A stretch of 64,000 bases of DNA from Podaxis mareebaensis. Lineage: Eukaryota > Basidiomycota > Agaricomycetes > Agaricales > Agaricaceae. The notes beneath the pieces are model-generated. The model made no database searches. It saw only the letters and a list, made by a program, of their open reading frames with translations, and was not told where the DNA came from. The stretch lies in the NCBI GenBank assembly GCA_018524725.1, contig JAEUWP010000302.1, forward strand, positions 216,114-280,113, in the 5' to 3' direction. This document shows positions 1 to 64,000 of this stretch, piece after piece. Numbering within the stretch: the stretch's first letter is position 1; the number at the start of each line of letters is the position of its first letter. The translations under genes were made by a program, and so were the position numbers.

Positions 1-1934
1 TCATGAGATCTTTGAATGGCGGAATTGAAAATTTGTTCTCGGCAGACGCGTCAATGTCTGTAGACGCCAAACATCAGATCTGAGGTTAAACTGGGCTGAA
101 GAGGAGAGATACGAACAGCAGAATTGCATAAGTTTGGAGGGGACTTGGTTGATGGTTCGACCTTGGTCGTTCAGGCGGAGCATTTCTGAAGGTTTGAGCG
201 AGTTTCGGAGACGTAGGACGAGAGTATCCGTGGCCGGATTTGATGGAGCGCATAGAAGGATACAGGCGTCTGGTTGAACAGCAAGGATTTGCAACACGGT
301 CTCGACAATGGTTCTGCAAAGGAGCTAGTGGGTGTTATGTCGCAGGCAGACTCAAGGATGCGCCTACCGTGTTTTACCCGTTCCTGCTGGTCCAGAAATC
401 AGATATGGCACAGGCCATTCTCGAAGGGCGATGGCAGTCACAGCATTCTGACCTGCTGGTTAGATACCAACTTCGCGGGGGGCTGGGTGGATCCGGACCT
501 TCTGTTCTACATTCAAGTCTTTGTCTCTCCATTTCAATTCGTCAGGGACGGTCCTTGCATCCGTGATCCAGCGTGGTGGAGTGTCCGTAATGTTCTTGAG
601 ATCAGGGAATAACCATTTAGCGACTAAGCTGTCCTCGAGGCCAGCGCTCATTGCACCGTTGAGGTCGGCGACGGCTGCCTCCATTAAACAGAATGGGCGC
701 GCATTCACGAGGAAGGATATGTTGAAGGTTAAAGGAAGTTGGAATGGAATATGATTTTCTGTTTGAGCAAGATAGAGTGCAATACCAATGAAATAATTCT
801 GTATATATTCCTGAAGCGTGGGCGAGTAGAGGTCTAGCACGCTGAATTTTAGTTGGGAATTGGGTCCAACGTGGGTCATACTCACGAACGAGACCTTCCC
901 TCTTCTGTGAGGCAATAACTCGAGCTTCGAAGGCAAGGCCGGTCCCGAAGAACGGCTCCGTGAAGCCATTCTGTGAAGCAATCACTTGACGCAGTTTAAC
1001 AAGGTCTCCGGTGTCAAGGCGAGGGTAGTTCTCTCGCAAACCTGGTACGACAAGAGTAAACTCGCACCGTTTCCAGTCTGTGAGTTTGAGATCCGTGACA
1101 TTCCAAAGAACGATGTTCGAGCGTTGAGTGCAGAGGTAATCTACTTCGGCCTGTAGGATGGGGTACCAATGTTCATGGTAATGACCAGCGTCCAGGGGTA
1201 TGTGTTCATCGGGTATAAATGGCGGTCGCGATAAGAGCTGACTCTCCCGTTTCTCAACGAGATGGGAGAGCAAGAAGGTACTTGAATAGTCAGGTGGTGG
1301 GAAAGGAGAAACAGGAGGCAGAGGCTCGAGTTGGTGAATGGCTCTTTGTATATTTCTGAGGGATTGTGGTACGAAAGATGGGGCCTGCAGATTGATTAGC
1401 GCTAGCCATCGGATAATCAGCAGCGGCGTACATATTTGTCCAGTCCGTGATTTCTTGCCTGGGAATTGAAGCTGTGGCAGGCCACTTGGAGAGTTAAGTT
1501 GGCTCACTTACAGGCGTCGGGTTTATTTCAGGAGATTTTCCTTTCGTTTCTGTGGCTCCTTGGTTCTCTTTAGTTTGTGTTTTTCTTTTATTCGATTTTG
1601 TATGCGATCGAGGGGTGAGAAGTTGTTTTGAACTAGTTTCATTGGATTTCTTCGGATCTTTAATGACAATACGGCTGCTTTCTGGAGGAGGACCGAGTGT
1701 GCGGGGAGACCTGAAGCCATGGCGCGGAGCTACACGGTCTTTCCAATAGGGATGAATACTCGAGTCATACTGAGCATCATCTACCTGGATAGGACTTATC
1801 GGTTGAGGATAGAAGAGCTGTTGATGACCATAAGGAGATGTTGGAGGGGCATAAGCCGTCCGCGAGTATGGGGGAGAGTATTGCTCCATGTGGGACTGGG
1901 GGGAGATTCGGTTGGGTGATTGTTTATGTGCCAT
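1..1934 (-). CDS. Mov10/SDE3-like superfamily 1 RNA helicase, N-terminal part (cut by window start)
   Basis: The ATG is at 1934 (start MAHKQSPNR) and the gene runs off the left edge, so only the N-terminal half is present. A low-complexity Pro/Ser/Tyr-rich head (1934-1512) precedes a conserved middle region. The helicase core then begins with DLNVEQ, continues after an intron as NAVTAIALREW and reaches a Walker A motif, GPAGTGKT (about 375-400). After another intron comes LLCAPSNPATD, the motif Ia region typical of the Upf1/Mov10 family. One clear GT-AG intron is 759-885; others lie near 1480-1511, 446-485 and 310-370. Mov10/SDE3/Armitage proteins are ATP-dependent 5'-3' RNA helicases linked to mRNA turnover and RNA silencing. 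That role is inferred from family membership, since the C-terminal RecA domain lies outside the window. The gene is divergent from APC1, with 326 bp between the two start codons. Exon boundaries upstream of 980 are approximate. Confidence 0.78.
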
Positions 1935-2260
1935 CGTCCTCGAGGACAGTTTAACAGCATTCCCTCCAAGAAAGCGCTCAAAATAAAGTTGGGAAACGTG
2001 GCGCAGTGCATACGTAAGATCCTCAGAAGATACAACCTCTTGGGATACACCCAAAGGCTGACGGCAACGTAGGGCAGAACCTGTAAGGCTATATGATAAG
2101 TTGGAGCGTTGAGTTCGCTGTTTATTGCGTTGGATGTTGTGTGAAAATCGAAGCGTTATTCAATATATCATGAGCCTCTAAAGTACACAAGGACAAACAG
2201 CGCGTCTGTGATCAGCGCGCCTGCAATGATCTGGGTTCCCAAAGGCATGACTCTGCTGCA

Positions 2261-5200
2261 ATGATTCGCCCTGTTACTGTTTCCCTTCAATCTCTCCACA
2301 AATCTTCTGCATTCCAGTTCCTTGAGCAGCACACGCCAACATCCGGCGCATCATCTAATGAATCCAACCTGCTCCAAGCCATCCGCTCCGTCTTGCGTGG
2401 ATCAGATACCGAGAATCTCTCAACCATACAGACCACATATCATTACGACACACAGCTTGATGATCGTGAACTAACATGGAATGCAAACACTGTCATTCTC
2501 AGTCATGGAGGAGTCATTCGCAGGAGATGGACTTTCGACCAGGAAGGGGAGACTATCCAATGGGCTTGCTTGGGCGTGTTAGAGCAAGTCGAAACACAAA
2601 ACCCCCGTGATGCCTCCGCATCGGCATCTACATCCACTATATCCTCACCTCAGTCTGGAAAGTCGCCTTCTGAACGACCGACATTTGGTCCTTTCACACG
2701 TGCGCAGGCCGCTTCACAGATTGCGTCTAACCATGCCACCCTCGTACCAGCCATCTTCATCTTTCTCCGTAGTGTTGGGAGGATCATTCTTCAAAATGGT
2801 GTCGAATACTCCCTCTCTTTGCCATTCATAGTCCGCAAAGCATGGCCTCTGTTTCCGCACGGCGTCATGATCCAACGGGTGCTTGAACCCAGTGAATTCC
2901 TCGAGGCTGAGTTGACGGGAGAAGCTGTACTTCCTACTATATTCTCCATGACAAGTCCTCTAGCTGAAGCGGCTGCGGTAGGACTGACAGCCGGTATTGC
3001 GGGAGGATACAGAGATATTCCCGTCACGTTGAAAGATGAAGACGAAAACTCAACGAGACCCCTCAGATCGGTTCCATCTACGGAAATGGTTGTCACTGTC
3101 ACTCGGCAGGGAAAAGATTGCACTGTATACGCTGTTGTCACTGTGGACGTCGAACAGCGAAAGTTGTCGATCTGGCGATATGCGTACCTTAAGCCCAAGG
3201 ATATGCCTGTTCCGCTCACAGAAAGCCGCACACGGGAGTCAAAAAAACGACATTCGATTCCCGGACCAGGAAGTCGACGCACGTCGGCCATCTACGACGG
3301 AGCGGGACGCCTCCATCACCCTTTATCACCCGGTCGTCGGTCACCAGAGGTATCACCTACGCCTGATATTTTCGACGTCCCTCTCCCCGAAATGCCACCT
3401 CTTTCTGCTCTTCCTGGAATGGCACCATCCCTTTCCACTGCAACAACCTTACAATCACTCGTGTCGGGAGGACCATCTCAACGATCCGCTGCAACCGCCG
3501 CAAAGGCGGGGCGGCTTTCCCTGACCAGAAATGATCTCAGCGTGACTATGGATCGTATGGTTCTTGGAGGTCGTGCGGACGCCGACATAGAGATCCCTAT
3601 CGAGCACGGAAGGATGAAAGCGGCATATTGGATGCAAAGAGTGTATAGCCAGGAAATATCTGAAGAAGAGTGAGTACTTTTCTCCTTGTTGTCTTTTGAT
3701 ACTGATTGACGCAGTGCAAAGTCGTGGCGCGACATAACATTTTCAGCCTTCGACGAACGCTTTGACGGAAGCCAGGAACGTTGTTTGATGTCCTTCCAAC
3801 TCCCGAAATCCCGGCTCGCTCACGTCCTCTCAGTAACCTTTGGAGGAGACAACATGATGAAGGTCGAACCTGTGGCCCAAATCCCCGCCATTGCCTCGAC
3901 GTCAATACGGGCCACTCGGGAGTTTGTTTGGGACTTGCTTGTACTTAAACATGATCATCGACTCACACTCCTGACTCATGGTCTCCGGGAGATCCCTATC
4001 GAAGTTAATAGGAACTCCCAGGCTTCTGCTGATGGCTCAGGGATGGATATAGAGATGGACGGAGATGTCAATCCCGTTGTCCACCTCTCTCGCGCCGGGA
4101 CATCGTCTGCTACCCTCACTTTTGCAAACGGTCGTAAGGCCCGTCTAGACCTGCCTTTCAGCCCCAAAGATCCGTTGACAATGGAATGTCTTGCCGTTCT
4201 TGCACAATGTTTGACACCCGAAGCTTCCTTCCTTCTCTACCGTGCCTTTCTAGATCGGTGGAACAACAAAGGACTGTCATCAGTGAACGGGATCCAGTTC
4301 AGGTGTTTGACGGATGCGATCTACACCGTCTTCCAACTCAAGAACGAACCAATACCACCGCCGACCGGAGCTTGGGAGCAACTGGCACAATCGACATCGC
4401 ACAAACATTTCAAAGAAGATCCTGTATTACGTCAATTGCGCAGGCCCGCTGATGTCCCACCGCCAAAACCAATTCATCCGACTAAACGGCCTTCGAAACT
4501 CTTGTCACCAATGTTGTATGCACTTCATACGCTCGCCGAATATCTACGCCTTCTTGTTCATCGGTTCGAGGACCTTGTAAAATTGGTGCCTTTGATTCGT
4601 AGAATAGCACTCGAGGTGCGACCTGAGTGGGCGGATTATTGGCAAAGACTTGTTCCAGACCCAGGGGCCGTTTGGCCCGTAACCGCTGTCTCGCGTGTGT
4701 GACCTTGACTTTTTCCATCTCCCTCTTTTTCTGACGTCTTTCATATTCACCTGCAGCGCATCTTGACGATCGAATACCTGTTTGGCCGCCTGACATTTCC
4801 GCCATCTTCTATGGTCGCTTGAGCAATCCCGAATGGAAAGTCCCATGGCACGATACATCCCATATCGCCTCGCGGTTTGGTGTTCCAGCGTCGTTCGAGT
4901 ATGGCAGATGGGATCCACTTCATGGTCTACATGACTTGTCGGATCTGTATTCGTATCTCACGGATAGTCAAACGCCTGATGTACGCACGAGGGCAGAGCG
5001 TGCTATGTTATTGCTCGTCACAAGGCGAGGGACAAAATTCCTTGACTCCTTGCCGCTCGGGATCACGGCACCATTGCGAGAAGCTGCAAGGACATGTCAG
5101 TTGGCACCACCCACGAATTGGCCACTCCATGCCTATATGGCGATTGGCAGAAACGATTTAGCAGCATCGGCAAGTGAGACGGTCGAACAGTTCGACAGAG

Positions 5201-8200
5201 ATGGTTTCAAATCTAAGAGTGATTTCTTTGTGAGTCGTCCACTTTTCATATGGCAACTTCATTTTGTTCACACGGATCGCGTATGCAGTGTCTTGGGAAA
5301 CCTCGCCAGACGATCAGCCACTTTGTCTCCGCTGCTCGGGCGGCTGGAGGGGGAGAGGTCGATGTCGTCACTGGTGTTGAACTCGACCTTGAAGCGTTTA
5401 CAACTATTCGCTTTGGTCAGGATAGACGATTGGAAGAAGTCGCTCGTATGCTATGCTCGTCAACCGTAACCTCTATTAAAATTGCCGATCGGCCCGATCT
5501 CAGGTATGTCATTCCGAAACGTTCGCTTAACTTGTAGCCTTGTGACTGACGAAAGTATTTTGACAGTGAACACGATCAGACTAAGGAGCACCAGAACCAT
5601 GTCATCCGCGTAGCAGAACGAACACTTGCACTTCCTTATGGTCGTGCGATGTTTACATTCGGTTCGGTCCCTACGGTCACCCGTGAAGCGTATACGATCC
5701 CCAAACTCGAATTTACTATACGCGTACAACCGCTAAACATCACCGTCAGCCCTGAGGTAGGCAAGATTCCTACTGAATCGCTTAACTGGGGCGAATTCCA
5801 CAATGGTGTCGCTGCGGGATTGCGTATATCACCGACTGCTGCTGGTGTGGAGAGTTCGTGGATTGCGTTCAATAAACCCTCCGAGTTGTCTCCGGAACAC
5901 GCGGGATTCTTGCTGGGACTTGGGCTGACGGGACACCTCAAGCATATGATGACCTGGCATACTTTCAGTTATTTGACGCCGAAGCACGATTTGACGTCTA
6001 TTGGAGTATTGTTGGGGTTGTCCGCGGCGAATGTAGGAAATGCAAACCAGCATGTGACAAAGCTGTTGGCGGTGCATACACCAGCATTGTTGCCTACGCC
6101 TTTGGTTGACTTGAATGTCTCGTTGATGACCCAGGCTGCTGGGCTTTCTGGTGTGGGATTGCTGTATCTTGGGACGAAGAATCGCAGGATGGCGGAGGTA
6201 TGCTTGAATCAAATAAGCAGAAGGGATCTTGTTCAGCCGGATCTGAGCAATGAACATCGAGAAGCGTATACCTATGCTGCGGCACTCGCATTCGGCATGA
6301 TCATGCTAGGAAAAGGCACCACGATTCCTGCGGATGCGCACCTGTTGTCGAGGTTGAGCACTCTCATCCACGGCGATGCAGATCCACTGCTCGGCAAGAA
6401 AATGCGGGCGCCATTTGACATTAATCTGACGTCGCCTGCGGCGACGATTGCTTTGGGACTGATGTATTTGCGGACAGAACGACAGGACATCGCTGATCTA
6501 CTGCCGATTCCTGATACAGTCCTCGCGCTTAATCGGATTCAGCCGAGTTTCTTGACTGTCAGGACTATTGCGAGGAATTTGATTATGTGGAACGAGATTG
6601 CTCCATCAAACGAGTGGCTGGTTTCCCAGATTCCGGAAAGTATACGAGAGGCGATTGAAGCCAGGACGAAGCATAACAAGGTCATCGACGAGTCAATCGA
6701 GCTGGCGTACTATAATGTGTTGGCAGGGTGTTGTTTCGTAATTGGGTTGAAGTATGCAGGGACAGCCAGGCAAGAGGCGTATTTGCTCATCGTGCGATAT
6801 TTCGATCTCTATACCAGGTTAGCTTATACGAACGGTCAGTTGAAAGTTCAGTTCGTGTCTTTGCATCTGCTCATTGGTATACAGGGCCTGCTTTTGATCA
6901 TAGAATCAAGAGGTCGGCTGTCAGAGACGGTCTCAATCTGATATCTATCTCACTGAGTATGGTCATGGCTGGAACCGGGGAAATAAGCTGTCTCCGACGG
7001 CTGAGGTATGCCTATGGAATGTACCAACAATCTGGCTATCACCATGGGTTTAAATATGGCGTTCACGTCTCGACTCACACGGCATTGGGACTCTTATTCC
7101 TTGGTGCAGGTCGGTTCACTCTCGGAACGTCCGATGCCGCGATTGCATGCCTCGTCACCGCTTTCTTCCCGCGATTTCACCCTGTCTCTTCGGATAACAA
7201 ATGCTTCTTGCAAGCGTTGCGTCACCTATGGGCGCTGGCCGTCGAGCCGAGATGCCTGATTGCCAGGGACGTGGATTCTGGGGAGGTGGTCTATCTGCCT
7301 GTGAAAATCACGTTTAGGGAAGAAAAGGAGACGTCGGTAACCCTTATATCACCTACCCTAATACCCGATATGGATAAACTCGTGTCAATACGCGTCGACA
7401 CACCCAGGTATTGGCCTTTCTATCTGGACACAGAGCAGGTACCGAGACACAAAGACGCTCTGCTAAAAAGTCAGACGTTATACGTGAAAAGAAGAACGGC
7501 GTTCTTGAGCTACACAGAGGACCCTAAAGGGAGTAGGAGTCTGTTCGTACGGTCTGGATCCTCGGCTGGTGACGCTGCTACACTCGATTTCCCGCAATTG
7601 ACGGACACAAGGACACACCCAGCAAGTGACCTGTCGGAGTTTATAACATCATTCTCAAACGACGTACTATTCTTGGCTTTCGCGGATCACATGGCTAGGG
7701 GCGATGAAGGTTTCACGGACAAGGAGCGTTTATTCCACAAGTATTGTCATGCGGCGTTGCTGGATAGCATCTTGCAGGACAAACCGCAGACGTTGCAATC
7801 CCACTTGACGTTGTACCTGTACAGGACGATGGATCCCCGGAGCCAGTACTTCAATCTGCGGTTGCAGGATTTACGATTCGCAGCCGACTTCTATTCAAAA
7901 ATTTATGATCGGAGGTTCAGCGGGAGGGCAAATAATAACCCACGACCACCTCTGATTAGGGATACGGCTGTACTTGGAGCATTGTATGCTCTGGACAAAC
8001 GGTTGGAGACTGTAAGGAAGTCGGAGACGTTTTTGCGAGCATTGGGGGAGTATGCAAGAGGGGAAGCTGTTACGACCTCTCCGCCATCAGATGTTATCGG
8101 AGGCGCAGCAGGGAAAGATGGGGAGGATGATGAGGGTCTGGGCATTACGCGTCAACTTGCGTGGTACCTCCTGAGGAACGGCGTGCCTGTCTCAACACTT

Positions 8201-8434
8201 CTCGTTGTGCTACGGCAACTTGCGCGAGACGCGCATAAACAGTGCTTAGGTGCGCCGCCACCGGAGGGAACAAATGATGCAGCGCTATTGGACCTAGGGA
8301 TCAAGGAGGTATTGCATGGGACGGGAACAAAGATGACTACTGCGCTTGGATCGGGGTGGAGTGCGAAGTCCTTGGATGAGATTATACAGGTCTGGGGTAT
8401 GGATGGTGGTGGTGCAAAAAGTAGCAGATCCTAA
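2261..8434 (+). CDS. APC1: Anaphase-promoting complex subunit 1 (APC1/BimE/Cut4)
   Basis: Exons are 2261-3669, 3715-4694, 4757-5229, 5289-5503, 5567-6834 and 6885-8434, which join in frame to 1964 aa. APC1 is the largest scaffold subunit of the anaphase-promoting complex, the E3 ubiquitin ligase that targets cyclins and securin. The N-terminal part carries the family signature around FDQEGETIQWACLG (residues about 90-105), followed by a Ser/Pro-rich insert. The C-terminal half holds the proteasome/cyclosome (PC) repeats: HNGVAAGLRISPTAAGV, HAGFLLGLGLTGHL, SIGVLLGLSAANVG and AGLSGVGLLYLGT (residues about 1100-1230). Later comes GPAFDHRIKRSAVRDGL, followed by GLLFLGAGR. All five introns are 45-63 nt with GT-AG ends. 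The length fits fungal APC1 proteins, which are usually about 1,900-2,100 aa. The start at 2261 is the first ATG of a long open frame. I see no disruption. Confidence 0.95.
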
Positions 8435-9346
8435 GAATACCTGATGTATCCATTTGTCCGAGGAAATGAGATATGAACTTGTTCAACATCGGAACATTGA
8501 GAAGAGGAGATTTGATTGGAATGCACCACAACATTCCAAGCAAGAGCACAAGTGACCAGGTCAGTGATATACCCAAAATTGGGAGTATGAGCATCAGGAG
8601 TACAGATGCCTATACACATGTCTCTTCCTGCGCATTGGTGTGCGATCTGTCCCCAAGCCCTGAGCGGATCAGCGGATTAAACTTTCCACCATACCCAGCG
8701 TTCAGCAGTAAGAGTCGAAGCGACCGGGCGAGCTTGGACTGCAAGACCTTTTTTTGCTGTGACAACTTCCCAGTGACCACACTCTGTATCCGGAAAACGG
8801 TTTAATCAACACGTAAGGCAAGCTCTCAAACTCTGAATGTGGACATGTCAAAGGTGCCAGTAGCCGTGCGATGCCCAGACTTGTGGCTTGACAACGATAC
8901 AATCTGGAGTTTGTGTGATAGCATAATGGTGTGAAGATGTTGAAGAAGGGGAGATGATCCACACGATCCGTGGAGAAGGTAGTGGTTCAGGTTCATTGAT
9001 CTAGTTCGGTCCAAGCTCTATGATGAGAAGCTGGAACTAGGTACCCCATCGCCTTCTTTCTAATGTGAGTGTGCTTCTCCATGTTGTGTATTGTCTACAC
9101 AATGACTTGTCGTGGGCATCAAGCCGATTCCCATTCAGGCTCAACATTGCCGGTGTATCAACTCCAAATAATAATGCCATTCTACATAGATATTCCGGAA
9201 TCGAGATACATAATTCTACTCGCTCCAAGTTATTAGTAAAGAGGGACGTTGATTTGAGTAGCGGTGTGAGATATGATGATAGAAAATGATGGGGAGTCTA
9301 TGTGTACAGTGGGAAGGAATGGTATCAACGTGATCTAGAAAGCAAT
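8435..9346. other. Convergent intergenic region, APC1 and DAHP synthase 3' ends
   Basis: These 912 bases separate the stop codons of two convergent genes and should hold both 3' UTRs. The short open frames on both strands have no recognisable protein character. No RNA gene or repeat was seen. Confidence 0.6.
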
Positions 9347-10752
<1,406 letters not shown>

Positions 10753-11001
10753 GTTGGCTGGAATTGCTAGAGGTTGATAAGATGAGAAGAGATGAGAACG
10801 AGAGAGGAGAGAGAAGTAGAAGAGGATGCGAATACTGACGAAACCTGAAGTTCCTGGGGTGTTTTATACTGTCCTGGGCCATTAGAAACGACGAACTTTG
10901 GACGAAAGTTTTTGGATCGGAGTAATCGAAAGATAGATCTCGTACGAACTGAACCACCCAAGCCGGAGCACCTTATAAACTAGTTAATTATTTATTTTTT
11001 C

Positions 11002-11010
11002 ATGACTCAT
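11002..11010. promoter_or_regulatory. Gcn4/Cpc1-type general amino-acid-control element
   Basis: The 9-mer ATGACTCAT is a perfect match to the core palindrome bound by Gcn4/CPC1 bZIP factors. It lies in the 320-bp divergent gap between the DAHP synthase ATG (10752, minus) and the PIH1-like ATG (11073, plus). It is about 250 bp upstream of the aromatic-pathway gene, the expected target. It is only about 63 bp upstream of the PIH1-like start. Binding is inferred from sequence. Confidence 0.5.
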
Positions 11011-11072
11011 CGCATCTCGGATTCTTCTCGGGTTCCATGTCATGTGATCCACCTCCTTTCTTCAATCTCATC

Positions 11073-14000
11073 ATGTCCACCACACCCAAGCTCCCTATTG
11101 ACCTTGCTCCTACCCCAGGTTTCTGCATCAAATCCACCGTCGTGAATCCTGCGACACTGTTTCCACCTCCAAACGCGGATAGTCCTAACGTTCTCGAGCC
11201 ACCAACTCCCATCGTCGTTCCCCCAGGCAGAAAGGTCTTTGTCAACATATGCTATGATAAGAATGTTCCCCCGCCTCCTCCCGCGGACGAAGAGGTTATA
11301 CAACGCGCAATGAACGCGCAAGAACACGATGAACAAATCTACTATGTTCCTGTCGTAGTATCCCAACCCAGAGAAGATAAGGATAAAGGTCGGTTCTCGG
11401 TGATTTCTTGGCCCTTTCCCCCTCATTTGCACGCTCGTCCCGATTGCGCGTACTGTGGAGGCGCCCACGCAGTTTCCGCATTTATCTTGCCCTTCGCGCT
11501 CTCACACCCGTGTCGTTGCCTGTCAATCTCGCGCCTCTGCCCAATCTCACACGTCTGCCTGTGCTATGATTCAAGATTTTTTTTTTCTTTTGCCCCTTAC
11601 GGTGCCTGGTCGTCCCTGGGTATATCCTTACTTCCTCAGTGGTTGATTCCTTCGATGTTGTCGAGTTCGACTTATCCGATGGGATTTTTTTTTCTAACTG
11701 TCATTGCGTTTTCAACAATTCTTCTATCCGGTACTTCTTTGAGGCTCGTTTTTTGTTGTGATGGATTTGCAGAGCCGAGTTCTCTCTCTGCTGTGTTGAG
11801 CGGCAACAGTGCCATCTCACGACCCATTTGGCAGATGTCCGGAACACAAATTGACTGGTGATTCAAAGATGGCCTCTGCGCACCAACGCGTGCAGCTCTT
11901 TCTTCTGTTCCACCCCATGTTGGGCCCTTTTAATTTCTCGAGCTCTTATTATGCATTCCTGGCATCCAACCGGTTGTACTTTAGCGTCTTAAACCATGGA
12001 GTGACTCGGCTATGCCTACCCGTATTACCTCCAAAGAGCTTGGTGGTTCGTCCCACTTTTTACTCATAAACTACTGAAGCACAGGTCATAACATTGCGAG
12101 CGTTTTTTGCCATCACTTTCCTTTCTGATATTCTGCATCGACGCTTCTGGCTTCTTTTTTGCCCTTCAGGTTTGCTAATTCGGGACTTCAGAGGGCGCAC
12201 ACGTTCCACATATGACGCCCAATCGTAGTGTTCTCGATTCTGTTCTGATGCGCTGGCATGCCTGATCACGACAATCATTTTTCACCAAACCTTGCCAGGA
12301 ACAATGGAGGCACTCAGCTGAAAAGCTATTCTAGCTTTCACATCTTATTGCCTTTCACAACATATGACTCATGACTTGGGTGGTACCCCGGGGCTTGTTC
12401 ATCAAGTGGTATCGGTAAACCGAGGCAAAGTGGTCATTGGGCTGAGCATTGACAAGGCAAGACTCTGCTGCACCCACCGATCAGACAGTGTATGCTGTGT
12501 TTATCATTTCGGGCGAAACCTCTCACATCGGCGCTGGGAGCGTGATATCCGACTGGAACGTTGTTGACATCGATTTCTTTTACTTTCCTTGTTCCCCCCT
12601 TCGTGAACAATCTGACTGATGAAATTGACAATTCAACCTTCCCATTGCTTGATCAAACAGCCGGAAATCCCTCTCTAGTTTTCGATTGCGTGTATAATTC
12701 AACGTTGAGGTCGCGATCACTTAGGGATTCCGACTTCAAGATATTCCTGGTCGGTGAGTAGAATCCCATTCTGACTTGCTTCATTCTTCCTTCTGTGTCA
12801 TCGCCCAAATGGATTGGATCCCGATGAGGATGGAATCCCGCCCGAGGTCCAAGTCGAACTCGGCGCTAACAGCATTGCTAACCTTTATTATATAATATTC
12901 AATGTTTCATTGCAACCCGATGCTATCCTGAGCAGCGGTATTCACCAGCCTGTGTTAAACGGTGCTGCGACGTGGGATTGAGCCGCGGCCGGGATGATGA
13001 ACGGGAATTCGGTGGGCCGAATTGCTCTCGGCCCTTTGGCTATCATAATTCATATCCCTTTCCTCATCAACTCCGCCCGCTTCGTACGGTTTCGTCCATG
13101 TTTGGATCTATTTTCACCATTTCCATTTTTTCTCTTGTGAGTTGCAGCTCCTCGCAATTTGCGGCGTTTGGTTCGTACGCGGAGATGGAGGCGGGGCCAA
13201 TGATTCGTTATTCGATTCGTATACATCCCGGCGTTCATGCATGATTGCCTTTCGGGCATGCTGCCGTGGAGTTCTATTTTTGGATCCGAGGGGTGGATCT
13301 TGGAAATGAGGGACTGTTCTGTTGCTTCATTACGTTGACATCGTATCTTGGCCAGGCGTTCTTCATGGACCGTCGATCATTGAACGCCACATGGGTTATA
13401 TTTTGTTCCAATCATTTCTTGCACTTGGGACTTCTTTGTTGTTTTTCTTCCTTCTCATTGCTTTGGATGATTTTGGTGCAATGGTTTGCTTTTTGACAGG
13501 AGCATGCGGGGTGAAAAGTGATAAGATGGATGGTGGTGGGAAATGTCCCAAGCCATACGGCTATCTTCTAGCCATTGCTAGAACACAATATGGCCATTCT
13601 CTATAGCTGTGCATTCTCCTTCACCTCAAACGACAGGAGTGCGAGCGGAAAGCTTAGCTGCACAGCCTTGATAATCCTGTTCATATTCTCCTTCCCCCTT
13701 TTGGCTATGCGATGCCGCTTTTCCGACTTTCCGCCTACAACAAACTTTTGCGAAAAGTGATTGGCAGGCTCTCTGAATGGGCGAAACAATGTTCCCGCCG
13801 AGGTTTTGCCCCCACATCCCTGTAAACTCTGCCGTATGCGCCATGCATTGCCTCGCAACCCTATCGTGACTATTTTGTTTCGTTTCGTTTACTGAGGTCT
13901 ATTTTTACCTTTCTTCGTGCCAGAGTCCGCGAATTCCCTCACGACCCTCGTTTTCCTATTTCGCCTGGCATCTTGCTTTCAGAGAAGCACGCCTTTCGCT

Positions 14001-15470
14001 AGGATTTATCGGCTGGCATTGAATGCGTGGTTCCCTCCTTTGTATTACACTGTGCTCTGCGGGATTAGTAGGCTCGCCTATAGTGTTGATGACGGCTCGC
14101 TTATAGACCCGCGTACGCGACCGCTCGCCGCTCGCCGGTATTCGTTGCACCGCATGTGTCACTTTCACCCCTTTAATACTGCTTCTCTGACACTTTTCAC
14201 ACTCGTCCGGGAGACCAGAAACTTCTGGCTTTGTTTGCGTCCATTGCGTGTCAGCTTGGAGTCAACTCATTCGGGCTTTCATTGTGGAAGGGATAAGCAA
14301 CTATTCCCGAACGATTTTGATTCCGGTGTTTGATGCTCGGGAGTAGCTGGGTAGCCGTTCATGGGAGGTTGGGCGGATTCCTATTGCAGTCATCTCCCCT
14401 TCCGGAGCTGATGTGAGTCCATCTAAGTCCGGGTTTGGTTTATAGATCGACTGTTGCCTTCGATGCTCTTGCGTCACTCCTCTTGGCGCGTGCCTCAGAT
14501 CCTATCATTGATTGACACCTCGGTTCTCTTGGTTGTACGCTCCTCCTCTCTTGTGGGATCTTTTTTTCATATTTCTCTCAATCTGTCACTTTCTGTTGTT
14601 AATTACAGTTTGATGGAGAACATTGTGTGCTCACTAACCTAATAGAGTTGGCATTGCAAAGGATCGAAGCTCAAGCTTCATTGGTCCTATCAAGGCAGAT
14701 TGGAACACCGAATATTGCCGCCAAGGGGAAATTGGAACCCAGACGGGTTTGGGTACCCACATGGCTTGCTGCTGGAAAGCATAGCTCCGGAGACGACGAA
14801 ATGGAAGACAGAGGTGTCAAGGGAAAGGGAAAAGGCAAGACATTGATTGAAGTTGTCGAATCTTCCGGGGATCAAGACAAAAAGAAACAAGATGGATCAA
14901 CTTCTACCGCATTGCCTAAGCTCAAAGGGATTTTGAAGCATAGTGGATCGAAAACATCAAATCGGGCTGACGTGGAAGCTTCAAGTGTCACGACTGCCAC
15001 GAGTGGGAAACAACCCAAGAGTGTTTCTTTGAAACCTCAACGACCGGCATGGAGTTGGGAGAAAGCATCAGACGAACGGCTCAGGATTACGATTAACGTT
15101 CCGAAGGAGGTAAAGTTCCATTATTGTCGGAAGACCTTATTCTGTTAACTGGAAATTTTGTTAGACGCCGTACGAAGCTATCGTCAGTGCGACACTCGAC
15201 ATCGAGCCTCGTAGGCTTATTTTGCACGTCCCAGCATCCGCGAAGACGCCATCTCTTGATCTTGACCTGGACCTCAGCAAGTCGGACGCCGAAATCGTGG
15301 CAAGCGCACCAGGACCTGTAACGGCCGCTGGAATCCATGGGACGAACGAAGAGGATAAGATGAAGGAGCCCAACAGTACATTGCTCCTCAAGCGGCAGCG
15401 GGACTTCGATGTGGATGGGGCATATGCGGAGTGGAGAATTGCAGAAGGAAAGCTGCTAGTTTGCGTTTGA
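11073..15470 (+). CDS. PIH1: PIH1/Nop17-like protein (R2TP chaperone adaptor) with two giant introns
   Basis: Exons are 11073-11388, 12661-12753, 14646-15109 and 15165-15470, joining in frame to 392 aa. An in-frame ATG at 11037 would add 12 residues. The PIH1 domain is assembled across three exons: GRKVFVNICYDKNVPPPPPA in exon 1, AGNPSLVFDCVYNSTLRSRS...FKIFLV in the 93-nt exon 2, and ELALQRIEAQASLVLSRQIG at the start of exon 3. The C-terminal half has a basic, disordered linker. It ends in a CS-like beta domain (ITINVPKE joined to TPYEAIVSATLDIEPRRL). PIH1 proteins bridge Hsp90/R2TP to clients and support box C/D snoRNP, PIKK and RNA polymerase assembly. Introns 1 and 2 are 1272 and 1892 nt, against about 50 nt in neighbouring genes. 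Residue continuity across both junctions makes the model strong, although cDNA would be needed to prove it. Confidence 0.82.
11389..12660 (+). other. 1.27-kb intron 1 of the PIH1-like gene
   Basis: The donor is GTCGGT and the acceptor CAAACAG. The intron is T- and pyrimidine-rich on the coding strand, with T-runs near 11579 and 11685. No open frame in it has recognisable protein features on either strand. No transposon ends or tandem repeats are visible. Confidence 0.7.
12754..14645 (+). other. 1.89-kb intron 2 of the PIH1-like gene
   Basis: The donor is GTGAGT and the acceptor CTAATAG. The composition resembles intron 1, being pyrimidine-rich on the coding strand. No nested gene, RNA gene or transposon could be supported. 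Its length is exceptional for this window. Confidence 0.7.
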
Positions 15471-17067
15471 TCGAAGAAATTCGAGAAATGGGAGTCGCTG
15501 GTGGTCCGGGTTGAGAGTGTTTGCTGTCGAACGTTGGTATCGGAGCTGTATAGATGTTTTTACTGAGCGAAGCTCCGTCCGGGAGTGATAGGAGTTCGGC
15601 AGGGGGATCGGGGAGCCACGCTTAGAGTAGCTTTGTATTACCATAGTGCGCAGGATGTTCATCAGAGAAATACGATATTATGCTAATTTTTACAATTGAC
15701 AAACGTTGCCAAAAGATGTAGAAACGTGGGTTGCGCATGTGGTTGCTCTCTGGAGTGGGTGTTGCCAAGAGTGGGTTGCCGTTGATAGTGATTTCTTGTA
15801 TACTCTGGTGCGATTGCTTCGGGTTGCTTGGTTAATCCCATAACCGAGTTATTTTGGGGGAATCATAAACGCTTAAGCATTGCACTAAGAGCTCGTTCGG
15901 TTGCTTAAAGGGTCTGAGGTGCGTTAAACTTCTCACTGACGTGATATAGTTGGCTACTGTCATACCACAAGAAGTGGATCCCTCCAGCCTCCTTATGGAT
16001 CTGGGTGTCGGGTTCTTCGTTCGACGATATTCTCAACGATTATCATGAGAAGAGCAAATTTTCGGGCAACGAGTATTCGACCGAGAACACCCGTTTGACA
16101 AATCAGTCTTCTCCGATTCGAGTGTATATTACATCTGAGCATCGGAAATTTCGATACTGAGTTCCTTACGGACGGCCCATAGAAAATTTGAAAAGGAGGG
16201 GCGAAGAGTGGTTGTTGGGTTCATCTATTACTGCCATGTGCACAGTCTGCTTATCCTGGGTAAGGCTGAGTTCAATCGTGTTTGACTCGGTTTCAAGCAG
16301 AGTAATCGGAAGAATGGTTGGTAGAACATCAAAAACGAGTCAATAGCGGATCCTGACAGGTGCCTCATGTAGACGTGCCACTAATTATTGATTTATTGCC
16401 CACGGTGGCGAAATGAGCAATAGGTCAAAAGGGTTTATTGTGGAAAAGACGTGGGTGACTGCTGGAGTATGATCATGTTCCAGTGGTGAAATGAGTGGAT
16501 AGCTGAGCCACCAGTGGCTTCGGCGTCAGAGCTTTGAAGGTTGACGGATGATGAGCAGAGTGATGATGATAGACATTGATATTAAATGTAAGGGTCACAA
16601 GTAGGAGTGAACCCCGGATATCCAGGAGCAGTGTTCAGGGGACGGAGGCTATCTTTTCTTGGGGGCTGTCTTGGTTTCCGGTAATGGCGGCCAAATGGGG
16701 AGTTCATGATCGTCCAGAAGGTGTGGCTCGCGTGTCAGTTGAGGAAAGCGATCTCTGGTAGTCATTTGGCGTTCAGACAAGAGGCAACGCATGGTTCTGA
16801 TTCCTACCACTTGGCACATCATCGCTACATGATTCAAGAGAGAAATTTCATTATTGGCGATGTCAATCATACCGTACAGTGTGAAAAAAAAAAGATGAGC
16901 AAAGTCCAAGGCTTGGCGGGCGAACAGTAACGGCGGTGGACTGCAGCAGACTACATACACCATGTGATGCATTTACCAACCATACGAGGGTTGTTGATCT
17001 GTCCCAAGGGGATCAATCAGTCAACCCTCCACGTGCCGTAGCAACGAACAGTATGTGGGGGGTCCCC
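15471..17067. other. Convergent intergenic region, 1.6 kb, no gene seen
   Basis: This lies between the PIH1-like stop and the LIM-protein stop. Short open frames on both strands (for example 16576-16761 and 16649-16972) lack protein-like composition. I see no RNA gene, inverted repeat or tandem array. Confidence 0.55.
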
Positions 17068-18521
17068 TTAAGCACCGGCCTTCCCGAGAAGGGCATATCC
17101 ACTTCCTTGAGGGCCGTGAAGCTACAAAGTGCATGCGTTTAATGGACGGTGAAAGGAAAAAGATAGAAAGTTGTACCTTGCTGTAGCACCGTACACAAAA
17201 AGGAACGCCATCATGATCGCGGAGGCGGTTGGAATCGAGGAGCGTGTTGCATTCCTGGCAGCGGAGGCAGTTTTTGTGCCAGGTTTTCCCAACAGCCTTG
17301 ACCTAAGGCTAGCGTTAACACGATTCGAGGTTAAATGAGACGAGGAAGGACTTGCCTGCTCCGCGAAATAAACGCGTTGAGAACATTTAGGACAAAGAGG
17401 TGTCTCGGCGCCCCATTTACGCGGTGAACCGCCAGTCGGTGAAGCTGTCATGTTGACTGTAACCGTACCGCCGAGGGCCGCGCCATATCGAGTCCCAGTG
17501 GTTGTTGGTACCAAGGGATTGATGCCCTGATTTTCCAGGAGGCTAAGAGCTGCAGATGTAGTATTATTACTTCTACCGAACGTAGAGAATGAAGGGCTGG
17601 AGAAACGTTTAGATTCGCTCGGAGATGTGCTGATGCTCGAAATGGAGCTGACTGAGCTTGAAGAACGGTGTGCAGGGGGATCGGGAGTGGGAGGAATGGG
17701 ACGGGTCAGTGCTGGAGAAGGCGATGAGTCAGTCAGGGGGGGAACGGTATCTGCTGACTCTTCTGCCTCAGATGCAGGCCCAGGTTCTGAGTCTTTGTCA
17801 GATGCTTCGGGTACGGCTTTGAGAGGGGTAGGGGTGGTTCGAGTGAAAGTGGGCGAGGTGGGACTTGATAACGAATGTGTTGGATTTAGCCGTGGAAGCG
17901 AGGAGAGAGAGCCTGTATTAGGTCGTCTAATAGGAGAAGTTGCACGGGGTGGTAGCGGGGGCGCAGTGGAAGTATTGCTAGTGGACCTTGGAGGAGATAC
18001 TGGAGTTGGTGAGGCCGACGCTTCCCTAACAGGAAGATTGGCCTGGCGAAGGTCGCGGGTGCTGAAGTTCTTGGTGTAGCAAGACTTGCTGGGGAAAACA
18101 GACCCGTCGGTTGTACGTCAAACACCGAGTAGCAGAACTCATACCAGTAGGGCTGGAAGAAAGGGTCACTAGGAAGCAACTTGAGGACGAGAGCGAGGTA
18201 CACACCTGCTGATCATGCTCCAACAGAGTGTACGAGTCAAGTCGTTTTTTGCATATCATGCAAGACAGACATGGCTACAAGACGTCAAAATATGATCCCA
18301 GAAGCGAGCCACAATTTACCTTGTGGTAGAGCTACAGTGCAGGGTGAGTAGAAGTTGGACGGGGAAGCTGGATGACATACCTTCCTGCCCGGTCCCATGA
18401 CCTCATAGGGATGTCAGGATGATACTTGTAGTCGAGCTAGGGACAATGCCTTTACCTGTTCTGCGGCATATACAGCCTTTGAGCATCGTGGACATACTTG
18501 TGTACCTCCGAAAGGGTGCAT
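17068..18521 (-). CDS. Two-LIM-domain protein (CRP-like)
   Basis: In transcription order the exons are 18521-18456, 18401-18381, 18331-18320, 18274-18206, 18152-18145, 18088-17356, 17302-17177 and 17121-17068, giving 362 aa. LIM domain 1 is built from five small exons: CPRCSKAVYAAEQ, VMGPGRK, LYHK, PCLSCMICKKRLDSY and PYC joined to KSCYTKNF. A long Ser/Pro/Thr-rich linker (about 220 aa) follows. LIM domain 2 is CPKCSQRVYFAEQ, VKAVGKTWHKNCLRCQECN, then FCVRCYSK, with a Gly-rich tail ending GYALLGKAGA. LIM zinc fingers are protein-binding modules, and CRP-type fungal proteins are linked to actin and cell polarity. That role is inferred. Two exons are only 12 and 8 nt long, and the intron at 17303-17355 uses a GC donor (GCAAGT). 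The Cys/His ligand spacing supports each junction. Confidence 0.88.
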
Positions 18522-19669
18522 TGCAGTGTTCTCTGTCGTCGTTCTGGATACTGTTCTGGATACTACGGTCTCCACAGCACGGAGTTGAAACCAGTGTGCA
18601 TGCCATAAACGGATAATACCTCAAAAGGAAATGATTGATGCGCAAGATAACTGGGTGGCGGACTGCCGACCATTGGGTGTAGAGTATTGAACTCTGGAAA
18701 TCAATTCAGCGTCACTGGAATTCAAGTGCTTATCTTTACCATTGGTCGATTGGCGGCTCTGAATTCCCTCGATCCATGGAATTAGCTCTACCATTACGCC
18801 TCTATACTCAGTGTTCAATATTATTACTTCGTTTAAGCACGCCTCCGAGTTGGTATTTCTCTGATGTGGAATTATCGAGATGCGCCCATGTATCCCGCAT
18901 AAATGACCATGGAGCCTTCATGCCAGATATTGAGACGTCAGAGTCATCAAACAGGTCGTCAACTAGCGGGCCAAACGACATAAAAGACATTCGCTGTGCC
19001 AGATGTTGCCGTGACAAGAAGCACAAATTTAGTTGCTGGATCCCCGCAATCTTCATGTTTAATGGCTGGAGTAAGAAAGAGTTAATCGTTGGGGGGCAGG
19101 ATGTGCTTTGTATACTCTAGTTGGGAAGACAACATCTACGTTTTATGTTCCACTCAAGAATGTCGGACACTCGGGCGAGGTTGGAAAGCCGCTACCGACT
19201 TGTGCAGTAACTAGAACTGGGCCTATACCCCTCGAAATGGTTGGGAGATGTAGGTAACTTTGTTGCATGACTATTTCAAAAGATCATTATGGTACATAGT
19301 CCGTATATAAGCTAAAGTGACGTGGGAGGATTTGAGCGTCGTGACGGTGTGGGGTGTCAGAACCTGGGTCCATGCTTTTATGGGAACACCTGGACGGCAT
19401 TTCAGAAGAGTGAAGAGTTTCTGTTACAGCTTATACTCGAGCAACGTTTCCTCATATGCTGATGTGCGCCGTGTGAAGCTTTTGGCGCTAATTGAGTGGA
19501 AACTACTGGGCGAGTTCTGAGCGCCAAGCTCCGAGAGTGACCTGAAAAGGCAATGATCGATGCATGAGATAGCGGACATTGAAATCTGAAATTTTAGGAA
19601 ACATCTAATCAAACACTTCTTTATCTCTCTCCTCCATCTTCTCTCTTCACCCTCCCTCTAATCCTCATC
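18522..19669. other. Divergent intergenic region between LIM protein and eIF5A
   Basis: This 1.15-kb gap contains the promoters of the LIM gene (-) and eIF5A (+). A short open frame at 18776-19120 has no domain and is likely chance. Nothing else is recognised beyond the pyrimidine tract listed separately. Confidence 0.5.
19612..19669 (+). promoter_or_regulatory. CT-rich leader of eIF5A
   Basis: A stretch almost purely C and T (repeats such as TCTCTCTCCTCC and CTCTCTTCACC) runs to the ATG at 19670. Pyrimidine-rich tracts around the transcription start are typical of strongly expressed fungal genes. The precise start site is not known. Confidence 0.5.
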
Positions 19670-20485
19670 ATGTCCGACGACGAGCAACACAATCAGACCT
19701 TCGAGCAGGTACTTCCGCCTCTCACTTCCCTCCGCGCTCGTCTTATCACAATTCCTAGGCCGGCTCCGGTGCCTCTCTTACTTTTCCCATGCAATGTTCT
19801 GCTCTTCGCAAGAACGGTCATGTTGTGATTAAGGGTAATGCGTTCTCCCTCCCGATGTTTCTGTGTGTTCACCATGTTGCGTCCAACTTTACCCATAGGT
19901 CGCCCATGCAAAATCGTTGACATGTCCACCTCAAAAACTGGAAAGCACGGCCACGCCAAAGTCCACCTTGTCGCTATCGATGTCAGTCTCCAAAGTTTCT
20001 CCCTCGTGATCAATTGTTGATGTCTGTATAGATCTTCACTGGTAAAAAGCTGGTCAGTGATCCCTATTGAATCGTATACGGGAGACGAAGCCAACTCACA
20101 AGATCATCAACAGGAAGATATCTCCCCTTCTACCCACAACATGGATGTCCCGAACGTGACCCGTACCGAATACCAACTTGTAGGCCTTCCTACTTAGGGT
20201 TCCATGACACGATTTACACACTGCACTATAGGTTAACATTGACGACGGTTTCTTAAACCTTATGCTTCAAGATGGTACCGCCAAGGACGACGTCCGACTG
20301 CCTGAGGGTGATCTTGGAGCCCAAATCCAGGCCGACTTCGACGAGGGCAAGGATCTCCTTGTTACCATCGTTTCTGCTATGGGTGAGGAGCAGGTACGTG
20401 AAATTTCTCATGGTCTGAATCGAAACGAGGCGTTGACAACTATGTATAGGCCATTTCCTACAAGGAAGCCCCCAAAGGATCTTAA
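19670..20485 (+). CDS. Translation factor eIF5A (hypusine-containing)
   Basis: Exons are 19670-19708, 19759-19834, 19899-19981, 20032-20052, 20114-20179, 20232-20393 and 20450-20485, giving 160 aa, the usual length. The protein begins [13 protein letters not shown] and contains [20 protein letters not shown]. The hypusination loop [12 protein letters not shown] puts the modified lysine at about residue 54. The C-terminal OB-fold segment is [14 protein letters not shown] followed by [12 protein letters not shown]. eIF5A relieves ribosome stalling at polyproline and other difficult sequences and assists termination. Six introns interrupt a coding region of only 483 nt, including a 21-nt exon (IFTGKKL). 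Nothing appears broken. Confidence 0.97.
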
Positions 20486-21207
20486 TCTGCGGTCATGGAA
20501 CCGGCGGTGTCCCCGCGGACTGGATGCTGTGTCGTCGGTTTGGGTATTATGCTGGAGTCATGGATTCATCGTTTTGCGTTCCTTCGTTTTGTTTGTTTTA
20601 CATCTAAGCGACTCTTGCCATACAACACATAGCTTTGCACTGTATTTCTCGCTGTACCATGATGAAGGAATGAAGATTACAAATCGATGGAGAGAGGTTT
20701 ATGACGCTGTGAGATTGATTGTTGGACTATGTACCCAGAGTGTATTGGTCCCTGATTGATTACCGCCAGGGTCAGTGCGTGCGTCCACGCAGCCCTGTAC
20801 AAAATCTTCTTCCGCCCATGTTGTTCATTATCTTTTTTAGTCAGCCCTAATTCTTCATCAGAAATCTCTTTCCGACTGAATTTCTGTAAGATTAAGAGAA
20901 TTCTCATCGTGCCTTGTGCACTTTCAGGCGCAGCACAACCTTATTGGTGCCCAACGGCATCTGCGATGTTCGGAGCTTGCAGTTCTGCCCCTCCTTGGCC
21001 TGTGAGATGTTCCATCACGACGGATTCGGCGGATTCGGTTCCTCGCGGGGTGGAAACGGCAGCGGCTGTCAGATATAACGGGCCTGATGTTCCCAGAATA
21101 AATATCACCTTCTCGCCGAACACTTCCACCACTTTAGTTTCCCTCGCTTTCTTCCAACCCGTTGCTTGACCTCACATTCCACACACTGAGGTTCTCAACG
21201 CGTCAAC
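20486..21207. other. Intergenic region, eIF5A 3' end to GMC oxidoreductase promoter
   Basis: About 720 bases hold the eIF5A 3' UTR and the promoter of the next gene. The open frames at 20756-21169 (+) and 20941-21132 (-) have no recognisable features. No repeat or RNA gene was seen. Confidence 0.5.
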
Positions 21208-23959
21208 ATGCGACTCAGCAGCCTTTTCACTTCCTTCATTTACTTGGGCATTGCCTCCGCTACATTCCTTGACTTTAATACTTCTGCTGCAATTGGGAAG
21301 GGGCTCTTAAATGGTAACCAGTTCGAGTAAGTCTGCCCATCCTCACCCTCATTGATGCTAATGTTGAATCCTATTCAGCTACGTGCGTCGCTCAACAGGT
21401 TTACCCCACGCTGCTCACCATATCTTCACTGACTGTAGATTATCGTTGGAGGTGGAACCGCAGGTCTAACCGTTGCTCGCCGTCTCTCTGAGGACCGGAG
21501 GAAAAGGGTCCTCGTTCTTGAGGCCGGAAGATCTGGTGTCGGAGAGTACGTCCTCTTGGTTTTTCGCCTCTGCCGCTTCCACAGGTACTCAGCCCGACGT
21601 ACATTGTACTCAGCCCACTGGTCACTATTCCCGAACGGTCATTCTCATTCATCAGCACTGACATTGACTGGTTCTACTCGGTGAGTGCGCCTTCTGGAAG
21701 TTAATAACAATAGATCTTGGCCCATGTGTTGACCAACTGGACAGACCGAGCCCCAAACTCATGGCGCTGGGCAAAAGATAAATTTGTCTTCCGGCAAAGT
21801 AAGCAGAACGAGACCATCAAGTTCTGGTGTGAAACTAACTGTTCTTTTTTTTGAAGGTTCTTGGTGGCGATTCTGCCGTCAATGGTTTGGTATGGAGCCG
21901 GCCCCACAAAGCTGACTGGGACGATTTCGAAAAGTTGGGTTCTCCTGGCTGGAATTGGAACAACTTGTATGCTGCCGCGCGCAAGGTGGGTGCAATTGGA
22001 ATTGCTGCCAATGTGTTAGCTAAGGGGTTATTGCACCACAGTCGGAAAAATTGAATATCCCGGCCCCCCAGTTCAGTGCTGAATTTGGGTACAGCGTCGT
22101 TCCTGCCTCACATGGACAGGACGGTCCTGTTGATACCTCTTTCCCGCCCTTTATCCCCCTGTACGTGTCATTTCCGTCCACCAGGGCTGTATTGCTTTGG
22201 GTGTACCTATTGACTCACGGTTACAGTCAACACCTGAAATTAATTAACGCCTCTCTGGAGTTGGGCCACCCTTTCAACTTGGACCCCTATAGTGGTGACA
22301 ACACTGGAGTCTGGTTCGGGTTATCCTCGCAGACAGCCAAGAATGACCGCGAAACGTCCGAATTTGCATATTGTACGAAACGCTCTATCTTCCCTTGATT
22401 CATTTGTCGTTGATATGCATGGTCCTGTTCATAGTTGACCCCGTCCTCTCGAGGGACAATCTCTTTGTCTGCTCTCATGCTTTCGTAACGAAGCTCGATA
22501 TCACGGAAGATGGAAGATCTGGGAAAGTCAAGAGCACGGGCGTACAAGTCAGATTTCCCGATGGCTCGGTCTCCAGTGCCAAGGTCAACAGAGATGGAGA
22601 GGTCCTCTTGAGCGCTGGATCTATTCGGACACCTCAACTCTTGGAACTTTCAGGCATCGGTGACAAGAGAATCTTGAACAAGTTCGGGATTCCGGTCAAA
22701 GTCGACTTGCCTGGTGTTGGCGAGAACTATGAAGATCAGTGAGTGTACTATGGTTTTGCTAAGGGATACTAACTAATGATCTTCGTAGCACCCTCACCAT
22801 CTTGACCTATAAACTCAAGCCTGGTTTCCTCTCCTTCGACGCTCTTGGGTATAATGATACATTGAGACAAGAGGTACGTCCTCGACCGTTGATTGACGTG
22901 ACGTGATTCTAATCCTGAGTGGCCGTAGCAACAAGAGCTTTATGACACCAAGCGTGAAGGGTGGCTTGTGAGTCTAATTTTGCTTGTTCGCACAGGCGTC
23001 ATATAGCCAACTTTGTCTCCTTTTAGACGTTTGCCCAGGGCGTCTTGAACTTTGCCTCCGCTCAGACCGTTTTGACCCCAGAGGAACTCAAGACTGCCGA
23101 GCAAATTCTCAGGGAAAAGCCTGCTTCGATATCTCAGGATTCATTCGAGATCATTAAGAATAAGATCTTCAGTGGTGTTCCCCAAGCCGAATATATCTTG
23201 GTACGCCATTCAGGTTTTGGGGGCAGCTATCTTTTTCTCTGACGGCGTCTAGTTCAACTCATTCTCCGGAGGACCAGTCAAGGAGCCCAACACGAGTTAT
23301 GTTTCCATGGCTGTTACCCATCTGCACCCACTATCGCGCGGCAGCATCGTGAGTATCTTGGCCCTCGTTTTACGATAGATACAACCCGGGAGCTCACGCA
23401 CACGTCGGCATCTTTAGCATATCAACAGCACTTCTATTGATGACCACCCAGTGATCGACCCCAATGTGCTCGACTCTGAATGGGACACGTGGTTCTTGGC
23501 CAAGGCCACAGCTTACGGCCGTCGCTTCTTTGAGACTGATGCATTCAAGGAGATTTTCGAGGAGGAAGTTTTCCCCGGCCCAGAGACGCAGACCCAGGAA
23601 CAATGGGAACAGTTCATCAAGGCTAACGTCAACATTGGCGTAAGCGCGTTCCTCCCCCTTACCAATTGACAGATTGTGGTACTCAATGTTTTGTGTAGTA
23701 CCACTCCGTTGGCACTACGTCCCTCTTGCCCAGACCTAAGAACGGTGTCGTCGACCGCGACCTGAGAGTCTATGGGACGTCGAACATCCGCGTAACAGAT
23801 GCCTCCGTCATGCCTTTACTTGTTTCTGCTCACACCCAGGTCAGTCCGGTTTTATCCACGTTTGTGATTCTTTTTCTAATTTCTTCTGCACTCTTTCATC
23901 CTTAGACCTCTGTATACGCCATCGGTGAACGAGCTGCCACCCTCATCAAGTCTACTTGA
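21208..23959 (+). CDS. Secreted GMC oxidoreductase (aryl-alcohol-oxidase-like)
   Basis: Sixteen exons join in frame to 605 aa: 21208-21326, 21379-21382, 21439-21545, 21656-21680, 21745-21798, 21857-21985, 22042-22160, 22227-22372, 22435-22738, 22789-22873, 22929-22967, 23027-23200, 23253-23348, 23418-23639, 23699-23839 and 23906-23959. The start MRLSSLFTSFIYLGIASA is a signal peptide. The FAD-binding motif IIVGGGTAGLTVA begins at residue 42. GMC signature 1 is in KVLGGDSAVNGLVW and signature 2 in LLSAGSIRTPQLLELSGIG. The catalytic pair is H543 (YHSVGTTS) and H586 (SAHTQ), 43 residues apart, as in aryl-alcohol oxidases. These enzymes oxidise alcohols or sugars outside the cell and supply H2O2 to peroxidases in wood or litter decay. 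Substrate cannot be assigned. The second exon is only 4 nt and completes FDYIIVGGG. Confidence 0.92.
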
Positions 23960-24413
23960 ATCAAGGGCACGTTAAGATTTTTCTCTGCCTGATTCCGATT
24001 TTTGATGGGATTGATAATGTCTATCTGACCTATATACCTGTGGATTTGGATGTGTGTATCTTAATCCTTGTGCTTCCTCGAAAAGAGCACATGATTCCCA
24101 AATTTCTTAATGTTCATAATGTACATAGTCTTAGCGCACGCGTTGACAAATTCCAATCGTTTGAAGGTTCCGCTTTTTATTCGTTTCATCATGAGCGCTC
24201 GTAAGATACTTGACTATTCGATTACAAGCCGATTCACAAGATATTCCATGCAATCAATGTAAACGATTAACGCGATGTAGAATAGTGAAACAAACGTCGA
24301 AAGCGTGACAAAATTGAAATCAAAGTCTTGCATGTGAGTATGTAACCATACAATGTCAAATGCTCATAAGTAGACAGCCCAACAGAACAGCACAAAATTA
24401 AAAAGGGACAGGT
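23960..24413. other. Convergent intergenic region
   Basis: This AT-rich gap lies between the GMC oxidoreductase stop and the TAF8-like stop and holds both 3' UTRs. If the last TAF8-like intron is spliced differently, that gene could extend to about 24364. Nothing else is seen. Confidence 0.5.
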
Positions 24414-26266
24414 TCACCCATGCTTCGATCCAGATTTGGTCCTTGAACTCGCAGTTAATGGTAACGAGATCGTGCCACTTGACCCAGACTGCATACTCCC
24501 AACGCGATTTCGATGTCGATGAGATGAAGGCAAAGGTACCTTGAAGTCTTTGGGCTCGAAATCCCACGTCGCAAATAGTTGAGCGTCGGGAATGAGTGGC
24601 TTGGCGGGTGCCTCTCCATTTTCTCGGTCCCTTTCCTTAGCGGAGGAAGTGAGAGGCGTAGATGGAACGTTGGATCCGTCGTTAGGTGGAATGGCATTTG
24701 AATTCCATGGCGCGGGAATACCGCGTCCGTAGAGAAGGGGTTTGGTTCCTCGGTGAAGCACTGGTGGATGGGCCAGGCGCGTAGTTCGGTTCATAACCAC
24801 AGGCTAGGGGAGCGCAGGAAGTAAATAAAAACCTTGTGAACTTTAGAGAATGACGGATACTCACAGGGAGAACGTGTCTGGCCAATTCTGGTATTCGATT
24901 GGACTGCTGACCAAGAAGAGGTGTCAGCCGTTCTGTTGTGGAGACAGGCCGAGGAATTGTTGGTGGGAAACGGAAATCTTTATCCTTGGAATCCCCCTTG
25001 CCGTTTGAGTCATTGATGGGGACTGGATACGAGGGCCCGATGACTGCCACACGTGGAGGACATGGTGCAACGGTCGAAAAGAGTGTATCTGGAGCATCCC
25101 AACGAGGTGTGTTCTGTGTTTGCGAAAGGAATGCCATTGCGACTTTATGTCGTGAGAGCGTTGTCGGTGGAGGTGTATTTGGAGGTCGATGGGTAAGGAT
25201 GTGGTGGTAGGCTTTGAAGAGGGCGGGCTCTGTTTGAAGAGTTGGGAGAGCGTTTTTACGAGACTGGGACTTGGATGAACTTGGGGGAGGAGCAGGGAGA
25301 TGCCATTCGGGTACCGAAGACAACGAGGATTGAGAATAGGGGACTTGAACAAGATAATCCGAAGCAGCAGAGGATGTCATAGTTTGAGCAACGGTTAATG
25401 CCGGTTTCTCTATCCTGACGTCTGGGGGTGGTGGCATAAGATCCGCCGACTGCGTTTCTGCTGATTGGGAATCATGAGGTGAAGGAGGAATACTGGGAAC
25501 AGGTTCAGTGTTGATAGAAGGGAAGGGAGGAAGGAAGGCAGGTATATGGGATGGGGGTTTCCAGTTTGCGGTTCGTGGTCGTTTGCGCGATGGGGACGAA
25601 GGATTTGATACGGGGGAAAGGGGAAGCGGTGGTGTTGAGGGTCGAGGAGGTGGTGTCTTTCTTTCTAGTGGTGAAGGCGAGCGTACTCGCTGTGAATCGA
25701 TAGCCATTGCGTCGTCTTCGTTCTCGTCCCCAGTGATACCGACTCGGACAGGTACGATGTCTGATGCCATGTCTATATCTTCATCCTCCTCGCCGCTATC
25801 GTACTCGGACACAGGTGGACTCCCGTACGGCTGGAACTCGAGTGGGATGACGTCGTCGCGTTCTTGCCTCAGTCCAACGGACAATTGAGCTGGAAAGATA
25901 CATGAAGAGAGCTCTTTTGGTGGAGGGAACACAGAGCGCACCTTTGAACTCGTTAAGGTCCTCTAGTCGCCTGGCCGAGTGAGAAGCATAGCGGTTGAGT
26001 TCTTTGGCTTCAACTGAGCAGTACTCTTGCAACTCTTCTACCCCAACTCCCATCTCCTCCAAAACAGCAACAGCATCATGGACAGTGAGACCGCTCCTTC
26101 CAGCATGGTGTGCATACTTTGCACAGGTTTCTGAGAGTAGGGCAAGGTACCGGGCGAGGAGATCTGTAAGAACGAGCGTAGCCTGTGTTGAAGAGCGGGA
26201 AAAATTGTGGGCGTGGAGGGTCTTTATTGTGGCCGATTCGAGGAGTTTTGTTGCTGCTGTTTCCAT
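24414..26266 (-). CDS. TAF8-like histone-fold (Bromo_TP) protein, probable TFIID subunit
   Basis: In transcription order the exons are 26266-25942, 25889-24865 and 24803-24414, giving 579 aa. Residues about 1-100 form a Bromo_TP histone fold (METAATKLLESATIKTL, then SGLTVHDAVAVLEEMGVGV). A long acidic and Ser/Pro-rich region follows. Within it, HIPAFLPPFPS matches the conserved TAF8 C-terminal motif that docks other TFIID subunits. ATWDFEPKDFKVPL lies near the end. TAF8 pairs with TAF10 inside TFIID, the general RNA polymerase II factor. TAF3 also has this histone fold, but the FLPPFP motif favours TAF8 and no PHD finger is present. The ATG at 26266 is preferred because no in-frame ATG lies upstream. 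An alternative last splice after DFK would give the tail EYAVWVKWHD and a stop near 24364. The gene is divergent from the HMCES-like gene, with 169 bp between start codons. Confidence 0.72.
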
Positions 26267-26435
26267 TGGTACTGAGGCTGTGGGCGACGGCGAGGATGGA
26301 GTGTTTGTCGTCGCCAGTCGTGATGAGCGCGAGCACTGGCTCAACACGGTCAACAGGGTATACTTTCCCACGGTTTATTTCGGTGATAATATATAATAAA
26401 TAAATAAAGAATTAATGACGCTGCATTGGATCATT

Positions 26436-27685
26436 ATGTGCGGTCGCTTTGCTCTCCGCCTCGGGGCAAGTCTCCCCTCTGTCTTGCTCAACGTCTTTCT
26501 AACTAGGCGCTAGCGCAACCAAATACGACAACTACCAGGATACAACCTCGACGTCAACGAATGGGAGAACGAGGACGAGTTCGTGCCAAGATACAACATC
26601 GCCCCTCGCACCCAAGTCCCTGTTCTCCGCCGCAGAGACAATGGCCCAAATGACCAACCAGACCTAATTCTCCAGACAATGAAATGGGGCCTTGTGCCAC
26701 ACTGGAGCAAACACGAAGACAAGACACTGAGCACTACGAATGCGCGTGCAGAAAACCTTGTTGAAGGTGGTGGTATGTGGGGCAGCCTGCGAGGAACAAA
26801 GCGTTGCGTCATACCGTGCCAAGGGTATCCCTTACCCCACCCCTCCTGCCTTCCATTGCTTAATGGTGACCGCAGATATTATGAATGGCTCTCCAAAGGC
26901 AAGCAAAAGGTGCCATACTATACTAAGCGCAAGGATGGCGGCATCATGCTACTCGCGGGTCTCTATGACTCGGCTGTCATCGAAGGTAATGGTCAAAGTG
27001 TCACGTCTAAATATTGCTATATTGAACGCAAGGCTCAGGCCGTACCCTCTGGACATTCACTGTTGTCACTACCGACGCCAACAAGGACTTTTCTTGGCTA
27101 CACGACCGTCAACCCGTAATACTATCCTCTGACAAGGCCGTCTCTGAGTGGCTTGATACATCCTCAAAATCTTGGAACAAACAACTTACGAGCCTTGTTG
27201 AACCTTACCACGATTCAAATGTCCCTCTGCAGTGCTATCAAGTCCCGCAAGAAGTGGGCAAAGTTGGCACCGAGTCGCCTGCCTTTATTGAGCCAATCGC
27301 TATGCGCAAAGACGGTATACAAGCCATGTTCTCAAAACAGAAACAGAGCCAGACAAAACCCAAAGCTGAGGATGACAAGTCTATTGTTTCCAAGAAGCGT
27401 GCTCGCAGTCCATCCCCAGTAAAACCGGTCAAAGACGAAGGCGAAGCGCCGGCGAAGAAAACTAAGCGTGAAGACGTGAAGCAAGAAGATACGAAGCGGG
27501 ACGATGTGGAGCCAGGTCCGTCCCAAGACAGGAGACCTTCACCCTCCAAGTCGTCGCCAAGGAAAAAGGTCTGTATGTTTACTCAAACGTTGCTGCGCGT
27601 TCTGAATGACCCTTAGTTGTCCTCACAATCTCAAAAGCCGACTGATATCAAACCAATTACTTCTTTCTTCACCAAAAAATCGTAG
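26436..27685 (+). CDS. SRAP/HMCES-type abasic-site DNA-protein crosslink protein
   Basis: Exons are 26436-26465, 26514-26824, 26876-26985, 27039-27568 and 27617-27685, giving 349 aa. It starts MCGRFALRLG, so Cys2 becomes the N-terminal catalytic cysteine after Met removal. Family motifs are FVPRYNIAPRTQVPVL, MKWGLVPHW, NARAENL, VIPCQGYYEWLSKG (catalytic Glu), FTVVTTDANK and an LHDRQPVIL segment. SRAP proteins crosslink to abasic sites in single-stranded DNA and protect them at replication forks. The lysine-rich disordered tail ends KPITSFFTKKS, a PIP-box-like sequence that could bind PCNA. It lacks the leading Gln of the canonical box. Intron 1 (26466-26513) has a GC donor (GCAAGT). Intron 3 is 53 nt and removes a stretch that would otherwise shift the frame before GRTLWTF. 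Confidence 0.9.
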
Positions 27686-27787
27686 TATAAAGCAGATGTA
27701 TTTCGCACACACGATAATCCAGAAAGTGAGATTAAGGATACAGATGAACTATCATACATCGCAAGCAGATCGTAACGTCGTAACGAT

Positions 27788-29710
27788 CTAGGAAGTAAAC
27801 AGCCTCTTAGTGTAAGAATTCAATCCGTGAACGCCACCCTCAAGTTGAGCACTCGCAGTCCTAGCCTCGAACCTGACCTTGCCAGCTTTCACACCCTGCT
27901 GCAACTCTGAGACGCTCTTCACACCGATATCCTGGAACGAGTGTTGCACACCGACGTAGAGGTATGGCAGGAATTGCCTGACACTACCCTTGTCCTGCAC
28001 GTCTCCAGAAACGCCCTGTGCGACTTTAATCGCACTGCTCTCGGAAAAGTAGCGAGATGTGGCGGCATTCTCAATAGTCGTATTCTTCTTGGGCACGGGG
28101 TATCTGCTCGAAGAACTCTGGCTAGGGCCAGAAGCCTTGCCACTCTTGGCTGCAGAGCCTTGCTCCATGGCCTCCAGACTTCCCATTCCGCGGTATGCCT
28201 TGACGCGCTTGCCCTCGTGATAGAAGTACTCTCCCGGTGCCTCTTCAGTACCAGCGAGCAAACCGCCCATCATCACAGCGCCCGCACCAAGCGCGAGCGC
28301 CTTGACGATATGTCCAACGTTTCCAACACCACCATCCGCGATAACAGGGACACCAAACTTGCTCGCAAACTCGGCGACAGCGTAGACAGCTGTAGCCTGC
28401 GGGCGACCAACGGCCATGACCTCCTGAGTAATACAAATGGAGCCCGAACCCATACCGACGCGCAAGCCATCAGCACCCGCGGCAATCAATGTCGCAGCCT
28501 GCTCTCGCGTGACAACGTTGCCAGCGATGACTTCGATGTGAGGGAATGTTTTCTTGATCCACTGGATCATTTCAACTTGGTATATCGAGTTGCCTTGGGA
28601 GGAATCGAGGACAACAATGTCCAAACCGGCTTCCACGAGGAGCGTGAGGCGATCACGGTCGGAGGGTCGGGTCCCAATAGCAGCGGCAGCGTAAAGCTGC
28701 TTGCTCTCAGGATTTTTGGACGCAAGGGGGTAGGATTGGTTTTTGAGCAAGTCTGAGCGAGCGAGGAGCGAGACGAGACGGCCTTGAGAGTCTACAATGG
28801 GGAGCTTGCCTTTCTTCGAGTCGCGGAGGATATCGTTGGCTTCGGTAAGCGTGATGCCTTGAGGGGCAGTGACAAGGGAGGTTGTCATGACCTCACTGAG
28901 AGGTGTCGACGGATCACGGAACTGGACATCTCGTGAGGTGACAATGCCGACAAGCTTGCCACCGAGTTTTCCCGTATCTGTAAAAGATAGCACGATTAGC
29001 GTTTTATTCAAACTCGTGGTACAGGGTATGAAAAAGAGTCAGCTGGGTATATGATAAAATCTTCCGCATGCCACGCGCTGAACACGCGTTACTCGGAAGA
29101 ACGAAGGTTGTATAAAGATAAGTATTCATCACATGTACAGAAATACGGAGGGACAAGTGGCAACAATCGATAGGAGACAATTTACTCACCTGTGATGGGG
29201 ATGCCACAGAATCCCAGCCTCGCCTTGATGTCCAATACATCTTCGACGGCGTGACTAGGTGAGAGAACCACAGGATCCGTAATGAATCCATTCTCATGAC
29301 GTTTGACGGCTCGGACCATAGCCGCTTGTGACTCGGCAGATTGATTGTGATGGATGACACCAATGCCGCCCAACAGCTGGTTTCCCGAGCCGACAAGACA
29401 GATTACTGAGGGTACGAGAACGGACGCAGAAATATAGCCTTACCGCCATGGCAATGGCCATTTCGGTCTCAGTAACGGTATCCATAGGACTGCTCATGAA
29501 TGGCGTCTTGAGAACGACGTTTCTTGTAATGCGACTCTCGATCAGGACGTCCGAGGCAGGAAAGTCGATTTTCCCTGGGAGGAGGAGAAAGTCGTTGTAG
29601 GTGAGGCCCCCATGGATGCGGGACTCCATGAGATCTCCGACAGAAAGGCCATCCGAGCGTTCATAGGTCTTGAGGTGGTCGAGGGCAGTGGCAGGGTTGA
29701 GGTAGGACAT
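27788..29710 (-). CDS. Inosine-5'-monophosphate dehydrogenase
   Basis: In transcription order the exons are 29710-29444, 29376-29190 and 28977-27788, giving 547 aa. The enzyme oxidises IMP to XMP with NAD+, the rate-limiting step of guanine nucleotide synthesis. The start is [20 protein letters not shown]. The barrel opens with [17 protein letters not shown] and [10 protein letters not shown]. Two CBS repeats span residues about 120-240 ([44 protein letters not shown]). The catalytic loop [18 protein letters not shown] places the active Cys at about residue 333. The flap region follows ([17 protein letters not shown]). The C-terminal YTKRLFTS is usual for fungal enzymes. The intron at 28978-29189 is 212 nt, longer than most here. 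Mycophenolate resistance cannot be judged from this sequence alone. Confidence 0.96.
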
Positions 29711-30730
29711 GGTGGGCAAGGATTGCCAGCTATCTTTTCAAAATTTTGGGCAGATAAATATGTCCTTTGTTTACACGCACCAAATAGACCGGATCATACG
29801 GATACATCAGCTGCGGCCAGTCACGGTTAATGACCAGTGTTTAATAACCTTCCCACTTTGTAATCAACGGGGTTTGATGACTAGAGTTGGATGTTGAACA
29901 TTGATTTAATATCTCTCGAGTCATCAAAACCCGTTGATTACACGCGGTCAATAACCACGACTAGTCACCAGTGACACTGGTGATGAGGAAAGCCCTGTGC
30001 CCAAGTCCTCAACTTGATAGCACAGCATCCTCGTGTTTATGCTCTGCTATGCATGAGCAGTACAATTTTTGGAACACCTTATACCTTCATGGTATGTTCA
30101 CTAGAATCATTTCATCTTATGACTTGTAGTTAGAGTTCCATTACTCCTTCAGTCATTAGCTTTATAATACAAATATGTTGTAGAAATGTTTCTTGCTTCT
30201 AATGACTCCTTCACCTTGAGGTAGAGTTGTGTTATTTCTCTGGTTGACCATATGCTTCATGTACAACATTGTATGCATGTACTTTATGCCCTAGGACCTG
30301 GTATTCTTTCTATTACCCTTTGCCCAGTATGCACAGTATATAAACTACATGTTATTAGCATACTTACTTCACTGGAATTCAATTCCTTGTCTACTCAATT
30401 CATAGTGGCTCAGAATATTCTTGACTCTTTCATTGACACTCTCAATCCTCCTTATCTGCTTAAATGTCAACTACAGGCTCCAACTCCTTATTACCATATT
30501 CCTCTATTTTGTGAGTAACTGGTTTACTCTCCACTGCCTAGTGTTGTTGTAGCAGCAACCCATTCTCATCAACTGGTGTGGCCATGCCTTTTGGCAAGTT
30601 GGCTAAAGTTATTCAGTAACTATAACTAAGGAACAAGGTTATCACAACTGTAACTGGGTTATGCAACCAGTTATTAACTTGCACAATGCTGCACAGATAC
30701 ACACGTCCTTCGAAATTTGCATAAGAGAGA
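29711..30730. other. AT-rich intergenic block, IMPDH promoter and possible TE remains
   Basis: About 1 kb with markedly lower GC than the genes to the left. It contains the IMPDH promoter and the inverted-repeat element listed separately. From about 30,000 to 30,660 the DNA is T/C-rich and gene-free, similar in character to the right edge of the window after 62.8 kb. No protein homology is evident. Confidence 0.5.
29815..29990. repeat. Inverted-repeat (MITE-like) element
   Basis: Two arms face each other. The arm TGTAATCAACGGGGTTTGAT (near 29859-29878) pairs with the reverse complement of ATCAAAACCCGTTGATTACA (near 29923-29942), with one mismatch. The outer parts (AGTCACGGTTAATGACC and a matching GGTCAATAACCACGACT) also pair imperfectly. 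The arms span about 50 bp each around a loop of about 45 bp. There is no coding capacity. Exact ends and any target-site duplication are not clear. Confidence 0.5.
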
Positions 30731-30736
30731 AGAAAC

Positions 30737-30898
30737 CGGCAGAAAGCCAAGGTGACAGGAACGATATCATAACAAACAGGCAGAAAGCCGAGGCGACAGG
30801 AACGTATCATAACAAACAGGCAGGAAGCCGAGGCGACAGGAACAATATCATAACAAACAGGCAGAAAGCTGAGGCGACAGGAACATATCATAACAAAC
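30737..30898. repeat. Minisatellite, four copies of about 40-41 bp
   Basis: Four head-to-tail copies begin GGCAGAAAGCC and end ATATCATAACAAACA, with 1-3 substitutions and 1-nt length changes between them. The array lies just beyond the 3' end of chimera A. It has no clear protein-coding role. Confidence 0.85.
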
Positions 30899-31023
30899 TC
30901 GGGATCAGAGTGAAGAATACACACTAGGAAAAATATCGCAAGTCAAATAGTTGGGCAATCCCGTGCAAGAAATTCACTGCCAATGATCTAGTAGGGATAG
31001 AAGTTACCATCGGTCGCGCCATG

Positions 31024-32533
31024 CTATCCCAAGTGGCCTTGGAGTTCCCCTTGCTGATATTGCACGCCCTGCCGCGGTCCACCGACACCGCCGCCAACTC
31101 CAGGACCGCCAACATCACCACCGAAATGGTTCGCCTCATAGTATCCCTGTCCTTGAGGCCCACCTTGACCTTCCTGCGCGGCACCTGGGCCTTGAGGCTG
31201 GATTTGGTCAGGCACGCTTTGCATGGGTCCAAGACTACCACCTACACCAGCCTCACTATCATTTCGGTACCCGTATGGAGGCTCAGGAGCACTCATGTTG
31301 TGAGCTCCTGCACCAGCGCCATTACCAGCACCACCAGAGTGTCCACCGAGGTTCATGAATCCCTGGCCGGCGCCCCCATAGAGTTGCTTGCTGTAATCGT
31401 TCGCGCCCACAGAGCCACCTCCCTGACCGAGATCAAGGGCATGCAGGCGTTGATGTTGAGGGTGCTGGGGGTGCTGCTGGTAGTCGTCATATCCACCTTG
31501 TTGATATAATACCTGGTCGTAAGGGTTGTTCTGAGACTGGGCCCCGACGTCAACATTGGCGCCAGTTTGGTTGAGAGCAGGGTTAGGTCCCGACAAGCCA
31601 GGTTGGAACACTGCAGGATACTTGGCGTATGATTGAGGAATGTCACCAGGGTTGTACGGGGTGTCATAGTACTGCCAGGTCTGCGGGTGGGGATTGGAGG
31701 AGTAGGGAACGGGTGGAGGAGGGAACTGCTGCGGATTCCTGTTCCTAAATCCCGTCTGTTTAGCATAGGTATCGTAGAAGTCCTGCCGTTATATGTTATC
31801 TGGGACTTATTTGAGGAGTAACAAAACTTACTCTCTGATTCTCATAGCCGTGACCAACTGAACCAAAACCACCAAGGTGAGGATCATACTGGCGTTGGTT
31901 CTGAGTTGTACCATGGCCAAAGCCACCATAAGGGGAGTCTTGGGCGGGGTGGTAGTCAGTCATCAAGTGCGGGAATTTTTCAGGAGGGACTTTTCTCTGT
32001 GGACCTTGGGTCATGGCCATTCCAAGCAGTGAATGGTCTTGGGCAAGGTGGTAACCGATCATTGAGTGCAGGAATTTTTCAGGAGGCAGATCGTCCTAGC
32101 CGGGCATAGATTTTGGTGGGCTTTCTCAGCATTGAGCATGTATGAGGATTACCTGTTCTATCCAATGTTTGCCGTTCTGCGACACACAATTGCGCCACTT
32201 AGCCCTTGGGATTCGTCGGTGACGCATCATAAGCAATGGGAGCATCGCGAGGAGAAGATTGCCTAGAGAGGACGGGAATCAGCATATATGGTGAGAGAGT
32301 TGAAGGGGGGAAGCGCGCACGAAAGCTATCGGGGTCCGAAGGTCTATATGGGACACCGCCATTACTGACGCACTCATTCACAAGGGCATGACACGCATCG
32401 TATTCCTATAAGCCAAGTAAACAACAGGGACAAGGGAGAGTAGAATAAAACATACCTCCTTACTGTAGTCGCGATTCAGCGACATCATCCACGTCAGGAC
32501 GGGACACTCGTAGGCTGCGCCCGTCCCATACAT
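31024..32533 (-). CDS. Chimeric gene A: PPTase-like N-terminal half fused to Def1 C-terminal tail
   Basis: In transcription order the exons are 32533-32456, 32405-32321, 32262-32153, 32095-31832 and 31782-31024, giving 431 aa in frame. Residues 1-124 (MYGTGAAYECPVLTWMMSLN, then EYDACHALVNECV, RRIPRAKWRNC, NGKHWIEQ and IGYHLAQDHSLLGMAM) match the PPTase-like gene at 50504-51592 exon by exon. A second, diverged copy of the PPEKF-H-M-YH-AQD block follows (residues 128-144). From DSPYGGFG (about residue 144) to the end the protein matches DEF1: HLGGFGSVGHGYENQR, then FYDTYAKQTG and Gly/Gln-rich repeats. The DEF1 CUE domain and KLSWAQIA motif are absent. A stop after GHLG truncates it about 16 residues before the position reached in chimera B. 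Function is unknown. Both parents lie within 20 kb. Confidence 0.75.
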
Positions 32534-32539
32534 AGTTCA

Positions 32540-32984
32540 AGGATATAGTGATGTGGTGCGTGAGGGATATGGGTGATACAGTGAACGAGGGATATGGGTG
32601 GTACAGTGAGTGAGTGATATGGTGGTATAGCGACCTTTATAGGTGGAATGATGAATGAGGAATATGAGCGTGAGGCACAGCCTCATACTGCTTTTATACA
32701 TACACACAGGCCGTGCAATATCTTCGGTTGCCCTCCATAGACCTCCAACTTCTCTGAGTTCTTCACACTCATACAGACGTCTCTCCGGAAGTGTCGGCGC
32801 CGCACTAGTTCACAATTGGGTCTCATTTTCAGTACTATCTTTACGAGTAGAGCAAGGTACCAGGATGGCGATTGCGCTGTAAAGTACCTAGGCCGAAGTC
32901 AAGAAATATCTCGTTTATGACGATTTAGGTCGGAATTCCGCTTGCTTGGGTGCCAGCCGTGCAGGAAGGATCGAGAGTGAAACT
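32540..32984. other. Upstream region of chimera A with short tandem repeat
   Basis: A degenerate repeat of about 30 bp around the core GAGGGATATGGGTG occurs about three times at 32555-32635. The rest separates chimera A from the first RFT1 remnant. No intact gene is seen. Confidence 0.5.
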
Positions 32985-33485
32985 ATTTTCTGAGAGGCGG
33001 AGGTCGTCTATGCGCCTGCAGCGGTTGTGGGGTCGTCGGCTGAGCCCTTTCATGACTTGTGCATCGTTTTACACTGAAAAGGATTGAGGAAATGCTGATA
33101 GCCCAGGAAGGTCCGTGTAGAATTGAAGAGCATGCAAGTGCAAGCAGAGCCGGAGTGGAATTACGGCTAGGGGCATTGTGATACTGTTGGTGCTTTGTAT
33201 AATGCAAGGCAGGGAGACGAACACGGCAGGTGGGCTTTACTTGCATTTGCAGTCCGTGGGCAGCTAGCGTACACCTTGACAGGTCCAGTCCTTTATCTAA
33301 CGTATTTTGGGGTGAAGACCTCAGGCCGACAGGTGAGAACATGGTTTGAGTTTTCTCTGAGGAAAGGCTGATGGTTTGTTTACCTTGGACGGTGAGAACA
33401 GTCAGCGTTCGTGGACACACGGTTGTTCAAGTTGTTACTGCCATGACTTGGCCATCGATTGTCAAGCACCCGCTTACAGAGTACG
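32985..33485 (+). pseudogene. RFT1 remnant, first copy (unit A)
   Basis: Degenerate similarity to the middle of the RFT1 gene at 48.5-50.4 kb, in the opposite orientation. Recognisable stretches include GAGGAAATGCTGATAGCCCAG near 33087 and TTCAAGTTGTTACTGCCATGA near 33426. These match RFT1 DNA around 49.82 and 49.5 kb. There is no open frame of useful length. Confidence 0.6.
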
Positions 33486-33499
33486 ATTGCGTGTGTCAA

Positions 33500-33920
33500 T
33501 GGTACGCGACGGACGAGTAGACTGAGTGTAGCTTGGGAATTGTTGACGGTGTCATTTCATAGTCTGTGTGTCAATTCAGGTTGATTCTAGTCGAGGAAAT
33601 GCTGATGGGTTAAGAAGATCCATCATGGGTGGAGTTGAAGACGAACATACGAGCGCGAGATGAGGGAGTGCAATTGGGCAGCTTGCGTACAGCGTAACAT
33701 GTCTTGTGATTTATTTGGCATATTTTGGTGTCAAGATTTCACGAAGCTTGGCGGCGAGAATCTTGTTCAATTTTTTTTTGGCGGAACGCTGACGCATTGT
33801 CTGTTTGTGGCAGGAAGCAGGCAGTGTTCGTGGACCCACAGTTCAAGTCCAAGTTCCCGATGACCGTGACCTTGCAACTGGTTGTCAAGCACGTGCTTGG
33901 GGATTGTTGCTGCGCCGAAC
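33500..33920 (+). pseudogene. RFT1 remnant, second copy (unit A)
   Basis: The same RFT1 segment appears again: TCGAGGAAATGCTGATGGGT near 33590, GTGCAATTGGGCAGCTTGCG near 33668, and CACAGTTCAAGTCCAAGTTC near 33837. It carries indels that destroy the frame. The first and second remnants are therefore tandem copies of one RFT1 region inside unit A. Confidence 0.65.
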
Positions 33921-34039
33921 TCTAAATTTCTGCTACAAGGCTACAAGCACACTAGCTGGACGGTGGGCATAAACCAAGATTAGCTAGTAACTATGTCCTC
34001 GGCAGGGTATTATCTCCAGATAAGGTTACATGCTTGCGG

Positions 34040-34335
34040 ACGGAGGGGCCCTCAAGTTGAGGATTTCAGTACAACGCAGGATGGTATGTACCGAGTACAA
34101 TATGGACTCTGAACTTGGCCGGGTTTTGAAGATGTTCGAGGAGGCAAATAAACCATTTAGAGGATTGAGTAGAAGGAAAGTATTCTTTGGGTTGGTCGGT
34201 GGATGATCATTTGGTCATTATGAACAGGTCCTTGCATATTTTAAATCCTAAAATTGAAAAGTTGGCCGAGGAGCATCGATTGATGAACGGCTTCATTGTC
34301 GGCAAGCAGGTATGTCAAAGAGCCTTTGTTTCAAT
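34040..34335 (+). pseudogene. FIG4 5' remnant (unit A)
   Basis: Matches early FIG4 exons (native copy near 47.83-48.25 kb, minus strand). Shared segments are GAGGCAAATAAACCATTTAG, TATTCTTTGGGTTGGTCGGT and TTGATGAACGGCTTC, ending near TATGTCAAAGAGCC. There are frameshifts and only a small part of the gene. The orientation is opposite to the parent. Confidence 0.7.
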
Positions 34336-34686
34336 AGTCTGTACTGCTGCCTGAACAACACTAAGGGACTCAAATTAGGTTGTATTTGCATCAGCTCCGA
34401 CGCGGCATCCTCAGGAGGACTCAAGCTTATATTTCTTACTATACATCGAATTGGAACACGGAAAAAGTTGGAACACATAGGGGAGGTCTGAAACCGAAAC
34501 GAGAATGGGAAGGGGAAGAGTGCGAAGCACGGTGGAGCATGATAAACCAGATAATGCGGGTACAAATGTGCAAGAGCAAAGCGACATGAGGACACACCCA
34601 GAAGACTCAGCCGACGACAAATTAAAGATCAGAGTCGAAAGCATGCGGTAGAAAAAAAGGTTGGACGATCCCCTGCAAGGCATTGA

Positions 34687-37148
34687 CTAGTAGGGATAGA
34701 AGCTACCATCGGTTGCGCCATGTGGGTATCCGAGGCGGCCTTGGGGTTCTCCTTGCTGATGTTGCACGCCTTGCTGTGGTCCACCGACACCGCCGCCAAC
34801 TCCAGTACCGCCAACATCACCACCGAAATGGTTCGCTCCATAGTATCCTTGCCCTTGAGAGCCACCTTGACCTTCCTGCGCGGCACCTGGGGCTTGAGGC
34901 TGAATTTGATCAGGTCCGCTTTGTATGGGCCCAAGACCATCACCCACACCAACCTCACCATCATTTTGATACCTGTATGAAGGCTCGAGAGCGCTCACGC
35001 TGTGAGGTCCCGCACCAGTGCCTGTGAAACCACTACCGGCACCGCCAGAGTGTCCACCGAGGCCCATGAATCCCTGGCCGGCACTCCCATAGACTTGCTT
35101 GTTGCAATCGCTCGCGACTACAGAAGCACCTTTTTGGCCGAGACCAAGGGCATACGAGTGTTGGTGCCGAGAGTGCTGGGAGTGCTGCTGGTAGATGTCA
35201 TATCCATCTTGTTGATATAATCCCTGGCCGTAAGGGTTGCTCTGAGGCTGAACCCTGACATCAACGTTGGCGTCAATTTGATTGAGAGCGGGGCTAGGTC
35301 CCGGCAGGCTAGGTTGGAACACTACGGGATACTTAGCGTATGACTGGGGAATGTTACCAGGGTTGTGTGGGGTGTCGTAGTACTGCCGGTTCTGCGGGTA
35401 GGGGCTGGAGGAGTATGGAACGGGTGGAAGAGGGAATTGCTGTGGGTTCCCGTTCCCAGATCCCGTCTGCTTAGCATACGTATCATAGAAATCCTGCCAT
35501 TTGTTATCTGGAACGTATATGAGAGGTAACAAAACTTACTCTCTGATTCTCATAGCCGTGACCAACTGAACCAAACCCACCAAGGTAAGGATTATACTTG
35601 CGTTGGTTCGGAGTCCTACTGTAGCCAAAGCCGCCATAGGGAGAGTCTAGTGTAGGGTGGTAGCCAATAATTGAGTTAAAGAATTTTTCAGGAAGTAGAC
35701 CATCCTAGCCGAACGTGGACTTAGTGAGCTTTCTAGACATTGAACATGTATGAGGATCACCTGTTCTATCCAATGTTTGCCGTTCTGTGTCACACAATCC
35801 CGCCACTTAGCCCTCGGGATTCGCCGGTGGTGCATCATGAGCAATGGGATCATTATAAGAAGATTGCCTATATACTATCCTTCACCCACGTTTCGACATC
35901 CCCCCCGTTTCGACACATTCCTTATATCTCAAGCCCCGTTCGGTATCTCCCCCCCATATTTTGTAATCTGTGCTGGAATGCCATTCCGCACGTCTTCCAG
36001 CTGGTTTGAAGTCTGTAGTTTGCGTATAAGAAAAGTTAGTTTTTGGAGCAGTTGTCACGCTTTGCCAGGAGATGCCGTGTCGGAGTGCAAAGTACAATTG
36101 ATCGCCATCACATCTTTTTTCGCCCATTTGTCCTTTGACCAAGGTATCCAACGTTCCTGTGCTTCCCATTCTGCTTGTCTCTCCGCCGACTTATGCCCGC
36201 TCAGTGTCAGAAGTCACGCGCTCATGAAGATCCTGAGTATGAGGACCGCATTCAGGAGGTTATCCGGTCCCTGAATAATGATACCCAGAAGACTGTAACT
36301 GCAGCTGCACGCGAGTTTAAAGTGAATGAGCGTCGTCAGTTTGCAAGGGGTCAAACTAGCTGACTATCATTAAGGTAACACGGACAACCCTCATTGGCCG
36401 GTACACAGGAAAACATATATCTTATAAAGAAGCAGCGACAATTTCACATCCCACTCCGCAAGAGTTTTCTCTCCCAACTCCAGGCCCTTCGTGTCTGGTG
36501 TCCCCTCAACTTTCGCTTAACCATACCCATCAGGACTTCGCTTTTTCACCCAACTACTACACTACCTTTCCTTCTCAGCCAAACCATGTAGGTCTTCAGC
36601 AGTTCACCACCAGACCATCCCCAGGCGGTCGGTTGGGCTATTCCCCCCCTTGACGGGTTGCATCATATTATTCTCATACACTGTGATTTGCGATATCCTA
36701 CTGCTCTCGTATTCTAGCTAGTTACCTAAAGTTACTTAGTCTACATATTTGGTTACTTAATTTCGTCACTCATCAATTGAGTGGATCATCGGAGTTCAGA
36801 ACGGCAAGTCTCGGCCATTGTGACGATTGCGTGACCTGTCGAAACGGGGGGGATGTCGAAAGGTGGGTGAAGGATAGTAGGGAGGGACGGGTATCAGCGT
36901 ATATGATCGGAGGGTTGGAGGGAGAGAAGCACGCACGAAAGCTATCGGGATCCGAAGGCTCGTATGGGATACCATTTTTGGTAACGCACTCATTCACAAG
37001 GGCATGGCAGGCATCATACTCCTAGAAGGCGAGTAAACGGGGGAGACAGGGGGAGTGGTAAGAGAGGTACCTCTTTGCTGTAGTCGCTATTCAGGAACAT
37101 CATCCGCGACAAGATAGGACACTTGTACGCCGTGCCCGTTCTCGACAT
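34687..37148 (-). CDS. Chimeric gene B: PPTase-like N-terminal half fused to Def1 C-terminal tail, transposon in intron
   Basis: In transcription order the exons are 37148-37071, 37021-36937, 35867-35761, 35704-35540 and 35493-34687, giving 413 aa in frame. Residues 1-109 are PPTase-like (MSRTGTAYKCPILSRMMFLN, EYDACHALVNECV, RRIPRAKWRDC, NGKHWIEQ, EKFFNSIIGYH). Def1-derived sequence starts at DSPYGGFGYS (about residue 110). It continues through LGGFGSVGHGYENQR and FYDTYAKQTGSG to YPHGATDGSFYPY. Unlike chimera A it has a single PPEKF-type block before the junction, and it ends close to the native Def1 end. Intron 2 is 1069 nt because a 1-kb transposon lies inside it. The acceptor TATAG is kept beside the element. 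Whether the gene is expressed cannot be told. Confidence 0.75.
35875..36877. mobile_element. pogo/Tc1-mariner-like element, defective, in intron 2 of chimera B
   Basis: The terminal inverted repeats are about 40 bp with one mismatch, starting CTATCCTTCACCCAC and containing CGACATCCCCCCCGTTTCGACA-type sequence at both ends. TA flanks both ends (35873-35874 and 36878-36879), as expected for Tc1/mariner/pogo insertion. The only coding trace is 36193-36363, which encodes a transposase-like N-terminal helix-turn-helix (EDRIQEVIRSLNND, then VTAAAREFKV). The DDE catalytic domain is missing, so the element is non-autonomous. Chimera A has the matching intron without the element. Confidence 0.85.
36193..36363 (+). 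pseudogene. Truncated pogo-type transposase N-terminus
   Basis: A 56-aa open frame has a Psq-like helix-turn-helix pattern (RIQEVIRSLNND, TVTAAAREFKVN) and then stops. No DDE domain follows inside the element. It is a relic of the transposase of the surrounding element. Confidence 0.65.
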
Positions 37149-37237
37149 TGTCTGTTGTCGGTAGAATGGGGAGCTAAACGGCGTGAAGACAAATATATAG
37201 TTGTGGCAGCATGGGTTATGAGCAATACGACGAAAGA

Positions 37238-38390
37238 CGATGAGCACAGCCATAGGCCGAACCTTATGCATGATGCCATTGACTGGAGCGTGCAATTAGC
37301 CGGCATTCCTGACTGCCACGTGAAGCCCACAAATCCATTAATACCACACGTGGCCACACACCATACCTTCAGGAATTCCTCTATCGCTTCTCTCGATGCT
37401 CTCCGACTCTTCTTCAGGCTCTTCCTTTTTACTTTTAACGAGGCCTTCATAGGCATCACCTTCCTTGACGTCTTTGGCATCACTGTAATCTAAATGACTA
37501 ATTCGACCCCATTCTCTCCACATTCTTGTTTTTCAGCCACAAAGGCGTCAAGACCACCCTTCTCAGAGCTAAATTGCCTTTGTGCCCATTGCAGTAGGAG
37601 TCACTTGCAGACGCGATTGCATGAGGGGGGGATTATCAACAATATGCCAAAAATGAGCTGAAACTGAGACCGTTTTTCCGAGAGGCAGTGGCCGTGCATG
37701 CCCTCCAGCGGTTTCGGAATTGTTGGTGCAGCCATTTCCATAATCTGTGTGTCAATTCGGGTTGGTTCTGGTCGAGGAAATGCTGATGGGTCAGGAAGGT
37801 CCATGGTTGGTGGAGTTGAAGGCGGACGCGCGAGTGTGAGACGAGGAAGTGCAATTGGGCGGCTGTGTACATGCCTGGTGGTTTGTTTGCCATTTTTTTT
37901 TTGGAGGGGGGGGGGGGGGTCGAGATCTCATCAAGCGGGGAGGTAAGAATCTCGTTCAATTTTTTTGACGGAATGCTAATGGATTGTCTGCAGTGAGGAG
38001 TAGGCAACGTTTGTAGATCTCGCACAGTTCAAGTTGTACAGGTGACACTGACTCGGCAATCCGTTGTCAGGCACATGCTTGCGGATGGAGACTACGTAGT
38101 TGACTTTGTCATTCCTGGTGTCAACCATAGTGCATCTGCAATGCTGCACATCCTGTACACAATGCTAATTTTCCTTTCAAGTTCTTGGATTTACTAGTAT
38201 TATTTTCTAACCTATTCAAAAGGCTATGCGACTTTGTCTTTCAAAAGCTTTTGCACGCGGATTCGAAACAGACTCAGCGGTCGAGGACGCAGCTAACGCC
38301 CTTACATCCCTGGCCTCGATACAACTCGGACCGTTGCGTTCTCAGGTGCATTCAAGTACATACACCGCCGGGCGCGAGCCTCGCTGTCGT
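37238..38390 (+). pseudogene. RFT1 remnant (unit B)
   Basis: Starts at an ATG (37238) that aligns with the native RFT1 start. The DNA ATGAGCACAGCCATAGGCCG is identical, but a deletion right after it shifts the frame. Shifted frames still read DWSVQLAGIPDCHVK, ATHHTFRNSSIASLDAL and later LLHADSKQTQ, all found in RFT1. A T9-G16 run interrupts it near 37892. The C-terminal third of RFT1 is missing and FIG4 sequence follows directly. The orientation is opposite to the parent at 48501-50406. Confidence 0.8.
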
Positions 38391-38393
38391 CGC

Positions 38394-38850
38394 GGATGAA
38401 TCTCCGCTCAACTCTAAGATGCTAGAGAAGACCGAAAGCCACCTTCCATGGTCGGCTCAAAGATCCTCTCACTTCACACTGTACTCAATAATTCATTCCA
38501 TATGAGAATCGTGCCGGATTCTTCATCATCGCTTCAAAGGCTTCTGAATCGCGCCACAGGATCCTCAAGCTGAGGATTTTCAGCACAGCGCAGGATGATA
38601 CGAGTACAATATGGATAAACTCGGCCGGCGTTGAAGATGTTCGAGGCAAATAAACCATTTAGAGAATTGAGTAGGGGAGGGTATTCTTTGGGTTGGTCGG
38701 TGGATGACCATTGAAATTTGGTCGTCAGGAACATATCCTTGTCTACTTGAATCATGATTGAAAAATTGGCTGAGGAGCAGCAATTGATGAACGGCTTCGT
38801 TGTCGAGCAAGTGGGTATGGCAAACAACTTTTGTTTCAAACACATGATAC
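38394..38850 (+). pseudogene. FIG4 5' remnant (unit B)
   Basis: Begins near the native FIG4 start (ATGAATCTCCGCTCAACTCT, against ATGGACGAGCCCCTGTCCAA). It continues through TTCATCATCGCTTCAAA, GAGGCAAATAAACCATTTAG and TTCTTTGGGTTGGTCGGT to GAACGGCTTC. Indels break the frame. Only the first exons of FIG4 are represented. Confidence 0.75.
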
Positions 38851-39361
38851 CGGCTGTTGGCGCTAGCAGTCAAGGTCATAGACTGCCCTCGTGTGGCAAC
38901 ATTACCGTGTCGTCGAGCGGGCGAAATCCGAATGACGAATTTTCAAGTTTGAGCTCGGTTATTTAGGCGATGGAGTAAACGGCTCTACGTTCGGACTTGT
39001 ATGCAAAGTTCATTGCTTAGGTTTCACCCTTTAGGGGCCTAGCGGTGGCCCAAAAACTGCCAGATCAACGTAGTGTTGTTTGACTGCGTAAAACAAACTG
39101 GATCATGTGGATGCAGAGACACCTTTTGTACATTGATGCCTGGACTATGTGTATATGTACAAGAGCATGGTGAGACGCAGACGAAACGTATGATAAGAAC
39201 AGAGAGAAGAATGAGAAAAGAAAAAGAGTCAGATAGCAAGCCCAGGTAAGGGGATCCCACATTCACAAGAAACACAAGAATCAAAGTGAAAAACAGACTA
39301 GAAAGAAAACATTAAGAAGTCAAATGGAAATTAGCCGATCCCCTCTCCTTATGCCCAAAAT
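38851..39361. other. Spacer between unit B and DEF1
   Basis: About 500 bases hold the DEF1 3' UTR and the right end of the duplicated unit. No gene is seen. Confidence 0.5.
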
Positions 39362-42300
39362 TTACTGCCAGTATCCCTGCTGCCTCTGGTAGGGATAAAA
39401 GCCGCCATCATTCGCGCCTTGAGGGTATCCAAGGTGACCTTGGGGTCCTTGTTGATGATGCGCGTTTTGCTGTGGTCCACCAACACCGCCACCGATTCCA
39501 GCACTACCGACACCACCGCTGAAACGGTTTGCTCCGTAGTAGCCCTGACCTTGAGGCCCACCTTGACCTCCCTGGCCAGCACCTTGACCTTGAGGCTGAC
39601 CTTGGCCGGGTCCACTTTGCACAGATCCACGACCACCACCAACGCCAAGTCCGCTATCCTTTTGGTACTTGTACGGAGTTTCAGGAGAGCTCGCGTTGCG
39701 AGGTCCTGCACCGGCTCCAGTAACACCACTACCAGCACCACCGGACTGTCCACCGAGGCCCATGAATCCCTGGCCAGCACCCCCATAGAGTTGCTTGCTG
39801 TAATCGCTCGCGCCCACAGAGACACCTCCCTGACCGAGACCAAGGGCGTGCGAGTGTTGAGAGTGGTGGGGGTGCTGCTGGTAGTCGTCATATCCACCTT
39901 GCTGATATAATCCCTGGCTGTAAGGGTTGCTCTGAGGCTGAACGCTGACGCCAACGTTGGCACCAGGTTGCTTGGTCGCAGGGCTGGGAGCAGAGTTGGG
40001 TCCGGGAGGGCCAGGTTGGAACATGGCAGGATACTTTACGTATGGCTGAGGAACATAACCAGAGCTGTACGGGGCGCCATAATACTGGTTTTGCGGGTAG
40101 GGGTTGTAGTAGTACGGAACGGGTGGAGGGGGGAACTGCTGTGGGCCTTGTCCGCCAGCTGATTGCGGTTGAGTTGTGTTCTGTGACGAATGCTGCGTTG
40201 CCTGAGTGGCGGACGGCGGGAGTGAATTTGTAGGGGGTTGTTGCTGGTTGCTAGGAAGCCCCTTGATATCGTCGTGACCAAGGACGTTCCTGTTGCCGAA
40301 TCCTGTCTGCTGAGCGTAAGTATCGTAGAAGCCCTGTCGTTACACGTTAGCTTGGACTTGTATTGGACTTTATAAAACTTACCCTCTGATTGTCGTAGCC
40401 GTAATCAGCTGAGCCAAAACCACCGAGGTGAGAACCTTGTTGGTGTTGGCTCTGAGTTCCTATTTGACTGAAGCCGCCATAGGGAGAGTCTTGAGCCTGA
40501 CCTGCAGGGGGGGTAGGGGTATGGAAATAGGGAGCAGCGGTGGTAGGATCACTTTGACGGAAGTAGCTTGAGTGGGCGGTGGCACTCTGTGGCTGTTGAG
40601 TTGTAGATGGGAGATGCTGCGAGTCGAGCTGAGCGGGGAGATGCTGGGAATATTGATGATGAGTATGAGATTGTTGAACTTGTTGAGGTAGGTGTTGGTG
40701 TTGTTGGATCTGGTGGTGATTTTGTTGTTGCTGTGGTTGTTGCGGTTGGAGGTTAACAAGCGACGGTTGCTGAGGCGCGGCCTGTTGGTGGTTGAATTGT
40801 TGAAGAGGTGAAGCAGCTGCAGCTGCAGAGTGAGCGGTGGTTTGGGTGGATTGAGTAGGTTGGGAAACAGAAGTGGACAGGGTTTGGTGCGAGATCGGCT
40901 GAGCCCCAACGGCAGAGGGTGGTTGTTGGGGTTGGGGTTGAGGTTGTGATGGAAGGCTAGATTGAGATTGTTGCTGTTGCTGTTGGAAAACGGATCCTAG
41001 GGATGTTGATACGGCTGGAGCAGTAGCAGGGGGAGCGGAGGAAGTTGGAGGTTCGTACTGAGGCTTGTTAGGCGTGGTCGTGGCAGCAGCAGTCTCGGGA
41101 TGAGGAGCAGGAGCGACGGTTGTAGGGGCTTCGGGTTCAGTTCTGCCATTGACGTGAGGATAAGACTCGGAATCTGAAGGAGGGGGGGGGGTTACTTACG
41201 GAGTGGATTCAAAGAGGCTTTCTCCGTTGAGGCTGAGACTACCGAATTGCATTCCAACCTTCTCAATCCCAGAACCAAACGAGCTCGGCATCACAACGGG
41301 TTGGTCTGTTGTCCTGTTCCGTGCGCTGGCTCGTGAGGATAGAGCAGCAGATCGCGATACAAGCTTGGGTGATGGGGTTGCGGCAGCAGATGAAGTCAAT
41401 GAGGGAGCAGGTAGTGAAGGGGCGGCAGGTTGCGAGGGAGGTTCCACCTTTGCAGGTGCAGGTTCCGCGACGGGTTCGGGTGCAGGAGTAGGTTGCTTGG
41501 GGGGCTCTTCGATTTTTTCAGGGACGGCATTTGGTGCTGGAGGCTCAGTCTTTGGTTCTTCATTAGGAAGCTCGACGGTGGGCGGTTGCGAAGGGGGTTG
41601 TGAGGGTTCTGCTTCCCATGAAGAAGCCTGTGTTGTCAATGGTTCCTCCCATCCTGACGGCTGGGACTCTGCCTCTGGTTCTTTAGGGGGTGCAGGAGCT
41701 GTCGCTGGGGTAGGTGCAGGAGGTTGCTGTGAAGGAGCGGGTGTTGGTTGTTGAGGAGCTTGTTGAGGAGGTTGAGGGGGGGGAGCGGGGGTGGGTTTGG
41801 AAGTAGGTTTACTGTCAGAATGAATCAGGACTGAAAAGGGTCATAGCCTGAAAAGGGACTTACCTCGCAATTTGTGCCCAAGATAGCTTGGCTGGCCCAG
41901 GCGCAGGAGCGGGTGTCTTAAGCGCCTGTTTGGGAACAGCCGCGCCAGGGTTCACGGGTGCTGGTGCATGGGGTGTGCTGGCATCCATCTCGGCTGGCTT
42001 GGGGATTGAAGTCGCGCCTGGCTCTTCGGAGTGGGCAGGCTTCGAGTCTGTCCAGGCATGTGCCACCTGAGGAATGCCATTTTGCTGGTCCTTGACCTCG
42101 TTTGACAACGATTTTGACACGTCAACTGATTCAAGTTGGGCGGACTCGGTCGAGGTGGAAGCGGATACGTCACCAGCGGGCGGAGCGGGACGGGGACTGC
42201 CAGTACGGGCAGCGTGACCGTTGACGATACCACCCCTGTGAGGACCGCGGCCTCGGGCTGTGGCACCACCTCGTCCAGGACCACCTCTACCGCCTCGACC

Positions 42301-42701
42301 ACCTCTGGCCCCACGAGACTCGCCTCTAGTGGGAGCCGAGTCCTTGGAGGGCTGGGCAGAGGCAGATTTCTTGTCCTTTTTGCGCGAAACTGAGCCCCAT
42401 TGCTCGGCGACACCTGGACAAGGCCGTGACGTAAGAAACAGCGAGGGGAGGTCGGGGAGGAGACAAACCGTCAGTAATGCGAGTCGCGGCTAATTCAACG
42501 TCACCATTGGCTTCAAGGAGAGTCGAATAGAGGTCTGTAGTATTTTTTTTTTTGTGAGTCGTGCGCGTACAAAGACCGAGTGGAAAAGAGCAGACCGTCG
42601 TTTGTCCAGTCTGGGAAGAGCTCCTTGAGAGAGCGGACCTGAGGAGCATACTTTGAGGGAATCTGGTGGTCTTGGGACAGGGCAGCTTTGGGTTGGGACA
42701 T
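39362..42701 (-). CDS. DEF1: Def1-like RNA polymerase II degradation factor (CUE domain, Gln-rich tail)
   Basis: In transcription order the exons are 42701-42596, 42534-42469, 42413-41864, 41811-41200, 41142-40383 and 40333-39362, giving 1021 aa. The N terminus holds a CUE-type ubiquitin-binding domain: VRSLKELFPDWTNDDLYSTL, then LEANGDVELAATRITDG and EQWGSV. A basic RGG-rich stretch, the motif KLSWAQIA, a Pro/Glu-rich region and the conserved VVMPSSFGSGIEKVGMQFGS follow. About 560 residues of Gln/Pro/Gly-rich low complexity complete the protein. In yeast, Def1 bridges stalled RNA polymerase II to the Elongin-Cullin ligase. Its Gln-rich C-terminal part is removed by the proteasome so that it can enter the nucleus. 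This is the parent of the 3' exons in chimeras A and B: the copied part starts inside the exon at 40383-41142 (DSPYGGF) and includes the last exon. Confidence 0.85.
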
Positions 42702-42806
42702 GGCGGAGAGGATGAAGGCAGAGTATCAAGACGGGAATTCAATTTATTTATCAAATTATTTGACCCCCGTGGGAATCGCCTCGAGGTGCACAGCATCGCT
42801 AAGTAT

Positions 42807-43465
42807 CTACGACATGTTACTCAACAACATCAGCGCAGAGAATCCAAGGAATCCGCCTGCAATCACTGCAAAGGCAACCCCTCCAACCGGGAGAACCGCG
42901 ACGAATGGTCCATCCCAGTCCTTGGGAAGTACCAGAGCCGTCTGGTTAGCAGCCAGGGTAATATTGGCATCCTTGCACGATTTTGCGTATGCTGCGGGAC
43001 AATTTCCATCAACTGCTTCGACTGCATTCCTACACTTTACTTACCAGCCATCAGCGGAGAAGACCCAACCCGCGGGTCCTGTGGCTTCTGGTTCTTTTCA
43101 ATGAGTTGCGTGAACATGCACTGTTGGCACCCTTGCAAACTCGCGATCACATCTGCTTTGCAGAGGCAGGCCGTGTCGTTGTTGCATCCACCAATGCTCT
43201 GTCTGGCCGTGCCACAAGCGCCGACACACTATACCGCACATGAGCACTTTGGAGTGCCTGGAGTCTCCAGGCCGCTCACCTCAGTTGGGACAGACCTCGG
43301 CTCAATAGCCAGCATGTCCTCCGGGGGCAGGACCTGGTTTCCCAGAATGATATTGAAGGCCAATGCTGCGTAGGATTCAGTCAATCATTTATGGAGACAT
43401 GGCTTGGCCGCACCTCGTCCAGCGAGAGCAAACAGAATAGCAAGGGAAAAGCACACAAACTGCAT
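42807..43465 (-). CDS. Small secreted Cys-rich protein with C-terminal membrane segment
   Basis: In transcription order the exons are 43465-43414, 43365-43280, 43228-43045 and 42991-42807, giving 168 aa. A signal peptide (MQFVCFSLAILFALAGR) is followed by a short Pro-rich stretch. A compact cysteine module comes next (CVGACGTARQSIGGCNNDTA, CLCKADV, GCQQCMF, then SCKDANITL after an intron). The C-terminal hydrophobic segment (VAVLPVGGVAFAVIAGGFLG) could be a transmembrane helix or GPI-type signal. The spacing resembles CFEM-like and other secreted basidiomycete Cys-rich proteins, but the CFEM consensus is not fully met. Function is unknown, with cell-surface location inferred. Confidence 0.7.
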
Positions 43466-43718
43466 GTCAATAGAGCAAGTAAAGAAAAAAAGACCTCGCA
43501 GAGGCTTGGGGGAAGAACGAAGGAAGAAGAATGGCGGTGCACCGTGACAAAAGAATATATATATAGCTGGTACCAAGGCAATACATATCAATCAGTTGTC
43601 GGTCGACACACATCCACACATCCACACGGACATCCAAACGCGTAAACAGGACCAAATAGATGAGAAGCGTGACGTGCGGAGCTACGTGACTTTGTTGATC
43701 ATCTTGCTTTCAACATCC

Positions 43719-45033
43719 ATGGCCCCTGTCCAGTACACGGGCGCTTTGCAGCCCAAGAAGAAATCAGAACTCCAGGAGATCGCCCTCGCCCTCAACCTCA
43801 GCGACCAAGGCACGAAAGATGATATCCAGGCAAGAATAAAGAAACATCTTGACGACCACCAGTCAGAACTCGAGGATGACCCCGCCTTTGCCGGTCTTTT
43901 CGGCAGACGGAAACGGAGCGTCCAGCCTCAACCCGCGAATACGGCACCGTATGTCGTTTCTCTTGCCATGACGCTCCCTTGTCTCACTCTATACCCCATA
44001 GGACGCGTGTATCTCAGCCCGAACCCGTATTTGTAGAGCCAAAACCCCCTTCACGCCTCGGCCGTCGTTCTGCTGCACTTGAACCGGTTCGCGAGGCAAC
44101 ACCCCCAAAGGATCTCCGGGACGTGTCGGCCTATCTTAAGCACCCCATTTCTCCCGCGGACAGCACACCCAACCAGTCCCCTCGTCGCCCAGAGGCGCCT
44201 ACTCCGAGCAGCCTCCCCCCGCTCCCCCCTAGCCCGGCTAGTCCAGCTAGTCCAACTAAAAGTTTGATCGAAAACATCAAGGCTGCAGACGTCTCTGCTG
44301 TAGTTCGTGATATTAAACAGCATGATATGATGCAGAGCGGACGTGAGTCTCTGGTCGCTCTCCGCCAGGTCTGTTCTTCACTCCTGCCTTCCCGCCATTC
44401 CACTCATATCTCTCCAGTTCTTGTCAAACTCGCGTAATATTTGGTCCCTCACGGCCATTTACGAGCTATTGTACATCTTGCATACTGTCATACCCTGGAG
44501 AGTTGCTCAGGTAAGATTTGAACCCATCCCGCGGTAATTTGACGGTTCTAACTTCCCCTCAGCTACCTCTTTCCCCAAAGGGAACAGTTTCATTGCCAAT
44601 CGTCTATCCTCCCCCAAGCACGTTCCAAACCGCGGCCTTCTGGACTGTTCTGCTCCACTGGTTCATACCCACGCTCTTGGCCCCAGCTATCGTTGGAAAC
44701 CTCATCTCCTTCAACCCTGCCGTTAATCAACGCCAACGCGAGGACGCAAAGGAAATTATTGCCTTTGATCCTCTTACTGCATCCATCATTCGCTTAGCTG
44801 CACATATTGCGTATCCCTTCTCCACCCTCGATGCGCAAAGTGGTATTTACGGTCTTGACGTCCTTGGTTTCAAACTACGTGTGTGGAACGCGGCTCTTGG
44901 TTTGGCCTTTGCCTTCGCAGAGACCATATCTGGAGCTCCCCATGCCTTCGCGCAGACATTGCGACGTGAACGGCGTTTCTTGACACCCTCCCGCGCGGCT
45001 ACTCCTATCCCAGTAACGGGACCTGACGCATGA
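43719..45033 (+). CDS. SAP-domain protein with several membrane segments
   Basis: Exons are 43719-43948, 44002-44368, 44418-44510 and 44563-45033, giving 386 aa. Residues about 10-50 form a SAP motif ([20 protein letters not shown], then [10 protein letters not shown]), normally a DNA- or RNA-binding helix-turn-helix. A disordered Pro/Ser-rich middle follows. The C-terminal half has hydrophobic segments consistent with membrane helices: [40 protein letters not shown], and weaker ones around [12 protein letters not shown] and [18 protein letters not shown] domain plus a polytopic C terminus suggests an inner nuclear membrane or chromatin-tethering protein. That is inference. I do not recognise a named family. 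Confidence 0.75.
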
Positions 45034-45501
45034 CATGTCCACGCCTACCCCTGTCACGATCTATTTATTCCTATTTCCGAGTCTTCGCTGTCTTGCTTTC
45101 GTGGTTCTCCAGACTAGCGCGGTTTTCCCTGTATTCTAGCTTGTATGACCTTTCCTACTACTCTGTGTGTAGCACTGGAATATTGTTCTCGAAGATATGT
45201 AAGTTTTCTGCTCCGCGTTGTTGAATCCAATTCTACACATATCCGGACAGCCATTTCTCATAATTGTAAGTAATTGGCAGCAATTCTCTCGTCGCTTCGT
45301 GTACATGTGCCTTGCCGACATAGGTCACATAGCTCTCTACCGTCTCTTCTTTACATCGTTCGAGTCCTAGGCCGTTAGAAGTGTCAATCGCGGTCTGATA
45401 TACGCCAAGGTCTTTCCTTTCGCTACGCATGGTTGGTGCACTGAGAAATTCTTGACACTGATCAATGTAGCTAGAGATAAATTTTAGGGAAAGGATCGCA
45501 A

Positions 45502-48433
45502 TCAATAAGCCGTAGAGTCGTACCCTTGGTATTCGTCTTGTTCATCTTCCGATACAAAAGGCTCCAGTAACTGCAATGCAAGAAGTTCGGTTGGATTCTT
45601 ATCCTGATGTGTCGTAACCTGGGCCTTTACAGCTTCGGCTTCCTTCTGCACTTTGTTCTGGTGCTTCTTCTGCCTCTCCAACGTTGGGCTTGATCTAATC
45701 CATTGTCGAACACCTTGTACAACGCTACCTCCTATCAGCCGAGAGTGCCACAGAGGAAAACGCGGGAACATACCCAGGACCATGGGTGACGTCTCTGTAG
45801 AAACGTTTCTGGAAAGGGCTCTTGTATACGTCTCCAGCTGTTTTGCTGTCCATACGCTCATCAGCATCGTTGTGATGAGAGGATGTTCGATCGTTGCCTA
45901 CCCGGGAAGTTTCAATGTGCTGTTCATCGAGTAAGCGAAATGCTTGCCCAAGGACGTGAATAGCAAGGGGCGGTAGTATTCCACCCAAAAATCCCCTCGA
46001 GTAGTAACAAAATCTTGTAGTGCTTTCTCGCTTTCCTCGACCAAATACGGGGGAACGAGGTACTCGGGATGGAACCAGTTTTGATATCCACTACGGACCG
46101 GAGGTAAAGGATGAGTTCGCTCGTTGTTGACACCAAGAAACAAGTTAATAGCTGCTTGCTTATCAGCATCTGTGTCTGTGTCAGTTTTTCGTACAAAGGC
46201 TATTGTATATCAGTCGAACCTAGCAGGGAGTTTGTATAGAACCGCCGAATGTTCTCAATGATGTCCCGAGAATGGCTATTCCAGTGTGGCATGCGACGGT
46301 ACGTTTCAACTCGGTTGACGAGGGCACTCCCGGTATATTGAAGAGCGATCGCTGAGGAAGAATAGAGTCAGACAAAACTGCTGAGGTGGGTCAGGACTCA
46401 ACATACTATCGCCATGGTCGTGGTACATCTCTGTCAGCATATCGACGGCATCTGAGTCAAACTCCAAGTTGGGCGAATCGACCACCCCGAGTGCGTACAA
46501 TTGATGACCCAATGCCCGTTTGCCAAACACGAACTGAGCTGCATTGGTGCGATCTAGACAATCCACGCAGTTCGTTCGACAGATTCCGTTCTGAAGCAGG
46601 ATCCGGTTCCGCCAAGGAGGTTCACCACCATCCGGGCTACATGCAACGTTAGGTCACAAACTCGGCGATATGACAAAGACGACAAGCCTATACTGGTTCT
46701 GGAGCAGATGAGAATATGGCTCCGGTCCTGTATGGAAGAAACCAGTCATCTGAATGGATTCCTCTGCAATATCCTCGAGATATCCGATTACGTCTCGCTC
46801 CTTACTGTTACGGCAATCTCAGTGATTCTCCAACCGCAACCATTGTTAAACTCACTCTTTATGAGCGCGCGAAATATCCCAGGCATGGTATATCATCTTC
46901 TTGTCCTTCGGCAGGAATTGATTAAGATACTTGACGCATTGTGTATACTCGTCCAGGAGCTTTGATTCACGAGGGACAGGCTCCCGTTTCTTGACAAGAT
47001 TGAGAATTGTGATTGGTGCGCCATAACGCCTGAACAGGTCGTCAAAATGCTTTGAGGCAGCAGTGTAAAAAGGATCCACAACGCTGACTATGCTTGAACT
47101 GTGAGTGTCGGGTTCAGTAGGCAAACTGGTAGACAGTACTTTCGATAGGAGGCTTTGGGGTCATGCTGTTTGTCTCCTGGACCCAAGAGACAGGAATACT
47201 TCCACGGTATTGGGCGTAACTGGTGTAGTTGGGGCTTGGGCGTCTACGGCACTGATGCTTGTTCTCGCATCCGGATGATGGATAGTAGAAAGGCGTTGTT
47301 AGTGCCTCTGATACAATCTGTTCTGTCTCTACCTCATTCGCAACATTGCCCTGCACCAGAGGTCGTCGAGCGCTATTAAGAATGATCTAGAATATTCAAC
47401 GTACCTCCTCGTTTACGCCTCGCTTCAGGTACCGAGCACCAGCATAATGCCTTGACCTTCGGGCGATGAGTGTTACAAACACGACGCGTCCAAGGACAGT
47501 GAGCTCTGGAGCACAATCGCCGATAAGTATGGTTCTCGTCAGACAATGTGAGGATATGACTGACTGGCTTGGTCAACATGGCCGTGCATTAGCGGGAGGA
47601 ACCAGTGTGGCTTGATGACAGGTTTCCCGTCCTCATCTCTCAACACGCAAGCTGCTGACATCATATGAAAGTTCCATGCAAACCGATCGTTGAACGGCCA
47701 AGGTTCGTTCAACGTCCGAGGACAACCTATGAGGTTATGTTGCAGCGTTGATGTAAGGTCATAGGTATAACTAGTTATTCACTGGTCATCATCCCTGCAG
47801 TAGTAACACAGCGAGATACCCCACACCTAAAGTAAAAGTTCTTTGACATATCGACTTGTTTGAAGATGTTCATCAACCGTTGCTCCTCTGCCGGCTTTTC
47901 GACCTTGTGATTGAAGCAAACGGGAATCATATCCGTTTGTTCGCAATGAAAGAGATAATGTCCGCCAAGAAGGGCCACAACGGACCGTTTCGAAATGATA
48001 ATCATATACCAGCCTGCAGTAAACCGTATGAAGCCTGTGCAAAGCTCACAATATGCCCCAGCTCAAAGTGCATTGACCACTCACCGACCAACCCAAAGAA
48101 CACCCTCCCCTTTCCCAAACCTCCAAACGGCTTATTTGCCTCGTCGAGCGTCTTCAATGTCGAGTTCATGTACTTGCCGCTGTACTCTGTGTCATCCTCT
48201 ACAATGGACACCTCATCTTGCGCCGTCCTGTCGATCTTCAGGATCCGATGGCGTGACTCGGATGCATTTGAAGCGACGATGAAGAACTTGGCGCGATTCT
48301 CGTATAGAATGAATTTATTGAATACAGTGCGAGGGGAGGAGGTCTTTGGTGAGTCTAGGATGGAAGACTTTGAGAGAGTGAGGTTGGTTTCGCTTTTGTC
48401 TGATATTTTAGAGTTGGACAGGGGCTCGTCCAT
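45502..48433 (-). CDS. FIG4: Fig4-like SAC-domain phosphoinositide phosphatase
   Basis: The ATG is at 48433 and the stop at 45502, with many short introns not fully resolved. The N-terminal SAC region reads [20 protein letters not shown], then [19 protein letters not shown] and VFFGLVG. The catalytic Cys-x5-Arg motif is CVDCLDRTN (about 46546-46575), followed by [19 protein letters not shown] and [24 protein letters not shown] sequence. Fig4 acts with the Vac14/Fab1(PIKfyve) complex on endolysosomal membranes to control PI(3,5)P2. The parent of the FIG4 remnants in units A and B is the 5' part of this gene. Its start codon is 67 bp from the RFT1 stop, both on the minus strand. Confidence 0.85.
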
Positions 48434-48500
48434 GACAATAGCAAATGAGACGCAATGTCAGTGACGTATGTACTTAAAACTCCTGTGACAACGTGACTCA

Positions 48501-50406
48501 TTACGATCTAGGACGCAGGTTCCTCCTCCGACCAGAGCTCATCCACCAGTAGCTAATCCATACTACCGCAAACGCACTACCTAACCCCACATGCTGCAAA
48601 ACAGTCGTATTCAACAACGACTGTCTGCCTTCCATGCGGACGAGCTTTTCAATGTTTCTAGACCTCCCGTCGTAGATGATTGTTCCCCACATCGCGAGTG
48701 ACAGAAGTAAGAGGGAGAGCGAAGGAAAAACGCGTCGGAAGGAAATCAGACCCTGTGCTTCTTTACCGGTAAAGAACGACTTGGTGAACAGAACAGCAAA
48801 CACGATCCTGGCGAAAAGGTTGACAATGTTCGCGTAAACCAGGGAGGCATCACCCAAACCAAGGCGATAGAGCGAAACAGCAGTTGTGATGAACAACAGA
48901 GAAAACACAACCATCCATCTGGAGAGCGGTCAGAAAAGTTGAGTCAGGAGTACTGCCTCTCTTACCTGCTTTGACGATTGAGATCTTTAGGACCGGCAAC
49001 GCTTGCGACGAATCCCTCCAAGCCACCGTTCACAGCGAGTACGGGAATATACCACACCCACGCAGCAAGGATTTGCGGGGCGCTGGTGGCCATATAACGT
49101 GGTGGCAACAGGATCGGCAATAGGATGGACAAGTATGTCGTTCCAAACAACAGAAAGAACACAGAGAGCTCGAGTTGTACTGAGACCAGAGAAGTAAGAG
49201 CACTGGCTGCATCTTTGAGTGCCGACTCTGTTTTGGATCCTTGTGCAAAAGTTTTCGAGAAGTAAAGACGCATGACCTCTTCAATGGGTTGGAAAACAAT
49301 GCGAGCAATTAAAGAACCTAGAAAGGAATTAGTACTGCATAGGATGTACAGCATTTGCAGATATGTACCGTAGTTGACAGCGAGAGCATAACCCCCCTGA
49401 TCCTGCAGAGGACTGAACCATGACAAAATCAATTTGTCTCCCTCCGTGAGCAGGTGCTTGACAATGGATTGCCAAGTCATTGTCACCGACAACTTGAACA
49501 ACTGTGGGTTCAGGTATACTGCCTGCCTCTCGCTGCAAGCGGACAAACACTCAGTATCCCCTCAGAGAGGCCGAACAGAATTCTTACCTCCCAACTTGAG
49601 GCTTCAACGTCTTAACCCCAAGGTACGACAGATAAACCACAAGGCACGTTAGACTGTATGCCAGCTGCCCAATTGCAAATGCAAGCAAGGCCAATGTTCC
49701 CTGTTCATCCCCCTGCCTCGCATCATACAAAAGTACCAAGAGGGTTGTCACGCTCTTGGCCGTGATCCCACTTCCCTCGGCTCGCACTCGTATAGTCGTC
49801 TTCAATTCCACCATAGACCTTCCCAACCCATCAGCGTTTCCTCGAGCGCAGTTAACACGAATCAACACACAGGTTATGAAATGGTTCCGTCAACAGCTCT
49901 ACAACCGCAGCAAGGGCGTACACGGCCACCGCCTCTCGGAAACACGGCCTCAACCTTAGCTCGTCCTTGGCATACTGCTGGTACCCCCAGGCAATAGCGC
50001 TCGCAAGTGGAACTCCTACTGCAATGGGGACAAAGGAGAGATTCAGTGATGTTGGGTCGGTTGATTTAGCCCTAAGAAGGGTGGTCCTGACGCCTTCACG
50101 GCTGAGAAACAAGATTGTGCTGAGAATGAGGTCGAATTGGATTACAGCGGCACCAAATACATCGGGGGAGGTGATGCGTATGAGGGCCTGGTTGAGGGTG
50201 AAGGTGAAGAGCCTGGAGAAGAGTTGGAGGCCAATAAGAGCAGCGAGAGAGGCGATAGAGGAATTCCTGAGGGTATGGTGGGTGGCCATGAGTGATATTA
50301 ATGGATTTATGAGCTTCACGTGGCAGTCAGGAATGGCGGCTAATTGCACGCTCCAGTCAATGGCATCATCATCAGGCCTCAGGGCTCGGCCTATGGCTGT
50401 GCTCAT
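48501..50406 (-). CDS. RFT1: Rft1-like ER oligosaccharide-lipid translocation protein
   Basis: The ATG is at 50406 (start MSTAIGRALRPDDD) and the stop at 48501, with at least four exons. Many hydrophobic helices are visible: LQLFSRLFTFTLNQALIRIT, EAVAVYALAAVVELLTEPFH, TLALLAFAIGQLAYSLTCLVVYLSYLG, and a C-terminal VVFSLLFITTAVSLYRLG. Diagnostic pieces include LTEPF, IRVRAEGSGITAKS, VKHLLTEGDKLILSWF, DQGGYALAVNYG and RIVFQPIEE. Rft1 is needed for dolichol-linked Man5GlcNAc2 to be used in the ER lumen for N-glycosylation. Its biochemical role as a flippase is debated. It is divergent from the PPTase-like gene with only 97 bp between the start codons. This arrangement is copied, inverted, in unit B. 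Confidence 0.88.
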
Positions 50407-50503
50407 CGTCTTTCGCCGTATTGCTCATAACCCGTGTCGCCACAACTATATAGTTTCTTTCACGCCGTATCGCTCCCAATCCCTTCTCACATATCAACGG
50501 ACT
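50407..50503. promoter_or_regulatory. 97-bp bidirectional promoter RFT1 / PPTase-like gene
   Basis: The entire gap between two divergent start codons. A diverged copy sits between chimera B (ATG 37148) and the RFT1 remnant (ATG 37238), so chimera B inherited this promoter. No TATA box is obvious. Function is inferred from position. Confidence 0.5.
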
Positions 50504-51592
50504 ATGTCGGGAACGGGCACTGCTTATGAGTGTCCCATCCTGGTATGGATGATATCCCTAAATCGCGACTACAGTAAAGAGGTACCTCTCTTCTCACTCC
50601 CCCTCATCTCCCTCGTTTAAAAGCCCTCCAGGAATATGATGCCTGCCATACGCTTGTAAAAGAGTGTGTTCCCAATGTCAGCATCCCCTATAAGCCTTCA
50701 GATCCAGACACCTTTCGTACGATCTTCTCTCTGATTCTCTCATCACTTATGCTGATTCCGGTTCTCCCTAGGCAATCTTCTCCTCGCAATGCTCCCATTG
50801 CTTATGATGCGTCACAGACGAATACCAAGGGCCAAGTGGCGGGATTGCGTGACCCAGAACGGCAAACATTGGATAGAACAGGTAATCCTCATACTTATTA
50901 ATGTTGAGAACGCACACCAAAGTTCACGGCCGATTAGGATGATCTACCTCCTGAAAAATTCCTGCACTCAATGATCGGTTACCACCTTGCCCAAGACCAC
51001 TCACTGCTTGGAATGGCCATGACCCAAGGTCCACAGAAAAAAGTCATCAACATTGGCCTCGGGATTCTGATACACAAGATCCCCGGGCGGGCTACTCTCT
51101 CCTCCTACATCGAATCACTATCACACAAGGTATGCCTTCCTGCTCGGATCATCTGTTTCATAGCTGACTCCGACATCGGGCTAGCTGACACCCCTAGAGC
51201 TGGCGGCCATTACCGCGGCCCCAAACCCCGACTCTGTGCTTCGAAGGCTATGCATCATCCTAACACTAAAATCTTCATACGCCAAGGCGATCGGCCAGAA
51301 CGCCGCATTCGATTGGGCCCGTCTCGAGTTTGACGTTGATAACAAATCCGCAACCGCCGACGGACACGCATTAACGGGCTGGGAGTTTCGCCTGTACCGC
51401 GCCAAATTAGGTGTAGCACGAGGTGTGGAACCCAAGTTGGTCGAAGAAGAATATCAATGTTGTTGCGCATTCTTCCGAGGGTGCGAAGACCTCAAATTTG
51501 TCTGGTACGACGACCCTAAGCAGTTGGAATCCTGGGTACAATTCATAAACATCGACCAAATGACCAAGGTGATACCCAAGCTCACCGCCTGA
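50504..51592 (+). CDS. 4'-phosphopantetheinyl-transferase-like protein, catalytic motifs altered
   Basis: Exons are 50504-50581, 50632-50716, 50772-50881, 50938-51129 and 51185-51592, giving 290 aa in frame, a normal length for Sfp/Lys5-type enzymes. Family landmarks are visible in order: RNLLLAMLPLLMMRHRRIPR, NGKHWIE, IGYHLAQDHSLLGMAM (the usual YNVSHD-LVAMAF region), IGLGILIHKIPGR (usual GVDV-M), LTPLELAAIT, LKSSYAKAIGQ (usual LKEAY-KA), TADGHALTGWEFRLYRAKLG and EEYQCCCAFFRG. PPTases transfer phosphopantetheine from CoA to carrier proteins of fatty acid, polyketide and lysine synthesis. Here the His of SHD (Gln110), the Asp of GxD (Gly133) and the Glu of KEA (Ser185) are changed. This suggests a pseudoenzyme. 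It is the parent of the N-terminal halves of chimeras A and B. Confidence 0.75.
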
Positions 51593-52738
51593 CTGAACGG
51601 TCTACATGGAGCATTATTTTATTTAGCACCTACAGACACTATGTGCATTCGTTCGGATGGCTTGAACATCATAATTCTGTATGATAGCAGAGGTGTTGTA
51701 CAGGTTAGTGACAGAATTATTATGCACCATTTTTACCTGCGGGGACTTCGCTTTCACTGTTGATCAAACTTTATGAGCATTTGTAGTTTATGAGCAATTA
51801 TGCTGTTAAACATGCCGCACTAGAGCCCTTGGAGCAGCCACCATGAGACTTTGACAGTTATGAATATGTTGACCTTCTAGCACCGCATGACAGGTTTATG
51901 AGCATGTCTACGCATGTTGAAATCCCTCACCCATAAGCAGCACATTGATGTGGGAAGCATGAAACCACGGGGACAATGAAGCGGAGACCAGACAACATGC
52001 TCATATCTATCAGAGGCACAGGAGAGGATATCTGTATCAGTACTCGAGGCAGCATCTTTGATTTAGAACTCGCCTAGCCCCAATGGCAAATGCGCATACA
52101 CTTTAGATCAACATAAGCTCTGCGGTACATCCCTGTGCCTCGGAAACGACGACGTTACCTAACTGAAATGCCATTAACACCCTCGCGTCAGACACTGCAG
52201 CTTATCAGAACTTCATACCGGACGTAGGCTAATGAAAAGGAATCATCTGTGCTGTCCAACCTGAGGCTGAGGGACCAGGGAAACTAAGAGTGACCTGGGA
52301 TACTAGGGGCCGCCCACCCACAGCTTTGAGCTCCAGAGAATGAGCATGGCTTTATATACGTCGCAGGGAGTCAATATGAGTCGCCGTCGGCTGTGGCCAG
52401 ATCTCAACAGCAATTACTTAGATTGATTGAGGCCACTCCCCAGATGATCTCGAGGCTGGTACAAAGCATTGACAGAATCTATCAACAGCGCCGGAAATTA
52501 CATATGCTATGCTAACTATTTTGGAGTAATAGGGTGCACCCACCACAGGCGATATGTTAGGGAAAGGCCGGAAATGCGAGGATCGATCCACTACTCGCGC
52601 GTGCCACACAAGTTTTACCCACCCACTTGGAGACTCAATAAAGTGATCTGCAATTGATCAAAGCAAGTATGGGAATGTGAATAATACAGGAATACATGCA
52701 TACAGAGCATGAACAAGAGTACTGTACACTAGCCTCGT
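51593..52738. other. Convergent intergenic region, 1.15 kb, no gene seen
   Basis: This lies between the PPTase-like stop and the VHS-GAT stop. It contains a few repeated TTTATGAGCA-like words near 51768-51910 but no array, RNA gene or coding region that I can support. Confidence 0.5.
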
Positions 52739-55641
52739 TTAATGTACACCATTGACCAGTGGTGTCTGTTGCCCATATCTCTCCCCCAATCGTTGCTTCG
52801 CTCGTTCTGCCGCAGCGTCATAAACGTACGTAGTGGGTTTACGCCAAGGTATGTGCTCCGAGTGGTCTTCATGATCGGAATCGTCGAAGGTGTGCGAGTT
52901 GCGTCTATTTGGAAAGGGATCGTAATAACTGCCGTCCCCTGTGTGATGGGAATATGCTGGATACGGTCAACTGAGGCAGTACATTCAGGAGCACGTGATA
53001 CGTACAGTCAGACAAGTCGATATCGACCGCTTTCTGCTTCCCAAGCGCTTTTGCGCTCGGTTGAGTCGGCACATCCGCGTCAGTATCACTATCATGGCTG
53101 ACAGGACTGATTGACGCTGTAGAGTCTACGGGGTATGTGCCATTCGTTTCTTGGTGTTCGGTGTTGGTTGTCTTGGGGGAGGGAGTACGTGAGTACATCG
53201 AGAATTGGCCAGGTGAGCGTGGTCCATGTGGAACTGTGGGTGGAGGGGCGAGGGTATTGGTGACGGTGTCTTGATAAGGTCGCCGGTATTCAAAGCTCTG
53301 GTGTGGCGATATACTCCGCACAGACGGCGATGGACTTCGGGAAGCTGGGCCGACGGGATATTGCAAGGAGTTACGGTTCGGTTGTCCCGGAGTCTCCTGA
53401 AGCTCCTTAAACCCAAGAGTGAGTTTGTTAGTCAAAAGAAACATGATTAGAACCTACCCATCGGTTCATCCTAGTTTCTTTCCTACTGCGGTACTCGGCC
53501 TTGCGTTCCATTGCCACTCTATCCATATCTTCATACTGTTTTAGGACTTCAATGAGTTCTCCATTTGCCGCGAGAATGGCGTCCAAGAGCTGCTGTTCCT
53601 TCGTTGTCTCCTGTGTCTGTCCATTCACTTCTTTGGATTGCATCTTGGCGTCTCGGGCTTGAATTGACTTTTCTGCTTCTGCTGTAGCCCATGGTATCTG
53701 TGCAAAAATGAGTTCCTGGGACGCTCGACACTTGTTATAAAATTCCTATTATGGTGTTCAATGCAAGATAGCCATGCAAGGGCGACGTTTGCTCACCTGA
53801 ATGACAGGATCTTTCTTGAAGGTCTCTGGCTTAGCGTGAAAGAGTGCTTGGGAGAGTAAAGAGGCGTTGCCTTGACCAAATTGACATTCCCGCAAAAGGC
53901 GGCGAACATCTTCATCGTGGGGTATGATACGATTTCTCGTTGGTGACTTCCGTCTTCTGTGTGGTCGTGTCTGAAACTCAAGGGTAAGCGAATTTGAAAC
54001 GTTCGCAAGGAGGTTTCTACAAACTATAGGCGGAGATGATGTGGGTATAATATCAGTCGTAAGAGGATGAGGTTCAGGTGGAATAATAGGAGCGCCATAT
54101 TGCGAATATTGTGATGACCGGGAAGCGACCGGGGGATTAAACATAGGATCGTCCACGGCGATTGGTATTCCCTGTGGGAGGGTCAGCGCAATAGATAAAG
54201 GTACAGTCAAAGGCCGACCTCATCGGGTTTATTGATGGGTTTAACGCGCCTCCAAAGTCCCCTAAAACTGTCACGGTCGTTTTTACCATCCTTCTCTATA
54301 GGTGTAGAGTTATTATCTTGGGTAATAATACCGATGACTGAATGGCGCACTCGTTCTACTGGCGTATGCGGCGTCAGCAATTACAACTAAGAGTCGTTCC
54401 CGGACTACAGGAGATGTCTTGGGGTTGGTAAGGAGTTCCTCGATCGTCTCTAGAAACTTGCGGCTCGTCGATTGGGAACTGAAGACATCCGAACAGTTCC
54501 TGAGCATGATAGCCCAAAGCTACAACGATGTCAAATTGGGCGATGATTATAATTCAAGAGGCAACGTACTCGTGCGGCTGACAGTTGTGCAGCAGGTTCG
54601 CCGTACCTAGAGTGGTTGTGAAAGATTGAAACATTAGATGAACGAGGACAACGAACTTGAACTCCCGTTTGAGCGTCCTCACAACTTCCTTGGCGTTGTT
54701 TTCATTAGCGGACGCCCGATCGCATACTTCCAATACAAGTGCCCAGTCCTCAGAGGCGGTGGCCGTTAGAAATGCTGAGGTAGCGTGAGAAGGAGAGAAT
54801 AAGATGCTGAACCAATACTTTACCAATCATTTTCGCGAGCTCCGCAGCCATTTCGTCTTCTCGCCGATGAGAGTCTCTCCCTCTGTCACGACCGGATCTA
54901 TCTCTGTCCCTGTCGTGATCTTTACTTCGTTCCCAATTCCAGAATCCCTTCCTCTCTCGTCTTTCTCCATAGTCTCTTGGGTCGCGGATTGGCATCTCTA
55001 CAGTGGAGTATCCATCTTCGGACACGGATCTATGGGAATATGGGATGCTCTCGACATTTGAAGAGTCCAAGGCCCGCAGGATGTTCGATACGATCGGCTG
55101 TCCTGGCAAAGGGCTTTTTCGGAGAGACTGGGTATCGCGTTCTCGCGATGGTCTATTAGACTGAAGCAGAGAAGCTTGCGACGCGTGATAGGGCGAGGGG
55201 GACTGGTGGGCATTAGGACTCCCAAGTGGTGCAGGTATGGCTGTAGATCAGAAATGGAACGCAAGGGAAGTGGAAAGTGTGAGCGGTCCCCTTACGCGGG
55301 AGTACCAAGGGCACAGGCTCACAGTAAGAACCCATATAATCATGCCTCTCCTCCTCCTTGGATGGGTTGCGGGGTAGTTGTGCTGGTGGTATTTGCTGGG
55401 ATGGATTCGATGGTGAGGTAATGGCGGGCAGTTGATTTGCGGTAACCGCATGCTGTTGGTATATTGGTGTGGGTATAGGCGAGTCCTGAGCAAGAGGGAA
55501 GCGAGTATGAGAATCGATGTCGGCAGGGAGGGCAGGAAAAGGTGGGAAGTTGCGCACATCTGCAGGGTGCAGCAGGGGTTGCTCGTCCTTGGCATTAGAT
55601 TTATGTGATTTTGACTTGTTCTGTCCAAAGAGCCTTTTCAT
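52739..55641 (-). CDS. VHS-GAT domain trafficking adaptor (Lsb5/GGA-like)
   Basis: The ATG is at 55641 (MKRLFGQNKSKSHKS) and the stop at 52739 (tail LGERYGQQTPLVNGVH), with many introns. A disordered Pro-rich and Arg/Asp-rich N terminus is followed by a VHS domain (EDWALVLEVCDRASANENNA, TLKREFKY, LWAIMLRNCSDVFSSQ, RKFLETIEELLTNPKTSPVV). A GAT-like helical region comes next (LLRECQFGQGNASLLSQALF, then LLDAILAANGELIEVLKQYE). A Ser/Pro-rich tail with an acidic end completes the protein. VHS domains bind sorting signals or ubiquitin at Golgi and endosomes, and GAT domains bind Arf or ubiquitin. No gamma-adaptin ear is visible, so it is closer to Lsb5/Tom1-type proteins than to full GGAs. Exon junctions in the first third are approximate. 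Confidence 0.78.
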
Positions 55642-55771
55642 AATTTTATACAGGGGGGATGGTGGAGAGGATAGTGAAAAGTAGAGATAAGTATGGCGGA
55701 AAACAGGGAACAGTCGACAGCGTATCACTGAATGAATTAGGAAGGCTGTGTTCGTGAACAACGGCACGTGA

Positions 55772-57726
55772 TTACTCAAATATCAATGCACTCGCGCCTA
55801 CAAACGCCTCCGCTGTGAACTCGTGCGTGCTTAGAAATGCCACCCTATTCCTTGAAAGATCATCATCAATCAAAAGAAAGTCATATGGATCGCAGCTGGC
55901 GATGACCACGACCGGAATCCGATCCCCCACCCCTTCGACCACCTTCTTTAACATCGACCATTGCCACCGAGCCCTAAAAGCATTTCTAGTCACGAAGATC
56001 ACTGCATTGGCGCCGCCATAATCAAGCAACGGCAAATCATTTGGACCATAGATGATATGTTCTACTGTTCCACGGCTCTCCAGGACCCTGGCGAATTGTC
56101 TGTCATACGGGGGCGCTGTGTTCCGCACAGGTTGGATCTCTCCATCGGTTCCCTCCGCGGATCCGTCAACGGCCTTGTTGATTTGTTCTCGTAACGGAGT
56201 AAGGAGAACAACCTTCTTGATCCGAGATGATTTGAGAGGCAACAACGACCCAGCATCCATTGCCACGCTTGTGCTCCTGCGGTACGCTTCGACGCTCAGG
56301 CGGGTGTTCCTCTCCTTCAAAAGCTTCCAAGAATTTACAAATGTAACCCTATCTTGCTCATCCAAAATGCTGCTCCAGTCTCCGACGAATTTGTCTTTCA
56401 TTGCGGCAATCCTTTCCCCCGACCGTTGCAACTCAGCTAAAGGGATCCTCCCGTCCTGAACTGCGGCACGGATCTGTTCTACCGCACCCACTTGCCGGCG
56501 ATATGTGTGGCAAATCATGGCGATGTCAGCCCCGGCTACCATTGCTTTGACCGCTCCTTCTTCGCTGCCAGGACCGCCTTTCTCTACAGCAGAAATAGCA
56601 TCCATCTCGAGGCAGTCCGTGACTATGACGCCAGCATAATGCAACTCCTGTCTCAACAGGTCTGTGGTGACTGCCCTGGAGAGTGAGGCAGGTGTGTTGT
56701 CCCCTGTAAGAAGCGGCAACGCGATGTGCGCCGTCATGATGCTGGGAATGTCTGCTGCGATCACAGCCTTGAACGGAGGCAGGTCGCCGCCAAGGAGTTC
56801 CTCTTTCGTCTTGTTTATAACAGGCAGAGCAAGGTGTGAATCGACGTGCGTGTCGCCGTGTCCTGGAAAGTGCTTCGCACAGGATGCGACCCCGGACGAG
56901 ACGAATCCTTGACTGGCCGCTGTAGCATACTTGCCCACCAGGTTGGGATCTAAGCCTTGAGTTACCACCAGTTCTTCAAGATAGTCCTTGGCGGTATTTC
57001 TCACCACTGCCAAAAGACCTCACGCCTGAATACCAATTAAAATTACGCTTTCAGGGGGAAAGGGCGCACCCACCAATCACTGGATTCAGAGGGTTGCTGT
57101 TGACATCGGCAACGGGACTGTACGTCCAATTGATGCCAGCAAGCTTCAGTTCTTCACCAGTCGCCGAAGCAATGGCTCGGGTGGTGTCGATGCTGCCAAT
57201 GGCAGCCTGGGCCATTGCGCCAGGGCTAGAAAAATCATCAACGAGTATTTGGACGAACGCAAGGCACAGGCGTACAATTGAGTTCCGGCCAAAGGGCCAG
57301 AAAAGGCTGAAACGAGACCTGTGACGGAATTTGACGGTCGGTGCCTGTGACGGTCCCTACAACAGTGTACCCACCGTTTTCTTGATCTGTACCGATCAGC
57401 AGTGGCCTCTCATGCCCAGCCCCTTTTGCAAGCGACTGGAGGTTCTTGATTAATTGGCGCGTTTGTTCGGCATCTGTAGTGTATCTTGAGTGCTGGTAAC
57501 GGATACTGTAAAAAGTCACCAACCCCGAATGTTCCTCTTCATGAGGATGATATTTCCGACATAATATTCACAAATGAGTGTCCTGACGTCCTCGCCAATG
57601 TCGTAACCATGAAAGCCGAAGACGAGATGCTGGGAAGAAATTGTTCATACAAATCGGGCAAATATGCATAGGCGAGCATAATACCTGGCCAATTTCTCTT
57701 CGAAGTGCTTCATCCAAAGGGGCCAT
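55772..57726 (-). CDS. Glycoside hydrolase family 3, NagZ-like beta-N-acetylhexosaminidase
   Basis: The ATG is at 57726 (MAPLDEALRREIGQ) and the stop at 55772. The longest exon is about 57013-55772. The barrel shows RPLLIGTDQENG, then GLVSAFSGPLAGTQ joined to FPGAMAQAAIGS across an intron. INWTYSPVADVNSNPLNPVI and the NagZ signature KHFPGHGDT-VDSH follow, the His-Asp pair of this subgroup. GVIVTDCLEMDAIS carries the catalytic nucleophile Asp. A second, smaller C-terminal domain follows (VVLLTPLREQ, IPVVVIASCDPYDFL). No signal peptide is seen, so it probably acts inside the cell on N-acetylglucosaminides. That could be chitin or glycan turnover, which is inference. The start is the first ATG consistent with the family N terminus. 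Confidence 0.88.
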
Positions 57727-57843
57727 GCTGGGTATGTGCTGATGGTGCAGAGTTGGTGCTTAAGCAGGGGGTGGGAGGATGTCCGGTATCTGCGGGCCGG
57801 GGACTGCATATGGCATATGGTGTGGATGGCCTAGGACTTGCGT

Positions 57844-59055
57844 ATGGACGAACAGTGCAAGAAACGGCGACGACTGTTACCTCAACCAGACGGTTTCCTA
57901 CCAACAAAAAAGACACAACAACGTCTCCCTGCTCCAAAATTCCAATCCGCGTTCGACAGCCCTACGTCTTCCTCTGCTTCCTCTTCCAAGAAACCGCCAA
58001 ACTCTGCCTCGCGATTTCAGCCACTCCCTACCCCGCAGTTCAAGGCGTCCACACCTGCGCCAGATACCAAGCAACATGTGGCAATGCGTAGACAACCTAT
58101 TCCAGTGCCCCCCTCACACCCTGATCCCCAACATATGCAGTCACCCATTCCACGGAAGCACCAAGAACCTCCAGCCCTCCCGAATCTCCAGAGCCTAGCA
58201 GGCCGTCCGCCAAAGCCGGTAAAACCACTGTCTTCAACACGAACTTTAGTCACTTCGAAACCACCTCCAGCCGTGCTCCCGCTCAAACCTCTCCGGGAGC
58301 GCGTGCCTCTTGCGCCAGATTCCCCTGTCACCCCAGGTGCGGGGGAGAGGAAACCTCTTTCAACAACTTACCCTGTGGCTCTCATGGGTGTATCCTCAGA
58401 TAGTGACTCCGTGGAGCTTTCTTCCATCCTCCTCCAATTCCAGGATCATAAATCGACCACTGGAGCTGATGTTCTGGTCAGCCCACAGAAAAGCAAGCAC
58501 ATCAGGTTCGTTCACTCGTTTCTCCCCGTCGCCCGCTTTTTTCTAAACTCCAGAAGAGGAGGTCTGGCAACGAGGGCATCTCACCTATACAGCCAATCTC
58601 ACACATCTCACTACCTCTGGAGAACTTGCACGAAATCCCAATCAGTTCGACAACCGGCCTCCGATATCTCCTTCCACGTTTGCAAAATTCTACATACCGT
58701 ATCCAGTGGCGTTCATAGACCGTGCCTATCCATAACTCTGTGTCGCGTTCATGCTCCGGTCCGGCCTTTCTGCTCTCGAAGACAGCTCGTATACGTGGTC
58801 GTGAGGTATCCCGATGCCCCTAGGTCTTCACCTTTATGCGACCCCTGTGGTCTTAAGGAGGGATGTATGCTTCATATCTGGCGACCATGGCACGAAGTAG
58901 CATTGGTGAACTCTGTCTCTGATTCTGTCGCGCTGTTGAGCGCAAGCTTGCCTGTTCCCTCATCATCCAACGATTCAATTAGCACAGCGAATGATGAAAA
59001 CATCCATGATATTGTACTTCTGTGTTCGCGTTTCTTGATAATTCAGGATACATGA
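57844..59055 (+). CDS. Unrecognised protein with basic N-terminus
   Basis: The ATG is at 57844 (MDEQCKKRRRLLPQPDGFLP). The first exon runs to about 58504 and encodes a Pro/Ser-rich disordered region with a nuclear-localisation-like KKRRR. Later coding pieces include RNPNQFDNRPPISPS, KFYIPYPVAFIDRAYP, GCMLHIWRPWHEVALVNSVS and NIHDIVLLCSRFLI. Introns near 58505-58552 and 58780-58835 are likely but not resolved, and one continuous frame cannot be proven by eye. I do not recognise the family. The nuclear location is only a guess from the basic cluster. Confidence 0.5.
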   Translation: MDEQCKKRRRLLPQPDGFLPTKKTQQRLPAPKFQSAFDSPTSSSASSSKKPPNSASRFQPLPTPQFKASTPAPDTKQHVAMRRQPIPVPPSHPDPQHMQSPIPRKHQEPPALPNLQSLAGRPPKPVKPLSSTRTLVTSKPPPAVLPLKPLRERVPLAPDSPVTPGAGERKPLSTTYPVALMGVSSDSDSVELSSILLQFQDHKSTTGADVLVSPQKSKHIRFVHSFLPVARFFLNSRRGGLATRASHLYSQSHTSHYLWRTCTKSQSVRQPASDISFHVCKILHTVSSGVHRPCLSITLCRVHAPVRPFCSRRQLVYVVVRYPDAPRSSPLCDPCGLKEGCMLHIWRPWHEVALVNSVSDSVALLSASLPVPSSSNDSISTANDENIHDIVLLCSRFLIIQDT

Positions 59056-60018
59056 TTTCTGCTTGTACCTATTTGCTCCAAGTCCATTCTTGTATGAGTG
59101 TATGCGTCTTATCTTTTCCCCTTATCCTTGCACTCATGCCACAGCGAAAGGATAATACGGAAGATTTTGTATTCGAAAACTCCCAGAGCAGCGATGATCC
59201 AAGGTTCTCAGTGCATTGATTCTCGTCGCCCAAGCTAACACTTCTGCAAAGCCTGGAACGGGCACTGCTCAAGCATTATACAGGCTCGTCACCTATGTGT
59301 CTTCTCGGACTATTCGAGTAGCCTAATTATGCGACCCGAAAAAGCGGTTCAAGAGCGTAAACGACAAGGAAAGCAGCTCAAGTTCCTCCAGGCTACGGAA
59401 AGTACATTATCGGAAGAGGTGAGAGTCACGACTCTCCGGGTCACGGAGTTGAAAGGCGAACAAGACACCCTAGGTCAACACGGCCAGCGAAGCAGTAAGA
59501 AACTGCATCCAGCAGCTGTATCCGCTTAGTATCCACCCTCGTTGCCGCCCTGACTTCCGATGTAGTGAATCGTTATATACGACGTTTGTCTTTGAGTATG
59601 CATCAACAGAAGACAGAATCAGGGCTTTATGGGACCAGATTCACAGGCTGGATGAAAAATATATTGTAAGCAACGTTGTCTTTGTTTCGCGGACTGACTT
59701 GCCCACTTATGCTCCGAGGCTGTCCTCGAAGACATGGACAGGAACCGAATTGCGCATGGGAATGAGACAGAGGAGAAACAGCTATCAGGTCTGTCAAAGG
59801 TTCGGACAGCTTGCGAAGGTCAATCTATAATACTGGATTTTCTCAACTGAGACTCATACAGTCACAAAGATTACGGACATACCATAGCTCAGATGTTCAA
59901 GTTGGAATGATGTTGAAATAAATCACATTTGACGCGGTCCAGTGACCATTATCCATGACACGTGATCGCGCTCAATTAACCAGCATGAGTGTCTTGGATC
60001 AAGTTGAACTTGCGCGTC
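59056..60018 (+). other. Possible 3' part of the preceding gene or a separate small gene
   Basis: Coding-like pieces occur on the plus strand but in different frames: MPQRKDNTEDFVFENSQSSD (59137), a coiled-coil-like stretch at 59329-59529 (KAVQERKRQGKQLKFLQA), FEYASTEDRIRALWDQIHRL (about 59590-59665), and MDRNRIAHGNETEEKQL (about 59733). These may be exons of one coiled-coil protein. Splice sites were not settled, so no CDS is asserted. Confidence 0.35.
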
Positions 60019-62722
60019 ATGGGCGTCGCAGGACTTTGGGATGTATGTATCTTTTAACACTTCAACCTCTATAATCTCCAGAAGCTCAAATATTCTGACC
60101 CATACAGGTTCTCAAGCCCGCAGCCAAAACACGTTCCCTGACTGAGCTGGCCGTGACGGAGGGCTTTCAGGCCAATCCGTTAGGCCTCAGAGGCTACCGC
60201 GTCGGAATCGACGCAAGTATATGGTTCTTTCACGCTGAGTATGGGAAGGAGGGAGAGAATCCTGTTCTGCGAACACTATTCTTCCGCTGTGCCACTCTCA
60301 TGAAGGCGCCGTTCCTTCCCCTCTTCGTATTCGATGGCCCCAAGCGTCCTGAATTCAAGAGAGGCAAGCGTATTAATAAGACGGGTAGCAAACTCATTCC
60401 TGGGATGAAGAGGATTGTAGAAGCGTTTGGATTTGAATGGAGAACGGTACGTGCTTTGGTCCGTTAATCTCCTCATCTATCCACTTTAATTTGCCGCCCC
60501 AGGCCCCGGGAGAAGCGGAAGCAGAGCTAGCATACCTCAATCGCATCGGCGTGATCGATGGAATCTTGTCAGATGATGTGGACAACTTCTTGTTTGGAGC
60601 AATGACCGTCATTCGCAAGTGAGTCGTCTGTCGGTCCCCAACCTATAACGACCCGACCTATCCTTGCAGCCAGAGCAATAACCTTTCCGGCAACAAAGCC
60701 AATCCAGTCCTGAATTCGGAGGGCAGAGATGACAAGAACCATACTCGTGTCTTCCGCTTCCAAGATATTCGTGATCACCCAGATATCCAGCTCACTCGTG
60801 GTGGATTAATCCTTATTGGGCTTCTGAGCGGTGGTGATTATGAAGGGGGCCTGGAACGTTGTGGTATAACGACTGCTCATGCACTCGCCCGCTGTGGTTT
60901 TGGTGACAGCCTGTATGAGGCTGCACGAGACTCCTCGCGCGATGAGTTGGTAGCTTTTCTGGATAATTGGCGGCAGGAGGTCAGACACGAGTTGAAGACC
61001 AATTCCCGAGGTTTCATGGCTCGCAAATCCATCACTCTTTCCAATTCCATTCCTGATACCTTCCCTAACATCGACGTCCTACTCTCCTATGTCCAGCCGA
61101 TCACCTCAGAAAGCCTCAGGCACGATGGTGCAAACCCGAAGATCACTTGGTCAAAAGAGCCCAATGTCGCAGCTTTAGCAGCTGTGTGCGAGCTTTTCTT
61201 TGAATGGGGCTACAGGGAAGCCATTATCAAACGTTTTAGGACGGTGGTCTGGCCAGGAGTGGTGCTGCGAATTCTACGACGCGCAGTCCTTGATGTTGAC
61301 GGTTTCTCTTCTTTTCCCTCAACACCACACAAATCTTGCCGCAGGATTTCTGATGAAGAGGAGGGCTATGGTACACCGTCAAAGATGATTTCCAAACATT
61401 TCTCAGCTCTCCAATTGGACGACGACCCTTCTTTGGACGATAACGATGAACGACTTATCGTCAACATTTCCCGAGAGCGAACTCATGCGTCGGCAGATGG
61501 TCTACCAGAGTACCGACTCGAAATTGCACCCGCCCAACTCGTTCAAATTGCAGAATCGGGCCTCCAAGGTCTGCGACAACCAGAAGGTCCTAACGAATGG
61601 GCTTCCGACTTAGATGACAACGACGAGGACGATGAAAGTGGCCGAAGCAAGACAGGGAAGGGAAAGGGGATAGTCGACCCCACAAGTCACCTGCGTCTTT
61701 GGATGCCTACTTGCATGGTCGATATTGTAGAGAAGAAGCTGGTGAAGGATTTCCGAGATGCTCAAGAACGCAAGAAACAGAGGAAGCGAGCACCAGCGAA
61801 AAAGAGAGCCGTGTCGCGTGAAGCGCAATCCGATCTACAGCCTCCCAAACGAAATTCTAAGGCCGCTTCCTCTGTAGCTAGGGTCTCATCGCAGGCCAGC
61901 CCCCAGGCAAAAACTCTTGACGAACTCCCCCTCACGCCACCTAAAATGACGCCGCACCCAGTTTCCTCTGAGATTGATGTCAGGAAGAAAGAGGAAGAAG
62001 AAAGCTCAGGTGACGAAGGCGAGTTGCCCGTCGTGCCCCTTCCAAAACGTGCAACCACAGTCCCTGTTAGGAAACCCCCTGCCTTGTCCACCAAGACGTT
62101 CAAAAGGAACAACGCGGCTGCTATCTTCGAACCATCACCCTTTTCTTCGTCGCTCCCGTCTCCTAAGTCAATCGAGAATGCCCTTACATTAAGCGGCTCC
62201 GAAGAGGAACTGCCCGCTAATGTATATCAGACAACACAACCGAAATCTACCAAGCAGGCGACTTCCACCGTTCAAGGTTATATATCAATATCTGACGATG
62301 ACAACTCTTCAGCAAAACCTAATACATTTAACAAGCATACGAAAGCAACCAACAAGAAACAACAGGCGACACAAACAACATTATCTTCCTACGTGGAGAG
62401 GGATCGCAGGAGGAAACTCAATGGAAGTCAAGATGAAACGAGGGATGTCCGAGAACGTCATAAATCTCCCCGCAAATCGAAAGCGCACATATCTCCACGA
62501 CATAAAGGACCGGCGGTCGCCAAGAAGTTAGTGTCATCCAAAAACGACGACTCTATAATAGTGGTGTCGGATGAAGATTCTGATACCGGCTATTCTGGGA
62601 TTTCGCGGCCGAATATAGCCCCACTCCAACTAGCCCGTGCCCGGGTGAAGGAGAGGGCAATGTCATCATTAAGTCGACCGAATTCAACTTCCGTAGGGCA
62701 CGATGTAATTGACTTGACATGA
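60019..62722 (+). CDS. Yen1/GEN1-type Holliday junction resolvase (XPG/Rad2 family)
   Basis: Exons are 60019-60042, 60108-60446, 60503-60618 and 60670-62722, giving 843 aa. The start MGVAGLWD is the XPG N-terminal motif, whose Gly2 must be exposed for activity. Metal-binding acidic residues are visible in GYRVGIDASIWFF, PLFVFDGPKRP, APGEAEAELAYLN and GILSDDVDNFLFGA. The helix-hairpin region contains LIGLLSGGDYEGGLERCG. A long disordered, Ser/Lys-rich C terminus contains several S/T-P sites and ends VGHDVIDLT. Yen1/GEN1 nucleases cut four-way junctions symmetrically to separate recombined chromosomes. In yeast the disordered tail carries cell-cycle phosphorylation and SUMO-binding motifs. The IIVVSDED and VIDLT segments here resemble SUMO-interacting motifs. 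Confidence 0.9.
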
Positions 62723-63214
62723 TAATACCTGTCTCTTGCTGCATTTTGGGTGTAATGTAGTGACACTGCCCTTTTCTGCAGGGGGCATAGAGGCACTTTG
62801 TAGTTTAAGAGGTGGTCTGGTATATTATGGTCTTAGTTGATAGTTGCCCTTTTTGCATGTTGTTTCTTATCTTGTTTTAGCCCTTGTGCTTCATCTCCCT
62901 GTTCCACTCACCCCTTTGGTAAGGCATCATTAACTCACCTTGCAACAAGTAGGTGATCTATGTGGAGTGGAATAAGGAAACTGTGTTACAACCCTCAGAC
63001 ATATTTAGCACACCTTTGTCATGATGAGTCATTGTTTGCACATGTGCATATATGATACTAGGTGTTTTGATGGGTATGAGAAACCTTGTTAATGTTGTGT
63101 GCTCTGTTCCATCACAAGTCACCTTTCTTGACCTCAAACTGCCATCATTGATTCTTTGTGAGCTGATTCTGTTGGTTTCATGGCTAACAATGCACCTATA
63201 AAGCTACAACATTA
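62723..63214. other. AT-rich intergenic segment
   Basis: The GEN1-like 3' UTR is followed by T-rich DNA of clearly different composition from the genes to the left. No gene is seen. Confidence 0.5.
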
Positions 63215-63925
63215 ATGCAAGTTACTGGGGCTTCCTCACCCCACAATTCCTCACCTGGGGGGTCTATCTTCACTGCCAGTGAAACATCTGTTTCCATCAG
63301 AGGCATACTCAACAAGGTTCTTGAGAAACCCAAGTCTCTCAAGAAGCAATTCTCTGGTGCTTTCCTATATGGATGCAAAGTAGACAAGAAACAGGCTGAG
63401 ACTCTCACTCAGGCTGCTCCTAATGTCACAGCTGATACTGTATCAGCTCACTATCAGGCATTGTTGGAGAAGGAAGTTGTTGAGAAGGAAGCATTAGATG
63501 AAGGCACTTACATCAAACAAATAGATCAATGAATGGTGGAGCCCACCACTCTCCATTGTTCATTCAAGAAGAGGGCTAGAGAAGCAGGCCTAGCTTACAC
63601 TCCCATCACTATCAAGGACTGCCCTTTAACCTGGGCCAATCAGGTTGAAGAATTCACCAAATGTATTGACCTGCCTCAAGAGGAGGTAGTCAAGTTCATG
63701 CTCAGCCAACAGGGAAGGCTTGACCTAGCAGCTGTGAAGGACTTGGTGGTCAACAAGTGCATACAACTCAGGGTGCATGTTACAGTCTCATCTATATTTA
63801 GGTCATACTTACTCAGCTTACCATTTTATCCTATGTTTCAGCCCCTTGCTACACTTTGCCTTAGTCACCCATTTACTCATCTCCATGTTTCATCTATTCT
63901 CAGTTCATCCCTCATCAGTATATAA
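63215..63925 (+). pseudogene. Possible transposon-derived open frame with internal stop
   Basis: One reading frame encodes a Lys-rich protein (SIRGILNKVLEKPKSLKKQF, then LLEKEVVEKEALDEGTYIKQ). It is cut by a single TGA at 63530-63532 and then continues in the same frame (VEPTTLHCSFKKRAREAGLA, DCPLTWANQVEEFTKCIDLP). Continuity across the stop suggests a degraded gene. GC is low, unlike the adjacent host genes. No transposase or integrase motif is visible, so the mobile origin is inference. Confidence 0.35.
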
Positions 63926-64000
63926 CCCTAGGTAGAGCACCTGTATTCCTTATGCTTTACCAACTAGTTCTTTCCCCTTTGCTCATCCTCAAGTCTTTGC

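Follow-up and report, generated by a model that had tools for sequence, protein, structure and literature searches.

Two neighbouring genes, A and B, in the 64,000-nt stretch of Podaxis mareebaensis DNA analysed here (the window) are genuine chimeras, each joining the N-terminal residues (the first 107–127) of P, a protein resembling PPTases, to the tail of D, a homologue of Def1. Codon models indicate that the front of the chimera lineage has been under purifying selection, weaker than that on P, and that the Def1-derived tail changed almost freely while remaining open. The best overall explanation, which we rate a little short of an even chance, is that a fusion was duplicated in tandem and its front selected, A now being a gene for one protein lobe and B a dying copy.

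DNA block matches recovered both parents named in the original prediction, P for the front and D for the tail; the main blocks had E values from 4e-27 to 0, far beyond chance, and the 51-nt repeat at the joint had an E value of 1.6e-7. The gene models, rebuilt by splicing, also agreed with the five in-frame exons and conserved splice sites predicted for each copy, with GT..AG in 8 of 8 introns and products of 431 aa for A and, if intron 2 is removed, 413 aa for B (Table 1). Both frames are open up to the stop, and the exons lack the marks of a pseudogene (no internal stops; frame-breaking indels, 0 of 8). There are two identifiable parents, one per end, as in a chimeric gene made by DNA-level duplication, and the parental introns are kept, indicating that the genes were not retroposed. 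The earlier description of both copies as intact holds for the open frames, with each copy ending early relative to D (by 21 codons in A and 8 in B) and a 141-nt gap in the alignment of B exon 5 with D. For B it is doubtful, because intron 2 carries a 1007-nt element and therefore measures 1069 nt; the seven other introns are 46–58 nt long. Searches found no fused homologue or relative, and no PPTase-Def1 fusion was described in the titles and abstract openings that literature searches listed; the single paper retrieved for the two protein names together concerned Trichoderma and tomato.

Table 1. Features of the chimeric genes, their parents and adjoining regions (positions in the window)
Feature	Position	Strand	Details
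Parent P, PPTase-like	50504..51592	+	5 exons, 290 aa; 50504-50581, 50632-50716, 50772-50881, 50938-51129, 51185-51592 (exon 5 corrected)
Parent D, Def1 homologue	39362..42701	-	6 exons, 1021 aa
Chimera A	31024..32533	-	exons 1-5: 32533-32456, 32405-32321, 32262-32153, 32095-31832, 31782-31024
Chimera B	34687..37148	-	exons 1-5: 37148-37071, 37021-36937, 35867-35761, 35704-35540, 35493-34687
A exon 4, first part	31988..32095	-	P segment reaching P residue 127
Original fusion joint in A	31937..31987	-	second copy of P segment 50947-50997 (9/51 differ from P) joined to D tail
Upstream of A	32552..32986		no homology to P promoter; similarity ends 18 nt upstream of start codon; 25-nt tandem repeat at 32562-32622
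Upstream of B	37149..37402	-	homologous to P/RFT1 intergenic region; two ungapped blocks, 88% and 92%
Transposon-like element in B intron 2	35873..36879		1007 nt; 43-nt terminal inverted repeats, 42/43
Decayed RFT1 and FIG4 pieces of A unit	32987..34334	+	RFT1-like pieces present twice
Decayed RFT1 and FIG4 pieces of B unit	37270..38839	+	

The hallmarks of 4'-phosphopantetheinyl transferases are both lobes, the Asp of GID and a W..KE motif. The P family has Gly at the position of this Asp in human AASDHPPT, and a separate gene in the same genome has GID and WTMKEAYTK. The Pfam ACPS match in P is weak and confined to residues 156–208, a segment absent from the chimera, and a Pfam scan of A with E up to 1 gave no match. 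The predicted model of a P orthologue (pLDDT 92) had AASDHPPT as its best structural match (2cg5, E 1.7e-12), and its first lobe ends at about helix 124–128. A carries P to residue 127 and B to about residues 107–111; on this model, the part carried over is the N-terminal lobe, predicted to be whole in A. The strongly conserved columns were retained at 31 of 32 positions in A (p = 0.034) and 28 of 32 in B (p = 0.13), the changed residues in B being W15, R21, R68 and M103. Neither chimera has the second lobe, so both fall outside the transferase definition, and PPTase catalysis by them was ruled out. D has a CUE domain (residues 20–58) and a long Q/G-rich C-terminal region with a YWQ end, as expected of Def1. 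The CUE domain lies outside the copied tail; its predicted loss from the chimeras was thus confirmed, and they do not qualify as Def1 proteins.

The fusion joint and five tail indels are common to A and B, so two independent fusions were rejected. In one rearrangement, an inverted copy of the FIG4-end/RFT1/P-front segment was joined in frame to a copied D tail at the short common sequence GCYCAAGAC, and this fusion was then duplicated in tandem to give A and B. The block arrangement and the common joint are plain in the DNA; the repair mechanism is what we infer from them. A exon 4 opens with a segment that we take to have been copied from P later than the fusion.

The fusion is not recent, because the introns differ from those of the parents by 18–37% and the copied RFT1/FIG4 pieces by 18–28% (identity 72–82%); the divergence between fusion and parents was about 0.4–0.8 neutral substitutions per site. 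Against this general divergence, only 8–12% of positions differ in the two ungapped blocks that lie upstream of B. The RFT1/FIG4 neighbours are decayed, as had been noticed before, with 31 of 46 indels breaking the frame and 10 stops in 541 codons. Retained frames beside these decayed companions had been put down to selection or recent origin; the former is supported by the front-half codon models, and the latter fails on the divergence.

The element in B intron 2 was overlooked in the original prediction. It has an apparent TA target duplication, and the genome holds three more nearly full-length copies of it (91–97%). Judging from the sequence, its insertion may inactivate B, which is probably a relic or dying copy; if intron 2 were kept in the transcript, or splicing ran into the element, the predicted products would be 55–108 aa long.

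Selection on the front half (exons 1–3) was assessed with a codon model of four genes, namely A, B, P and P2, the last being a further P gene that a search of the same genome located at another site. The omega of the chimera lineage was 0.19 (p = 2e-7 against 1), and the smallest value for this lineage in 100 neutral simulations was 0.53. P and P2 had an omega of 0.03, indicating that the chimera front is less constrained (p = 1e-4); without P2, chimera and parent omega did not differ significantly (front p = 0.20, tail p = 0.30). When single copies were tested, p was 0.009 for A and 0.051 for B. The tree grouping A with B was preferred by about 12.5 log units over the two alternatives, with one more free parameter, and the two less likely trees gave a weaker signal (shared omega 0.31, p = 0.004; 0.35, p = 0.03). 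In a three-gene count, position 3 took 24 of 43 changes in the front (p = 0.002) and 43 of 128 in the control RFT1/FIG4 pieces (p = 0.51), a difference between front and control with p = 0.0085. Some counts included 13 codons of A from the recopied exon 4 piece, and their omission changed little.

A stricter count was restricted to sites on which P and P2 agree, with an expected position-3 share of 0.21. The stem shared by A and B had 6 of 11 changes at position 3 (p = 0.014), and the pooled count was 14 of 37 (p = 0.013; p = 0.34 without the opportunity correction); A had 5 of 13 (p = 0.11) and B 3 of 13 (p = 0.53), so that the strict count supports selection on the whole lineage, not on A or B alone. 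The dN/dS comparison with the parental halves, proposed earlier as a check, came out in favour of selection on the front, yet more weakly at the P2-agreeing sites and with nothing there for B. These single-copy counts, the transposon in B and its four changed conserved residues, the nearly free change of the tails and the failure of our searches to find a fused homologue all fit the reading that neither copy is functional and that both are remnants of a segmental duplication, with frames open by luck and selection acting at most on their shared ancestor. We regard this as possible, if rather unlikely, considering that same-age RFT1/FIG4 neighbours have decayed and that the tip branches of A and B had an omega of 0.20, below every value from 100 neutral runs (smallest 0.43). 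Neutral simulation gave 6.2–6.8 expected stops per copy and a probability of 0.0003–0.002 per copy of having none by chance; under each of four settings, both copies were open in 0 of 4000 runs. This improbable openness resides mostly in the tail, which would be open by chance with a probability of about 0.01–0.02 per copy, and for each copy the front by itself escaped stops in about 10% of the simulations. Also weighing against selection on the front, exons 1–2 (72–81% identity) resemble P no more closely than the introns do (63–82%). Retention of the frame by selection has support for the front half of the lineage from the models and the simulation, with non-significant strict counts for either copy alone and a weak signal in the tail.

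The signature of a functional gene in the fronts could also have been imported, if P had overwritten them after the fusion and the chimeras had no function of their own. The first part of A exon 4 differs from P at only 4 of 108 nt, A exon 3 is 92% identical to P, and the two blocks upstream of B, 88–92% identical, are closer to P than the introns are. Moreover, the neutral A–B distance is unequal, about 0.6 in the front and 0.24 in the tail, and third-position sites group A with B, A with P and B with P about equally (6, 5 and 5). However, the front introns (63–82% identity) are as diverged as the RFT1/FIG4 pieces, A and B have in common M17 and N36, which occur in none of P, P2 and the Macrolepiota orthologue, and the favoured tree pairs A with B. 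P2 was ruled out as the source of the fronts, being too distant (neutral distance of about 1.9). The signal was also the same from exons 1–2 alone (A–B omega 0.16, p = 2e-5). Overwriting without function is very unlikely to account for the fronts.

In the tail, the changes since the A/B split fell in near-equal numbers at codon positions 1, 2 and 3 (16, 17 and 19 in A; 17, 20 and 26 in B). Position 3 took 45 of 115, indicating no significant constraint (p = 0.11), and the tail was indistinguishable from the decayed control pieces (p = 0.22). For this half the dN/dS check was divided, the near-even counts standing against a weak omega signal (0.60, p = 0.013), by which the tail may not be idle. 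Neither tail has the LGHxDxKGLP block or the YWQ end, the latter found in 60 of 71 Def1 homologues. The original prediction suggested that the product might act through this tail, by titrating partners of Def1 or by changing how Def1 is processed. The tail is open and resembles that of D in composition (G+Q 34% in A, 32% in B and 38% in D), A slightly avoids changes at conserved tail columns (p = 0.04), and in yeast the polyglutamine-rich C-terminus contributes to keeping Def1 cytoplasmic (PMC12804109); but B does not avoid these columns (p = 0.41), and action through Def1 is unsupported and highly improbable, because the tail is nearly unconstrained and two conserved motifs are lost.

Returning to the fusion with a selected front, A would later have gained the second P piece, completing the N-terminal lobe of the PPTase fold, together with a new upstream region, and B, struck by the transposon, would be the dying copy. 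The product of A would be a free-standing P N-lobe with a disordered Q/G-rich appendage, which most likely would act by binding partners of the N-lobe of P or of P2, regarded in this proposal as a near-identical paralogue of P, and not on Def1. In short, A may be a real young gene and B a recently damaged one. A more specific version is unlikely, though worth stating: A would be young but functional, and selection would act on just one lobe, derived from a PPTase-like protein that is catalytically unusual. The original fusion would have split the two strands of the last hairpin of this lobe; selection would then have rebuilt the unit through recopying from P and made it a separate regulator or partner of P, its disordered tail being borrowed. 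Should A be expressed, it would clearly exemplify how one structural lobe of an enzyme-like protein can turn into a gene of its own, the lobe having been repaired by recopying from the parent. A neutral yardstick is often missing when chimeric genes are assessed. In this case, duplicated companions of equal age adjoin the fusion and provide an internal control for frame retention and codon constraint, and the constraint can be attributed to one of the two halves.

The orthologue of P is predicted to share the fold of AASDHPPT and Sfp-type phosphopantetheinyl transferases (PDB 2cg5, 4mrt); unlike AASDHPPT, the P family has Gly for the Asp of GID, and the chimeras carry the first lobe only. Parent D resembles Def1 (RNA polymerase II degradation factor 1) in its CUE domain, Q/G-rich tail and YWQ end, whereas the chimeras are without the CUE domain and the two conserved tail motifs. 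A natural fusion in mushroom-forming fungi is likewise represented by the spermidine synthase-saccharopine reductase FfSpdsSr of basidiomycetes (PMC10051792), which joins two enzymes; A and B join one PPTase-like lobe to a disordered tail, and our searches found no fused relative. Gene fusions surveyed in rice as a source of new genes (PMC9199173) are similar in bringing pieces of two genes into one; A and B differ in uniting a PPTase-like N-lobe with a Def1 tail and in lying next to decayed companions of equal age.

Exon-by-exon reconstruction on the minus strand gave uninterrupted reading frames of 431 codons for chimera A and 413 codons for chimera B, with GT..AG borders at all 8 introns of the two genes. 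The front of each matched P, the PPTase-like parent gene, and the back matched D, the Def1 homologue, in extensive and collinear DNA alignments, which bears out the original prediction of two genes with a P front and a D back. P encodes 290 aa once its exon 5 is corrected. D encodes 1021 aa and combines a CUE domain (Pfam E 2.4e-8) with a Def1-type Q/G-rich tail, for which the closest match was found in Agaricus bisporus (77%). A and B represent a real, moderately old pair of chimeric genes.

Positions of the chimeras, their parents and other features
Feature	Position	Strand	Remarks
Chimera A	32533-31024	minus	
Chimera B	37148-34687	minus	
Parent P	50504-51592	plus	
Parent D	39362-42701	minus	
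Transposon-like element	35873-36879		intron 2 of B; 1007 nt, 43-nt near-perfect terminal inverted repeats, apparent TA target duplication
RFT1 piece, A unit	33257-33475		
RFT1 piece, A unit	33675-33898		
Minisatellite	30733-30898		directly downstream of A; ~4 copies of a 41-nt unit
IMP dehydrogenase	27791-29011		ordinary neighbour
Glycosyl hydrolase family 3 fragment	55775-57013		ordinary neighbour
Proteasome/cyclosome-repeat protein	5649-6938		ordinary neighbour

The units of A and B had the same order, namely D tail, P front, RFT1 pieces and FIG4 pieces, and the last three together formed an inverted copy of 47834-51045 in each unit. Pfam matches to Rft-1 (E 2e-103) and to the SacI domain (E 2e-10) backed the identities of RFT1 and FIG4. 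The joint lay at the identical position in both chimeras and adjoined a short sequence common to both parents (GCTCAAGAC in D and GCCCAAGAC in P), and the two tails had five indels in common, with 141 and 12 nt lost and 3, 6, and 3 nt gained. The simplest account of this arrangement would be one fusion followed by a tandem duplication. The start-to-start spacings of the D-tail copies in A, B, and D were 3663 and 4675 nt, the second of which spans the ~1 kb insert of B. When the own assembly (36.95 million bases, 429 contigs) was searched, the D tail was present at least at A, B, and D, with a weak 40-residue match on contig C421, and RFT1 was found at its own gene and in the decayed pieces only, likewise as a lower bound. 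Within the A unit the RFT1 pieces are doubled (66% identical), a further local duplication.

Selection or a recent origin had been offered to account for the open frames. A recent origin was not borne out by the neutral codon distances, which were ~0.6-0.8 substitutions/site to P and 0.44-0.51 to D. Identity to P in exons 1-3 was 72-92%, and identity to D in the D-tail exon was 78-81% (B partly misaligned). The P-derived introns were 63-82% identical to the parent, the D-derived intron 70-71%, and the RFT1/FIG4 stretches 72-82%. Judged from protein distances, the split of the fronts from P postdates that of P from its Macrolepiota orthologue.

The contrast between open chimeras and decayed RFT1/FIG4 pieces beside them was confirmed. 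All eight indels in the chimera exons (against the parents or between A and B) were multiples of three; besides the five common ones, B had lost 3 nt, and A had gained 99 nt and lost 9 nt. In the RFT1/FIG4 control, summed over eight aligned pieces, some of which cover the same parental stretch, 31 of 46 indels broke the frame, and stops occurred at 10 of 541 compared codons, 9 of them in the B unit. The probability of 0/8 against 31/46 frame breaks was ~5e-4 (calculated by hand). Neutral simulation produced 6.2-6.8 stops per chimera and left a copy open in 0.0003-0.002 of runs, and A and B were both open in 0 of 4000 runs under each of four settings. Per copy, the front remained open by chance in ~10% of runs, compared with 1.1-1.6% for the tail, so that the improbable openness resides mostly in the tail.

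In three-way comparisons of A, B, and the parent, changes found in one chimera only were counted by codon position (1,2,3). The counts in front exons 1-3 were 5,3,12 for A and 9,2,12 for B (position 3, 24/43, p=0.002), and with the start of exon 4 included the third position took 29/52 (p=0.0007). The control gave 42,43,43 over 529 coding sites (p=0.51) and differed from the front (p=0.0085). For the D tail, 45/115 changes fell at position 3 (p=0.11; p=0.22 against the control). In a strict count, P2, the second P gene of the genome, served as outgroup, and sites were restricted to those at which P and P2 agree. This yielded 5,3,5 for A, 8,2,3 for B, and 4,1,6 for the shared stem, the branch before the A/B split. 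Since P and P2 differ at 46/90 third positions, the expected position-3 share was 0.21, against which the p values were 0.11 for A, 0.53 for B, 0.15 for A and B together (8/26), 0.014 for the stem, and 0.013 for all changes; against an expectation of one third, all changes gave p=0.34. Of all results, this count speaks most against any strong claim for the period following the split, particularly in B.

Four-gene codon models (A, B, P, and P2) of exons 1-3 favoured the tree grouping A with B by ~12.5 log units over the alternatives, with one extra parameter. On this tree, A had an omega of 0.16 (p=0.009 against 1) and B one of 0.25 (p=0.051); the stem value was 0.15, and that of P and P2 was 0.03. 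Over the whole chimera lineage, omega was 0.19, which is lower than 1 (p=2e-7) and higher than in the parents (p=1e-4). The lowest values in 100 neutral simulations were 0.53 for the whole lineage and 0.43 for the tips, for which 0.20 was observed. On the two other trees the shared omega was 0.31 (p=0.004) and 0.35 (p=0.03), and exons 1-2 only gave an A-B omega of 0.16 (p=2e-5). We conclude that constraint on the front of the chimera lineage is real but relaxed, most evident for the stem and A and doubtful in B; it is supported by the models and weaker in the strict counts. For the tail, omega was 0.66 between A and B (p=0.048), 0.60 when shared by A and B (p=0.013), and 0.43 on the D branch, and neutral simulation attained the value in 0 of 100 runs under one mutation model and in 5 of 100 under another. 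We conclude that the tail is nearly free of constraint.

An action of the chimeras on Def1 partners through the tail had also been suggested. This was not supported: the tail is nearly free of constraint, and both chimeras have lost two Def1 motifs, LGHxDxKGLP and the terminal YWQ, the latter being C-terminal in 60 of 71 Def1 homologues. In yeast, the polyglutamine-rich C-terminus aids cytoplasmic retention of Def1 (PMC12804109), but no clear sign emerged that selection maintains this function in the chimeras. The chimeric tail may be a disordered, largely passive extension that has to remain translatable.

In the structure model of the Macrolepiota P orthologue, the first lobe extends from strand 12-18 through helix 124-128, and strand 130-136 opens the second. 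A retains P to residue 127. B retains it to about residue 107-111 and keeps the first strand of the hairpin 103-111/114-122 without the second. The opening P piece of A exon 4 differs from P at 4/108 nt and the older joint after it at 9/51, suggesting that A regained the lobe end through a second copying from P. Strongly conserved lobe columns were changed at 4/32 in B and 1/32 in A. Upstream, B retains the P/RFT1 intergenic region; in A, other sequence containing a 25-nt tandem repeat sets in 18 nt before the start codon. The element in intron 2 of B has three near-full copies elsewhere in the genome (97, 92, and 91%) and partial ones. The B product is predicted to be 55-108 aa if this intron stays in the transcript or if splicing uses any of the first five AGs tested in the insert. 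A is the likelier functional copy and B is probably failing. The neutral A-B distance was ~0.6 in the front versus 0.24 in the tail (31024-31985 of A compared with 34687-35693 of B), and between A and B the copied pieces were from 65% (RFT1, 247/380) to 81% (FIG4, 243/299) identical. Sequence exchange between the two D tails would explain the low tail distance.

A homologue search with A, covering proteins of 0.55-1.75 times its length, scored 7109 candidates, of which 163 passed. No fused relative was found among the 120 matches listed, none of which covered more than half of A. Five inspected matches were Def1 tails, and the remaining listed ones were taken for P-like proteins by their names, lengths, and coverage (25-37%).

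P homologues occurred across Agaricomycetes (265 at E <=0.001 among 865 candidates, 120 listed), the closest being one of Macrolepiota fuliginosa (90% identity), with those of Leucoagaricus and Leucocoprinus next. With the best match of the D tail, this places the window in a mushroom belonging to the Agaricaceae or close to them. M. fuliginosa has at least two further P-like paralogues (P0005 and P0078), one of which is 260 aa and lacks the first part, so genes of this kind appear to proliferate in this group. P2 is intact, lies on the same contig (C340:4601-5684), and encodes 290 aa, 276 of them identical to P. Translated pieces of a separate gene (C269:98758-98988) contain GKPYI, GIDVM, and WTMKEAYTK, so that a canonical-looking PPTase exists beside P and P2. 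The structure model of the Macrolepiota P orthologue (pLDDT 92) had human AASDHPPT as its top match (2cg5, E 1.7e-12). In AASDHPPT, the Asp of the GID motif binds Mg; the P family profile has Gly at this site, at least 90% conserved across 46 sequences. The PPTase-fold family of P and P2 may be a conserved relative of these enzymes that lacks catalytic activity or has a different one.
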